Of a DNA stretch of 64,000 nt, positions 1 to 64,000 are shown one piece after another; position 1 is the first letter of the stretch; each line of letters starts with the position of its first letter. Source of the DNA: Escallonia rubra (Eukaryota; Streptophyta; Magnoliopsida; Escalloniales; Escalloniaceae); the NCBI GenBank assembly GCA_033065855.1, contig JAVXUO010001751.1, forward strand, positions 124,001 to 188,000. The letters are read 5' to 3'. The position numbers were made by a program, and so were the translations under genes. The notes under the pieces were generated by a model. That model was given only the letters and a program-made list of their open reading frames with translations, made no database searches and was not told where the DNA came from.

Positions 1-88
1 GGATAAATGGCACGGCTTTTTTTGGAAATGAGAGCTTGATGGTTTGTGGTTTTCTTTGACAGCTAAAACGCTCAATTGGACACACAAC

Positions 89-1046
89 CACTACAAGAAT
101 ATCGACTTTTAGCGACGGAAATTTCCGTCGTTAAAAGTCGATATTCCGTCGAAAAAACTTTTAGCGACGGACTGTCTGTCGCTAAAAATCCGTGGGTGAA
201 AACCCCGTTACTAAAAGATTAGCGACGGAATTTCGTAATCCGTCGGTAAAAAATTAATATTAACACCGATATTAATTATGTGTAGTACAGTAATTCTCTA
301 GGCATTTTTTATTACGATCGATGGAATTATTTTTAGTGACGGAATTAATCAATCTACACATCAACAACATCCATTGACTGAAACTCTTCGGTCTACCCAA
401 CACCCACAAAGCGATGGTCGGCGACAGTGGGGACCGATCGATGGCGTCGGGGCCACGGTGGTGACCGATCAATGGCGTCGGGGCCACGGTGGTGACAGAT
501 CGGTGGCGCCGGGGCATCGTGGTGACAGATCGGTGGCGTCGGGGAACGGTGGTGACAGATCGGTGGCGTCGGGGGGCGGGGGAGACAGATCGGTGGCGTC
601 GGGGCACGGTGGTGACAGATCGGTGGCGTCGGGGCACGGTGGTGACAGATCGGTGGCGACCGGCGATGATGGTGACATGACGACGACGTGAGAGAGACCG
701 ACCGGCGGCAGCGGAGATGCGGTAGATCGAGAGTGACTAGCCACCGCGGAGATGTGGGTTGAGTAGGGTGGTCGTGAGTCGTGGCTTATTGATTTTGGTA
801 GATCTGTGAGAAAGAGAGAGATTTGAGAGAAGGAGGCTGTGAGATTTGAGAGGAGGCAGGTGAAAAGAAGAGAAATGTAACCCTAAAATTCACAGATATA
901 TAGACAAATAACTGGGTAAACCCTAAAAGGCCGTCTTTAGCGACGGATTTTTAGAGACGGAACATATGTCGCTAAAAGGCACTTTTAGCGACGGATTTAG
1001 TTCCGTCCCTAAAAATCCGTCGCTAAAAGGTCATTTTCTTGTAGTG
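89..1046. mobile_element. Non-autonomous CACTA (En/Spm) element, 958 bp
   Basis: The element starts CACTACAAGAAT and ends TTTTCTTGTAGTG, the inverted termini of CACTA transposons. It is flanked by a perfect 3-bp target duplication AAC (86-88 and 1047-1049). Both subterminal regions carry many direct and inverted copies of TTTTAGCGACGGA, the expected transposase-binding type of repeat. It has no transposase. The middle is a GC-rich 30-bp tandem array and a purine-rich stretch. Both ends and the duplication are visible, so the boundaries are firm. Confidence 0.93.
435..660. repeat. 30-bp GC-rich tandem repeat inside the CACTA element
   Basis: About seven copies of a 30-bp unit with core GATCGGTGGCGTCGGGG alternate with short GGTGGTGACA linkers. 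Every frame through it stays open on both strands because of the period (30 is a multiple of 3). Apparent proteins here are artefacts. Confidence 0.85.
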
Positions 1047-1169
1047 AACATGTGTTGCTACAAGCTTGTATGCAAGAGACTTTGTTCTAGTGATGTTATC
1101 ATAGACATCCGGCCTTGTATTAGTGAATATGAGGTTTTTGATGGTACTGATGCAACTTGTATCATGTAA

Positions 1170-2954
1170 ATTGTAATGAGACAGTATTCGTTGGTTGGTG
1201 ATGCTTAGCAACCAGACTATATGAACAGAGCCGTATCATGTAACATTCAATCGTGTAGCAATCTATCTGGTCGACTTGCAATTAAAGTTTTTCATTTTTG
1301 CGTTCTGAATTGCTTCATTCAAGATCAGCTTTGACTTGGCCATGACCACAAGAACATAATGTCACAGACTGTTTTACAAGGAGGCCATTTTAAGCGCTTA
1401 TTGGACGCTTACTTGGCGATGGATGGACAAGGTCTCCGAAATGTTCCGCATCTCTCTACACTATGGTTTCTTGTACCTATGGGCATATTCTAGAGTAACA
1501 TAGGGGATAATTCTAGAAATGTGCAAGAGTATTCTAGGAAGAGTCTAGAATGGTAGAGAATAGCGAAGAGACATGTAAATATTGTAGAGAGTTCTAGAGG
1601 GTAGATGTGAATCATAGGATGAAATGTATCTCCACCGTCCGTTGAGGAGGTGGACTAGTATATAAAGCCAAGGCCACACTTGGCCAAGTATCCTAGTACA
1701 AGCTTTCTCTAAGTAATATAGTGGGATTCATTCCCCAAACTCTTGTTTCTTCTTGTTCATTTTCTTCTAACATCGCGCAGCTAGCTTAAGGGGTAGGCTG
1801 ACTTAGCGTACAAGTGGGGGCTTGATCTAGCTAAGTGCTACATGGTCGACTTAGGATAGTCTTTAGTACCGTGACAATAAGATGCATCTGTAGTATATAT
1901 AACATGAGCACCGACAGGCTTAAAAACATGACTGCATTAGCTTTGACTTGCTCATGACCACAACAACAACAAAAACCATCATTCCATATCAACAACTTCT
2001 GGCAAAAAAAAATTACCCCGATGATAGTTGTTCCACAGTTCAATAGTTCTTGTTTGTTTGGACATATAAGAAAGAGGTCAACAGAAAAGAAGTGGTGAAG
2101 AACATCGAAAGTACCAAAGAAAGCAAGGCAACAATGATGAAAATGTGCATAATTTGGTTTAAAAGCCAAACAAAATTATAATCATATAATCCTTACCCAC
2201 TTCCATAACCCACCTCATACTCGATAACACAAACCCATTTCAACTACTGCAAAATCATGGGCAAAACAATAATAGTAAACCTTTTCTTCTTGTTCCCAAA
2301 TAACTTCACAACTACCTAAGTGCTATGCGCAGCTTCATGTCCAGCACCGCCGGCATCACCTCCCTTTTCAAAATTTACTTTAGCCAGCTCCAACTTCTCC
2401 TTCATTACCAGCTTCAGTTTCATCACCGCCAACATCACCTCCATCTCCAACATTACCTTCAGCTGCAAGTCCAACTCCTTCATTACCAGCTTCAATTTCT
2501 GCACCGCCACCTCCATTTTCACAACAACAAAACTCTACAATGTTTGCAGTTCACCGTGCAGGTATAGTGGAATTGATAAAACTCTTGAGAAAGGAGACAT
2601 TGATCACGGAATATAGAACGGCAAAGAAGAGTTTCCAAGCGTCATCGTTGGGCTCTTTGAAGTAGAGTTGGGGCCCAAAGCTGAGGCTTGAACAGCCATG
2701 GCAATGTCCGCAAATCTTTCGAACGCGTAAGGTAGTAAGAGCTTGCCTATAAGAATGAGATCAAAAACCAACGCATATGTCTACTTGTAAGTTCAAAGTG
2801 AGGAGTCACTTGTGAGTTCTATTTGTTGCAGAATAGTGAAGTTATTACATATGTCAACTTTTCAAATTTGGAGGGAAATTAAATGTTTACTGACGATAAT
2901 TATTTATAACAAGTTGTGCATCTAGTATAAGAGGGTGGGTCAAGAGCCTTGCCA
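1170..2954. other. Non-coding flank with an LTR-like stretch and a low-complexity patch
   Basis: No convincing gene is present. 1480-1830 resembles a plant LTR: TCTAGAA-type repeats, then a TATA-like AGTATATAAAGCC near 1659 and a transcribed leader. I cannot fix its ends or a TSD. 2325-2530 is a run of related CTTCATTACCAGCTTCA units that reads on the minus strand as Gly/Glu/Asn-rich low-complexity peptide. It may be a decayed coding remnant. Confidence 0.35.
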
Positions 2955-5680
2955 TATTAGGGTCTGTTTGAAATCACTTACAATTTTGGTTTTCAGTTTC
3001 AAAAAAAAAAATAAGAACTAAAATAAGTTTAGTTTTTATTTTTTACAAAAACAAATGAGTGTTTGATTATCTAGTTTTTATTTATGAGTTTTTTCTTTGG
3101 TGGTGGTGGTAGCGGTCTTGGTGGCGGCGACAACGGCGACATGAGAGTAGAGGCGGAGGTGGCGTTGGTGGCGGCGGTCTCAAAACAAAAAGGTGGTGGT
3201 GGTCTCTAAACAAAAACAAAAAAAAACTGGAAACCTAAAACTCCAAAATGAGCGTAACACCCCAGAATTTTTTTTTATATCAGGATATTTGTGTAAGTAT
3301 GAAATAGAATGTATGGTGACTTTGGATTAAATAGTGGGCCTAAAAAAAAAAAATCAATTTAAAATTTCCTTCCGGGAAAGTGGGTTGTGGAATTGGATTT
3401 GAGCTTTAGTTTGACCCATTTATAAGTTATAGGAATTTAGTGGGTATTGTGCAATTCTAATTGTTTTAGGAATATAATTACATTCCTTTTAGGGTGATGA
3501 TTTATGTACATTATAATTCTTAGGAGCATAAACTTTAGAAGAGCCTCCAAAGAATCTCTAAGAAGAACACTCTTCAGATTTTGGTCATCACATCGAGGTA
3601 AGAGCTTATTTTGATATTGGGATTGAGGTTTATGGTAAGAACCGCATAAGTTAATGTGATTGATAGCTTCTGATTGAAAGTTTGGGTACTATTGTATTAG
3701 GGTTTTTGATATAATTTGTTTGAGAAGATCAAAGACTTGAAGTTGATCGATCTGTGCAACTGAGGTAAGGGTTTTCTCACGTATTTACCCCATCTAAATT
3801 CTGATTATCGATCCGTTTGTCAATTGATTTATTGTTTAAAGAGATCTATTGATTCTTTAGAACCCTAATTACATTCTTGATCGTTACGCTAGATAGTTCT
3901 TTATACTTCCGATTATTGACTTTGATTCGTGATCTTTTTGTTGTAAATCCTTGTAACAACTTTAAGAGTTCATAACTTTTTCATCCCTTGTCCAATTTCA
4001 GTGTTATTACACTTTTTGAAAACCTTAGCTAGTGGAATTCAACTTTTTAATTTTGGGTTTTCTGAAATTCCAAGTGATAGATATTAGAAAATAGACCTAA
4101 ACATTTTTATGCTTATATTTCTACCAATTCAAGTCAGCCAACTTCGATTAATTGTATATTATTTTTTTATCATTGGTTTTTAAAGATATTGGACATTATG
4201 AAATCCTTGAAGAGTCTTATTCAACTTTGTAGTTTAATATTTTATCAGAATCCATTTGGTTTTTGGTCAAAATTGAGTTTGAAAGTTATTTATCAGTGCA
4301 AACCTTTCTGTTTTTCATACTGTAAATCAGCCCATTTCGATTTATTCTATCTCCTTTGTTTCTCGTTGGTTTTTCATGATTATAGACAATCTGGAAACCT
4401 TAAATAATCCTCTTAAACTTCTTAGTTTTATGTTTCATCAGAATAAATCTAGTTTCTGATCGAAATTCAGTTTGAAAGTTATTCGTCGGTGCAAAAGTTG
4501 TTGTTTGACACTGCAAATCAGCTTACTCTGACTTACTCCATCTTATTCGTTTCTTATCCAAATTTGATGATCTTAGACATTAACGAGTCCTCTTCCTTTG
4601 AGTTATCTTAGAATTTGTTGATTTCATTGTTGAAGTTAGCCCTTGAATAAAACTATTCTCCATAGAATCGTGTGAACGAGAATGACTTTGTCGGCTTCTA
4701 ACTCTTGGTGTTTATTAAGTTGATTTGGTATATGTTTTTATATCTGGGGCGAGCCATGTCACAGTGTATGTGACTTATCTATTTCTGACTTACCCACGTG
4801 GATTGGAACGTGGGCTAGCTCAGCGGGATGAGCTAGAGATCGCGATCTTACTTTCTGAACCTTGTCTCACGTGTCAGTGATGGCACGCGTGACACATTTC
4901 TGAATGGCTCCCGTGGTCTTCGTCTTTGTTCTGATTGAACATTTAGATTTTGATATCTGATCTATTTGAAGATATTTTCGAACTTATCTTAAGTATTATT
5001 GAATTCACTAGAGTCTTTTTGAAACATAAGATATCATTATCAGAGCTTATGGAAACATTTCGAACTTAATATTGTATTGTCCGCTGGTACAAGCTATTTG
5101 ACCTTGTTTCTAATTTGATTTCTGAATTGAAAATTAGTGCATTGGTTTTGGTACTTGCCATGCACCTTGGTATCGTACTTTATCAACTCCAAGTACTATT
5201 ATTGATATAGCGTGCTTTGTGCTCTGTGGGTGGGTGTGTGCGATTATCTTTACTGGGCTTTGTGCTCACCCTTTTTACTGTCAGGTTATCAGCCAGTGTT
5301 TGGAGCTGTGCAAAGGATTATAAGGCATGGCTAAGTAAGAAGCTTTTTAGGGAAGGATTTTCCTTTTATATTTATTGTACGAATAGATTTTGCTTTAGAT
5401 TTTATTTTGGAACTCCGTGTATGAGAAATTGAGGTCAATGTAACAGTTTTAAGCTGGTGCGGCATTTATTGATGTTTATTGGAGACTTATTCTTAGATGC
5501 TCTGAATACCCAATTGGGAGACTTTTGGATATTTTGAGGTTTTTACCTTCGTTTATTTGAAATTAACGCTTTGAAAAATCGGGGCGTTACAATGAGAGTT
5601 TTCAAAAACAACCCTATTTAAAATTATGGTTTTCAAAACTGAAGAAAAAAAATAAAAACTGTGTCAAACACGAAATAAAA
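2955..5680. mobile_element. Foldback-type non-autonomous element (TTTGGTTTTCAG family), copy 1
   Basis: The left part (GTTTGAAATCAC, then TTTGGTTTTCAGTTTC with A/T runs) is echoed in inverted form at 5620-5680 (TTTTCAAAACTGAAG, CTGTGTCAAACAC). A GC-rich GGTGGTGG core lies between. A second copy with the same organisation lies at 45062-45640. The termini are imprecise because the inverted repeats are A/T rich. A 2.3-kb sequence is inserted at 3253-5590. Confidence 0.5.
3253..5590. mobile_element. Nested insert with GTAACACCCC / GGGGCGTTAC termini
   Basis: The insert begins CGTAACACCCC and ends GGGGCGTTAC, a 10-bp inverted pair with one mismatch. The direct repeat AATGAG flanks it at 3247-3252 and 5591-5596, consistent with a target duplication. 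The 2.3-kb interior is AT rich, has internal diverged repeats (for example three versions of TTTGAAAGTTATT at about 4280-4480) and no coding sequence I recognise. The superfamily is uncertain because the termini are short. Confidence 0.55.
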
Positions 5681-6044
5681 ACTGGAGGTGGGAGTAACCC
5701 AAGGTGAATGATTTACAAGAAATGACTATAGCTACTAATTCATGTAATTTATAGTCAATGAATTAAAAAAGGTTATAACTCAAAGTGCAAAATATGCTTA
5801 ATCATATAATCAACAAACAAGAGTACTCATGTTTTGTAACCTGGTATCTTTTTGAATTTTATTAATTTTCTAATTTTAAAAATGCTAGCCAAACAAGTTA
5901 AGACATGTTTCTCAATGCCCCGGAATGACTTTGAACATTCTCATAATTGTAAAAACAAAAACAAGAAAAACTGGAGTAGGTGATAAATCCCCAAATGTAT
6001 ATATGTTTGTGTGTATGTGTAGATATGTATAATAATTTGACCAA
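5681..6044. other. AT-rich intergenic stretch
   Basis: I see no gene, RNA or element ends here. The sequence leads into the TA tract at 6045. Confidence 0.5.
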
Positions 6045-6046
6045 TA

Positions 6047-6110
<64 letters not shown>
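6045..6110. repeat. (TA)n microsatellite
   Basis: An almost pure TA dinucleotide tract directly abuts the left terminus of the TIR element that begins at 6111. It is the first of five such tracts bounding the TIR elements to 16322. Confidence 0.95.
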
Positions 6111-6299
6111 AGGGAAAAGTGAATATAAGGCTAGCCTCACGCAACTTGCGTGAGGCTAGCGCTAAAACGACGTAGTTTTATAAAACAAATAGTCTTTTTT
6201 TTCCTATTTCTCTCCCTCTTTCTCTCCCCCCTTCCCACGATTTTCTTCCCATCACCGTCTCTCCGTCTCTCTGTCGCAGGCCGAAGCAACCCAACCCGC

Positions 6300-6470
6300 C
6301 AATCTTCCTGCGCCGGCCACCATCACACCCACCGTCGTCCATAACCGCCCCAATCTTCCTGTGCCGGCCACCATCACACCAACCGTAGCCCATCACCACC
6401 CCAACCTTCCCGTGTCGGTTACCATCACGCCTACTGTCGCCCATCACCGCCCCAACCTTCCCGTGCTAGC
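6300..6470. repeat. About 51-60-bp tandem repeat (GCCGGCCACCATCACACC unit)
   Basis: Three to four diverged copies contain GCCACCATCACACC..CCGTCGTCCATAACCGCCCC-type sequence. The 166-codon open frame from 6361 starts inside this array and has no recognisable domain. It is probably captured or low-complexity sequence, not a gene. Confidence 0.7.
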
Positions 6471-7447
6471 AAAATCTCATACCGAAATCACAAAGGATGG
6501 TCATCAATGGTGGTGCCAGCACCACCAATTTTTCCATCGCGAAGTGTATTTTACCTCTGTTGCAGTGCTTGATTTTGACGCACATATTAAAAATCAGCCA
6601 TTGCTTGTGTTATCTCTCTGTTATGTTTCTCTGCGGGGGAATGTCAGTCTCTGTGGTAGTGAAGGTTGCTGGTCTGCATTAAGAGAAGGTGGGTGTGATG
6701 GGGGCGACAGTGGCTGGATTTTGACGACAGTCCTGAAGCTCGTGGGGGGTGGAAACTATGAAGGTAGTGGGTTGGTAAAGACCTTTTTTGTGGCAAGAAT
6801 GGCTCTTGACGGTTGCCAACAATGGAAGGTTGGTAGTCTATGGCAGAGATGGTGGGTGTGATCACTACAAAGAATAAGCCCTTGAGTGACGGATTTTCCC
6901 GTCCCTAAAGGCCGTATATCCGTCGCTACAACTTCTAGCGACGGATAAACCATCGCTAAACGTCCCTCGTATAAATGGCCGTTGCTATAAGTTTTGCGAC
7001 GGAATTATAAAATCCGTCGTCTAATATAGAAATTTTGGCGACGGAATTATTTCTGAATTAGCGACGGAATATCAGTCGCTAATTATGTTTTACGTACTTT
7101 AATTTATTTTCTTTTTTTTTTTTTTTTCGACGGGATAAAATGTTTAGCGACGGAATTAATCCGTCGCTAAAAGTTAAAGTCATTTTTTAATTTTTTTAAT
7201 TTTTTAATGCCCAAACCTGTAATAAAAAATTCAAACCAATTGGGTCCCATCCTCCATCAACAATCTCAATATATCAAATGCACGATTAACAATCTAAAAT
7301 CATCGATTAACAAATCATCGATCAATAATCACAATTAACAACCTAAAATTATCAAACAAATAGTCAATGTTCACAACATTGTTCAAAATGTACATATCCG
7401 ATGCGATTAACTTAACATATTGCCTAATTACGCCTCATAGTTCAACA

Positions 7448-7884
7448 TTAGGAGAAAGGCTTTTCACAAGTGCTTTGATCAAACACGCTGACTTGAAAAC
7501 GCATTTGCCCCATGTGTTGAAAGACTACAAAGTCTCCTAGATGGAGGTCATGTTGTTGCACGAATTCGTTCCAACCCTCTTCGAAGCAAAGAACCTCTTG
7601 GCCAACCTTCTTCTTCAATTTAACAAGCCATGACCCCTTGCGGCTGGTTAAAGTTGCTTCAAATCTCAATGTGGTAAGCAATCGCCAAAATGCTACCGGT
7701 ATGGCCTAACATATTCATAATACAGTAAGACATGTAAGTTTTTAACCAAAGATAAAACTTTTAACACACACGAAAACATAGAGAAAGCGGGATGACATAC
7801 AAGTTCTGTATGAAAACTAGGCATCATGACCTTGAAGAAGTGCCTGTTGACTGAAACGTCCCTGTTCACCGAAGCATAAGCCAT
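7448..7884 (-). pseudogene. Captured B3 DNA-binding domain gene fragment (REM-like)
   Basis: Two minus-strand exons are visible: 7884-7801 (MAYASVNRDVSVNRHFFKVM..., the first B3 strand) and 7705-7448. The second starts AIPVAFWRLL, continues ...SWLVKLKKKVGQEVLCFEEGW and ...HDLHLGDFVVF, and ends in a stop. The junction GAACTT|GTATGT / TGTTAG|GCC is a proper GT-AG intron in phase 0. B3 domains of the plant REM family bind DNA in the nucleus. The copy holds nearly one complete domain with no internal stop. It lies entirely within a CACTA element and lacks the rest of any REM protein. It is most likely a transduplicated fragment, not a functional gene. Transcription is not shown by the sequence. 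Confidence 0.78.
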
Positions 7885-8794
7885 TTAACCTACTTTAACA
7901 TGAAAAACCAATCGATGATTATTCAATCGACGAGCATCAATTTCATAGCTGAATTAAATCTATCAAATTATGTTAAAGTGATGCTAAAAAAATAGATCCA
8001 CAGTGAGTTGTAGCTAAAATGACTACCACAAAAATCTCAACTACGCACATCATCATTTCACCACCCAAATAGCCACCTATGTCACGGAAGGTATTAACGT
8101 GGCTGCGATGTGGAATTTAGAGAGGAAGTTGCCGATTTAGGTAGTCTATACATAGCGTTAGTTAAGATTTAGGTAGTCTATACATAGAGGTCCTGGTGGG
8201 AGGTCTATATAGCTGGAAAATAGTTGTGATTTCTATCAATATTTAATTATGCCTGATCCTCAAGCTTTCTTAATTATGTTATGCAATAGGTTATCGATTC
8301 TGCTTATGCGACTTGTAAAGTTGAATCATAGAGCCAGTCAAAAAAGAACAATGTAATAATGACAGAGCAGTTTTCATTTCAAACGATGCAAATATAGGAT
8401 TCAAATATCTTGTTTGGAAGGTTCTGATTGCCTGAATTGAATAGTGAAACTGAAAAAAGATCGTACATTTTCTACAAAGAAGTCAAAAACAATATCACTA
8501 CTAGAATGCAGTTATGAAGTTAAAGCTGTGAATTTTAAATTAAAGCTGTGATCAAAGCAACCGTGCGTACCCTTTGTTTGGATGGCCTTTTTGGAATGTC
8601 TAAAATTTTGTGATGGAGGCTGACCCAGAATGCAGTATTTGGAGGCTCCTAATGTTTTTGTTTTAGCTCCATGTCTTTTGTTTAGTGTTTACTGTTTAAT
8701 AGAGCAGCTGCTAGCCTTATGGGAGAATGGCTTATGATTTCTCGCTAATTTCCTAAAGTTCTATACCCGTTTAAATTCTATTGTGTTGGAACAG

Positions 8795-9327
8795 GTATAT
8801 GACGTGACAAAGTTCTTGGATGATCATCCTGGTGGTGATGAGGTTTTGTTGTCAGCCACAGGTACATTATGTTGTAGGATTAATTAGACGCTGATGTTTA
8901 TGTTTCAAGTGTAACGATATGTTTATCTTCTTGCACATGGAAGTTTGCTTTAAGTTTTCAAGTCTTAACTTTGGACTCTTGACTGTTGAAGAAGCTGATG
9001 TCCTGGGAACGAATTGAAGCCAACTTATATGTGTATCTAGATTTCGGTCCAATGCTCCTAATGGTGTGTCGTGCAGGAAAGGACGCAACTGATGATTTTG
9101 AGGATGTCGGCCATAGTAGCAGTGCAAGAGCAATGATGGACGAATTCTTTGTGGGCGAAATTGACACAGCAACCATCCCCTCCAAGACCACTTACACTCC
9201 TCCCAAGCAGCCTCACTAAAATCAGGATAAGACATCAGAGTTCATCATCAAGCTTCTACAGTTCTTAGTTCCCCTGGCAATCTTAGGTGTTGCTGTTGGC
9301 ATCCGTTTCTATACCAAATCAGCCTAA
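8795..9327 (+). pseudogene. Captured cytochrome b5 gene fragment, exons 2-3 with a nonsense codon
   Basis: Exon 2 (8795-8861) follows an ACAG acceptor and encodes VYDVTKFLDDHPGGDEVLL, with the HPGG haem-binding motif. Exon 3 (9077-9327) encodes ATGKDATDDFEDVGHSSSAR with the second haem-ligand His. It ends in the hydrophobic tail LLQFLVPLAILGVAVGIRF that anchors these proteins in the ER membrane. The intervening intron (8862-9076) is retained. The first exon, which carries the N-terminal start, is absent. A TAA at 9217-9219 replaces a codon just before the membrane tail. In plants cytochrome b5 passes electrons to desaturases, hydroxylases and P450s. This copy is a broken passenger of the CACTA element. 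Confidence 0.88.
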
Positions 9328-11146
9328 GAATTGAGTGTATCGGGGAATTTGAACACCTTAGTAATAAGTTTATGTTGGCAGTCAAAACCCCAGCTATTTG
9401 TTGCTCTACATTGGAACTGTTACATTTAAGTAGTGGGAGGCTTGACTTAGATCTAGTAATGAGTATGTGCTTGTATTCTTTTCTGCCTGCTTTCTGAGAC
9501 TTGAGATTGCCTATCTTCATCATTCAAGTGCGTTATGGGGATCTGCCATTTTTGGACTAGACCTTGAGAAATAGTCTTAGGTTTTCTCTTCTCTTGTTTG
9601 ATGTTTCTTTTATGCACACCAAGCTTCTTGTTCTTGTTATTTTTGTTTCTAAATTGAGCCAAGGGTTGTATATGCAGGCTGGGCATGCTAGAAATGATCT
9701 TGTATTGGGCTATGAATGTCACCTCCATGAGGCTGAGATCTCTGGAGTGACGGAGCTTCTGCTGTCTTGTTTGTCCAATAGTTCATTCGTGTTAACTAGT
9801 CAAACGGTCAACTCCCAAGTCCCAACTGCCCTTTGCCAAGTGTCCACAATCCCCCTGCCAGTTGGCAGTTCGAGGAACCCAAAATTAGATCCACATGACT
9901 TGACATTTAAATGTTGCTTTCTCATTTCTTTTTCTTGGATGGCGACTTAATATTGTCTTTGTTTATCCTGGCACAATGGTGAACTCCAAGACAACGTATA
10001 GATCAAGATCTGATCCATTGACCAAGAATACAGCTCCAAATTTCGTTTAACTGCATCACTTGTACCAGGCAAAATTGGTATCAATGGTGGATTTACACTT
10101 ATATCTAGGTTGGTGAAGTTTGAGCTGATATGCGAAAGAGATAACTAAAACTATTATATTAGTGATGAGTACGCTAATTTAGGGCAATTGACAAATTAAC
10201 AAAAAATTGAACTTAAATTGACATACGAATCTAAATAAACCAGGCATAATTTAGGGCATGTAACCTAAATTGAAGACAAAATAACAAAAAATTCAGATAA
10301 TTTAGGGCAATTGACATACAAATCTCGAGGTGGGTACGACGGCGGCGGCATTGGTGGTGCAGCGGCAGTAGTGGGTTTCGTTGCGCGGCGATAGTGGTGG
10401 GTTTCGTTGCGGGGCGACGTGGAGGGCTTTGTGGGACGGCCGGAGTGCAAGGCTTGGTGGCGCGGCGTCGGGTGGGGGACGGGAGTGTCGCCGGAGCTGG
10501 GTCGCCGTAGAGAAGGGTTGCCGGAGGTGAGAACGGCGGTGGGTGGGTGAGAGCAGGTATTCAGAGAGAGAACGGGGAGAGAGAAAGAAACCAGATCTAT
10601 TTTTAAATGGAGGATCTTTAGCGACGGAATAACACCGTCGCTAAAACTCCGTCGGTGAATGTCTTATTATAAAGACTTTTTGCGACAGACTTTTTAGCGA
10701 CGGTTTTATTCCATCGTTTCAATAATTTAAAAAAAAACTCAAAATTACTAATTTTATAAAATTATTTAGCGACGGTAGATTCGTCGCTAAAAGTCCGCCG
10801 TTAAAAATACTTTTACCGACGGTGTCTTCCGTTGGTAATAGTATTTTGCAATGGATTTTTAACGACGGGATATTCCGTCGCTTAAAGACATGTTTAGCGA
10901 CGGAATACCTTCCGTCGCTAAAACTCCGTCGCCAAATACATATTTTCTTGTTGTGGATGGTGGCGGTGGCTTGCTATTGCCTGCGACAGAGTGAAGGAAA
11001 CAAGGAGAAAAACAACGAAAAGGGATAGAGAAAACAAGAAAAGAAAAATCGACTACATTTGTTTTAACAAAACTTTATCAAAATTACGCCGTTTTAGCCG
11101 CTAGCCTCACGCAAGTTACGTGAGGCTAGCCTTATATTCGCTTTCC

Positions 11147-11148
<2 letters not shown>

Positions 11149-11183
<35 letters not shown>
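11149..11183. repeat. (TA)n microsatellite between TIR elements 1 and 2
   Basis: A pure TA run forms the only sequence between the right end of one TIR element (CTTTCCCC) and the left end of the next (GGGAGCTGATCC). Confidence 0.95.
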
Positions 11184-11186
<3 letters not shown>

Positions 11187-12183
11187 AGCTGATCCGTTGA
11201 TAGCGCTAGCAAAATATGAGAAGTTGTAAACACGATCTAACCGTCCACGCGAGATCTGTGGAGGGTTCAGAACTTTTTTTTTGCATTTTTTAAGTCTGTC
11301 CGCTACATAATGTAGCGGAAATTTTTTTGACAAAAATATCCTTTTAAGTCTATCCGCTACATAATGCATCGGAAGAGTAGGTAGGCACTTTTCTCTTTTT
11401 CTCTCCTTTCCCTCATTATGACATGTTTCTCTCTCTTATTCTCTCTCTTTAGTCGTTAGAGTCTTCCTCTGTCCTTTTTCTCTCATCCTCCTCTCCCTTC
11501 CTTTCTTCTCTCTCTCTCTCTCCTGAGGTGCATCCTAATTGAAATATCCTATTTGAGAACTTCACATCTAGAGTCCTTTAAAATCGAAGGATCCAAATTC
11601 GTAATAACTGCTGAGTTTCTAACTCTTAATGCTGATTGTGCTTGCTGCTTATTATGATATTCTAGTGCAAGGGTCTCAAATGAATTGGGTGTTGGGCGGC
11701 TAGAAGGTGCTCATTTAGCTGTTTGTGTTGTGGTTGTAATAGCCATTTTGGAGGGTGCAATTGTTGGAACAACAACAGTTCTTGTACGCCATGTTTGGGG
11801 GAAATTATATAGCAATGAAGGATAAATGATAGGATATGTGGCAAAAATGATGCCACTGCTTGCTCTATCTAGAGGTGTCAAAAGGGCCGGGCGGCCCGCG
11901 GGCTGGCCCGGCCCTCTTGGTGAACAGTGACGGCCCTAAACATAAGGGCTTGGGGCCAGGGCTTGGACCAGGCCAAGAAAATCTGGGGAAAAGCCCGGGC
12001 CCGGCCCGAAAAGGCCCGCTTTTGACCCGGCCCGAAAAAAGCCCGGTTTTGGCCCGGTTCAACATCTATCTTCTTCTCACCTTCTCTTCACTCTTCAGTA
12101 CCCATCTCACAAATCCAAACCTGAAACCTTTCAATCAAAACCTCACACAGGCTTGCACCCAAGAATCTAGCCCGAAATTGGCC

Positions 12184-12448
12184 ATGACACCGTTCCAGGT
12201 TCCTCCACGAGTGCACCGCCTACCAGAGTTCCGTCGACCTCAGCCTCGACGCCATCGTCTCCCACAGCGCCGACCTCGACGCCATCATCTCCCACAGCGC
12301 CGACCTCGTCAAGTCCGACTCCGACCTCGTCCTGTTCAACGTCGAATCCACCTCCGATCTCGCCGACCGCGTCAGCCTTAAGGTCCTCGACCTCGCCCAG
12401 TCGCGCGTCTCCCACACCCTCCTCCGCATTGACGGCCACCCTCCATAA
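12184..12448 (+). pseudogene. COG4: Captured 5' exon fragment of COG4 (conserved oligomeric Golgi complex subunit 4)
   Basis: The frame from about 12203 reads LHECTAYQSSVDLSLDAI, continues with SDSDLVLFNVESTSDLADRV and ends LDLAQSRVSHTLLRIDGHP before a stop at 12446-12448. This matches the N-terminal coiled region of plant COG4, a tethering-complex subunit for retrograde Golgi traffic. The start codon context at 12184 (AMT) is out of frame with the rest because of a small indel. ATCGTCTCCCACAGCGCCGACCTC is duplicated in tandem with slight change (12256-12310). The piece is inside a hAT element and cannot encode the whole roughly 750-residue protein. Confidence 0.8.
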
Positions 12449-12540
12449 TCATCCCTGCAACGACAGCAGCGGCGGACGCCGGCAGTGAAGGCTTCTGCCG
12501 TCAGATCCCACGCCGGCAGTGAAGGCTCCTCGGATGAAGC

Positions 12541-12664
12541 CAGTTTCACAAAACAGGGGAGAATAGGGGGAAAGGCGAGAGAGAAATGGGCCAGTTTCAC
12601 AAAACAGGGGAGAATAGGGGGAAAGGCGAGAGAGAAATGGGCCAGTTTCACAAAATAGGGGCAT
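12541..12664. repeat. Roughly 59-bp tandem duplication in the hAT element
   Basis: The unit containing CCAGTTTCACAAAACAGGGG and AGAATAGGGGGAAAGGCGAG occurs twice and begins a third time. The copies are nearly identical, so the duplication looks recent. Confidence 0.88.
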
Positions 12665-13517
12665 TTTTGTGTTTATACCCCATAGGGCCTGGAGAAGAAC
12701 AAATCTCCCAAGAAAAAAATAGGCCTGGGCCGGCCCTAGGCCCGGCCCTAAAGTTAGGGCCTAGGGCTTGGGCCTGGACAGGGCCTCCATTTCCTAGCTT
12801 TAGGCCCGGCCCGGGCCCGGCCCGATTTTCAAGGCCCGAAGCCCTAAATGGCCCGGCCCGCTTTTTGGCCCTCTGGGCCCGGGCTGGGCCGGCCCAAGCC
12901 CGGCCCATTGACACCTCTAGCTCTATCAGACTTCTTGGAGGGGTTTCAATGCGTGCTCTCAGGTTCTATCTTCTCGGTTTTTAGTTGATGTTGTATCTTC
13001 GCTTTTCCATACAAAAAGATCACTAAATCTAATGATTCTCTAGGCTCTTCATTGAATTTTACTGAAACCTTTTAGATCTCCAGGAACTTTTAGAGGATGT
13101 GGATGGAAAAATCTTTGTGCAAGCATCAACCTTGGGGCTTATTGTGTTGTAGCAATTCCTTGTGCTGTCCTCTTTGCATTTGGCTTACATATTGGAGGCA
13201 TGGTTGGCCTCTCTCTCTCTCTCTCTCTCAATTAGGATGCACTTAAACTTTTAACGACCGGTCGAAAGGATGCACCTCAGGAGAGGGAGAGAGAAAGAGA
13301 GAGAGAGAAAGAGAAAGAGAAGAAAGGAGGATGAGAGAGAAAAGAGAAAGGACAGAGGAAGACTCTGACGATAGAAGTGAGAGAATAAGAGAAAGAAACA
13401 TGTGATAATGAGGGAAATGAGAGAGAAAGAGAAGTGCATGTCTACTCCTCCACTACATTATGTAGCAGACAAACTTAAAAGGGTATTTTTGTAAAAAAAA
13501 AATCGTCCGCTACATTA

Positions 13518-13519
<2 letters not shown>

Positions 13520-13565
<46 letters not shown>

Positions 13566-13568
13566 CAT
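13520..13568. repeat. (TG)n(TA)n microsatellite between TIR elements 2 and 3
   Basis: A TG run changes into a TA run and directly abuts GGGGAGCTGATCC. The right terminus of TIR element 2 has been lost into this tract. Confidence 0.93.
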
Positions 13569-13569
13569 G

Positions 13570-14956
13570 GGGAGCTGATCCGATCTGGCCGTCCACGCGA
13601 GATCTACGGACGGTCCAGATCTTTTTTTTGCGTTTTTGTAAGTCTGTACGTTACATTATGTAGCGGACAATTTTTGGACAAAAATACCCTCCAGCTCCAT
13701 TGTGTAACGGACGAGTTGGCATTACTTTTTCTCTCATTCTCTCTCCTTCCAGTCATTATTTTTTTGACATGTTTGTCTCTCTCTCTCTCTCTCTCTCTCT
13801 CCCCCCCTTTCTGTTATCAATGCTCGTGTCCTTCTCTCTCATTTCTCTTTCTCTCAAGAATCGCCAAGATCAAATTCTGGAGCTCAACCTTCACCATCGA
13901 AATGGAACTGGACGACGGCGTCGTTTGCTGTTGCTGATATAACTGAAAAGTCTCCGGCTAGCTTCGTTGATTAGCCTGCAATCGCTTTATTGCCGCCATG
14001 AAGGAATTCGAAACCGGTGGCTCGTCCACGCGCTGCGGTGAGGAAGGCAGCTGGTCCAGTGACACTCCCAAACACAGCTTGAGGGCCTTGAACTGGACGC
14101 GCGACGGGTACGTACTGTTCCTAGCGCGGCCGCATGGTTCCCGCAACAGCGAGGATGGAAGCAAAAGAAGAGCCGACACCGCGTAGAGTGACATCGTCTG
14201 CGGGTGACACTAAAGGCTTCTTCGAGGGCTCGTTCGGCCTCATGCTTCAGGCATTGCCTCGCTGTGCTGACCAACGTCGGCATCTACACAGCTTGTACAA
14301 AAAAACTGGAATATGAGGCGTTTGTAGCCCATGAAGGGGGTATAAATAAGTTAATGGGGAAAAGAATGAAGGGCATCTGGTATTCTTGTTCACTGACTTG
14401 CTTGGGAGTGGCCCAACAAAGGGGATGTTTTGGTGTCAGTCTGCTCACCTCTGAGCAGATAACAGTTGCCAAAAATTTGCTTCGAGTTGACTCATTAGGG
14501 CCTGAGACTATTGTTTTGCTCTTCGCCAGAACTTTGCAAGGATTTCAGTTTACTTCCTAAACTCGATCGTTCGAGGAAATCCAGTGTCTGGGGCATTTAC
14601 CTTCGTACCTGCGAAGGGTTCGACTTTAATGCATTGATGAGAGAAAGAGAAATGAGAGAGAAGGACACGAACATTGATGACAGATATGGGAGAGAGAGAG
14701 AGATGTCAGAAAAATATTGACTGGAAGGAGAGAAAATGAGAGAAAAAGTAATTCCAACTCGTCCATTACACAATGTAGCGGATAGAGCTTGAGGGTATTT
14801 TTGTCCAAAAATTATCCGTTACATAATGTAGCGAACAGCGAACGTACTTAAAAAATGCAACAAAAAAAAAATCTGGACCGTCCGCAGATCGCGCGTGAAG
14901 GGTTAGATCGCGCTAGCAGCTTATCCTATTTTGCTAGCGCTCTTAACGGATCAGCT

Positions 14957-14958
<2 letters not shown>
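13570..14958. mobile_element. TIR element 3 (GGGAGCTGATCC family) carrying an antisense SMXL fragment
   Basis: The left terminus GGGAGCTGATCCGATCTGG and the right terminus (reversed: GGAGCTGATCCGTTAAGAG) are inverted repeats. They share the CCGTCCACGCGAGATC block, a T-run and the GTTACATTATGTAGCGGA signature. The left arm lacks the short GATAGCGCTAGCAAAAT segment that the right arm keeps. CT-rich and GA-rich subterminal tracts mirror each other. The (TA)n tract on the right flank is shared with the next element. The interior is captured host DNA. Confidence 0.85.
13857..14283 (-). pseudogene. SMXL: Captured N-terminal fragment of a D53/SMXL6-7-8-type protein, antisense to the element
   Basis: The minus strand from the ATG at 14281-14283 reads MPTLVSTARQCLKHEAERAL, the typical start of D53-like SMXL proteins. 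A small deletion shifts the frame near 14185. It then continues [40 protein letters not shown] and [20 protein letters not shown]. After a TAG at about 13958 it ends with SSSISMVKVELQNLILAIL. These are the Clp-N repeats of SMXL proteins, ClpB-like repressors degraded on strigolactone signalling through D14/MAX2. About 145 codons are represented, with at least one frameshift and one stop. Sequence 14284-14640 is probably the source gene's 5' flank (inference). Confidence 0.87.

Positions 14959-15000
<42 letters not shown>
14959..15000. repeat. (TA)n microsatellite between TIR elements 3 and 4
   Basis: A pure TA tract of 42 bp separates two outward-facing GGAGCTGATCC termini. Confidence 0.95.
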
Positions 15001-15002
<2 letters not shown>

Positions 15003-15997
15003 GAGCTGATCCCTTGACAGCGCTGGCAAATGGAGTTAAGTTGCCAACGCGATCTGGCCGTCCACGCGCGATCTGTGGACGGCCCAGATCTTTTTTTTGC
15101 GATTTTTTTAAGTCTGTCCGCTACATAATGTAGCGGACGATTTTTGGACAAAAATACCCCTCTAACTTGAGGGAGTCAAAGATGCTGCAAAACCCATCCG
15201 CTACATTATGTAGCGGACGATGGATGCTCAATTTTGCCCATCATCTCCTTCCTTTCTAACTTGTCTCTGTGCTTTGATGTTTGTTATTTTGCCCATCGAG
15301 ATCAAATCAAACCAAAAACAAACCCAAATTGGTGGTGGCGGCGTGAAAGGGAAGAACGAGGCAATGACAGAACCACCGATCGTTCATCCCAAGCAGTCTC
15401 CATCGCCCACAACCACCACCACTCTGCCACCGGCGCTGAACCCATCACCACCACCACCACCACCACCATCCGAACCCATCACCACCGCGACAGAACCACC
15501 GTCACTCCACCACAACCATCCAGTCACCCATTCCAGTCAATAATTACAAAATCCTCGCCGGTGAGGCCCGCATGCGGCTCCACTATGCTGACCTGACCAA
15601 AGCTTCCTCCCTTAGCCGTTGGCCCGACGATCTCCCCTCCGATGAGATCTACAAACCAAACCATTGCCGCCAATGCCCCAACGTCATGCCATCCGACGTT
15701 GTGACAAGCAACTGCTGCCTCGGCCGAAAACTCGCGATGCTTCTTCGCGATGCTTCAGCGATGGGATATCCTTCTTCGCGATGCTTCAGCGATGGGATAT
15801 CCTTCTTCGTCAGATCTGGGATATCCTTCTTCGCGATGCTTCAGCGATGGGAACTCGCGATGCTTCGTCAGATCTGGGATCTCCTTCTTCGCAATGCTTC
15901 GGCAGATCTGGGATCTCCTTCTTCGCAATGCTTCGGCAGATCTGGGATCTCCTTCTTCGCAATGCTTTGGCGATGCTTGGTCTCATGGGCGGTGGTG

Positions 15998-16035
<38 letters not shown>

Positions 16036-16296
16036 GAACCTCGGGGACAGAGGAAACACAGAAAGGAGAAAGACAACGGATGTCTCTGTAAAATAGTCCG
16101 CTACATTATGTAGCGGACAGATGTAATCGGGATTGAGGGGTATTTTTGTCCAAAAATCGTCCGCTACATTATGTAGCGGACAGACTTAAAAAAATCGCAA
16201 AAAAAAGATCTGGGCCGTCCACAGATCGCGCGTGGACGGCCAGATCGCGTTGGCAACTTAACTCCATTTGCCAGCGCTGTCAAGGGATCAGCTCCC
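15001..16296. mobile_element. TIR element 4 (GGGAGCTGATCC family), near-identical 165-bp TIRs
   Basis: 15001-15168 and 16132-16296 are almost perfect inverted copies over about 165 bp. They include GGGAGCTGATCCCTTGACAG, CCGTCCACGCGCGATCTGTG and TCCGCTACATAATGTAGCGG. This is the best-preserved member of the family here and presumably the youngest. The payload (15215-16080) has a Pro/Thr-rich ACC-repeat coding-like stretch, then ILAGEARMRLHYADLTKASS-type frame at 15550-15660 that I do not recognise, then short direct repeats. No transposase is present. Confidence 0.9.
15728..15975. repeat. Interspersed 31-34-bp direct repeats in TIR element 4
   Basis: Two related units alternate: CGATGCTTCAGCGATGGGAT..CCTTCTT and GCTTCGGCAGATCTGGGATC-type copies, about eight in total. 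A GA-dinucleotide run follows at 16000-16035. The long open frames here are by-products of the repeat period. Confidence 0.85.
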
Positions 16297-16322
16297 TATA
16301 TATATATATATATATATATATA
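16297..16322. repeat. (TA)n microsatellite to the right of TIR element 4
   Basis: A TA tract joins the right terminus of element 4 to a copia retrotransposon fragment. Confidence 0.93.
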
Positions 16323-16673
16323 AACCTGGACGCTCTTGATACCACTTGTTACGAAATCGCTCTAGACAAATATGTATAGAACACGATAACCAAACAAGAG
16401 AACACAAGAAAACTGAGAGAACTCAAATCTACTTTGCACAAGTCAGATTTACAACATCCCCTTACGTGTATCTCTCAATTGTTTTCCTACTCAAAGAAGG
16501 ACTCTTCTCTCTTGACATTAAACACAATACAAGACATCTTACTTATACTAGAGATAAGCAGGGATCTTCTCTATCCAACCAATGTGGGACAAGGTGTCTT
16601 ATATATTGAGGATCAAGTTGCAACCTTATTTGAGTAATCAATATGGGATATAAATACAAGACATATATCAACA
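16323..16673 (-). mobile_element. Truncated Ty1/copia element: LTR plus primer-binding site
   Basis: In minus orientation an LTR runs 16673 to 16347 (TGTTGATATATG...TTTCGTAACA). AGTGGTATCAAGAGC, a tRNA-Met-type primer-binding site, follows it. The LTR is the same family as those at 36381 and 41155 (shared AAGAAGGACTCTTCTCTCTTGAC and ACGTGTATCTCTCAATTG-type blocks). Internal sequence ends after about 25 bp at the (TA)n tract, so the rest has been deleted or displaced. Confidence 0.82.
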
Positions 16674-19600
16674 GTTAGATATACAATTTGTTCGGCTTAT
16701 ACAATTTGTTCGGCTTTCATGTAATTATGATGGCTACAGTTATTGAATTAAATAAAATGTTCAATCTAAATAAGACTTTATGGAGAGGCCATCGGAAGCA
16801 CATCCAGCGGAAACATTGTAATTTACTTACCCGGGACAGCACCTGCCCCTCGAGTAAGTCCCCTGTTAAATCCTTCTTTATTTACTAGTGTTTATGTGAC
16901 ATCCGTGAAATCTAGCTAACTTATAGTTGAGCATGTATCATGCATGTAAAATATGTGAAACCAAATTTTGCGAAATGTGAGTTTCTTTGAAGTTTTTGTT
17001 GCCAATTTTGTTTAGTTTCTTGGAGCTAACGAAGCTGCACACCAACTGTTTGATAATTTCTTGCCTGCAGTGCTGCAGGCTTGTGCGTTCTGCTCCTCGT
17101 ATGGAATGATATATCGCAATGGCATGTAGATTATTATTTTGATAAGATGCAAAGACTTGCGTTAAGTTGCTATGAGAAATACAATTTCTTTGTCGCCGTT
17201 ACCCAGATGGGTGGGAGGGGCTGTTGACGCTTGGTTATTGTTGTGTTCCACTGACCAATGGGCATGACATGACGAACGCACAGAAGTGATTTAAAATGAA
17301 GCAAATATGCAAGTACCAAAATGTCGCACTCTAGATGTATTTATAGTGATCTAAAGTGGTGAAGGCAGTCAAGTAAGTTATTGGATTACTTAGTCCCGAT
17401 TCCCATTTGTGCTAATGTTACTAGAGCTCGTTTTCTGAAACACAGTTGGGTTGATTGGAGTTAGTCATGCTGAACTTGTACCAACTTTCGCGAACTTTTT
17501 GTAGGTGTCTAATTTGGATTTTCTTTACCCTTTGATCAGCTTCTCATATATCTTAGGAAACATTCACATATCCGCACTTGTTATGAAAACTAGCCCTAGA
17601 TGCCTTATTGTAGAGAATAGAATTACGTAAAATGTTTTAGCGGATTTTTGTAAAGAAGTGACAATCAATATTATATAGGAGTAGGTGAGGGAAATTGTTC
17701 TTTCTGGCCTAGGTTTACCAATCATGTAAGCCCTCCAAGGGTTTTTTTGTAATCCAAGGCACTGAGCCCCAGTTTCACATTGCTTATGCTATAACAGCTT
17801 TTCCATTTTTAGTATGGGAAATTTGATTCTTGGAAATGATTACGTCATAAGCAGCCCTCCACCTGCTTATCACAAAACAGAAAATTCTGCTTTTGGACCA
17901 AAACCAACCCCCCCCCCCCCCCTCCTTATTATAAAAGCTAGCCTCACCTGCTTTTGAAGGCTAAAGTAATCAAGGATATCTCAAAAGCACTGCCAAACTG
18001 GGCATGAGTCTTTATCGATAAACTTAACCCGTTCTAAGAGATTGTAGACATGGACTAACTGGTGGGAAGCATGGTGGTTATCTGTTATAGAGCTTTATCA
18101 TCTGTAGTTCGGCTTGGCCGAAGTTTCTTCCATTTCTTTCTCTTCCATTTTCGTCTTGTTTTCTTTCTTCTGTTTGCAACCAAGAAAGCACAGACACCTC
18201 TTCTGGGTCAAGGTATCGTGTTCCACACGTGAACACCTTTAGAAAAGTGTCGGATACCTCTCAGTGGTGTTTCGGATATATTCCTTACTTCGTTATCGAT
18301 GCTTTATGTAGAGTGACCACACTTATGGGGCAAAATTGCATTTTTTTAAACTTAATTTAAGGGTCATGGTGGAATATTATGGAAAGTTAAGCTTGTTTTA
18401 TAGATCGAAAGACCAGGGCAAACCTTAATGCTAGATTGTATTCTTACCTTTTGTTCCAACCGGGTTCTGCCTAACCAAGAGGGAGAAGGGGCTCTTCGAA
18501 TAAGGCAAAACACATAAGACAAATCTCTCAGTTAATGGGCGTGTGCAGAGAAGAGGTTGATGATGGAGGTCCAAATGACATCAAACGTGATGAGGCAATT
18601 GATGTTGTTTTCCTTTTGTCTTGTTTTTGTGGGATCTTGCATCGTCTCATTATCTATGTTCTATAACCTGACTTCGAAGTGTTACTTCTATATGTGGTTT
18701 CTAGTCGGTGTTTTACAATTTATGAGGGCGGAATGTGCTCAAATAAACATGCCCTTACATAAAATATCAAAAGAAACTTAAAGGTGTCCAGCGGTGTCCA
18801 AAATTTGCTTTTCTAGACACTGCGGTGTCCACTTCGTTGTCGGTGTCAGACGCGGTGCCTGTGTCCATGCAACTTAGTATGCAACAAAGTTGAATTTCTT
18901 TCTCTTGGGACTTATGAATGTATGGCCATGATACAAACGAATTGCATGTCACATGTCTCTGCAGTGGCTTCTTTGTTGTTTTCTTCGAGGACTCAGGGTT
19001 TAGGCTTTAGGAGGAGTTCATTAACTTAAAATTTTGTCCAAGCTGCTGGTTTTAATCTTGTCCAAACTGTAGGCTTTAATTAGTCGATCATTGCTTTTAA
19101 TTAGCGATTTGAGATCTTTAATGTGCTGCATTGCAACTAAACAGAGGTGTTGAGGTTACTGCAGAGGTGCAGTTTGCCACATTTATTGCCTAATTGGGGT
19201 TACATTTACTCACATAACATGCAACTATAGTATAATCTTGCGCAAATCTTGGGGCTTTATTGGTGAAAATGCACCCCTGCAATACTGCAAGAATCCCAAC
19301 ATCCTCTGATCAATTTCATTTCTGATCAGCTACCTGCTGTAGCCATCGTGGCTTTTGCTTAAGCTGACCATAACTGGTAGAAGCTAGTGGTCTAAATCTT
19401 CAGAGCAGAACATGCTTTGGCAAAGCAATTTAGTTACTTGACTACACATTTAAATGAGTAGCAGTGTTATGAAGCATAAAAGAAGTTGTTGGTGACTATG
19501 CTATGTATTCCTTGATGCATTTGCGTTCTCTATCAGGTCTAACCATTGGCATCACATTATTCACGCCTTCTACTAAAGCAGGTAATACAACGAATGATTA

Positions 19601-20357
19601 AGTTGTAAATTTCTTCCAGAAAAGATTGTGGTATTTGATGTTGGAGTTCAGGTCATTGGTCTCTATTTGCCTGTTGTACACACCAAATTAAATCCAAACC
19701 ATGACGAGTTAAAAAGGAGAAGGGAAAAAATGAATGAAAGAAACATATCTTTCTTAGTCGTTAGTGCTTAATTGATGCCTGAAATGACTCTTCTAGAAAG
19801 TCCTCCCAAGGGTGAAGGAGGTAGACTTGTTACTTATCAGTATTCTTTAGTAGGTCTTTCTTCAGCCATCGCAAGTGTATTTAGATCCATGTAGTCACAA
19901 ATAGGCAATTTTCTATTTGTCTAGAGCTAAGGAAAATGTGCCAGTCATTGTACTTCTCTAATCTCCTTTTATGTTTCTGAAAGCTGCTTACCAAATGTTC
20001 TTGTCTACTCGCGGTTGTCGGAGCAAACTACCGGTCAGCAAAGTATAATTCATTTATGGTATTGGGATTTTGGGAATGGTGGTGATGTTTGCAAGTTATG
20101 GTTGCTTCATTGCATGCAAAATGTACCCAAGTGGCAGTACTAAGGAAACTCTAGATGAATTTTTACTGCTGCTTTATGATCAATGATTCCTTTCGTTCAT
20201 ACACCTGATCAAGAGGCGACTTCATTGTATTTTCTTCACTTCTTTTATTACTTGCCGTTTGTTAGATCTTATTAACTATATATCCATTAGTCATGAAGCG
20301 TCATTATGTTCTGCTGAATTGGAAGTATCTTTTCGTGTTAATCAGGATTGAGAAAGG
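16674..20357. other. Intergenic region upstream of mS33
   Basis: I see no supported gene, RNA or element with recognisable ends. Points of note are a C14 run at about 17907-17921, several GGTGTCC-type degenerate repeats at 18783-18865, and an apparent 3' splice acceptor (TTAATCAG|GATTGAG) just before the mS33 start. That acceptor suggests an intron in the 5' leader. The 74-codon frame at 18557-18781 has a hydrophobic stretch but no family signature. Confidence 0.45.
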
Positions 20358-21137
20358 ATGAGCGTTGGTGGCTTGAAAAATGCAGTGGTTCAAGCAGCCA
20401 CTAGAGGAGTGACAGAGGCAAGGGAAAGGATATTTGGGCATGTGCTTAATTAACCCAACAGGACAGAGATCTCCCCACAAGATTTTGCGCAAGAAGCTAA
20501 TTGGTGAGAAAGTTGCGCGCAGTGGTACCCTCACGATATCAAGAAAGATGACCCTCTTGTCATGGCTCGACAAGAACAAGAGTAAGCATCTGTTTTGCCT
20601 CACCTTCCCGGCCACCCCTCTCCCTCACTCACAGACACACACGCGCCAGATGCGGATGTGCACACACACACACCCCCCTCACATGCACGCATAAGAAGCA
20701 CTTGACTACCTGACTACAGTTGCAGGAGGGATTTATAATCAAGTTGAAGGTATTCACTTGATGCTAGGTAACTATAATCAAGTTGAAGGTATTCACTCGA
20801 TGCTTTCCCCGATAAGCTGAAAGTACTTCAGATGGGTTATCTGTTCAGATTCCGCTGTTATTCTTCATGATGGAAATGAACTTAATCCAACATGACCGTC
20901 TAACTCTTTTTAGATGTAACCCTGAGTTAAACTTCATGTTGTTTCTCTCTTCTTTTGAAAGTAATGCAATATGGTCTAAACGTGACACATGTTATATTGT
21001 ACATCGGCAGGCGTTTATCTAAGCTTGAAATGTTGAAGCGCCGTGGCAAGGGACCACCTAAGAAGGGCCATGGAAAGTGTGCTTCCAAACGTAAACAAGG
21101 TGCTACCAGCCTTAACAATGGTGATGATTCCCACTAA
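20358..21137 (+). pseudogene. Mitochondrial small-subunit ribosomal protein mS33 gene, two exons, frame-disrupted
   Basis: Exon 1 (20358-20581) starts MSVGGLKNAV and contains GVTEARERIFGHVLN. It then continues, after a frame change, as NPTGQRSPHKILRKKLIGEK and, after another, as WYPHDIKKDDPLVMARQEQE. Exon 2 (21011-21137) encodes RLSKLEMLKRRGKGPPKKGH. The order matches the plant mitoribosomal small-subunit protein S33 family (about 95-105 residues). The junction CAAGA|GTAAGC / CGGCAG|GCG is canonical and restores GAG. Two insertions, about 4 bp (TAAC near 20451) and 2 bp (an extra GC at 20515-20520), sum to 6, so the frame is regained but a TAA at 20451-20453 intervenes. The locus is either a recent pseudogene or an assembly error in a real gene. 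It converges on the PPR gene. Confidence 0.85.
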
Positions 21138-21606
21138 TGAGCCTGGAATCGGATTAGATCTTTCGTTCTGACGGACAATGCTAGTACTTGATATTCGGTT
21201 GACTTTCAAGTAACTAGAATTTGCTGTTGATCTTTAATTGCAACTTTCATTTACTCTTCACTTGTTGGTATGTTACCCTTTTCTTAAATGGTTGTTCAAG
21301 AAACGAATCGCCACATATTGGTGCTACTGCAGGCTTCATTCACTTGTTTGTGCGCATACTCGATAATATAATGTTTGTGTAACTTATTTCCTCCTTGCAT
21401 TTTCCTGATTTCGTTTGTCACATCTGCTGGCCATCATTGTTAAGAAAAGCATGGAGAGAGAATAGGAGTGGGGTGATTGTTAAGAAAAGCATGGAAACTT
21501 CAGTTTTGCTGGTCAATAAATTTCAACATGCATAAATAAACAATGGGATGGTATACAATTCTTTCATGTATCTGTACCTGGACCTAAACAAATTCTTGGC
21601 ACTTCA
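21138..21606. other. Convergent 3' intergenic interval
   Basis: This 469-bp gap between the mS33 stop (+) and the PPR stop (-) must hold both 3'UTRs. A short direct repeat TTGTTAAGAAAAGCATGGA occurs at about 21438 and 21477. Confidence 0.6.
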
Positions 21607-24231
21607 TCACCAATAATCCTTACAAGAACAAGCGCCATCTCTGAAATGATGGAACCTTCGAACATCCCTCACAATGATCTCCCTCTCAACAACTTTCGAC
21701 ATAATCTTGGTAGCAGCATGGCAGTCATTGCAAACTCTCAGGTTCTTTGCAACTCTAATGGTAGTGCCGGGAGGGGTATTGAGGATACCAAAGGCTATAG
21801 CTAACCTCTCGCTGTGACCACACAGTAGATTTTCCTTTTCCTCCTCGTCAACATTCCGTAAAACGCAAGAAGTATCAGGCACGTAACCTTCCTTTTTCAG
21901 TTTCTCTGACAGAATCTCAAGGAAGTTACGGAGCTGCTCGCTTTGCGGGTGTGATGCATCGCCAGCCGTGAACCTATGAACCTCATCACCAAACTCAATC
22001 CAACTACACCCAGGTTCTTTTCTTACTCCCTTTTTCATCATGTTCTTTCTCACCTCTACTGCTTTCTCCCAAAGCCCAGCAGATGAGTAGATATTAGAAA
22101 GTAGAACGTAGTGGCTAGCCACGTCTGGCTCCAAGCGAAGAAGGTTATTGGCTGCAATCTCACCAAGCTCTACGTTTTGGTGTACACGACAAGCACCGAG
22201 CAAACTGCTCCAGGCACCTACTTTTTCGTGTTTATGGGGCATCGCATTGACAAGTTGATATGCTTCCGTCAGCTGACCCGCACGACCATGCACGCCGACA
22301 GCACAAGCATAGTGTTCTGAGGTAGGTTCAACCCCATGCGCGTTTTTCATATTGTGAAACAAGTTTCGACCTTCACTTACCATTCCAGAGTGACTTAGAG
22401 CTGCAAAAGTTGCAATGAATGTAACCTCGTTAGGCTTCACTCCCTCCCTCACCATGCCCTTAAAAAGTTCAAAGGCTTCTGCTCCTTTTCCATGCATCCC
22501 ATAAGCCATGATGATAACATTCCACGTGATCACGTTTCTAGTGGGCATGTCATCGAAAACTTTCCTCGACAAATCCAAGCAACCACATTTGGCGTACATG
22601 TCAACCAACGCACTGCCTACAGCAACATCTGTTGCTAATACATTTCTAACGGCATACGCATGGATTTCTTTACCTTTTGCTAGTGCTGCCAATGCCGCAC
22701 AGCCAGGAAGGGTCGTCATTAGTGTAATTGTATTTGGTTTATGAGAAACTATTTCTTCATCAAAATCATCACCATTCTTGTTATTTTCTTCTGCTCGTTG
22801 CATCTCGCGTAGTAGAACTAGTGCCTCTTCATTGCATTCACAAACTACATAACCTGTGATCATGGTATTCCAAGAAACTATATCTCTGCTCTCCATACCA
22901 CCAAATATACTTCGTGAAATTTCAACTTTCCCCATCCTAGAGTACATGTCCATTAGTGCATTTTGCACATACCTGTCCCCCCCAAAGCCCAGCTTCTCCA
23001 CGTAGCCATGCATACCTTCTTTGTCAGAGAATGCTATGCAGTGCACACAAGCTGGCAGGACACTCGAAATTGTGGTGGGATTAGGAAAAAGTCCCGAAGC
23101 ATCAACCATTTCCATGAATAGCCTTAAAGCATTCTCGTAAAATCCATTTTGCGTGTAACCAGCAAGCATAGCATTCCAAAGCGCAAGTTTTCTGTCTAAG
23201 ATACCATCAAACACTCTACGCCCACTTTCAACTTGTCGACAGTTGCAATACATGTCCACTAAAGCGCCACCCACATAAGAAGTGGCTATTAAACCATCAT
23301 CATTCCTTAAAAGCATAAGCGTGAACCTCTTTTCCAATATCTAACAATTCCAAGTGGAGCATGCAGGGAGAACGCTTGAAATCGTGACCCCATCTGGCTT
23401 AATTCCCTCAGAAACCATAAGCTTGAAGAACGTTACAGCCTCGAAAAACCTGTCATTTTGCGAGAAAGAGCTTATCATTGTGTTCCATGAAACCATATCG
23501 CGTTCATCAAACAATCCAAACACAGCTTTTGAATCATTGATTCTCCCCAGCTTAGCATACATTGCCATCAAAGCATTGTTCGTAAACGTCTTCCTGTCGC
23601 CTACTCTCAAACTATACCCGTGCACTTGCTTCCCAAGCCGTAGCCCGTCGCGCTTGCCCACATTGGAACACGCAAGCGCCACACTCACCAGAGTAAACGA
23701 ACTCGGCTCCTGCCCCTCCGCTCCCATCTGTCTAAACAAGTCCAACGCCAGCTCCCACTCCTCGAACTGGCACAAAGCCGAAATCATCGAGTTCCACGAC
23801 ACCTGGTCTCTTTGAGGAATTCTATCAAACACCTTGGCTGCATCACGTATGTCCCCACATTTGCCGTACATGTTGAGTAGGGTATTGGCAACGGTTACTG
23901 AAGACGAGTCAAACCCATGTTTGACCGCGCCGGCATGGATCTGTTTCCCGGTGTTCATGTCGTGGAGGCCAGTGGCGGCCTTCAAGGCGGCCGGGAAAGC
24001 GAAAGTGTCGGGCTGGACATTGGCTGTCATTTGGACGAATGTGGAGATGGCTTCGTGGAAGTGGCTTGAGCGGGTTTGGGAGCGAAGGGTCTCGATCCAT
24101 GAGGCGGTGGAGGGTGGTTTTGAGGTGGGTCTTGAAGAAGGTTTGGTCGGGATAGTGATGGTGGTGGTGGCGTGTTTGTTGGGGGGTGATGATAAGGATA
24201 GTGGAGGCAGGGAGGGTGTCAAAGATGACAT
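21607..24231 (-). CDS. OTP84: PLS-class pentatricopeptide repeat protein with E and DYW domains, OTP84-like (interrupted)
   Basis: The minus-strand frame starts at 24231 and reads through PPR motifs (VANTLLNMYGKCGDIRDAAK, NALMAMYAKLGRINDSKAVF) to ISSVLPACS. It resumes as SYVGGALVDMYCNCRQVESG and ends at 21607 with the DYW domain: HSERLAIAFGILNTPPG, a CNDCH zinc motif and terminal GACSCKDYW. The sequence closely resembles Arabidopsis OTP84 (At3g57430), a chloroplast C-to-U RNA-editing specificity factor. The N-terminus is Ser/Pro/Thr rich, consistent with a plastid transit peptide. At 23341 a TAG splits the frame: a GGG run is GG at 23356-23357 and an AAA run is AAAA at 23309-23312. These two one-base homopolymer changes, about 45 bp apart, compensate. 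Everything else is intact over about 870 codons without introns, as is usual in the family. It is either a very young pseudogene or an intact gene with sequencing errors. Confidence 0.9.
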
Positions 24232-24299
24232 TGGTGGTTATTTCTGTTGATGGAGTTCAAGCTTTTTCCTCGGGAAGAGGAGGTAAGTGTAAATATGTT
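24232..24299. promoter_or_regulatory. 5' leader or proximal promoter of the PPR gene, cut by a MULE
   Basis: Only 69 bp lie between the start codon and the MULE terminus. The original upstream DNA should continue at 29942, beyond the element. I see no TATA box in the 69 bp. The role is inferred from position. Confidence 0.4.
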
Positions 24300-24764
24300 G
24301 GGTGAATTACACTAAACCCCCTGAGGTTTACACTTGTGTCTCACGAAGGATCCTAATGTTCCATTTTTAACAACTAACACCCCAACTTTGCATTTTCGAT
24401 CCAATTGGACCCAAAATTGACTTTCCGTTACAAGAGCTGTGGATGGCCGTCGCTATGTGCACCTCACGTGATATTTTTTAAGGGCAAATTTGTCAAATCT
24501 TAATGTAGTTAAACAAACACTTAAGCTAAAGGAGAAATGAGAAAACATCTAGAGAATTTGAACGATCGAATCTGCTCGAACTACCATCACAATCTAGGGC
24601 ACAAAATTTAGTTTAGGGTTTGATTCGTGGGGACCAGAGGACGATCAAGGCGTTTCTTGTTGGATCTTCAATGGATGATGTGTTGCAGTATATGAGGGGA
24701 CCAGAGGAGTTTACGGTACGTTCGATTATGTAAAACGACCATTGTATGCTCAACATTTTAGGGT

Positions 24765-24957
24765 TTTTAAGTATGCAATCGAGTAAAAATCTAGGATTTT
24801 TTAAGTTTTAAGTATGCAACCGATTAACATTTTAGGTTTTTTAAGTATGCAATCGAGTAACTTTTTAGGTTTTTTAAGTTTTAAGTATGCAATCGATTAA
24901 CATTTTAGGTTTTTTAAGTTTTAAGTATGCAATCGAGTAACATTTTAGGTTTTTCAT
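24765..24957. repeat. Short tandem repeat in the MULE subterminal region
   Basis: Five imperfect copies contain AAGTATGCAATCGAGTAAC followed by TTTTAGGTTTTTTAAG. Members differ by a few substitutions and by loss of a short TTTAAG block. Confidence 0.8.
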
Positions 24958-25616
24958 TGTGATTCATTGATGAAATTGGCAATATGCATATGTGCAAACG
25001 TGACAGAATGATTTTTTTTTCTTGTTATAGTCCCGTGATTGCTATTTAGAATATGTTATTGTGTATGTATTTGTGATTATCTGTGGTTAATTTTAAAAAA
25101 TAAGCAAGTGCATGCTTTATGTAGTGCAACTTTTTCAGTGATATACGAATGGGTCTTTGTCTATATATGATCATGGCATTACTTTTACTTCTATAGTACT
25201 TTGATAGCCTGATACATGTGGTGGTCAACCACCACATGTTTGTTATAGTTTATAGGTCAATTTTATAGTTTAATGTCCCCTGTTAGGCAGACAATAAATG
25301 TTGCCAAATTTTTTTCTTTTATGCTCAGGCCCAAGTTCTTCATTGTTTACCCTCAGAGTACGTCATGGTGGTGAATTTAAAACTCGGCAAACCACTAGTT
25401 ATGTAGGGGGAAGTATCGCCTTTTTTTTACTATGGCCTAAGTGATATAATATCTTTATTGTTGTTTGATGACATGGGTTAGGGATTAAGGTATGAAGAGT
25501 TATTAGGATATTATTTCAAGGAGCCTTTATGAGAGGCATATATAGACATAGCATTTGATGACTACATTCACTACATGGTTGAGTCTTTGCCTAGAAATAG
25601 AGTTGTTGACATTTAT

Positions 25617-28600
25617 ACTACCATCAAAATGGTGTTAAGTATATTAACAAAGGAGTTGACAATGACTTGGGATCTGATACTGTGGAGGTGCTAAGTGTAC
25701 ATTATGCTAGTCAACAGAATAGTGATGATGCAAGTGAGGATGAGGAAGCCACTGATGAGGAACAAAGTGAAGAGGATAATGTTGACAGTGGTCAAGGTGG
25801 TGTTAGGGATGTGGGTGGTGATGTTAGTGAAGAAAATGAGTCTATGTCTGATCCTGACTATGAAGATGATTCAACTAGTGGTAAAGATGATGTTATGTTT
25901 AACAAGAATATATGAGATGATAGTGAATGAGCTGGTGTTGACAAAGATGTTGGGAAAAGGGTGGAAAGGCAAAGTAGTTCATTTGATTATGCAGATACAG
26001 AGGAGATCAAGTACAATTTTATACATAGTGATGATGAGGTTGAGAGTGCAACTATGTATCTTGAGTATAATAAAATAACGATTATGAGCAACCATCTTTT
26101 GTGGTAGGGATGATGTTTTCTAGCATCAAGGAGTTGAGAGATGCTATTTACAGTCATGCAGCTAAATGGGGGAAAGTCTTGAAGATGATAAAGAATGAGA
26201 GGTATAGAATCAGGGCAAAATGTGCAGCTGAGGGTTGTGAGTGGATGATATATGGTTCTTACATGCATAGTGAACACACTGTTCAGATTAAGACATTAGG
26301 TCCTGAGCACACATGTGGCAAAAAGGATAAAAATTGGATTATTAACTCAACTTGGTTAGCTCAAAGATACATTGATGACTTTAGGTCTAATCCAAAATGG
26401 CATGTACATTAAATGAGGGAGAGTCTGAAAAGTGAATTTTGTGTGAAACTAAGCAGGGCAAAATGCTACAGAGCTAGGGTTAAGGCCAAGAAGATGATGG
26501 AGGGGTCTGTTGCTGAGCAATATGCCAAATTAGAGGATTATTGTGAGGAGTTGAGGAGAAGCAATCCAGGGAGCACAATTGTGGTTAAAATAGATGAAGA
26601 TTTGCCTGATAGGGGTTTTCCGGGGTTGTAGATAGGCTTGGGTGGTCTTAAAAAAGGGTCTGTTAGAAGGTTGTAGACCATTCATTGGTCTTGATGGGTG
26701 TCATGTCAAGGGACCATATCCAGGGCAATTGTTAACTGCAGTTGGGGTTGATGGAGATAATGGAATGTATCCATTTGCATATGCTGTGGTAGAAATAGAA
26801 AACACAGCATCATGGAAATGGTTTATAGAGCTGGTTGTGCAAGACTTAGGCATTGTTAATTTCAGTGGATGGACATGGATGTCTGACAAGCAAAAAGGGC
26901 TAGTAAATGCTCTTGAAGATGTAGTCCCAACTTCAGAACATAGGTACTGTGCAATGCACCTTCTCCAGAATTTCAAAGATGAGTTTAGGGGCAAGGCTCT
27001 TCAAGATTGTCTATGGGATTGCTCAAAAGCAAGTTATGTTCAGAGGTTTAAAAACCATATGTCAGAGATGAACACCATAAACCCTGATGCCTTTAAATGG
27101 TTGAGTGATAAGCCACCACATCAGTGGAGTAGGTCCCATTTCCAGACTTACACCAAATGTGACCAAGTGACAAATAACTTGAATGAAAGTTTTAACAGTA
27201 AAATTGTCCAAGCAAGATGTCTGCCTATCCTAAGTATGTTGGAGTGGATCAGGGTGTATCTAATGACTAGGCTAAGGAAGAAAAGAGAGAAAGCCTTAAA
27301 AAGATTTGGAAGCTTGTCTCAGTATGTGCCTAGGGTTGAAAGCAAGATTGAGAAGGCTAAGGTGGCTGCTGGTTATTTCTATGCACTAGGATCTGGGGAT
27401 GGGGAATATGAAATCAGAGGGACAAATGGGTCGCAGTATGTAGTGCATTTGGAGTATCACACTGGCTTATGTAGGGTGGGGGCATTAACTGGGATACCAT
27501 GGTCACCTGCTGTAACAGCAATGTTTCAGGCAGGCACAGACCCTGACAACTATGTCCATGAGGCTTTAAAGAAAGAGATCTACATGAAAGCTTATGGACA
27601 AGTAATTCATGGTTTGAATGGTCAAGAAATATGGAATAATAGTGCCTTACCTAAGATTCTTCCTCCCCACCATAGAGTGCAGCCTGGAAGACCTAAGCTA
27701 GTAAGAAGAAGAGGTGTACATGAGCCTAGGAAAGTGGCTGAAAACCCTTTCAAACTGCATCCCAAGCCTGACTGTGTGAAATGTTCATTGTGTGGAAACC
27801 TTGGGCACAACAGAAGAACATGTGCTAAGAGAAAGAAGGCAGAAGGGCAAGGCAGTCAAGGTTTAGTTCTAAATGATGGAGGGGTAAGTACTGGGAATAC
27901 AGTGAGAGCAACTCAGGAGCCAAGGCAAGGAAGTGAAGGTGCAAGGTAGATAAATGAAAGAGCAAGGCAGGAAAATGCAGGGACAAGGCAGGGAAACATA
28001 GGGGCAAGGCAGGGCAGAGTGAAGCTACCTGTAAGTTACTTATTTGGGCATATTGTTAGTGGGTTATTGTCCCTATGTGTACTCAGTGGTGCCTTTAATA
28101 ATGTTGCAGATAAGAAAGGCAGGAAAGGGGGCAGAAAGAGGGGGTGCACAACAAAGTGAGACAGCTAGACCAAAGGTATTATGACATACTATTTTTTAAT
28201 TAGTGGCATACTGTTTTTTTAATTAGTGGCCTCATTACTTGTCCTATTTTTTAGAAAAATTAGTGGTCCCATCTCCGTGGTCCCATTTCTTTAAGCTGCA
28301 GCATGCCACACACCAAGTAAACATGCAACCTGTTACACTAAATGTCAACATGCAGCATTCAACTCAACCTAACTTGGCAGGGACTTCAAGTCAGAATTTG
28401 AGTCAGGTAAGTACTAATTTTTTAAATGTTTAGTTGTGTGATTTTGTTTTTCAATTTACCATATCTCATGTGTTTTAGTTTTTGTGTGAGCAGAGGATGA
28501 GTTCAAGACAACAATTACCTATGAGATCAGACAACCATAGTGGACCTATATATGGGATGTTTAGGGCTGCACCACAGCCACCACCTGTTATGGTAAACAT

Positions 28601-28748
28601 TGGAAATATTCAAGTTAGGCCTGCATCATACATGATCAATGGAAGGAATGTGGTCACTGCCTCATCACTTAGAGCAGGGATCAATGCAAGCCAAAGTGCA
28701 AGTGGTGTAAGTGCAAGGACAAGAGCCAGTGATAAGTCAAGAGATTGA
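25617..28748 (+). pseudogene. MULE transposase (MuDR family), broken by stops and frameshifts
   Basis: Parts occur in family order. An acidic N-terminal region is at 25667-25915. A MuDR DNA-binding domain is at 26101-26412 (FSSIKELRDAIYSHA, EGCEWMIYGS, GPEHTCG). A linker follows at 26413-26631, then the catalytic core at 26642-27949, with FIGLDGCHVKGPYPGQ (first Asp), WMSDKQKGL (second Asp) and NNLNESFNSKI (Glu). The C-terminal zinc knuckle CSLCGNLGHNRRTC is at about 27775-27820. The residual C-terminal frames at 28239-28748 follow intron-like gaps. An in-frame TAA (26410-26412), a TAG (26629-26631) with a shift, and a frame break at about 25910 disable it. The element would need a transposase in trans. 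Confidence 0.92.
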
Positions 28749-29941
28749 AGAAGCAAAATTTGATCATATCCATTTTGTGTTAATATGGGGGTTGTGTGGT
28801 TGAAATTTGTAATGTTAAGACAATGCTAAGGGATTGTGAAGTCAGGGGTGTTACTTATGTACTTTTGTTGTGAAGATGAAGTTTACCTTTGTAAATGTTG
28901 TTGGATTAATATTTAATACTTTGGACAACATTTGGCAGGTATTAATATGAAGTAAAATATTTTTGAAGTTGTGTTTGTGGTTTGTTATTCTTATGTTGGA
29001 ATGTACAGGTTGTATTTTTTGTCATTTCATTTTTACTTCAACTTACACGTACCCTCACCAACACATCCCTACATTCGCACAGATACACAGGGGATATGCT
29101 CTACAGAAATTTTGCCAAATTTCATTCCATTTCCACTTCATTCCATTCTATTTCCACTTCCTGCTAACTGGGAAATGGGAAGTGGTTCCTCTGCCCCTGT
29201 CTCTAACTTCAGGTTCTTAAACCATACAGCTCAGCCATGTCACTAGCAACATGAGCTTCCAAATCATTGCCTGCCTTTCTAGCCTTTTGATTTTTCTGAG
29301 TAACCCTCTAATCGTAGCCCTTAACCTTTTATTGGAAGGTGGATCAAGCCATATGAAGTATCCACAACCTCCATTCACCTGCATATTCAACGTTCCCTTA
29401 TTATGCAAATTGTAAAACTGTATGCCACACAAGACATAAACATGCAACCTACAAATTTTTAACAATTATCCGGTACTTTTCACAACCAAGAAACCTCCTT
29501 CCTGGATTTGCATCTGTCCAAGAGGTCCTAAGCTTTGCATTTTTCCCACATAAACACACGTTCCCTTCCATTTTCAGATTAACAGGGGTAGTATATGTGT
29601 GTCTGTGTGTGTGAGAGAGGGAGAGAGGGAAGGAGTGAGAGAGAGGGAGAGAGAGAGAGAGACTGTGGGGTAGTATATGTGTGTGTGTGTGTGTGGAGAG
29701 GAGAGAGTGTCGGGAACAAGAACCTATTTCCCTCCAAATGCTTTAATGTTGTTGGTTACCGAAAATGCCCCTCATGGGTAACGACCATCTACAGCTCTTG
29801 TAACGGAAAGTCAATTTTGGGTCCAATTGAATCAAAAATGCAAAGTTGGGGGTGTTAGTTGTTGAAATTGAAACCTTAGGGTCCTTTGTGAGACACGGGT
29901 GTAAACCTTAGGGGGTTTAGTGTAATTCACCCAAAAATGTT

Positions 29942-30179
29942 TGTACTCACGGTTCGGTTTAACCCACTCCAAAAAAGACTATAGACTTTTAAAACGAAGT
30001 CGAATTGAAATTTGACTTGTACAAGAACAAATCTGCATGTCCCTTTTCGGTCATGGTGGGATACAAGTTATCTGAAGATCTATAATATAAAACTTCGTAT
30101 TTGTGAAAAAAAAAAGAACCTTTTAGTTTAAGTTAGGGTTTCGTAACTTTCTCCTTATCGTTTATATCTCAACCAACGT
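29942..30179. other. Sequence displaced from the PPR promoter by the MULE
   Basis: This stretch would have been contiguous with 24290 before the MULE arrived. It has no coding signal. It grades into the degraded 3' end of a copia element. Confidence 0.4.
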
Positions 30180-33100
30180 ATTCTCTCGGCCGCTATTTAA
30201 TTACCCGACTCTCCTAGTCTCAACAAGGTGTCTTTTACAACTTCTTATGGGGTACTTTATTGAGTATAGGATTTGTAGCTAAGACCGCCTCCCCCACAAA
30301 TTTTGCGGTAGTCCAGAATTTATCAACAAAGCATTCATCATTTCATTTAAAGTATGATTTTTCCGCTCAGCAATTCCATTTGACTGAGGTGTATATGGAG
30401 TCGTGGTCTCATGAATGATTCCGTGATCGGCACAATGTTTTTCAAGAAGAAAAACATATTCCCCACCTCTATCACTTCTTAGTATTTTGATTTTCCTGCT
30501 AAGTTGATTTTCAACTTCAATTTTGTATTGGATAAATGCTTCCAAGGCTTCATTCTTGCTTTTACGCAAATATACATAACAAAATCTCATACAATCATAA
30601 ATTAAAGTAATAAAATAATTTTTCCCCCTCTGGATTGTACCACCTTTAAGTCACAAATATCACTATGAATTAGTCTCAAAGGTTCCGTACCACCTTTAAG
30701 TCACATGTTACTATGAATTAGACTTAAAGGTTCCGTACTTCTTTCAATTGACTTGAAAGAAGTTTTTGACAATTTTGCTTCAACACAAATTTCAGAGGCT
30801 TTGAATGAGTCAAAATCCATTTTAGGCAAAAAAATAATTTCACGAGCTTTTGCATAGAACCATAATTCACATGACCTAATCTACGATGCCATAAATTAGG
30901 AGATTCCAACAAGTAAGTAGAAGAAATATTATTATTAATATCGAAATCGGTACAGCTTTAGGTACGATGGTCATTACGTACATTTAATTTAAAAAGATCA
31001 TCACAAAAGTACAATTTTCCTACAAACATCCCACTTTTAGTGATTACAAATTTGTCACTCTCAAATACTAGCTTAAAACCATTTTTACTCAACAATGCGC
31101 CTAAAATTAGATTCTTTCGAATGTCCAGGACATGAAGAACATTGTTGAGACTCAACTCCTTGCCCAATATCATCTTTAAGACCACCTTTCCCATTCCTTG
31201 CACTTTTGAAGATGAAGAGTTTCCCATGAACATAGTCTCATTATTGGCACTCTCATATGTAGTAAACATACTTCGCTCGGAGCACACATGTTGAGTAGCA
31301 CCTGTGTCTGCCCACCACTGTTTCGGATTTCCAACCAAGTTGACTTCGGCTACCATCGCAGATAAACTTAAATCTCTAACATCCTTGGTAATTTTTGTAA
31401 CTTCCATCACATTGGCTTGAGAATGCATTCCTTTCTTTCCTTTGTTTTTGCGACTGTAACAATCCTTAGCTCAATAGCTTGGATTGTCGTACACATGGAA
31501 ATTCCCATTGAACTTTCTCTTTTTCTCACCACTCTTAGAATTTGAGCCGCTTGATAGACCTTGCTCGACCACATTTGCCTTGGCTTCTTGATGATAATTA
31601 CCGACCTTCTTCTCAGAGTGTCGATTATCCTCTTCAATCCTCAATCTCACAGTCAAATCTTCAAGTTTCATTTCCTTGTGCTTATACTTCAAATAGCTCT
31701 TGAAATCTTTCCAAACAGGTAGCAATGTTTCAATTAAAGCAGCCACTTGAAAAGATTCTCCAAGCATCATCCCTTCCGCAAGAATGTCATGCAGAATTAG
31801 TTGAAACTATTGGACTTGACTAATCACAGTCTTGGAATCCACCATCTTGAATTCAAGGAATTTTCGACTACAAATTTCTTAGAGCCGTCATCTTCCGTCT
31901 TGTATTTCTTTTCCAAGGATTCCCACAATGCTTTCGCATTTATCATTGGACTATATACGTTATACAACGCATTGTCCAATCCATTGAGGATATAGTTCTT
32001 GCATAAGAAATCAGAATGCTTCCAAGCATCCACGGCAGCCACTTTCTGCCTGTCGGGATTGTCACCAAGTTCTGGTGCATCCTCTTGCAAGAACCTTGCC
32101 AAGTCCAAGGTGGTCAAATAAAACAACATCTTTTGTTGCCACCTTTTAAACTCCCTTCTGAAAATTTGTATCGGTTTCTCACCAAGTCCAACGGATCCAT
32201 GTGGATGTGCTACATAAGGCGTTGTAAACACAGTCCCACCACCATGTTGCACGTTGGGATTAACGGGTCCACTTTCAGGAATGGTTTCACTAGTAGCCAT
32301 TGTTATATCTATCAACAAATTATAACAACAATAGTTAAAAATTCAGTCCAGCACAAAACTTTAACAAAAATCAAATTCTTGTAGCACTAAAACTAAAATC
32401 AGAAACTGAAAAATAATTTTAGTATAAAGTTTGATAGAATCAAAAAAAAAAAACAATATTTTCAAAACACTGTTTCTACACATGTACACAAAGTGCAGGA
32501 CTAAGTTTTAAGATTGTTAGGAAAATATATGCTTTGTGTATACTTGAGCAGAAAACTAAGTACAAAATTACTTAAATATATTATACTAAACTGAGCAAAC
32601 AGAATCAGACTGAGAACTGTGTAATTAACTAACTGCAAAATCACAGAAACAACAATGGAGAAACTGAGGCGTGAATTTGATTCACTGTCCTTAAGACTTA
32701 TTCATCTCCCAACAGTGCTAACGGTCCTTTGACGAAAGTCTTCCAGGATACAACACAATACGTATGGAAACAGGAGCACTCCCAATTTTTAGACTTGGCG
32801 AACCTAAACAATGGTGCAGAACTCTTTCTTTCAGACACAGGAAAAACGGACCGACAACAGAATGACAGAATTTCAAGAGAGAATTATTAAATTTTTTGTA
32901 ACTGACTCGTTTTTATATAGTGAATATTCACTAAGGGGTGCAACTCTTAAAGGAAAGGTTGCCACGTTTCGGAAAAGAAAATAAATAAATAAAATTTTTA
33001 TTTATTTAAAATATTTTTGTCCTAAAAAGTGTAAAGTTTGATGGGCCCAAGCTATGGCCCGGACGGGACAGGCGGGTGGCGCGCGCTTGTGTGGTGGACC

Positions 33101-33432
33101 TTGGGTCAACCTAGTTCATCCCTCCTTACAAAACTTGGATACTCCCAAGGGGCCCAACCCTTAGCTCAAGGCTAAGCCTTATAAGGAGACAATATTGACT
33201 TTATTTCTTCAATGTGGGATACTCTTTTCTCTTCAAGTCGAACTACCAACTTCAACTTCAATTTTCTCATTCACTCCTTATTTGTTTTAAACTTATGAAT
33301 ATACTATAATCATCTACTCAGATAGATGAACATAAATCAATTTGCTCCTAACCAAATTATGGTGTGCAACATATTTGAAAACTGAGTAAAAAATGGCTTG
33401 TCAATAATGAGTTCAAAACCCATTTTCCAACA
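30180..33432 (-). mobile_element. Truncated Ty1/copia retrotransposon with its 5' LTR
   Basis: The 5' LTR on the minus strand is 33432-32515 (TGTTGGAAAATGGG...TTTCCTAACA, TATATAAAAACGAG promoter near 32915). Gag, protease and integrase remnants follow. Similarity decays beyond integrase near 30180; RT, RNase H and the 3' LTR are missing. Several stops and frame changes interrupt the coding regions, so it is not autonomous. Confidence 0.82.
30279..32318 (-). pseudogene. Copia gag-protease-integrase remnants
   Basis: Gag begins MATSETIPESGPVNPN at 32300 and contains REFKRWQQKMLFYLTTLDLA and WESLEKKYKTED. A nucleocapsid remnant is near 31470-31560. The protease motif [12 protein letters not shown] is at about 31310. 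The GAG-pre-integrase LWHRRLGHVNYGSMQKL is at 30850-30900. The integrase core with KILRSDRGGEY and PQSNGIAERKN is at 30279-30590. The order gag-PR-INT is Ty1/copia. Frames change at 31800, 31490 and 30720. Confidence 0.88.
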
Positions 33433-35874
33433 ATGAGCTCCTTCAACTTCCCCATTAATTAAGAAACCTCAATTGTAATTACCTGACGTAAGTCTCATAT
33501 TCTGAATTCACTTCTTCACCAGCACTATTCCAGTGTGGTGCGGGAATCCTTTATTCTAATCATCACATCTGGGCGCCAACGTGATGCCGCTTGCCTAGTT
33601 TTAGAAACATCCGGAAGTAAATGCAATTCAAAGCTCGAAAGGAGTGACTTGGCATTTATGTTGGGTTTGTGAGTCGTTTCAAAACAAGCAAATTCTTTTA
33701 TCCCACGTTACTTGGAAATGAGTTTTGAAAGAGGGTCTATATAAGGAGCTTTTACTATCTTCTTGGTAGTAAGACTAGAGTGTCCTAGTCCCATGCAACC
33801 CGTGTGCAAGTTCGTGTTATTAGGCGCGCTTAGCGGTCGCAAAAAACGTGAATTATTTTTGAAAAATATTTTGTATTTTCGGAAAAAATTAGTTTTACCG
33901 AAAATGTGTGATTTATTTAAATTCAAATTTTGATTTATTTCAAATAAATTTATGACAGTTATTTTTAACTGTTGCAAATGTTTTTTTCCCAACACTAGTG
34001 TTTATCCAAATTCACACACTTTCCAAATTTTTATAAATACAAGTTTTTCAGTTCTTTTCAGAATACACACACTTGCGTCAAAAAGCTCTTTCTTTCTATA
34101 AAATTGCTATAGTCAAATCGTACACTGCTTCAAAGAGAATTCGAAGGAAAGTTTTTGAATTTGCTGTTTACATATTTCCAAAAGACTTTGTTGTATCCTT
34201 GAGGATTATGTGTCATTAACCCATCAGCAAACTCGTTTTTCGAGTGGGGACAAATAAAGCCTTAAAGACAGCAATTACGCACCTCAAGGTCTTTATTTGT
34301 GATTCTAATTCCATCAAGTGTCCAACAATTTATGCAGATCTACTCTGATTCATGTTGTTTGTAATGCTAGTCGTCAACCTGTTGCGATCCTCCCACTTTA
34401 TCCATGTTTGGGATCACGTACCTAAAAATTGGAGTATATGACAATAAGCACGAAGTACGCAGAATTATGATCAACCATAAGGAGAAGATGGCATGGGTGC
34501 ATAAGTTCTCTGAGACTAACTAGGAACTTTGAATTCAATTACAAACTATAGATCATAATTTACCAAATTTAAGTTTCACAAATTAAAAAACTAAGCAATC
34601 TCACAACAAATGTATGGCAAGAAAATAAGGATATTGAGTTTTCAGATTGTTAACAGAAATAATTAAATATATAGTTAGACTTGAATTACCCTTAAGCCTA
34701 GGTCCATACTTTTAAGAAAATCTTTTGAAAGGCATTAGAAATCGACTTGATATTCTTTACCACGCGGGTGAAGATCTATCCACTTATAAACTCCTTGGTG
34801 CTATAAACAAATCGAGAACGAAGCTTTGACAATCCCAAAACTCCAAGCGTTGACAACCCCAAGATTTGTTTCAATCCCATTTTGGTTAAAAGCTCGTGCA
34901 CAAATAAATCACGCTAAAGAAGAAGATGGGACATAAGATGATCAAGTACATGCAACCTTGGTTACATATAATAGAACCCTCCTCTTCTATCTGAGACTGC
35001 TCTTTTGAAGCCTTAGCCAGCATTTCGTTCTATAATGTATCCTTAGTCACAAGATCGTTGAACCAGACTCAACCGTTCTCTTACACCGGTGAATTTCATC
35101 GATCTTTGAGTATTGATCTTTCTTCTTAATTAGCAAGTCTAAGAGCTATTTTCTTGATTAATCCTAAGGGCCATTTTCTCAATCAACCTTGAGGGCTATT
35201 TTCTCGATCAAACTTGAGGTTTACTTTCTTTACCAGCTTTGAGAGTTATTTAGCTCATATTACTTCATTGAAGACCTCTGTGGTTCAATTCAAGAGTTTT
35301 AGGGGTTTACAATTAAACCATAATTAGAGTCCAAATCGGCCGAGCTTGTACTCCCCACATCTCTTTTTTCCCTAGCATATGGGCTTTAGCATCTATCATC
35401 AATATAGCTTACCACATGCATACTATCTCACATGCTTTTCCATGTAATGGTCCACTACAGTTGCCCTTGCGCGACCTAGCATTAGCAAGATCTCGCCTGT
35501 TTCCCGTCATTTGTCGTCTAAATATTAAAATTCTTTTATCCTTCTTGCTTTAGCATCTAGAGTTCATCCTTAAGTTATACTTTATTTTGAACTCGAACTA
35601 CCAATGTGGGCTTCATATAAATAGTTCAAATCCTTTGATATTTTCAGGCACTATCTTTTTGTAGAATCCATCGGTTAAGGCTTTCATTGCTCCCTTTTGT
35701 TCTGTTTAGCCAATTGATTCTCTCATAATTACGACTCTATTCTCAATGTGGAGTTTATCCCGTGTTTCATGCTGATATGGAATATCGTAAGGCGCCCTTC
35801 AATTCTTTGAAAAAGACCAATTCCGCTTAAAGGTGGAAGAGTAACCCTTTTCTGGTCCACAAGTAGAATGCCTC
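33433..35874. other. Repeat-derived intergenic DNA, LTR-like part at about 33590-34340
   Basis: 33720-34340 has LTR traits (TCTATATAAGGAGC at 33737, a second TATAAATAC at 34036, a long transcribed leader), but neither its ends nor a TSD can be defined. 35120-35250 contains four diverged copies of GAGGGCTATTTTCTCGATCA. No gene is supported. Confidence 0.35.
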
Positions 35875-36380
35875 GTGCTAGTGTATTCAGCAAAGCGTCA
35901 ATTAAGACCTTACTCCATGAGCACATACTGCATTTTCAAATCCAATGTGGTAATATCACGTCTTTTACCAGTTTCCTTCAAATATGTCAACTCTCAAGTT
36001 AACAAATGGGATGTTGACGGAAGACGTTTTGTGATAATGAAGCCTTCATTATGGAGCTATAATGAAGAAGGTGGGTTTACTAACATGGCCTATGGGTCTT
36101 TAATGCTTTACGTTATTCGTGATAATGAAGCCTTCTTGACACTGGTATCGTGTTGGAGAAGTGAGTGTCATACCTTCGTTACTGCCTTTGGTGAGGTTAT
36201 AGTTACGATGGAGGATATGTGCGAGCTTTTTAGGCTTGAGCTCGAGGTCCGAGTCTAACCCAGAGGCTGACAAAATCAAGGCCATGCTTGGACAATGGTT
36301 AGTGGCAGTGGCTCATCACCCAACTGGTTATCCGGATCAAACGGGTAGTAAAGATGTCTACAACTTTTAGGCAAAATATT
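35875..36380 (+). pseudogene. Plant mobile domain (PMD) gene fragment, 5' part
   Basis: The frame reads RRFVIMKPSLWSYNEEGGF, then SCWRSECHTFVTAFGEVIVT and MEDMCELFRLEL. This is the W-R-x-E-T-H-T-F-x-x-x-x-G-E pattern with an E-D helix typical of plant mobile domain proteins (aminotransferase-like PMD), which occur as transposon genes and as domesticated genes such as MAIN/MAIL. A stop follows at about 36256. Loose similarity continues to 36380, where a copia element is inserted. The other half lies at 41487-41920. Confidence 0.6.
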
Positions 36381-39300
36381 TGTTGATATATGTCTTGTAT
36401 ATACGTCCCACATTGGTTATTCAAAGAAGATTGTAACTTGGCCTTAGTATATAAGACATATTATCCCACATTGGTCGCATAGAGAAGATCACTGCTTATT
36501 TCTAAGTATATGTAAGTTGTCTTATATTGTGTTTAAGGTCAAGAGAGGAAAGTCCTTCTTTGAGTAGGAAAACAATTAAGAGATACACGTGAGTGAGTGT
36601 TGTAAATCTGACTTGTGCAAAGTAGATTTGAGTTCTCTCATATCTCTTATGTTCTCTCATATCTCTTATGTTCTCTCATTCAGTTATCGTGTTCTATACA
36701 TATTTATCTAAAGTGATTTAGTAACAAGTGGTATTAGGAGCATTCCAGGTTTATTTTTTGTGCAAAATTAAAATTGATTTAAGAGGATAAATATGTCGAA
36801 CAACACGAGCATAAAAGTATGCCTGTGAACAATTCAACGGGAAGACGAATTTTAGCATATGGCAGAGCATGGTGAAGGATATCCTTGTGCAGCGAGGATT
36901 GCTCAAGCCTTTACTGGGGAATAAGCCTGAATCGATGGATCTGGATGATTGGGAGGAATTACAGGCTAAGGTTGTATTTATGATACTGTTGAATCTAGCC
37001 CCGAAGATTAAGTACCAGGTTTTGATAGAGACTTTTCCAACAGCTCTGCCGCAGAAATTAGAGAAGATATATATGTCAAAATCTTTGTCAAATCGATTAT
37101 ATCTGAAGAAAGATCTGTAACAATTATGGATGGATGAAGGTCATATCTCAGTGACCATATATCAGAATTTAACCGATTAGTGTCCTGATTGTCGAGTATA
37201 TATGTTACAGTCGAGGAATAAGATTAGGCGATTCTATTGTTATCTTCACTTCCAAAATCATATGAGACCTTGAAGACTACGTTGCTTATTGGAAAGAAGA
37301 CATTGCTTGTTGATGATGTTATTTCGGCTCTTATGGACACGAGCAGAGTTAATGGTACGAGTTCAAGTAGTCAAGGCGAAGGTTTGGTGGTAAGACTTGA
37401 AAATAAGAATGGTCAGGGAAGAGGCAGATGTCGGTCTAGAAACATGTATTCCGGACATGGAAAGGATATGTCTAAGTCTCGTGGAACTCATAACAAGTTC
37501 AGTATTGAATACTGGTATTGTAAAGAGATTGGTCATATTGCAAGGGAGTGTCCAGAAAGGAAGGACAAGAAGAATGGAAAGAAACATGTGAATAATGCTA
37601 ATGTTGCTAAGAAGATGACAAAAGCAGCGATGGTGATCTTACTTGGTGTCATTGGTTGAGCAGCAAGAAGGTAATCTCTTATCAGTTAGAGACAACAGTG
37701 TTTTTCCACAGAATGGTTTCTTGACTTTGCATGTTCGTTTCAAATGTGCCCACATAAGGAATGGTTTGATTATCTTACTCCATATAACGGTAGTACTGTG
37801 TTATTAGGTAATGACACTGTTTATAAAATCATGGGATATGTACCATTAAAATTAAAATATTTGATGGGATTTTAAGAACCCTAGGTGATGTAAGGTACAT
37901 ACCTGACTTGAAGAAGAGTTTGATTTCATTGGGCACACTCGATTCTATAGATTGCAGTATATTTTTAAAAGGTGGAGTCACGAAAGTTAGCAAAGGTGCC
38001 ATGGTGATGATGAAAGTTAAAAAAACTGAAAAATTTGTATAAACTGATGGGGAACACACTTATATGTGGAGCTTCAGTATCAACTCATACAGGTTCAAGT
38101 AGTGATAACTCTGAGTTATGGCATAAACGGCTGAGACACTTGAGTAAGAGAGGTATGCTAGAACTTCACAAGCGCAAGCTGCTGCAGGGAATGAAATCAT
38201 GCAAGCTGGACTTCTGCAAAATTTTTGTGTTTGGGAAGCAAAAACGAGTTAGTTTTACAGCTGCTTCTCATACTAGTAAAGGGGTTCTGGACTACTCGGA
38301 TGTTTGGGAACCAATCAAGCATGTCTCAAATAAGGGAGCTCGTTACTTTGTTACATTTATAGATGATTTTTCAAAGAAAGTATGGGTGTATTTTATGAAG
38401 CATAAGTCTAAAGTCTTCAACGTGTTTAAGCAGTGGAAGGCTAGAGTTGAAAATCAGACGAGTAAGAAGCTTAAGTACTTCAGATCAGATAATGGCATGG
38501 AATACAAAGATGAGGAGTTTCTACAGTTCTGCAAGGATTAGGGTATCATCAGACACTTTTTGATGAAGAGGACTCCAGAGCAAAATGGGTTTGCCGAAAG
38601 GATGAACATAACCTTACTGGAGCGAGCTAGATGCATGAGGTTGAATGTAAGTTTGCCTAAGATTTTTTGGGCTGAAGCTATTAACATAGCTCATTACTTG
38701 ATCAATTGTTCTCCATCATCGGCCATTAATCATCGAGTTCCCGAAGAGGTATGGTCTGGTAAACAAGTTAATTTTTAGCAATGAGAATTTTTGGTTGTCC
38801 TGCGTATGTTCACCTTCAGAATGAATAACGATCCAAACTTGATCCTAAGTCGAAAGAATGAATATTCGTTGGATATGAGGATGGAGTAAAAGGATCCAAA
38901 GGATATAGGTTTTGGGATCCAGTGGCCAAGAAATGGTTGATCAGTAGGGATGTAGTAATCAATGAAGCACAGATATTGAACCCGGATGCAACTTCTAGCG
39001 AGAGGCAGGGTCACACAGTGGAGATAGAGTTGCATGAGCAGAGGACAAAATCAGCTGATAAGTCTACAGATGGATCAACATATGAGCAGTCTTTGGAGGA
39101 TCCATAGGAGCATCCTAGCGATTCTTGTAATCTAGTTAGAGATAGAGATCCGCGTACCAAGAAACCAACTCAAAGGTATGATTTTGAGGACTTGGTCTCG
39201 TTTGCACTAATCGTGGGAAGTGGAGATCCTACCAGTTAGAATAAGGCTGTTAAGGCAGAGGATAGTAACTCGCGGTTGACAGTAATGGATGAGGATATGG

Positions 39301-39623
39301 AATCTCTACGGAAGAATTAGACTTGGGAATTAGTAAAACTTCCAAAGGGTGTGAAAGCTAGTGGATACAAGTACGTGGGTAAAAACGAAAGATCAGACTG
39401 GTAGTAAAAGAGTATTCTCAAAGATAGGGAATTGATTATAATGAAATCTTTTTGCTAGTGGTGAAGCACACTTCTATTAGATTGATATTATCCATTGTAT
39501 CAGTGTATAAATGGAGTTAGAACAACTTAATGTGAAGACAGCTTTCCTCTATGGTGATTTAGAGGAGAAGATCTACATGCAGCAACCTGAAGGATTTATT
39601 GAGCCTAGAAAGAAGGACTATGT

Positions 39624-39946
39624 CACTACAAGAAAAGACGTCTTTTGCGACGGAGTTTTAGCGACGGCATCGATTCCGTCTCTAAAAGGAGTTTTACCGA
39701 CGGAAACCTCCGTCAGTAAAACTCCATCGTAAAATATTATTTAAGCGACGGATTTATTTCGTCACAAAAACCTCCGTCGGTACCGACGGAAACCTCCGTC
39801 AGTAAATCTCCGTCGGGACGAATAGGTCTTCACCGACGGACTTTTAGCGACGGAGTTATTCTGTCGCTAAAAGCCTATTTAACTCTCAGATCTGGGTTGA
39901 ACTATCACTGCTTCTCTCTTTGAAAGAACTTTTTAGCTTGCACACA
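39624..39946. mobile_element. CACTA remnant inside copia RT, right end replaced by a palindrome
   Basis: The left terminus CACTACAAGAAAAGACG at 39624 and dense TTTTAGCGACGGA-type repeats identify a CACTA family member. The target triplet TGT occurs at 39621-39623 and 39947-39949. The expected right terminus (CTTGTAGTG) is absent. The insert instead ends in GCTTGCACACA, an inverted copy of the adjoining copia sequence. Confidence 0.8.
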
Positions 39947-39965
39947 TGTGTGCAAGCTAAAAAGT
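39928..39965. repeat. Perfect 38-bp palindrome at the CACTA-copia junction
   Basis: The arms ACTTTTTAGCTTGCACACA and TGTGTGCAAGCTAAAAAGT pair with no loop and no mismatch about 39946/39947. The right arm is copia RT coding sequence; the left arm is its inverted duplicate. Confidence 0.95.
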
Positions 39966-41486
39966 CCTTATTCCGTTAGAAGAAGTCTACTCGGCAGTGC
40001 TACAAGCGATTCGATACATTCATGCAACTCATGGTTAAGCTTGCTGTGAGTATGATTGTTGTGTGTATTATCGAATCCTTGATGACAGTTCACTGTTATT
40101 ACTTACATTATATGTGGATGATATGTTGATTGCTACGATAAGTAAGTCTCATATTCTGCACTTGAAGAAATTGTTGAGCAGGGAGTTTGACATGAAGGAT
40201 CTTGGTTCTGCTAAGAAGATATTTGGTAAGGAGATTCATAGAGATAGATAGGCAGGAAAGTTGTAGGTAACTCAGAAAAGTTATGTTGAAAAAGTACTAG
40301 AGAGGTTTAATATGCTCAACGCTAAATAGGTTAGTACACCATTGATAGCTCATTTTCAGTTATCTTCACAACTATGACCTAGAACAGAGGAAAATGCTGA
40401 GTATATGTCTCGAGTACCATACGCAAATGCGGTTTGTTATCTTATGTATGCCATGGTGTGTACCCGATCTGATATATCACATGCAGTTAGTATGCTCAGT
40501 AGGTATATGGGAAATCCAGGAAAGAAGCATTGGGATGCAGTGAAGTGGATCTTCAGTTAACTAGGAGGTTCGACCAACTTTAGCATCCCGTTTGATCGTG
40601 ATTGGGCAAAAGGTGAGGTCTCTGGCTTTGTGGATTTTACATTCTATGGAGGTCCGATATGTTGAAACTTAGTGTTACAATCTACTACAACATTGTCAAC
40701 TAGGGAAGCAGAGTACAGGGCATTGACAGAGGCAGCTAAGGAGGCATTATGGTTGAAGGGATTGGTAGAAGAGCTTGGCTTCAAGCAGCTTGGTGTTTTG
40801 TTACAGTGTGACAGTCAGAGTGCAATAGATTTGGCCAAGAATCAGGTTTTCCATGCTAGGACCAAACATATTGATGTACGTTATCACAGGGTCCGGGACT
40901 GGATTATTTTTAGATAGATTGTATTGCATAAGGTTCATATTAATGACAACATAGTTGATATGTTCACGAAGACAGTCACAACAGATAAGTTCAAGCATTG
41001 TTTGAGCTTGATTCATCTTCTTTCTTGCTGAGTTAAAGGTGGAGTGCATCCCTGCCTTTAAGGCGGATGCAAGGTAAAGTACCTGAAGAAGGTACTGAAG
41101 GCATATTACACTTTTCTTATAAAGTGGTTAGTTAATACAAGCCAAATTGGAGATTGTTGATATCTATCTTGTATTTATGTTCCACATTGGTTAGTCAAAG
41201 AAGATTGCAACTTGGCCTTAATAAATAAGACATCTTGTCCCACATTAGTTGTATAGAGAAGACAACTGCTTATCTCTAAGTAGATGTAAGCTGTCTTGTA
41301 TTATGTTTAAGGTCAAAAGAGAAGAGTCCTTCTTAGAGTAGGAAAACAGTTGAGAGATACACGTGAAGGAGCGTTGTAAATCTGACTTGCGAAAAGTGGA
41401 TTTGAGTTCTCTCATATCTCTTGTGTTCTTTTGATCGGTTATCGTGTCCTACACATATTTATCTAGAGCGATTTCGCAACAATATT

Positions 41487-41920
41487 GCTCCATGATGCTG
41501 GGTTCAGAATTTAACGAGCGTTTCATGCTTAGGATTGTTATCTTGCTACTTGGATTATCATGCTGCTCTCAAGGAATTTACTGCCCAGGTTCCCTGAGGA
41601 CTTTTTCACTAAGGCTTATGTCAAGCTCGCCTCTTTGCTTGCTGTTCACAAAAAAGATTGCCCATGCTCTTCATGTTCTAGGTCACTTATACCCTTATCT
41701 TAGACCTTTTTCTTGAGCCAAGCTTTTATGGTTTAGGGCTGATAAAAGGAGCTATGTCAACTCGGCCTTACTCCAAATATCGGCATTTGAATATCTTTTT
41801 GCATACACTGAGGCTCGTGATCCTTTTCCTCCTCGAGTTGCCAGCACACCATACATTCCTTTATTGAATCTCAACATGGGTTGTTCTTTCTTCAACTTGA
41901 CCATTCGATTATCTAGATAG
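41487..41920 (+). pseudogene. Plant mobile domain gene fragment, 3' part
   Basis: After the copia element, the sequence encodes LATWIIMLLSRNLLPRFPED, then FFTKAYVKLASLLAVHKK. Further on it reads SYVNSALLQISAFEYLFAY. This is the middle to C-terminal half of a PMD protein in the same orientation as 35875-36380. Frame changes and stops show it is dead. Removing the copia element and one ATATT rejoins the two halves without loss. Confidence 0.5.
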
Positions 41921-42404
41921 AATTCCAAAATCTTTTGAAACAAGTCATAAATAAAAGCGGTCATTTGCATTCTTGAGTCCAAATGACATTCTTTAAGTTG
42001 AGAAGAAGCTTAACAAGGAGAATGTGTATAATTAGTTTAACATCTAGTCCAGGCATGTCGGTATAGTGCCATGCGAACTCATCCTTGTATTTTGAATTAA
42101 GGCAATGAAGCTACTCTTAGTCTCTTTAGGCAGACCCTAGCGGTCAGAATAAGCTTTGGTTTTTCTTTAAAAGACGTTAAGGTGATGGATCTAACTCATG
42201 CAACTAGTGTTTGGGTTCATCCTCGAGTTCTGGTGGTTAGACCTCAGGCTAACTTACCACAATCTTTGCTTCTTCGGATGATCAAAGCTTCACAAGGTGG
42301 GAATGAGTGTGATCATCCAATAGATGTTACTTGAGTCGCCAGTTTTGTGTAGGATTCCTTTCGAGAATGCCTTAATATGGAAGTGATGGTAACTAGCAAC
42401 CCAA
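41921..42404. other. Unassigned intergenic sequence
   Basis: No supported feature is present. It may be further decayed PMD-transposon sequence. Confidence 0.3.
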
Positions 42405-42413
42405 TTATATTTA

Positions 42414-43848
42414 GGGTTAATTACACTTATGTCCCTGAGGTTTAGGTGTAATTACACGCGTGTCCATAAGTTTGGAAAATAGGCACTTATATCCTCTGAC
42501 CTAACGGAATACCCAAATACATAATGGAATTGTCGAAATGACCATATTGCCCATGATCTCTCTTCAAATTTTCAAATGCCAATCATCTCTTCAAATTAGG
42601 GTTCAGTTTCAAATTAGGGTTTTATATTTTCCAAATTAGGGTTTCAAAACCCTAACCCTAATTTAACAAATTAGAGGTTTCGAAGCCCTAAATTTTCAAA
42701 TTAGAGTTTCAAAATTAGGTTTTCCAAACCCTAATTTGACAAATTAGGGATTTCAAAGCCATAATCTTTCAAATTAGGGTACATTTGTTCAATTTAGGGT
42801 TTTAGGGAAACACTGATTGAATCTCCCCCTTCCCTTCCCCCCAACACCGCTGCCCACCCCTTCCCTTCGCCCCAACCCCGCTGCCTATCTCTCCCTTCCC
42901 CCAGCTCGCCCCTTCTCCCTCCCCGCCGGCGCCATTACAGCCACGGCCACACATCTGCCGCTACACGCTGCCGCCCCTCCCTCTCCCTAACATGCCGCTA
43001 CACGCCGCTGCACATCTGAACTTCATTACGCCAAGTCCAACACGGTGACATTCACACACCACTACACCAGCACCATGTCATGGGGCCTGGGCTGGAAGCG
43101 CCCATCAGACACCTTCCACGTGTCCCTGCACTACATCACCTACAAGTCTGCCGCCGTGGACGATCAAACTCCCTCCACATCTTCCACGTTGTCTAGGAGC
43201 TCTTCGTCCTCCTCCATCACGCCGTCGCCGGATCAGCACTAGAACGACCTATTCATCCTGATCGACCTCGATTGGACCGCCGACGATGACGGGAGATCTT
43301 GACTTGTGGGTTTACAATCATAACTTGAGATCTTGACTTGCGGCTGATTTGTTGGGTGGCGGCAGCGCCGACGATGGGAGCAAGGGATGATTTTACGGTC
43401 GATTTCAAAACTTTCAAATTAGGTTTTAAAACCCTAATTTGTCAAATTAGGGTTTTGAAACCCTAATTTGTCAAATTAGGGTTTTGAAACCCTAATTTGT
43501 AAATTTTGAAATCAGCCACAATTCAACAAATGAAACCTTTTTGGAAAAAAATATGAACTCTACCCTAATTGGAAAGTAAGAATCTGCATTTGGAAGAGAG
43601 TTTCTAAAAAATTTGGAGAGAGAAACTCATTTCTTTAAAAATTAAGTTTTTAACAAGGGTAGTATTGTCATTTAAAAAATACATATTGATGACATCACCG
43701 AAAAAGTACACTTTTTGGACGGATACTTGACGGATGGACATAAGTGTTACATTTTTAACGTTTGTGGACACGGTTTGTTACCTTTTGAAACTTTGTGTCC
43801 TTGACTATAATTACACCTAAACCCCAGGGACATAAGTGTAATTAACCC
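42414..43848. mobile_element. MULE-type TIR element (1,435 bp) with a perfect 9-bp TSD
   Basis: Both ends start, reading inward, GGGTTAATTACACTTATGTC and share GTTTAGGTGTAATTA. Weaker inverted similarity extends to roughly 90 bp. The flanks are TTATATTTA (42405-42413) and TTATATTTA (43849-43857), a perfect 9-bp duplication. The subterminal regions are full of alternating AAATTAGGGTTT and AAACCCTAATTT blocks (42595-42790 and 43410-43500). The core carries a GC-rich, coding-like segment, so this is a Pack-MULE candidate. No transposase is present. Confidence 0.92.
43024..43242 (+). pseudogene. Coding-like segment captured in a MULE, family not recognised
   Basis: The frame reads NTVTFTHHYTSTMSWGLGWK, then RPSDTFHVSLHYITYKSAA and a Ser-rich linker to a TAG at 43240-43242. 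Beyond the stop the same frame continues NDLFILIDLDWTADDDGRS. Codon use and the GC level differ sharply from the AT-rich element around it. It resembles an exon of a soluble host protein, with an acidic-aromatic C-terminal motif, but I cannot name the gene. Confidence 0.5.
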
Positions 43849-43857
43849 TTATATTTA

Positions 43858-45061
43858 CCTTAGCGCAATTATGATAAAATGATGGTACTACCCCATTTTT
43901 GTGGAGCCAAAGGCATTGGCGATAATAGGTTAGCATCAATAATGTGGAATATTGCACAAGGATATGCTGGTCCCACTTTGAGAGTCACTTGAATGAATCC
44001 CAGAGAATCTATTTTATTACTTTTAAACCCACAAACAATAGGGCAAGCTAGCCACGATTTGTGATTGGAAGAGACCCGCCTTCACAAAGGTGCTCGAATG
44101 CATGATTCGTTAGAAGCTCCATTGTCGAGTAATGTCCTCTTGAGCTTCTCATTATTGATTGTTGATGTAACATACAACAGGTGAGTGTGAGAATATGGAA
44201 AGTGAATAGGACTGGCAAAATATGACCCAACCCATACAACCTAACCCAATCCGTCTATTTTTATTCTCTGCGGGTCAACATTTACAGATAAGTGAAGGTC
44301 TTTATCTGTAAATGTTGCACTGGTAGCCAAATTTCTCATAGATCTTTTCAAGTTATTGGACTCTTGTGTGCAAGGCTCTTGAAATTTGTGAGCGATTCTT
44401 AAAATTTCTTTAGTGGTAGGAATTCTAGCTATAGGCAAAAAATGCAAGCCGGTCAAAAAACCACTTGAATTAGGGCTTGTCCTTTCCTTTGACTGCCATA
44501 CTATTTGTCAAGTGTGCCACTATCTCGATAGCCAAGTTCACTTGATAAACATGCCTTCCACTCGAAGCGCGACTAAAATTTTTGTCACTACTTTGTCGAT
44601 CTCGTCGTCTAAGTCATTTTCCCCTACTTTGAGGTTGTAAATTTTTATTTCTGTTAAAATCTTGTCTTCTCCGACAATGCATTGCATCATCGAAGTTTTG
44701 AGCGGCTATAGTAAAAGATTTGTAATACATAAAGTTACAATTGGCCATGTGTAACTTGTATTCACCCGTCAACCCGTATGTGCACATTCATATCATCTCA
44801 GGTTTGGGAATTTGTTCTTGGCAGTCCAAGGCATTCCTATAAACCTCGTAACAAGCATGGTAAATCTTCTCTATGTCAATGCCCTTCCCTAGTGAGAGCG
44901 ATGAAAGATAGTTGTTCATCAGCTAAACATAAATATCTACAAAACTTTCGTACTAGGTATTCCCAAAGTGTTGGTACCGTTTGTATGACGGTAAGTGTAT
45001 GACGGTAAGTGTTGGTACCGTTTGTATGCTTTATTATAAGAGAAACTTGTGGAATTCTCTA
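43858..45061. other. Intergenic sequence with a strong hairpin
   Basis: No gene is supported. 44276-44317 forms a perfect 16-bp stem (CAACATTTACAGATAA / TTATCTGTAAATGTTG) around a 10-base loop. The direct repeat GTGTTGGTACCGTTTGTATG is at about 44967-45026. Confidence 0.45.
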
Positions 45062-45640
45062 AGCTAAGGGTTTGTTTGACCAAAAAAAAAATTTGGTTTT
45101 CAGTTTTTAAAGAGCAGCTTAAATTTTTTTTTTTATAAAAACAAGTGGGTGTTTGATAACCCCTTTTTTTTAGGTTTTTTTTTTGGTGTTTGCTAACCCT
45201 TTTTATTTTGTCTTTTTTTTTTTGTGCTTTGCGGTGGCGGTGGTGGGGTGTAGCGGTGGTGGCCGATGGTGGTGATGGTGGTCGAAGGTGGCTGCCGGCA
45301 GTCGCCGGCGGCCGGAGGTGGCAGCCGGCAGTCGCCGGCGGTGGTCACCGGTGGCCGGAGGTGGCTGCCGGTGGTCACCGGTGGCCGGAGGTGGCTGCCG
45401 GTGGCCACCGGCGGTCGGAGTTGGCAGCCGGCAGTCTCCGGCGGTGGTCACCGGCGGTGGGAGGTGGTCGCCGGTGGCCGGCGATGGTCGCTTGAGGTGG
45501 TTGCCGGCCGTGGGAGGGTGGTGGTGGTCTAAGAAAAAAAAACCCGTTTTTGGAGTTTTTTTTTTTTACTCTTCAGTTTAAAAACTGGTTTTTAAACGGA
45601 AAAAAAAAAAAGAGGAAATTTTTTTTATCAAACCTAGCCT
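45062..45640. mobile_element. Foldback-type non-autonomous element (TTTGGTTTTCAG family), copy 2
   Basis: The left arm (GGGTTTGTTTGACC, TTTGGTTTTCAGTTTTTAAA) and right arm (reversed: TAGGTTTGAT, AACCAGTTTTTAAACTGAAG) are inverted relatives rich in homopolymers. The core at 45230-45525 is a GC-rich repeat. Element 2955-5680 has the same design. Confidence 0.6.
45285..45500. repeat. About 33-bp GC-rich tandem repeat (GGAGGTGGCTGCCGG unit)
   Basis: Six to seven copies of GGTGGCCGGAGGTGGCTGCC and variants GGTGGTCACCGG occur. The long open frames on both strands here are consequences of the repeat. Confidence 0.85.
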
Positions 45641-47599
45641 AAGATTAGGATCCAATTCATAAACACACATGCTTTAATGAAACTGTTAATGTGCTCGCGA
45701 GCATTGCCTTGCCGGCCATCGAGCCTACTAAACTTTGGAGGAACGCCACCAACCGGATATGGTGCTTGTGCTATATGTACCACAAATCTGGGCTCATAAT
45801 TTATGACAAAATATGTCCAAAATATTCTTTTGAGATGCCGTGTAATTTTTAGACTTAATTCAACATAATTAGCATGAAAAACAAGAAATTTCTAAAATGA
45901 TTCTATATTACTAATATAGCCAATCTAGTTTGCATCACCCAATATTCAAGTTCGAGGACTAATTAATATGATCTTATCATAAATCTGGTAGGCGTAACGA
46001 AGTACCATCCAGCCCTGGCTTCTCATGTGTAAGGATCAATTTGTTTTGTGTTTTGCAGCCTTGCTCCACCTATAACCCAATAAGTGGGAAAACGTGACCT
46101 ATAAAGGAAGGTTAGCCCCTCTATTGCGGACCACCCCAAAATGTTTTGATCGACCCAGAAAGGTCTAACTTGGAGTCGCTGTGGCGAACTGCCTAGGGAA
46201 AAAATATAAAAAATAGAATTTTATGGAATCGCATCTTATTTAACTAAAAGAAAATAAGAAAAACCTAGAAATGAATCTAATGTGTCCACAAGGAGGACTA
46301 GCCTGTCGAAACCAAGAGAGGGATTCGGGGATGAAATTACGCAAGGGGAATATGTTTGGCACCCGTCGCGTCCTTTCGGTCTCTACTTCATTTTATTGAA
46401 ATATTTACCTTAAAAACATGTAGCATGCAAAATATGATAAAACTATCCCTAAGTTAATTCTTATGTTTTTTGCTTGAACTCGACATCGAGGGTTGAATGA
46501 ATTGTCTATATATCCGATCGGGCTAATCGGAATCAAAACCGCCATAGCTCGATTCTAGTCCTAAAGGAAGTAATTTACATTTCGAGCCTAGACGCGGACA
46601 AAGAAATGTAAAAGATTCTTTTTTGATATTTTAAATATAGATGCGATTACGGGGTGGGGAGACAATCTATATGATTTTTTGATCTAAAAAGCTAATAAAA
46701 ATTACCTCGTGAAGTAACTTGCCTTCAAGACTCGCGGATGTTCTATGAAGGATCCACGATGCAATGACTAAAAAAACCTTCAAACATAAGCTCTAAAGTA
46801 AGCTTTTCGACCCGTTAAAATGAAGGCCAATAACTATTTTTACAGTGCTCGGGGTCGCAGAACTTGATAAGATTGGTTATGCTAATCTGTAAGGCTGGAG
46901 ATAAGTCAGAATATTGGATAGAATTGTAGATTGACAGTAGTGAATTAACCAGTTGTTAATAAAAAAACTAACCGATTCATCTCATAAATTAAAAAAAAAA
47001 TAGTTTTTCAGAAGTTTGAGGAATGATCTGACCCAGTTTTCAGTAATTATCTCTGATTTTATAGATGAGGTGTACCAGATTTGGGATAATTCATTTTCTA
47101 ACCATAAAATAGATTGATTTGATCTTGGCATCAGGGATAATTCATAAATCATTTCCCCAAATTATCAAAACAAACTAAATCAATTAAATGACAAAATCTA
47201 GACCTTAGACTGAACTTGACACAGTAAGACTGTATTTATAAATTCGACATGCAACTGGACGAGATTGATGGACTGGATATGCAAGTGGACCAGATTGATG
47301 GACTGGACATGCAACTGGACAAGACTTGGACAATTAAACTAGACTAGACTAAACTATTTAATTATTTCACATTGCTAGGCCTAAACACAATAATGCACTC
47401 TAATTAATAATAGAACCCACTAATTATTTCATTGTTAATGACTGCAAAAATGGGGTGTCTACGGAGCCCCTCAGTGATGGAAAAGGCATCATTTTTTTGT
47501 GGTAAAAACATGGAAAAGACAAGACTATGAATACACTTGAGTACCGTGAAACAAATATGAGGTCGGACCTGTACAAGCTTCTTACGTATCCTTAGAAAG
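45641..47599. other. Repeat-like intergenic DNA, no genes
   Basis: 46130-46400 (GGTCTAACTTGGAGTCGCTG, GGGATTCGGGGATGAAATTA, TTGGCACCCGTCGCGTC) resembles the conserved leader seen in large non-autonomous plant LTR elements, but I can define no LTRs. 47240-47330 has three copies of CAACTGGACNAGATTGATGG-type sequence. No coding region is supported. Confidence 0.35.
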
Positions 47600-48480
47600 G
47601 GATCGAACCAACGTAGTTCGTAAAGGATAAGGATATTGTTTGAAGCCTGAGCCAACAGTAACAATTTGGTCGTCAGGGAAAGTGAAGTTAAACCTTGTCT
47701 CGAGTCAGCGCCAACAGTAACAACGATTCGTCGATAAACAAAAGGTGTATCCTTAGAAGTCGGAGCCAATAGTAACAATGGTTGGTCGTCTAAGGATACT
47801 GAGAAGTCATGTTTAAGACCTAGAGCCAACATGAACAATAATTGGTTGCTTAAGCATGAAGCACATCTCGAAGTCTGAGCTAACAGTAATGACAATTGGT
47901 CATCCCGGTGTACTAAAGACTTATGACTAAGGGCCGGAGCCAATAGTAATGATGGTTGGTCGCTTAGTCATAAGTACATACACCTAGAAGCTAAATCCAA
48001 TGGTAATAACACTTGGTCGTTTGAGGATAAAAACGATTGGTTGCCTAAACACACCGAAGGCTTATGACTATGAGCCAGAGCGAATAGTAACAATGATTGG
48101 TCGTTTAGTGATAAGGACATATTCCTAAAAATCGAAGCCAATGGTAATAACAATTAGTTGTCCAGGAATCTAAAAAATTCAAGTCTAAAAGCAGGAGCCA
48201 ATGATGCATCACTAAGCAGTTAGTTGTTTAGGTAGAAGAGATCTATCATGTCTAAAAGCCAGAGCCAACAATGCGTTACCAAGCGATTGGTCATCTAGGA
48301 AAATGTCTAGAAGCTGGGGCTAACAACCCGTCATTGAGCAGTTGGTCCTCTAGGTAAATAGGAGGTGACGTGTCTAAAAGCTAGAGCAAACAGTGCGTCA
48401 CTAAGCGATTGGTCGTCTAGGTAAATAGGGTTAACATGCCTAAAATTCAAAGCCAACAATGCGTCACTAAGCAGTTGTTT
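47600..48480. repeat. Degenerate minisatellite of about 14 units, period about 55-68 bp
   Basis: Each unit holds a core close to GAGCCAACAGTAACAATGATT, then GGTCGTCTAGG, then a variable A-rich spacer ending ATGTCTAAAAG or similar. Later units change the core to GCCAACAATGCGTCACTAAG. Minus-strand open frames with repeated DDQ-LLLLA peptides are due to this periodicity. Units are too diverged and spacers too irregular for CRISPR. Confidence 0.8.
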
Positions 48481-48528
48481 TGATATGTTTTATTAATATA
48501 GTGGCATCATAAAAAAGGGGGAGATTAT

Positions 48529-49770
48529 TGATCTACGGGTTTAGATTCTTTATTTGGATGACTCTAATTTGTTATCCAATGATTAATCTAATTGTATTAT
48601 TAAGTATGATTTTAAGAAACATCAAACTCGAACAGTGTAGATATCTCCTTGGATGAAGACTTTGGACTTAGACTAAATCCACTTTTTTATTGTTTACAAT
48701 TATTCTAAGTCAAGCTTTCTAAAGATCAACTAGAAAATCAAAAAGAGCCAAAATGGAAAAGCTTTGATTGCCAACGATCTTTTCATTCGAATGAACTTAA
48801 TTCATTCGACCGATTCCGTCAGTAACTTTGCTTTTGTTCAAAAATCATTTTTATTCAAATGTTTTCTTAAATCATTCGACTATTTCTTTTAGTGAATTTG
48901 GTTTTGTCCAAAAGATGTTTTCATTCGAACGTTTTTCAAAAACATTTGACCGAGCTTTTCAGAAGGAAGAGATGATTTTACTTGTTGTTTTCATTCAAAA
49001 ATTTCCAAAACATCCTAGCGATTCTTTCAAACTCTACTTGATTTTGTTCAAAAATTTTCATCCGAATGAATTTCATATTCATTCGACTGATTTCTTTAGA
49101 GTGATCCAAATCTTTCTAGGATGCAATTCATCCGAACAATTTCTAAAATCATTCAAATGTTTTTCTCATTAAATGTTTTCTGTCCCGTCCCATGAAATGC
49201 TCTTCCACAGTCATATCCTCTCAAGTAAAACAGGGACACTTAGGGAGTTTATTATTTACCTTTTTTAACATCTCAAAAAATCTCTCTAATCTCTCTATTA
49301 AAACTCTTTCCCAATATATACATACATCTGCATAATTCCTTTTGTGAGAGATTGCTATTTGAGATATTGTCAAGAAAGCTTCTTGGTTAATTGATCTTTA
49401 AGATTCAGATCTTCTAACCTAAGAAAGCTTAGCTCAACTGGTCTTCTATTGTAATATCTACTCTTTGAGGAGTGTAAGTTGTATTTTAGTTGTAATCTTC
49501 TATTCACTTGTAACTGTTGGAAACTTTTGAAGAGGTTTTCTGAATTGTACTGAGGTTTGAGCTAGCACCCAAAATTAGCTAGTTATTAGAAGGCTCAAGT
49601 ACTTCTTCATTTTGTGGAGTGTTGGGGATTTGACATAAGCAGGTGGAGCCGGACCAGTATAAATCGTTATGTCGATCTTTGATTGCGATTAGCTTGTGAG
49701 TTAAAATTTTAAATTCCTACTTAGATTTGTAACACCTATCCCCCCCCCCCGGTGTACTTAGGGACCTACA
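48529..49770 (+). mobile_element. Copia LTR, about 1.24 kb, with PPT-like left and PBS right
   Basis: The segment starts TGATCTACGGG and ends CCTACA. It contains a TATA-like CCAATATATACATAC near 49312 and a T-rich leader. It is followed at 49773 by TGGTATCAGAGT, a tRNA-Met primer-binding site. On its left is AAAAAAGGGGGAGATTAT, a polypurine tract. A C11 run occurs at 49741-49751. Confidence 0.78.
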
Positions 49771-49840
49771 AATGGTATCAGAGTCTTGCGCTTTGTTATT
49801 TCTTTTGTGACTTAACCATCAGGCGTTAAAAGATCCAATT

Positions 49841-50240
49841 ATGGAAGATGGTTCAGCAACAAATCGACCATCTCTGCTGAAAATGATAACTATAGCTATT
49901 GGAAGAACCGAATGAGAAGCTATGTGAAGCAAGATGATTATGTGTGGCATGTCATAAAACATGGTCCAATTATTCCATGAAGGACGGTCCAGATGGGAGT
50001 AAGATTCCCAAGGGGATCCTTGAAATGAATCCTCAGAACGCAAATCTCTTCTCCATGGACGACAAAGCAAAGATATCACCCGCGGTAGTCTCGATGTAAA
50101 TAAGTATAATCGAGTCTCAGCCTGTGAAACAGCTCAAGAGATGTGGGGGTTGTTAGAAGTCACTCACAAAGAAACAAATCAATTTAAGGAGACTAAGATC
50201 AACATGTTGGTGCCACTTCTGTCGAGTTTAAGGGCTTAAC
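49841..50240 (+). pseudogene. Truncated copia gag
   Basis: The start MEDGSATNRPSLL is followed by NYSYWKNRMRSYVKQDDYVW and, after frame changes, NRVSACETAQEMWGLLEVTH. This is the gag region that follows the LTR and PBS of copia elements. It ends abruptly near 50240, with no pol. Confidence 0.78.
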
Positions 50241-51134
50241 TCTAGAGCACTCATAAAAAAAACAAGATACAAATTAATTACAAGGCCTTTATTGTATATG
50301 TAGTTCTCCATGTTTGTGTATGGATAGGAGTTCCATGTGTGATATGTGACCGGTTAGTCAACAAGGATTAGTGGTTCAAACTTTATGTACGACACTATAC
50401 ATATTAGCTTTGTTATGTAACCAATAAGTTAAGATGTTGTAAAACCTTTTCATTTATGCATGTAATTCATTGGATAGGAAGATCTAACTTTTAACTTTTT
50501 CTTTTTCGATATTTTGAGAGGGGGGGGGGGGGGGGGGGGGGAGGGATGGTTGGTGTTTTCCAAAACATAATGTCCAAATTTGTTTGTTTTGGGATTCATT
50601 TTGCGTGTCAAAATGGTATGAAGGGAAGGTGAAAAGTAAAAGAATGAAGAATCCCACATAGAAAAGAAATGAAAAATTAAGTCTGTATATAATAGGGAGC
50701 TCCACTTATTCATGTTTGTGGTATGCTAAGGTGTCTACAAATGCACCGAATATTATGCGAAGCACTATACGATAAATGATCACAGGCACGCGTTAGCGCG
50801 CATCCATAAGCATGGCAGTAGGCTTTGATGGTGCACTTTCCACTTCGAATATGCGTGTTGTCACGAGATGCGATTAGATGCGGGTTAGATCAAAACCGTT
50901 CTAATCCAGATTGAATGGGTGCATGGTAAAAGGGTGTAACCCTTGTTGAGCAGCCCGCCCATTAGTCCGCTATAAATAGAGCACATGATCAGATTTTTGG
51001 ACACCCTAAATTAGCCTCTAGTCTCTTTCCTTCTTTCCTTTCGGCAAATCTTTTACTACAAGGAACTTTTGCAGAATTTCTTACTTGTAAAAATATCATG
51101 CAGATTCTCCTTTTTCTTTATGTAGATCTTTGAC
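50241..51134. other. Intergenic sequence with a G22 homopolymer
   Basis: No gene is supported. 50520-50541 is an uninterrupted run of 22 G followed by AGGG, a strong potential G-quadruplex on this strand. Confidence 0.5.
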
Positions 51135-51846
51135 AACAAGGAATTTTGCACCCAAAGGAAGAGTTAAATCAAGACAGCATGGAATGGTGGAAGTTAGTTT
51201 GGTTCACAGGGAACATTCCAAGATGTGCAATGATCCTATGGCTACTATGCAAAGGTGGGATAAGAACAAAGAACAAAGAACAAACTAAAGGCCTGGAACA
51301 TTACTCAAGAGGACACATGTGTCCTGTGTAACAAAGACAGTGAAACCATTGACCATATGTTCATAACTTGTACATATACACATGAATTATGGAAGGAAGT
51401 CCTTACTAGACTGAAATGTGAATTGTCTATGGACTCTTGGCCTAAATTTCTTCAAGCAGCAAGCAGAAGGTTTAGAGGAAAAAGTTTGATAGCTAAGCTA
51501 TGCAAGCTAGCAGTAGCAGTAACTGTCTATGGAGTGTGGAGTGAAAGAAATGTTAGGGTGTTTGAGAAGAAATATGCCACAGTACAAGGGTGTTTTTGTA
51601 TGATCCAACAATGGATCAAGTATCGAATTTATAGCTGGAATAAAGCTCCAAGCACATAGAGAAACAAGGGGCTATGCCAAACATGGTACTTGGATAAACA
51701 GAGGATACTAAAGGAAGTAGTATTAAGTCTTTTGTTGGTGTATGATTTCAAAACATATGTACAGTAAAGGATTGATTGTAAAGATGTAAATAGTTTTTTG
51801 AACCATGAATGAAATACAAGGACTTATGACCGGAAAAAAAAAAAAC
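51135..51846 (+). mobile_element. 5'-truncated LINE 3' end with poly(A)
   Basis: The sequence encodes a reverse-transcriptase zinc-binding domain typical of plant LINEs and related genes: WWKLVWFTGNIPRCAMILWL, then DTCVLCNKDSETIDHMF and CTYTHELWKEVLTRLKCEL, to SWNKAPST and a stop at 51657-51659. A single frame change is at about 51290. A 3' tail of about 175 bp ends GACCGG followed by A13 (51834-51846). The polymerase and endonuclease domains are missing, the usual result of truncated target-primed insertion. Confidence 0.82.
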
Positions 51847-52370
51847 ACCCTTAGTTGTTTGATACACCCTCTAATCCAAAAATGGTATTTTAAGGGGGAA
51901 AAAAAAGTCGAATACGATTATAATATTCCACAAACACTTCAATCAAAAAGACCATCTTAAGGGGGAAAAAAAAAAGGTTTTGCCAATTAACCTTATTCGT
52001 GCTTGAATATAATATAGACCGGAGCTTGGCTTGGTGGTTTCATGCAAGGGACGGGCACTGGTAGTAGCAGCCAAGCAGAGCATACCACACTTGGGGTTGG
52101 GCTTCAAAATAGCACATAAACTTTGCTTCTTTGAGTAAAAAGTTACGTGGAACATGACTGAAGATCTGGAGCATGATGCTCGGGCAGATACAAAAGAAAG
52201 GAATAGGTTTTCTCTAGCTACTAACGTGCAATGCACGCTTGCACTCGAACTAGTCTTATTCAAGCAGTCAAACAATGAAGTATAGACAGAATATAGAGTA
52301 ATCAAGTCCAAACACCAGCACAAGCAATGATTAAAGGACCTCTGAGTTGTCTTACATGAATTCAAACAAC
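51847..52370. other. 3' flank of the diterpene synthase gene
   Basis: This region should contain the 3'UTR of the minus-strand diterpene synthase. I see no other gene. Confidence 0.5.
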
Positions 52371-55300
52371 CTAGAAGCATTTGTTTGGATGTTGTGAGAG
52401 ATTGATGGGTTCATAAAAGATTCTGTTTATGTCATCTTTTCCGCTTCCTGGAGTTCGGAATTCATCGCCCCTTGCATACAGATAATGGCACAACTTGCTT
52501 AACTTCCAAACAGACTCCTTAACTGCTTTTGGAACCAAGCTCCCATGTGTTTGAAGCATCATTCGTAGTACTTCTCTCCTGCTGGATTCGATGATATGTC
52601 TCACTTCATCTTTAGCATCTTCTTCGGCCAGGCTACCATTCGATTGATTTACAAGTAAAGAACAAAGATTTAGTTTTCTTTCTACGCTCTCTCTCTGCAA
52701 AACAAAGTGAGAAGTTGGACTTCTGTTACTCTTCAGACTGTAGTTTTACTATATATATCTCCTATGAATGAGAAACTGTCAAGGACAATTCTTTTCCGAA
52801 ACAACTACACTACCAAAAGAGAGAACTTTACCTCATCTGATCTGTAATCATTCAGAGGTCGTACAACTCTGCCGATATAATAGTATAGATTGGCATATTC
52901 TTGGCTGCTCAAAACATTTTCTGCCAGTTCTGGGCCGAGAAAAAAGTAAATAGTGGAATAAATTCCACATCCAACTGTAGCTGTCCCATTAAAGATATAC
53001 TCATCTATGCCAGGAGCCAAGTTTTCAGTCCACCAATCGACCTCTTTCAACATACATTTGATCATCTCCAGGTTCTGCACTTGAACGTTGATGCCTGTTA
53101 TTTTCCAGTGAGACGTAAACTCTATAAACTTTATATACTCAATCCTAAATGTCGTACCAAATTAATTAGGTGATGTTTAACACATCGACCTTGCTTAGCG
53201 AATGCCTTGGGTGCAAGATCATTATTAATTGTATCGTAAAGTGCAGAGAATAGGATCTTGTTTCGTTCGGAGTTGTAACCAACGGAGGAGTATTCATCCC
53301 ACCTGCAGGCCATTATTTAGGTGGAACATTCAGTCAGAGGACCGTTAATTAGAAGTATCATGTGTAAAAGTTGCGTGCCTTCAAAACTTAAGAAAATTTT
53401 CACAATCAATGAGGGGAAGATTTTCTGAATGCAGCTTTCTTACACGTTTACAGTGTAATACCAACAAATGAATTGCCATTTTTTCTTTGATAATAAGGTA
53501 CTTTTAGTAAAAAATACTGCAAGGAAACTTACTTTTCAACCAATTCAATGATGTTGAGCAATTCTTGTCTTGTCCCGTCAATGTCAAACATATCATCCAA
53601 TATAGTTCCAATAATGGAAATCTTACTCCATGCCATTCGTGCATCGGCCAATTCAGGTGAAAAATGGACACTAGCGACTACGAAATGGGAGGAGTACAAT
53701 ATATGCCAGTCGAACCCCAACTGATCCATTCTGGTATCTTTCACCCATCTGGTTATGCATGCATTATGACCTATCAGTAATGAAATTTCGTAGAATGCTC
53801 TAAAGAGGTAAACGTTAGTGTCGATACTTCTCAAGTAGCTGAAGTTCTTCGCGGTGTATGGCTTGGCAGCTGTTAAAATCTTCCACCGCCAGTGCAAGAA
53901 TGACCCCATTATCGATATTGGAACACCTGCCGGAAACATGAAGGCAGTAATATAATACCAATTAAGTACCTAGCCAACATTTTTGTTGTTGTAACAACTA
54001 ACTGATCATCTACCCCAACCAACGTAACTGTTTACCTATGAGATGTTTTGAGCATTGCGAAATTATCTACGTCGTACAGATCTATGCTTCTTCTATGCTC
54101 AACTCGATCTGCATTGTGAATCGAAAACTCAAGGGCATATTCCACCTAAAAATGGCACCATCATTGTTTCTCAGCTAAGACACAAACAAACGGAAAAGAA
54201 AAAAAAAAGTACTATTACCTCATTCCGCAATCTTTCATCATAAATTGCTCGATTCAACAACTCGTTGTTTAAAAAGTTTCTTGTCCATTCATGAATCTTT
54301 TCAAGAATCGGTTCCCTTTGAAAAATTCTGATTTGTGCAGCCTTATATAACTCCAGAATTGTGCTAGTATTCGTATATTGCATGCCTACGGTACTGAAGA
54401 AGTACTCTTCATCAACGAATTCCGATAATGCATCTGCAGCATGAACACGTTATTAACACATCCACAATAGGAAATAATTGATAATTAAGCTCTAAAACTG
54501 TTTACATATATACCACCAAAATCTCAAGTTACTACCTGATATCTAAATGTATCTCTATTTTTCAACTGAGTTCACATTATATCTCACATTGTATGTGGGA
54601 TATCATAGTACCAACCAACAACAACAATCAGACTTCCTTTTTCCTTCTTCACGTCCTCGTATAGTCCGAACAGGGTCCAAACCCGAGAATACATCACCAA
54701 TTCTATGAAGAGTTGAATATTGACACTTAGTAAAAAAAAAATTAATTTTGGCTGGGCCCAATTTACAAATTCGGTTAAACCCAGCCCGTACCCTCACATG
54801 TTGAAGTGAGAACCGCAGCCATCTATACAGAAGCTAAGCTGAAGTGGGCCCAATATACAAATTCGGTATTTTGCTTCTGTAGTTGGGTTTTGCTAGTTCT
54901 GGATGACCTTGTATCCAGTTTTCTTTTAGTTTTGTTGTTGTATTTCGTTCTATACTTTGTAAACGTTCGCTTTTTTCCTGGTATATATTTCTATCTTAAC
55001 AAAAAAAAAAAAAAAAGAACTGCGTTTACTACTATTATGCACTTTAATCCACTAGAGAAACACGTGGTACTGTAACCAAACTCTTAAAACTTGCAAAGGC
55101 GAGTTTGCTGCCAATAGCTTTTGAATTCGGAGTACACCTGATCCAACCTCATAACCGTGCATTCTTAGGAGCCGAAATGCTGAGGCGCAACATGTAACAT
55201 CCAAAAAGATTTCCTCATTTCTTTGCTGCCAGGACCTACAAATCATCAAAAGTTATGGTTTGAATAACACACACACATACACACTCACGTACACAACGCA

Positions 55301-58180
55301 TATAAGATTAACATAGCGCTTTTGTAAACTACCGATATGTTTCGCTAAGGATGCTTTCTATCTCAACTCCAAAATGTCGATCAATTCCCAACTTCATAAC
55401 TGTGTCAACCACAGAGAGGCGAGAGTATATGTCGAAAGGATAAACTGTGGGAACTGCAAAAAAATATGTCAAGAAAACCAACTTGGAAGAAGTGACGAGA
55501 TGAATACTAAAAACGGTTAAAAGAATTCATGATTGCTTTCATTTTTCGTTAGGAACGCTTTCATAATATTATGAAGGTACAACATGGATGATGCGTTTAT
55601 AAGGCAGCCAAAAGTGCAAGCTTATAAAAATAAAATATGGCAATCAAAGTTCACTATTTTGACTTCGAAATTGATTACGCTCTTAGAATTATGTGTACTT
55701 ATAATCTAGTACCCGATTTTCCGTATAAGTTCAAGAGAGACCGAAGGTACTCAACGCTCTTATCATCGTGAAGGTGAATCAAGCTAGCTGCTGTAGTGGC
55801 AGGTGAATTGAATAGCGAGCCATTACTTCTTTGGTGAGTCATCACCTCCTTCCAACTATGAGCTTCACCAAATGCTTCAGCAACATATGCAATACGACTT
55901 TTGTCCCTGAAACTGCTTTAGGGAAAGCTCAAAGCATTAGATTTGCTTCAAATAGTAGCCAGAAATGAAACTAAAAAATATTGATAAACCGTTCGTAGAG
56001 CTTTCCGTTTTGTGCTCCCGCTCACTAAAAAATATTGAGAACCTATCTGAAGCATCAGAGTTGCTTCAGATAGGTTCTCCCTCAACACTTGGTTGAGATA
56101 ATTAGATGCATCACATTGGTCTCGAATGCTCTGTATTGTGCTCCCGCTCACACTACAAAAAAAAAGCTCTTTAGCTATGGACACAAATCCGTCGTTAAAA
56201 GTGGCATTTACCGGGCGGACGACCCTGTCAATAATGATCCGTCGGTAAAGTTTTTACCTACGAACAATTCCGTCACTAAAAACCCTTATCGACGGATCTT
56301 TACCTATGTGATTTTAGCGACTGAAGATCCGTGGCTAAAGAATTTTAAAAAAAATATTCTATTTTCGGTGGAATTGTTTAAATATTTTAGAAAATATTTA
56401 GCACGGAATGCATTTTTTGCTAATAAATCTGTCGCTAAAGCCATTAAATAAATTTAAAGGTAGGCTTTTAGCGACAGAATATCAATGAAAATTTTGAAAA
56501 TATGACTTTTAGCGAGTGGATATGTCTATCGCTAAAAGTCATGTTATAAGACCCATTCCCCTCTTTCTTTTCTCTCTCCGCTTTTTCTCCGACTCTCTCT
56601 CTTTATTTTTTCTATGTTTGCACACGACCACCGACGACAACCCCTTGCCCGCCAACCGCCCTTCGGCAACCGACACAACTGCCCGCGCCCCCCCCCCCCC
56701 CCCCGCGCGACTGACAACAGCCGCCACATCTCCTCCATGCGGCCACTAACACACCATCCCCATTGCCGCTAACAATATGTAAATTTTAACCCTAATTAAA
56801 TGTTTACAATTTATAGTGTAATTACATGTCATGTTGAATTTGTTATAATGTATAGTGTAACTTAATTTAATTTGTTATAATGTAGACTTTAATTGTATAT
56901 ATAGTGTATGTAATTTGTTACAAGTTATAAATTTAATTAACCTAATTAAACTCGAATTAATCATAATTAAAACCTATTTAACACTAATTAACCTTAATTA
57001 AACCCATTAGCCCTAAGTAGTAGTTAGTCATAATCAACCCTAATTAGCCCCAATTAACTCTCAATTAAATCTCAATTAGCACTAATTAATTCTAATTAAA
57101 CCAACTTAACTCTAATTAACCCTAATTAGCTCTAATTAGCCTTAATTAACACTAATTAAACTCATTTAACTCTAATTAAACCGAATGAGGGGTATCACCA
57201 TCTGTATGGGGTAGATGTTTGATAAGTGGATCACTGATCCATCTTGGGAAGCGAAAAGTAATAATGGGAGGGAGAACAAAAGGGATCATGATCGTACGCA
57301 CAAGGAAAGGGGGTGGGGAAGTGCGTCACTACGTCGTCTGACATAAGAATGTGATTGAGAACCCCGACCCTGGAAAATAATGAAGTGTGTGCTTTGACGT
57401 ACAAGATGGCGGACGTGAGGAAGAGGACTTCGTTTTAGATATTGCATGACCGATCGATGTAAGTTACAAATTATTATTTTTTACAGTTAAAATTTTGGCT
57501 ATGTATTTGATGTATGTTGCCTTAATGTCTTCAATGTCAAATCACTATTTTTCAGGCCTCGTATGCACGAAACAGGGGGTTCAGTAGCAGTTTGGGTAAC
57601 CATCAGCATCCACAAGTACGAGTACCAGGGGATTGAAGCGGTGGCTGGATACACCAGGGGTCGTCGTTAGTAGGCCGAAAGGATGCATACGCAGCCTGCC
57701 CAGCGCTACTGCACGAGCCGTGATGGATCGTCCCCACCCCCTGCTGCCCCTCCACAGACACAGACACTTAACACGGAGCGACAGTTACACCCGGAGGATG
57801 TTCGTCGCCTTGCTGAAGAGGTGTTCAGGATGATCATGATTCAAGATCAGGTAGAAAACAATTATTTTATGAAGTCAATATATACATGAATAAACACAAT
57901 ATACAATTACTATCGAGATTAATGCATCCGTGCTTTTACCTGCAGGACGAACGACAGTACCCTCCCGTGGATGAGGATGATCAGCAGGATCTGGATTTCG
58001 ATCTCGACGACCCCTGAGCCCTTTCCCTCTTCCCTTCCCGTGCCTCCTGGACTTGTGCTCCCCTCCTCTCCTCTGTTTGCATCCCCCTCCCGCTCTTATC
58101 CCCGCATCATGTTATATTTGGTTCACAGTTCTGAACAAACTTTGTATATATTTTATTTTTTGATTAGTATATAATTTGAA

Positions 58181-58219
<39 letters not shown>

Positions 58220-61200
58220 TAAGTTCTTATTAATGGAATCCTTGATCCCATACTCGATCTCTCCCCTCGATCAATTACACAAGCTCTGTCCGAGTGAGAT
58301 CCTCGAACTGTGACATAAACCATTCTTTTGTGGCAAAGGAAGAAGCTTCCCCCTTGTGCTTTTTCACCTTACCCCCATCTTTTGCTTCAAAATAATAAGA
58401 CTTCGGTGCTAAGAATAGAGCTTTCTTAATGACTGCCTTATCTCTTTTGGCTGTCGATTGCATGCAGTTTACTCTTTCGTTCCCCTTTTTGACAGCCCAG
58501 GGCGGGGGCTAGTCTTGTGCCCTTTCCAGTACCGCTGCGGAGGTTGGAAGAATTGAAGCTATTCTCGCAGTTGAATCAGCCCTTGAGTAAAGCTCTGGCT
58601 CTTGCCCCTGTTAGTCTTGGGCTTTTCCTTCATAGCAACATGAAGAATGATCAAGTTTGACAACTCATATAGGTGCAAAACCTCGTTGGAATTGATCCGC
58701 TACGGGATTTACATTATACGCAACAGAAGCACTTGAAGTACGATGCTATAGTTAAGGTGCACGGGGTCTAACCGTCTAGCCGTTGGTACTCAGCATCTTC
58801 ACGGAAAATTCAGAAAATAAGTCGTCCTTATATATATATATACATATATATACGTGTACCCGTGGATGGCACAGATTTCTCTTTTTTTTTTTTTCAAAAA
58901 GTGCTAACCGCCACTCTTATAACCGGTTATGGCAAAAGCCAAAAATGCCCTTCCCAGTTCAAAATTAGCTAACCCCACCATCAATTAGCTGATTGCTACT
59001 CTTTGTAGTGGTTAATGGCCCATCAACTTGTGCTGACATCTACTAAGCCAAACTAGGTCACTGGCCCACGTAACCGCCATAAAGAGTCGTGGTCACTGTG
59101 GGACCCTAACGATTACATAGTTTTTTTTCCTTTCTCCCTCTATCTCCTTTTCACTCTCTATCTCTCTCTCTCTCTCTGGGTTTTGTAGACCACAGATTCT
59201 ACAAAAGTGTTAGGCTGCTTGGTGACAAAAATAATTGAACACCATCTACAACTCAACAAGAAGTTATTTTTTGATTTTTTGAACTAAAAAGGCAGATGTC
59301 ATTTTGATGGGAATTTGTTACCCAGGGATACTAAGTACGGAAAATATTAACTCAAGAGATATCATCCAAAGAAAAATTACATGAACTTGCAGGTAAAAAG
59401 CAAAATCTCATCACTACACAGTAAATGGTAGAATACAATTTATTGTGTAGATTGTAGAATACTTGTACTCTACAATTTACTGTGTAGAATACTTGTATTC
59501 TAAAAAGTATTCTACAATCTACGCAGTAAATTGTAAAGTGAGATCTGGGCCATCCACAGGGATCAGCTCCCTCCCTGCGCGTGCGCGCGCGCATGCACAC
59601 ATACACACACACACACACAGTGTTTTAGGATTATATTAAATAATTGCTGATGCATCATCAATTATTTAAATTAGCAATTATTTAACCCTAATGTGAATTG
59701 AGAATTGAGTGTTGAAATTGTGATTACAGGTTTGAATTTGAATTACCGGTTTGGGCATTGAAAAAAAAAATAGATTATATCTTTGGCGCGGATTTTATTT
59801 CATCGCTAAAAATACGTAATGAAATGTACTTTAAAACTTTTAGCGACGGATTATTCCGTCACTAAAGGTATTACTGACGAACTTTTAGTGACGGAATACG
59901 GACTTTTAGCGACAGACATTCCGTCCCTAAAAGCCCATCACTTTTTGCCGGTGGGCTTCTAGCAACGGGAGATCTGTCGCTAAAAATCCATCGATAAAAC
60001 CTTTTACGAGAAAAATTTCCGTCGCTAAATATTTTTTGAAACTAATAATTTCTAAAAAATAAATTAAAATAAAATACGAAAATTATCTTTATTCCGTCGC
60101 TATATTAATTTATCGTCCCGTCACTAAAAGTTAATTTTTTTTTGCGACGGAGTTATTCGCAACGAACTTTTAGCGATGGGGTGTCCGTCACAAAAAGTCT
60201 TTGGCGACTGAACGAGGACTTTTAGTGACGGAATTGTCCGTCGCTAAAAGTCATTTTTCTTGTAACGCATTCGTTCATTTTGAAGTGGAAAACCTAAGGG
60301 TATAACCCGTAGATTACCAATGCAAATAAGCAAAATAAAGAAAGACAAAATTAAACCTTTTAACTTTGTGTTTGCTGAGCATTATGTCCACCAGAGCAGT
60401 GTCCAAAGGCAGATTCAAACCCAGTTCAATCGCCTTACTAACCATACCGGGAAATACAATTTCGAACCCAATAGGAGAAGGTTGTTGCTTGTCGTTGACA
60501 TAAAAGTGATTCGAGCCAATGAAGTCGAGGCCTGAAAGTATAGGCAAGAAAAGAAAAAGAAATGAACGAGATACGTAGCAAGATTTTAATAAACTTGTAC
60601 GACCTCTGTTTCATTAGATTTTGCTCTCTTGACTTTCTAAACGGTACTTATTTAATTTAAGATGAGACTAAAAAATCCACACCCTTGATCTTGCTATTTG
60701 AATGGAAGGAGTAATTAGTGGTCTAGCTTTACTACTTTGATCCCTTGCACTACGCTTTCGCTCAATTAAGCAATTATCCAATTGAGTCCACCATTTCCTC
60801 CATCACAAATTTGAAAGAAATGGACCTTTCACTGCCGTTGTTTTCCAAATTTCGAGATTGCTAGTTAGTTAGGTGTAGTGGCAGTTGAAAGAATTAAATG
60901 ACTTGAACTTAAAACTGTGGAAATGAAGTACATGAGCCAAAGTTGCAACATATGCAGTTTAGCACTTTCTTAGGCGTACTTACCTTTTTGAACAAGTTGT
61001 TCGCCAACTTTCCACTTTTGAAGGGCAAGCAAACATGCCAATGTCGATGAGAGGGAGTCTTTAACTAGTAATGGATAGCTTGGATTAAGGCCCCATGACC
61101 CGTTTGGGTGCTGATTTTGCATAATCCAATCCACGGATTCTGGAAACAGAGGCTCCTTTAAAGCACCCCTAGACGGTACCATGGCCACCCATGCAGTGTC

Positions 61201-61448
61201 ATAAGAAGAAGGAGAGAGCTGAACCTTGCCAAACATTTGCTTGATTCTTGCAATAGAGCCTTGTGCGTCCACGTTTTGCTGTCAAGTTTGAAGTTACTTC
61301 ATTACAGGGCAATTCGTATGGTTTCCCAAATAATCTTCAAAGATTATAACCCATGTTAATAGTATGGTAATGTTCCTTTTAGATCAGCTTACCAAAGCAA
61401 GATTGTGGCTTCCTCTGATTATCCATGTCTTATCAAACTTCCGTCCAC
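52371..61448 (-). CDS. KS: ent-Kaurene-synthase-like diterpene synthase, class I, multi-exon
   Basis: Twelve exons can be traced (minus strand): 61278-60984, 60531-60357, 55906-55713, 55453-55333, 55235-55138, 54433-54219, 54145-54036, 53926-53828, 53748-53533, 53302-53158, 53074-52832 and 52694-52371. All junctions are GT-AG and every phase agrees, giving 744 codons to the stop. Landmarks are [16 protein letters not shown] and [12 protein letters not shown] (N-terminal domains), [60 protein letters not shown], and LDDMFDID, the DDxxD metal motif. NDYRSDERE fits NDxxSxxxE and is formed only by splicing exons 11 and 12. No DxDD class II motif is seen. Family role: cyclising ent-copalyl diphosphate to ent-kaurene or a relative in plastids (gibberellin or specialised diterpenoids). 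A possible further 56-bp exon (61448-61393, [18 protein letters not shown]) precedes; the transit peptide and start codon are not found and may lie in 61449-64000 or beyond. The product is undetermined. Confidence 0.93.
56039..56077. repeat. Perfect 16-bp hairpin in the diterpene synthase intron
   Basis: GAACCTATCTGAAGCA and TGCTTCAGATAGGTTC flank a 7-base loop. Nearby, TTGTGCTCCCGCTCAC is repeated directly at about 56015 and 56136, and CTAAAAAATATTGA twice. The pattern suggests a small footprint or a template-switch repair event. Confidence 0.85.
56930..57185. repeat. CTAATTAA-type short repeat
   Basis: About twenty variants of CTAATTAACC / CTAATTAAAC / CTAATTAGCC follow each other with 10-13-bp spacing. 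It is non-coding. Confidence 0.85.
57190..58020 (+). pseudogene. Possible CACTA-encoded protein remnant
   Basis: Short frames ([18 protein letters not shown] at about 57228, [20 protein letters not shown] at about 57788) are separated by an intron-like gap and followed by an acidic end near 58015. Composition and order resemble plant En/Spm-type transposase-associated proteins, but similarity is too weak for a firm call. Confidence 0.35.
58182..58212. repeat. (TA)n microsatellite
   Basis: A TA dinucleotide tract lies next to the mitochondrial-like segment. Confidence 0.9.
58275..58463 (-). pseudogene. Fragment of a mitochondrial-plasmid family-B DNA polymerase
   Basis: The minus-strand frame reads [20 protein letters not shown] and then [20 protein letters not shown]. 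This resembles the C-terminal third of the type-B DNA polymerases of plant mitochondrial linear plasmids, pieces of which are common in plant mitochondrial genomes. It is followed (58736-58815) by mitochondrial-like rRNA sequence. It is a nuclear insertion of organellar DNA, non-functional here. Confidence 0.55.
58736..58820 (-). pseudogene. Mitochondrial 26S rRNA fragment (NUMT)
   Basis: The minus strand reads GTGAAGATGCTGAGTACCAA, then CGGCTAGACGG and GACCCCGTGCACCTTAACTA. This is the conserved domain V segment of large-subunit rRNA near the peptidyl-transferase centre, with AACCGTC in place of TTTCCGTC on the plus strand. Only about 80 bp are present, so this is a transferred fragment, not a working rRNA gene. 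The flanking GC-rich DNA (58495-58735) may be part of the same transfer. Confidence 0.75.
59537..59625. mobile_element. Fragment of the GGGAGCTGATCC TIR family beside a microsatellite
   Basis: GAGATCTGGGCCATCCACAG followed by GGATCAGCTCCCT is the right terminal end of the family seen at 11184-16296. It directly abuts a (GC)n(CA)n alternating tract at 59575-59620. The preceding 59425-59535 is a set of inverted TTCTACAATTTACTGTGTAG-type copies. Confidence 0.7.
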
Positions 61449-63099
61449 CTGGAAAAATAATCATATCATATCGTTCTATATCTATGTCTCTGGACTAATA
61501 TAACATATAGCATGCAAAGCAAGAAAGACAACCAAGTGCAATAGTTTTTTTGAGTCACATAATTTTTTAAATGTAAAATAGGATTTGTAACAATAATATA
61601 CTGAACATAAACGTCACTTAAATTACCCAATAATATCATAGAAGGAGTTCTTATTTATTAGGTTACTTAAATTACAGTTATTTTGATAAATTTTTGCATT
61701 GAGTGGGGTACAATAAGTTAACTAAAATCATTTTAAATAATAAATCCTTTTGGTAAACGAAAAATAGGACATTTTTTAATTGGCATCCCACGACAAAAAA
61801 TTGGCTATATTTTCATAATGTATTAGTTCTCAATTACATTAAAGCTTATTAAGAAGTCTGACAGTTAAAAGGAATTTACAACTATGTACTAAACATATAT
61901 ATTAGTGTCTCTAAAGTTTCCTAATATCAACTAGGATGGGCTCCTTATTTCTGAATGGGCTAATGAAAAAATTGTACCATAAACTATTCTCAATTTTTTT
62001 AAGGGTAAATAAGTCACTAACTTAAAAGCACATCTGAAAAACTCATGACACCCTCCCAAAAATTTAGTTTGATTTCAGTTTTCTTTTCTTCTATAATGAC
62101 TCATCTTTTCTTTTCTTTTCTTCTATGGCCATGATAATAAAAATAAAATAAAATAAAATAAGAAGGAAGTTTGAGTTTTATTTTCTTCAACAATAACTCA
62201 CCTTCTACCAAAGTAACAATGGCTTCCACCAAACCACCGCATGGCACCCTCCCATCTCCATGGGTACCACGATAAAATTGGATTTAATTAATTTTGAATA
62301 ATCTGTTAGTCTTATATAATTTGAAAACTAAATTGATATGCTGTACTACCTAACCAACGGACTGACTTACTCCAATTTAGTTTTAGCAGTGTCCATAAAC
62401 ACTCTCTGATATGAATTTATAAGATGTAGAAGAAAATAATCTTGTTACAATTGATTTCAATCATCTCCATAAACACGCATGCATGCATTCGAACCGTAGA
62501 TAGAAATTGTCTATAGTAATACATAGTATTTGTAATCTTTATGGTAAAGATATTATAGGCCACTTTTCTTGACAAGACCTCACGACAAACAAACGAAAGT
62601 AATGTATCACATATATGGGATTTAGTAAAGAAAATTACACACGAAAAAAAATATGATATAAGCTCACATTAACCTTCACAATACAAAAAAGTATTATGTA
62701 ACACATTACAAGAGTTATGGTAAACGAACATACTATATTCCTCTATTTTCTTTTCATGGGGCCCTGGAGAACAATAAAAGTTTAATTAAATTTACCCGAA
62801 TAGTAAGACTAATTAGAAAATTTAAAAATGAATTATAAGTAGTAGAACTTAAATTCGTCGTATAAAATTAATTATAACTATGAGTGGCAATTACCGTGCG
62901 AATTCGGTAATAGTTGCGTGAGTTCAAGTGTCCCTATAAGTTTTATAAATTACTAGTGTAAGAATGTTTTTCAAATTTTACAAGCTCATCTATAGTTAAT
63001 AGCTATAACCTAAAACCTTTGTAGATGAAGGGTTCCAATATGTTACAAAAAGACGCATCCGTTGGAAAATACCACTAAAGGCATCTACAGGATGTAAAG
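61449..63099. other. Upstream region or first intron of the diterpene synthase
   Basis: AT-rich sequence without recognisable exons. The missing N-terminal coding part, with a plastid transit peptide, would be expected on the minus strand here or past the window end. A TTTTCTTTTC / AATAAAATAAAAT low-complexity patch is at 62090-62165. Confidence 0.4.
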
Positions 63100-63372
63100 T
63101 TTATATTTTGGCGACAAAGAATAAACTTTGGATCCTACCCGGGTTGTGGGAATCTTCTTACAACCCCATATATAGTGACAATTAATAGTCGCTAAATATT
63201 TCAAGCGACTTTTCTTCTAACACTTTTAGTAACAATTATTAGTGGTATTTTTTTAGCGTCACTAAATAAAAGTCGCTAGAAACATTTAGAGACAATTGAT
63301 TGTTGCTATATAAGGGATAGGAGGAAGATTCCTGCAACCGGGGTAGAAGTCAATTTTTTTCCGGCGACAAAT
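63100..63372. mobile_element. Foldback MITE
   Basis: The two halves are imperfect inverted copies over about 120 bp: CCTACCCGGGTTGTGGGAATC near 63136 pairs with GATTCCTGCAACCGGGGTAG near 63330, and AGTCGCTAAAT/AAGCGACTTTT blocks mirror each other. The centre is near 63245. No coding capacity is present. The family uses AGCGAC repeats but lacks CACTA ends. Confidence 0.65.
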
Positions 63373-63885
63373 GGTTGTCCCAGGTGAATTTGAGTTTTCG
63401 CCATTCGACTGAAATAGATCTTTCATCTTCTCGATTTTTATGACGTGTTGTCTACGAGTTTTTTATAACTATTTTCCCATGTAACATGCTATATGTTGCC
63501 CTAATATATCCTATACATTCCCGTCAAGAAATTAGGGTAAGATATATTTGTTACTTAAGGGATTCATTTATTTTTTCTTTCTGATTCTTTACTAAAGGAC
63601 TCATGTTGCTAAAATATTGCACAAGTCATTTCAGACCAAATAATGGCTGGACTGTAAGATATGAAAGCTCCGTACTATACTTTTTTAAGGCAGTCCTATC
63701 TATGAGTATTTTTACACGCATACTTATTCTTCTTATTCATTAACTCTTAAACAGTATGTACACATACCCTACTCCATAATATTTGCAATGTCAGCTAAAA
63801 GGATGCTATATAAAGTATGTCTTCAATAAAAACTCCGGATCTCATAAAAGAGCTCCATCAAACATTTAGGAAAATAAAAAAAAGT
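63373..63885. other. AT-rich spacer between two MITE copies
   Basis: No gene or further element is recognised. Confidence 0.45.
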
Positions 63886-64000
63886 AAATTTTGGCTACTA
63901 TCAGGGTTGAAGGGATCTTCAATACCTTATACCTCCTATATAGTGATAATTAATAGTCGCTAAATATTTTTAGTGGCTTTTATTTGGCAACACTAAAAAA
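63886..64000. mobile_element. Second MITE copy, cut by the window end
   Basis: GGGTTGAAGGGATCTTCAAT, then CTATATAGTGATAATTAATAG and TCGCTAAATATTTTTAGTGG repeat the left half of the MITE at 63100. The remainder lies beyond 64000. Confidence 0.6.

Follow-up and report, generated by a model that had tools for sequence, protein, structure and literature searches.

In the 64,000-nucleotide stretch of the Escallonia rubra genome analysed here (the window), positions 6112–16296 are occupied by four inverted-repeat elements, E1 to E4, with (TA)n tracts of 26–61 bp at each joint (Table 1). The alternation of four elements with five TA tracts, one of them partly TG, that had been proposed in a preliminary description could be placed by coordinates. 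All four elements are present, but one of their eight termini is absent: the right end of E2 is broken at ~13519, within the subterminal palindrome CCGCTACATTATGTAGCGG. This palindrome had 19 matches against 0.01 expected (both strands, 10 sites); a search of prokaryote genomes gave no match, and a single viral contig had a match of only ~21–25 bp. On its right the array is bordered by a truncated copia LTR fragment, which stops at the right tract and has no partner on the left. The ends of E2, E3 and E4 belong to one family (A), and E1 represents a second (B). Kinship between the two, the "related designs" of the preliminary description, was rejected because the likeness is confined to pyrimidine-rich stretches and lies at or near the level of shuffled sequences.

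Table 1. Features of the array, in window coordinates (TSD, target site duplication).
Feature	Position	Strand	Remarks
TA tract left of E1	6051–6111	.	One interruption
E1, family B element	6112–11148	+	GGGAAAAGTGAATATAAGG ends; 50-nt inverted repeat, 94% complementary
Element nested in E1, presumably CACTA-like	6863–10955	.	3-bp TSD GAT; ends and TSD read from sequence
B3 exon in presumed CACTA-like element	7451–7705	minus	Pfam B3 2e-12
Cytochrome b5 exons in presumed CACTA-like element	8738–8884, 8983–9216		Pfam Cyt-b5 1.7e-9 and 1.9e-7
TA tract, E1/E2 joint	11149–11183	.	
E2, family A element	11184–13519	+	Left end intact, right end without distal part
MATE transporter segment in E2	11541–13272	+	Matches C1120 and C911; interrupted by hAT-like element
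hAT-like element nested in E2	11870–12919	.	TSD GCTCTATC; ends and TSD read from sequence
Weak COG4-like stretch inside hAT-like element	12188–12445		COG4_N 3.9e-5, below cut-off
(TG)n(TA)n tract, E2/E3 joint	13518–13565	.	(TG)n ~13518–13539, (TA)n 13540–13565
E3, family A element	13570–14958	+	Left end: internal deletion after first 12 bases
TA tract, E3/E4 joint	14959–15000	.	
E4, family A element	15001–16296	+	162-nt ends, 100% complementary
GDP-mannose dehydratase (GMD) piece in E4	15556–15654	+	99 bp; PDB 1n7g 9.2e-5
TA tract right of E4	16297–16322	.	

Leaving aside its nested element, which we take to be CACTA-like from the superfamily consensus, E1 is ~0.94 kb long. The B3 and cytochrome b5 exons were rejected as cargo of E1 itself because they lie inside that nested element. 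The Pfam search recognised no cargo of E1's own, and searches that included Pfam gave no identity for that of E3, so recognised exons of their own are present in two of the four elements, not in at least three as had been claimed. In E4, the GMD piece matches a GMD frame on contig C440 at 85 of 99 bases. The MATE segment of E2, which apparently retains its intron, was detected by Pfam (MatE, 6.5e-4, below the cut-off) and by PDB entry 5y50 (7.4e-5), and MATE-like frames are located elsewhere in the genome, on C911 and C1120. These matches support the suggested gene capture and give both elements the host gene pieces with a source elsewhere in the genome that characterize Pack-MULEs. Gene domains were also found at other family-A loci, namely sacsin at L018 and L030 and Aha1 at L028; the Aha1-like stretch had no PDB match at E 0.1, and Pfam matched none of 7 further stretches.

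The exact end pattern of family A occurs 3175 times in the genome, as opposed to 0 for the reversed control, and 1119 of the 3175 ends directly follow TATATATA, a count that covers this one register, the alternative being ATATATAT. We sampled the best-scoring 40 of 3045 candidates, a choice that leans to E4-like copies. After loci L002–L009 were dropped because they overlap other loci, 30 of 32 loci (31 fetched plus the window, which contributed E4 only) yielded 37 complete copies; L027 and L032 had one terminus only. TA repeats lie on both sides of 30 of the 37 sampled copies, and two (L018 and L021) are located in ordinary DNA with a perfect 9-bp TSD. The converse pattern, with most copies in non-TA DNA next to a longer TSD, is not what the sample displays, and the strong targeting to TA repeats postulated earlier is upheld by the genome-wide end counts and the sampled flanks alike.

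The register of the flanking repeats is equally informative. In 16 of 17 full-ended copies with perfect TA repeats the same base adjoins the element on both sides (p 2.7e-4), which is the register expected of a 9-bp duplication. This test leaves out 12 of the 37 copies (in 2 a terminus could not be recognised, and in 10 the TA repeats are not perfect on both sides), and the ends of a further 8 are shortened; among all 30 TA-flanked copies the base is the same in only 21, and L011 and L040 are unexplained even when shortened ends are allowed for. For family A only, the 9-bp TSDs and the odd register (16/17) agree with the duplications of ~8–11 bp made by MULEs. TA-flanked transposons, the TAFT elements, were reportedly described in maize by Wang and Dooner in 2006 (cited in PMC5907723 and PMC4486113), with expansion of the tract after insertion; the register test holds despite tract-length change.

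A candidate mobiliser was identified on contig C85, where a copy of 7.1 kb that has family-A ends contains an unbroken frame for a FAR1-type MULE transposase (PF10551, 3.6e-33; FAR1, 1.3e-12; SWIM, 5.4e-5). Its ends form a 254-bp inverted-repeat alignment, including a few tract bases, and match family A at up to 134 of 155 positions, but the E4 ends match them at only ~77% over 142 bp. Together with the 162-nt ends of E4, this alignment gives family A the long terminal inverted repeats typical of MULEs, as well as a relative with a transposase. The C85 enzyme probably moves family A in trans. Another transposase-bearing MULE, at 24298–29934 of the window, was rejected as a partner of family A: its ends are different, it is not flanked by TA and its frame is broken. 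No such relative was found for family B: the comparison of E1 ends with the C85 element scored 18, against up to 30 for shuffles, and nothing was found that links this family to the C85 transposase. Family B, for which no mobiliser was found, presumably works like family A.

Arrays of this kind are not confined to the window. We counted 118 same-family junctions genome-wide (control, 0) and mapped arrays on C2357, C1395, C1749 and C1553, each with a different combination of elements; one comprises seven elements, and that on C1395 has the order A-B-A and includes a second family-B element. Families C and D, looked for in five flanks chosen by eye, are neighbours at 11 of 32 loci by hand count. 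In addition, C2954 holds a second E2-E3 block, which has different flanks and diverges by 5–8%. The same (TG)n(TA)n junction joins them there; the similarity ends on the right within a TA tract, and the left end is missing.

With a probability of roughly 0.8, the array is made up of two end families of non-autonomous Mutator-like elements that prefer (TA)n and have stacked serially; since several of them contain copies of host gene pieces, they count as Pack-MULEs. Elements of both families would insert preferentially into (TA)n microsatellites, with a 9-bp target duplication in family A. Insertion into TA would leave a TA tract on either side, and because the tract is kept, a later element could enter it, so that elements come to lie end to end and none is interrupted. 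The choice of TA is likely a property of the transposase complex. Stacking by serial insertion is likewise probable.

Growth of the arrays mainly by recombination between TA tracts, through ectopic exchange or the insertion of circles by homology, appears unlikely. Circles and homologous recombination have been proposed for the SaTar elements (PMC5907723), and this route would fit both the E2-E3 block on C2954, with its different flanks and its similarity ending in a TA tract, and the truncated copia fragment that has no left partner. However, under homologous exchange the two sides of an element should be independent of each other, whereas 16 of 17 full-ended copies are in register; the two copies with ordinary 9-bp TSDs and the differing element combinations on C2357, C1395, C1749 and C1553 also speak against it. 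The E2-E3 block and the one-sided copia fragment do show that recombination or deletion has a part in shaping these loci. Misassembly is less probable still. In its favour, all tracts consist of one and the same simple repeat, and no continuation of the copia fragment is present on the left; against it, the assembly was built from nanopore reads with a mean length of 9.4 kb (PMC10759652), as opposed to tracts of only 26–61 bp, the E2-E3 junction is present on a second contig and 118 same-family junctions occur genome-wide. Another TA-duplicating superfamily (e.g. Tc1/mariner), or Micron-type MITEs unrelated to MULEs, would fit the TA flanks alone and can practically be dismissed given the 9-bp TSDs, the ends of ~160–250 bp, the copy with such ends that holds MULE, FAR1 and SWIM domains, and the same base on both sides in 16/17 copies, where a 2-bp TA duplication predicts differing bases.

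Elements arrayed in this way have known counterparts, compared here with the available portions of the papers cited. The earlier comparison with Micron-type MITEs fits less well than one with Mutator-like elements (9-bp TSD, long ends, MULE transposase copy), although Micron itself has been re-assigned to MULEs (PMC5907723). A close parallel may be drawn with the SaTar elements of guayule, rice, sorghum and citrus (PMC5907723), which are likewise non-autonomous MULEs with microsatellite flanks, TA in most cases (here on both sides of 30/37 sampled copies), form arrays in which the repeats join unrelated families without nesting (here 118 junctions and the mapped arrays), have ordinary TSDs in some members and share similar ends with autonomous MULEs, which are defective there. 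Their TSDs are 10 bp in guayule and 9 or 10 bp in citrus, as opposed to 9 bp in family A; guayule families measure ~400–1700 bp; rSaTar1, 3 and 5 are classed as non-Pack-MULEs, whereas several Escallonia members carry gene pieces; and the recurring two-element block is a further difference. MuTAnT of Medicago truncatula (PMC4486113) also targets TA microsatellites, makes a 9-bp TSD outside TA, has variable terminal G/C runs and has a large relative with a mudrA-like transposase, which has been compared with Jittery; it differs in its 218 copies, mostly of 200–300 bp, and the available portion mentions no gene capture. The Ac-mMITEs of pineapple (PMC8449440) are similarly MULE-related and TA-flanked, with 9/10-bp TSDs and non-nested clusters separated by nearly pure TA, but they are short MITEs, and no identical clusters were found among them, whereas E2-E3 recurs. 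Pack-MULEs (PMC13317346, PMC9168764) share MULE ends around host gene pieces, but the portions available make no mention of stacking or of a preference for TA microsatellites.

The end-to-end array, which with gene-capturing members was earlier regarded as unusual, is therefore not new, microsatellite-joined arrays of such elements having been published in 2018 (PMC5907723) and 2021 (PMC8449440), and is best read as a variant of the SaTar/MuTAnT kind with high copy number and gene cargo. An undescribed family in Escallonia rubra is plausible. A literature search with the end sequences matched 30 papers, and none of the 20 listed was about transposons, judging by the titles. Whether arrays of microsatellite-targeted MULEs form by insertion or recombination is an open question (PMC5907723), for which this one genome offers thousands of ends, copies with ordinary TSDs, locatable gene sources and a candidate transposase. 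With TA repeats as their target, gene-carrying elements could multiply while doing little damage, and captured exons would come to lie side by side.

More unusual than the array itself is the recurrence of the E2-E3 block. Since the E2-E3 pair is present at two locations whose flanks differ, and the left end of E2 and the right end of E3 are identical at 151 of 176 positions, neighbouring elements might conceivably move or be copied as a composite unit via their outer ends, a tentative reading that we consider rather doubtful; because the left end is missing on C2954, exchange within TA tracts fits equally well. If composite units did move, TA targeting would build up multi-gene cassettes and go on to disperse them. 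On C2954, the copy of E2 lacks the hAT-like insertion.

Five TA tracts alternate in the window with the four inverted-repeat elements E1 to E4. Pairwise comparison of their ends revealed a common end family (A) in E2–E4, with 151 of 176 bases identical between E2 left and E3 right and 100 of 109 between the left ends of E3 and E4. The ends of E1 (family B) are unrelated to these, so that the "two related designs" of the preliminary description do not hold. A CACTA-like element nested in E1 holds exons for B3 and cytochrome b5, and a nested hAT-like element in E2 shows weak similarity to COG4; their superfamily labels are putative, being based on ends and target site duplications (TSDs) read directly in the sequence and on the consensus ends usual for each superfamily. 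To the right, the array's last TA tract abuts a copia LTR fragment that includes the beginning of the internal region; this fragment is 83% identical to 36381–36754 and does not continue left of the array. A longer copia copy with two LTRs is present elsewhere in the window. The E. rubra genome was assembled with Canu from nanopore reads of mean length 9.4 kb (PMC10759652).

Coordinates of the features discussed (window positions unless a contig is given)
Feature	Position	Description
E1	6112–11148	family B
E2	11184–13519	family A; right end missing
E3	13570–14958	family A
E4	15001–16296	family A
copia fragment	16320–16673	right flank of array
PPR-DYW gene	21607–24237	
separate MULE	24298–29934	
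copia copy	36381–41482	two LTRs
terpene synthase exons	52371–53969	Pfam match within 53529–53969
family-C-like stretch	58852–58964	77.6% over 116 bp
solitary end	59560–59571	GGGAGCTGATCC
L054	C85:60797–67874	candidate mobiliser
C2357 array	C2357:32741–42528	

The E4 end was used to search the assembly (566,129,122 bases), in which the window occupies C2688:124001–188000. At least 57 matches were listed, and the best 40 of 3045 first-look candidates were scored; 31 fetched loci and the window gave 32 loci, a sample biased to E4-like copies. Thirty of these loci contained 37 complete family-A copies, 30 of which are flanked left and right by TA (9 or more of 10 bases matching), in agreement with the proposed targeting of TA repeats. 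In ordinary sequence, two copies (L018 and L021) are bordered by perfect 9-bp TSDs; the flanks of the remaining five are mixed or altered. Genome-wide, the end pattern GGGAGCTGATCCNTTG occurs 3175 times (1572 + 1603; reversed control, 0), and TATATATA directly precedes 1119 of these ends, with one TA register counted.

Because a TA tract changes length by steps of two, its register is kept, and a 9-bp duplication predicts identical bases to the left and right of an element, whereas one of 2, 8 or 10 bp predicts different bases. The same base was found in 16 of 17 copies with full GGG/CCC ends and 10/10 TA on each side (p = 2.7e-4; exception, L011), and in 21 of 30 when all TA-flanked copies were counted. 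In all five copies lacking just one terminal G or C (L019, L025, L030:2334, L033:4391 and L039:305), the register is flipped, as though the TA tract had taken that base's place in phase instead of the base being deleted. L040, with two terminal bases lost on one side, does not fit this pattern. With in-phase replacement allowed, a post hoc reading, 23 of 25 strict copies agree, the exceptions being L011 and L040.

The transposase-bearing member that the preliminary description had suggested looking for appears to exist on C85: L054, the one pair opened among end pairs 5–10 kb apart, has family-A ends and an uninterrupted MULE transposase frame of 783 codons with MULE, FAR1 and SWIM domains. 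Its arms are 92.9% identical over 254 aligned bp, which include a few bases of the tract. Compared with family A, its ends are identical at up to 134 of 155 bases; the match to E4 is about 77% over 142 bp, and there is none to the ends of E1. It is flanked by a TA tract on one side and by TATATA and another family-A end on the other. Among the best matches of the transposase, the named proteins are mostly FAR1-RELATED SEQUENCE 5-like. Two antisense frames (L054:5428–6447, minus strand) encode two parts of an Ulp1-type protease domain, recalling the ULP-carrying MULEs. Vandal elements carrying KIU have been described (PMC13317346). The L054 transposase may be the one that moves family A. The separate MULE in the window has ends of about 155 bp (GGGTGAATTACACTAAACCC) and lacks TA flanks; the frames encoding its MULE and MuDR DNA-binding domains are broken.

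Earlier work on SaTar (PMC5907723), MuTAnT (PMC4486113) and pineapple Ac-mMITEs (PMC8449440) has established both TA targeting by MULEs and the existence of non-nested arrays; for the last-named elements, 46.1% of full-length copies are reported in 4024 clusters, none identical. In E. rubra, two ends separated by a 15–45-base spacer occur at 118 places (control, 0), and by our own reading 48 of the 50 spacers listed contain a TA run, one being (GT)n and one degenerate. The C2357 array comprises six family-A elements, one of them short with its right end identified by eye, and one family-C element, followed by another A end. C1395 carries A-B-A, both families as in the window, C1749 three elements and C1553 two. 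A hand count found a neighbour across the TA tract at 11 of 32 loci, seven of family A or B and four of C or D. At least two further TIR-like families share TA tracts with family A (L020, L025, L017, L040, L032): C, with the end GGAGCCRATCC..., and D, with GGGGATCGATCCCC.... The family-C-like stretch and the solitary end of the window, the latter adjoining a (CG/CA)n repeat, are decayed members, one of them beside a non-TA dinucleotide repeat. The element that opens the C2357 array (L030:202–2070) has flanks that form a short inverted repeat around it.

The E2–E3 block recurs on C2954, where E2, without the hAT-like insertion and its first 157 bases, is followed by a broken TG/TA junction and E3 (94.9% identity over 529 bp and 91.6% over 2131 bp). 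Since the same junction is found there, that of the window is not a local assembly error. This copy is unlikely to be an allele, given the divergence and the differing flanks: on C2954, a retrotransposon-like frame upstream (by eye) and, beyond the TA tract downstream, an end like family D (83% over 53 bp). The block may have moved as one unit or been exchanged within TA tracts.

The piece captured by E4 matches Arabidopsis GDP-mannose dehydratase (GMD; PDB 1n7g, E = 9.2e-5, 32 residues); the histidine-rich part of the query drew many weak chance matches in the PDB search. Thirteen genome places match this piece, six at 99–100%, which are E4-type copies, and seven at 73–86%. Among the seven, C440, the one examined in detail, has a 326-codon GMD frame that runs up to the boundary of the retrieved sequence (TIGR01472, 507.5 bits; cut-off, 415), identical to E4 at 85 of 99 bases, and on C2850 and C79 the similarity to E4 extends beyond the GMD piece. 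Six of 40 translated interiors contain the GMD motif and eight more have the backbone without it (five of the eight aligned), a distribution that fits stepwise gain of the piece, although loss may be the alternative. The MATE transporter segment of E2 has three further genome places; C1120 and C911 match E2 in the cargo only, at 84–93%, in a single continuous stretch including a non-coding gap between the two coding frames, which we read as an intron. Because of this apparent intron, the segment was probably copied into E2 at the DNA level. The C1120 and C911 frames match matE as fragments, under the curated cut-off. Of ten further cargo stretches, three match sacsin or Aha1 above the cut-off, two match PPR below it and five had no match. 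Among the papers covered by the literature search, judged by title and opening of the abstract, we recognised none on gene-capturing members in such arrays. TAFT elements of maize (Wang and Dooner 2006) are another TA-flanked kind, and we do not claim priority. The window also contains the terpene synthase exons and the PPR-DYW gene.
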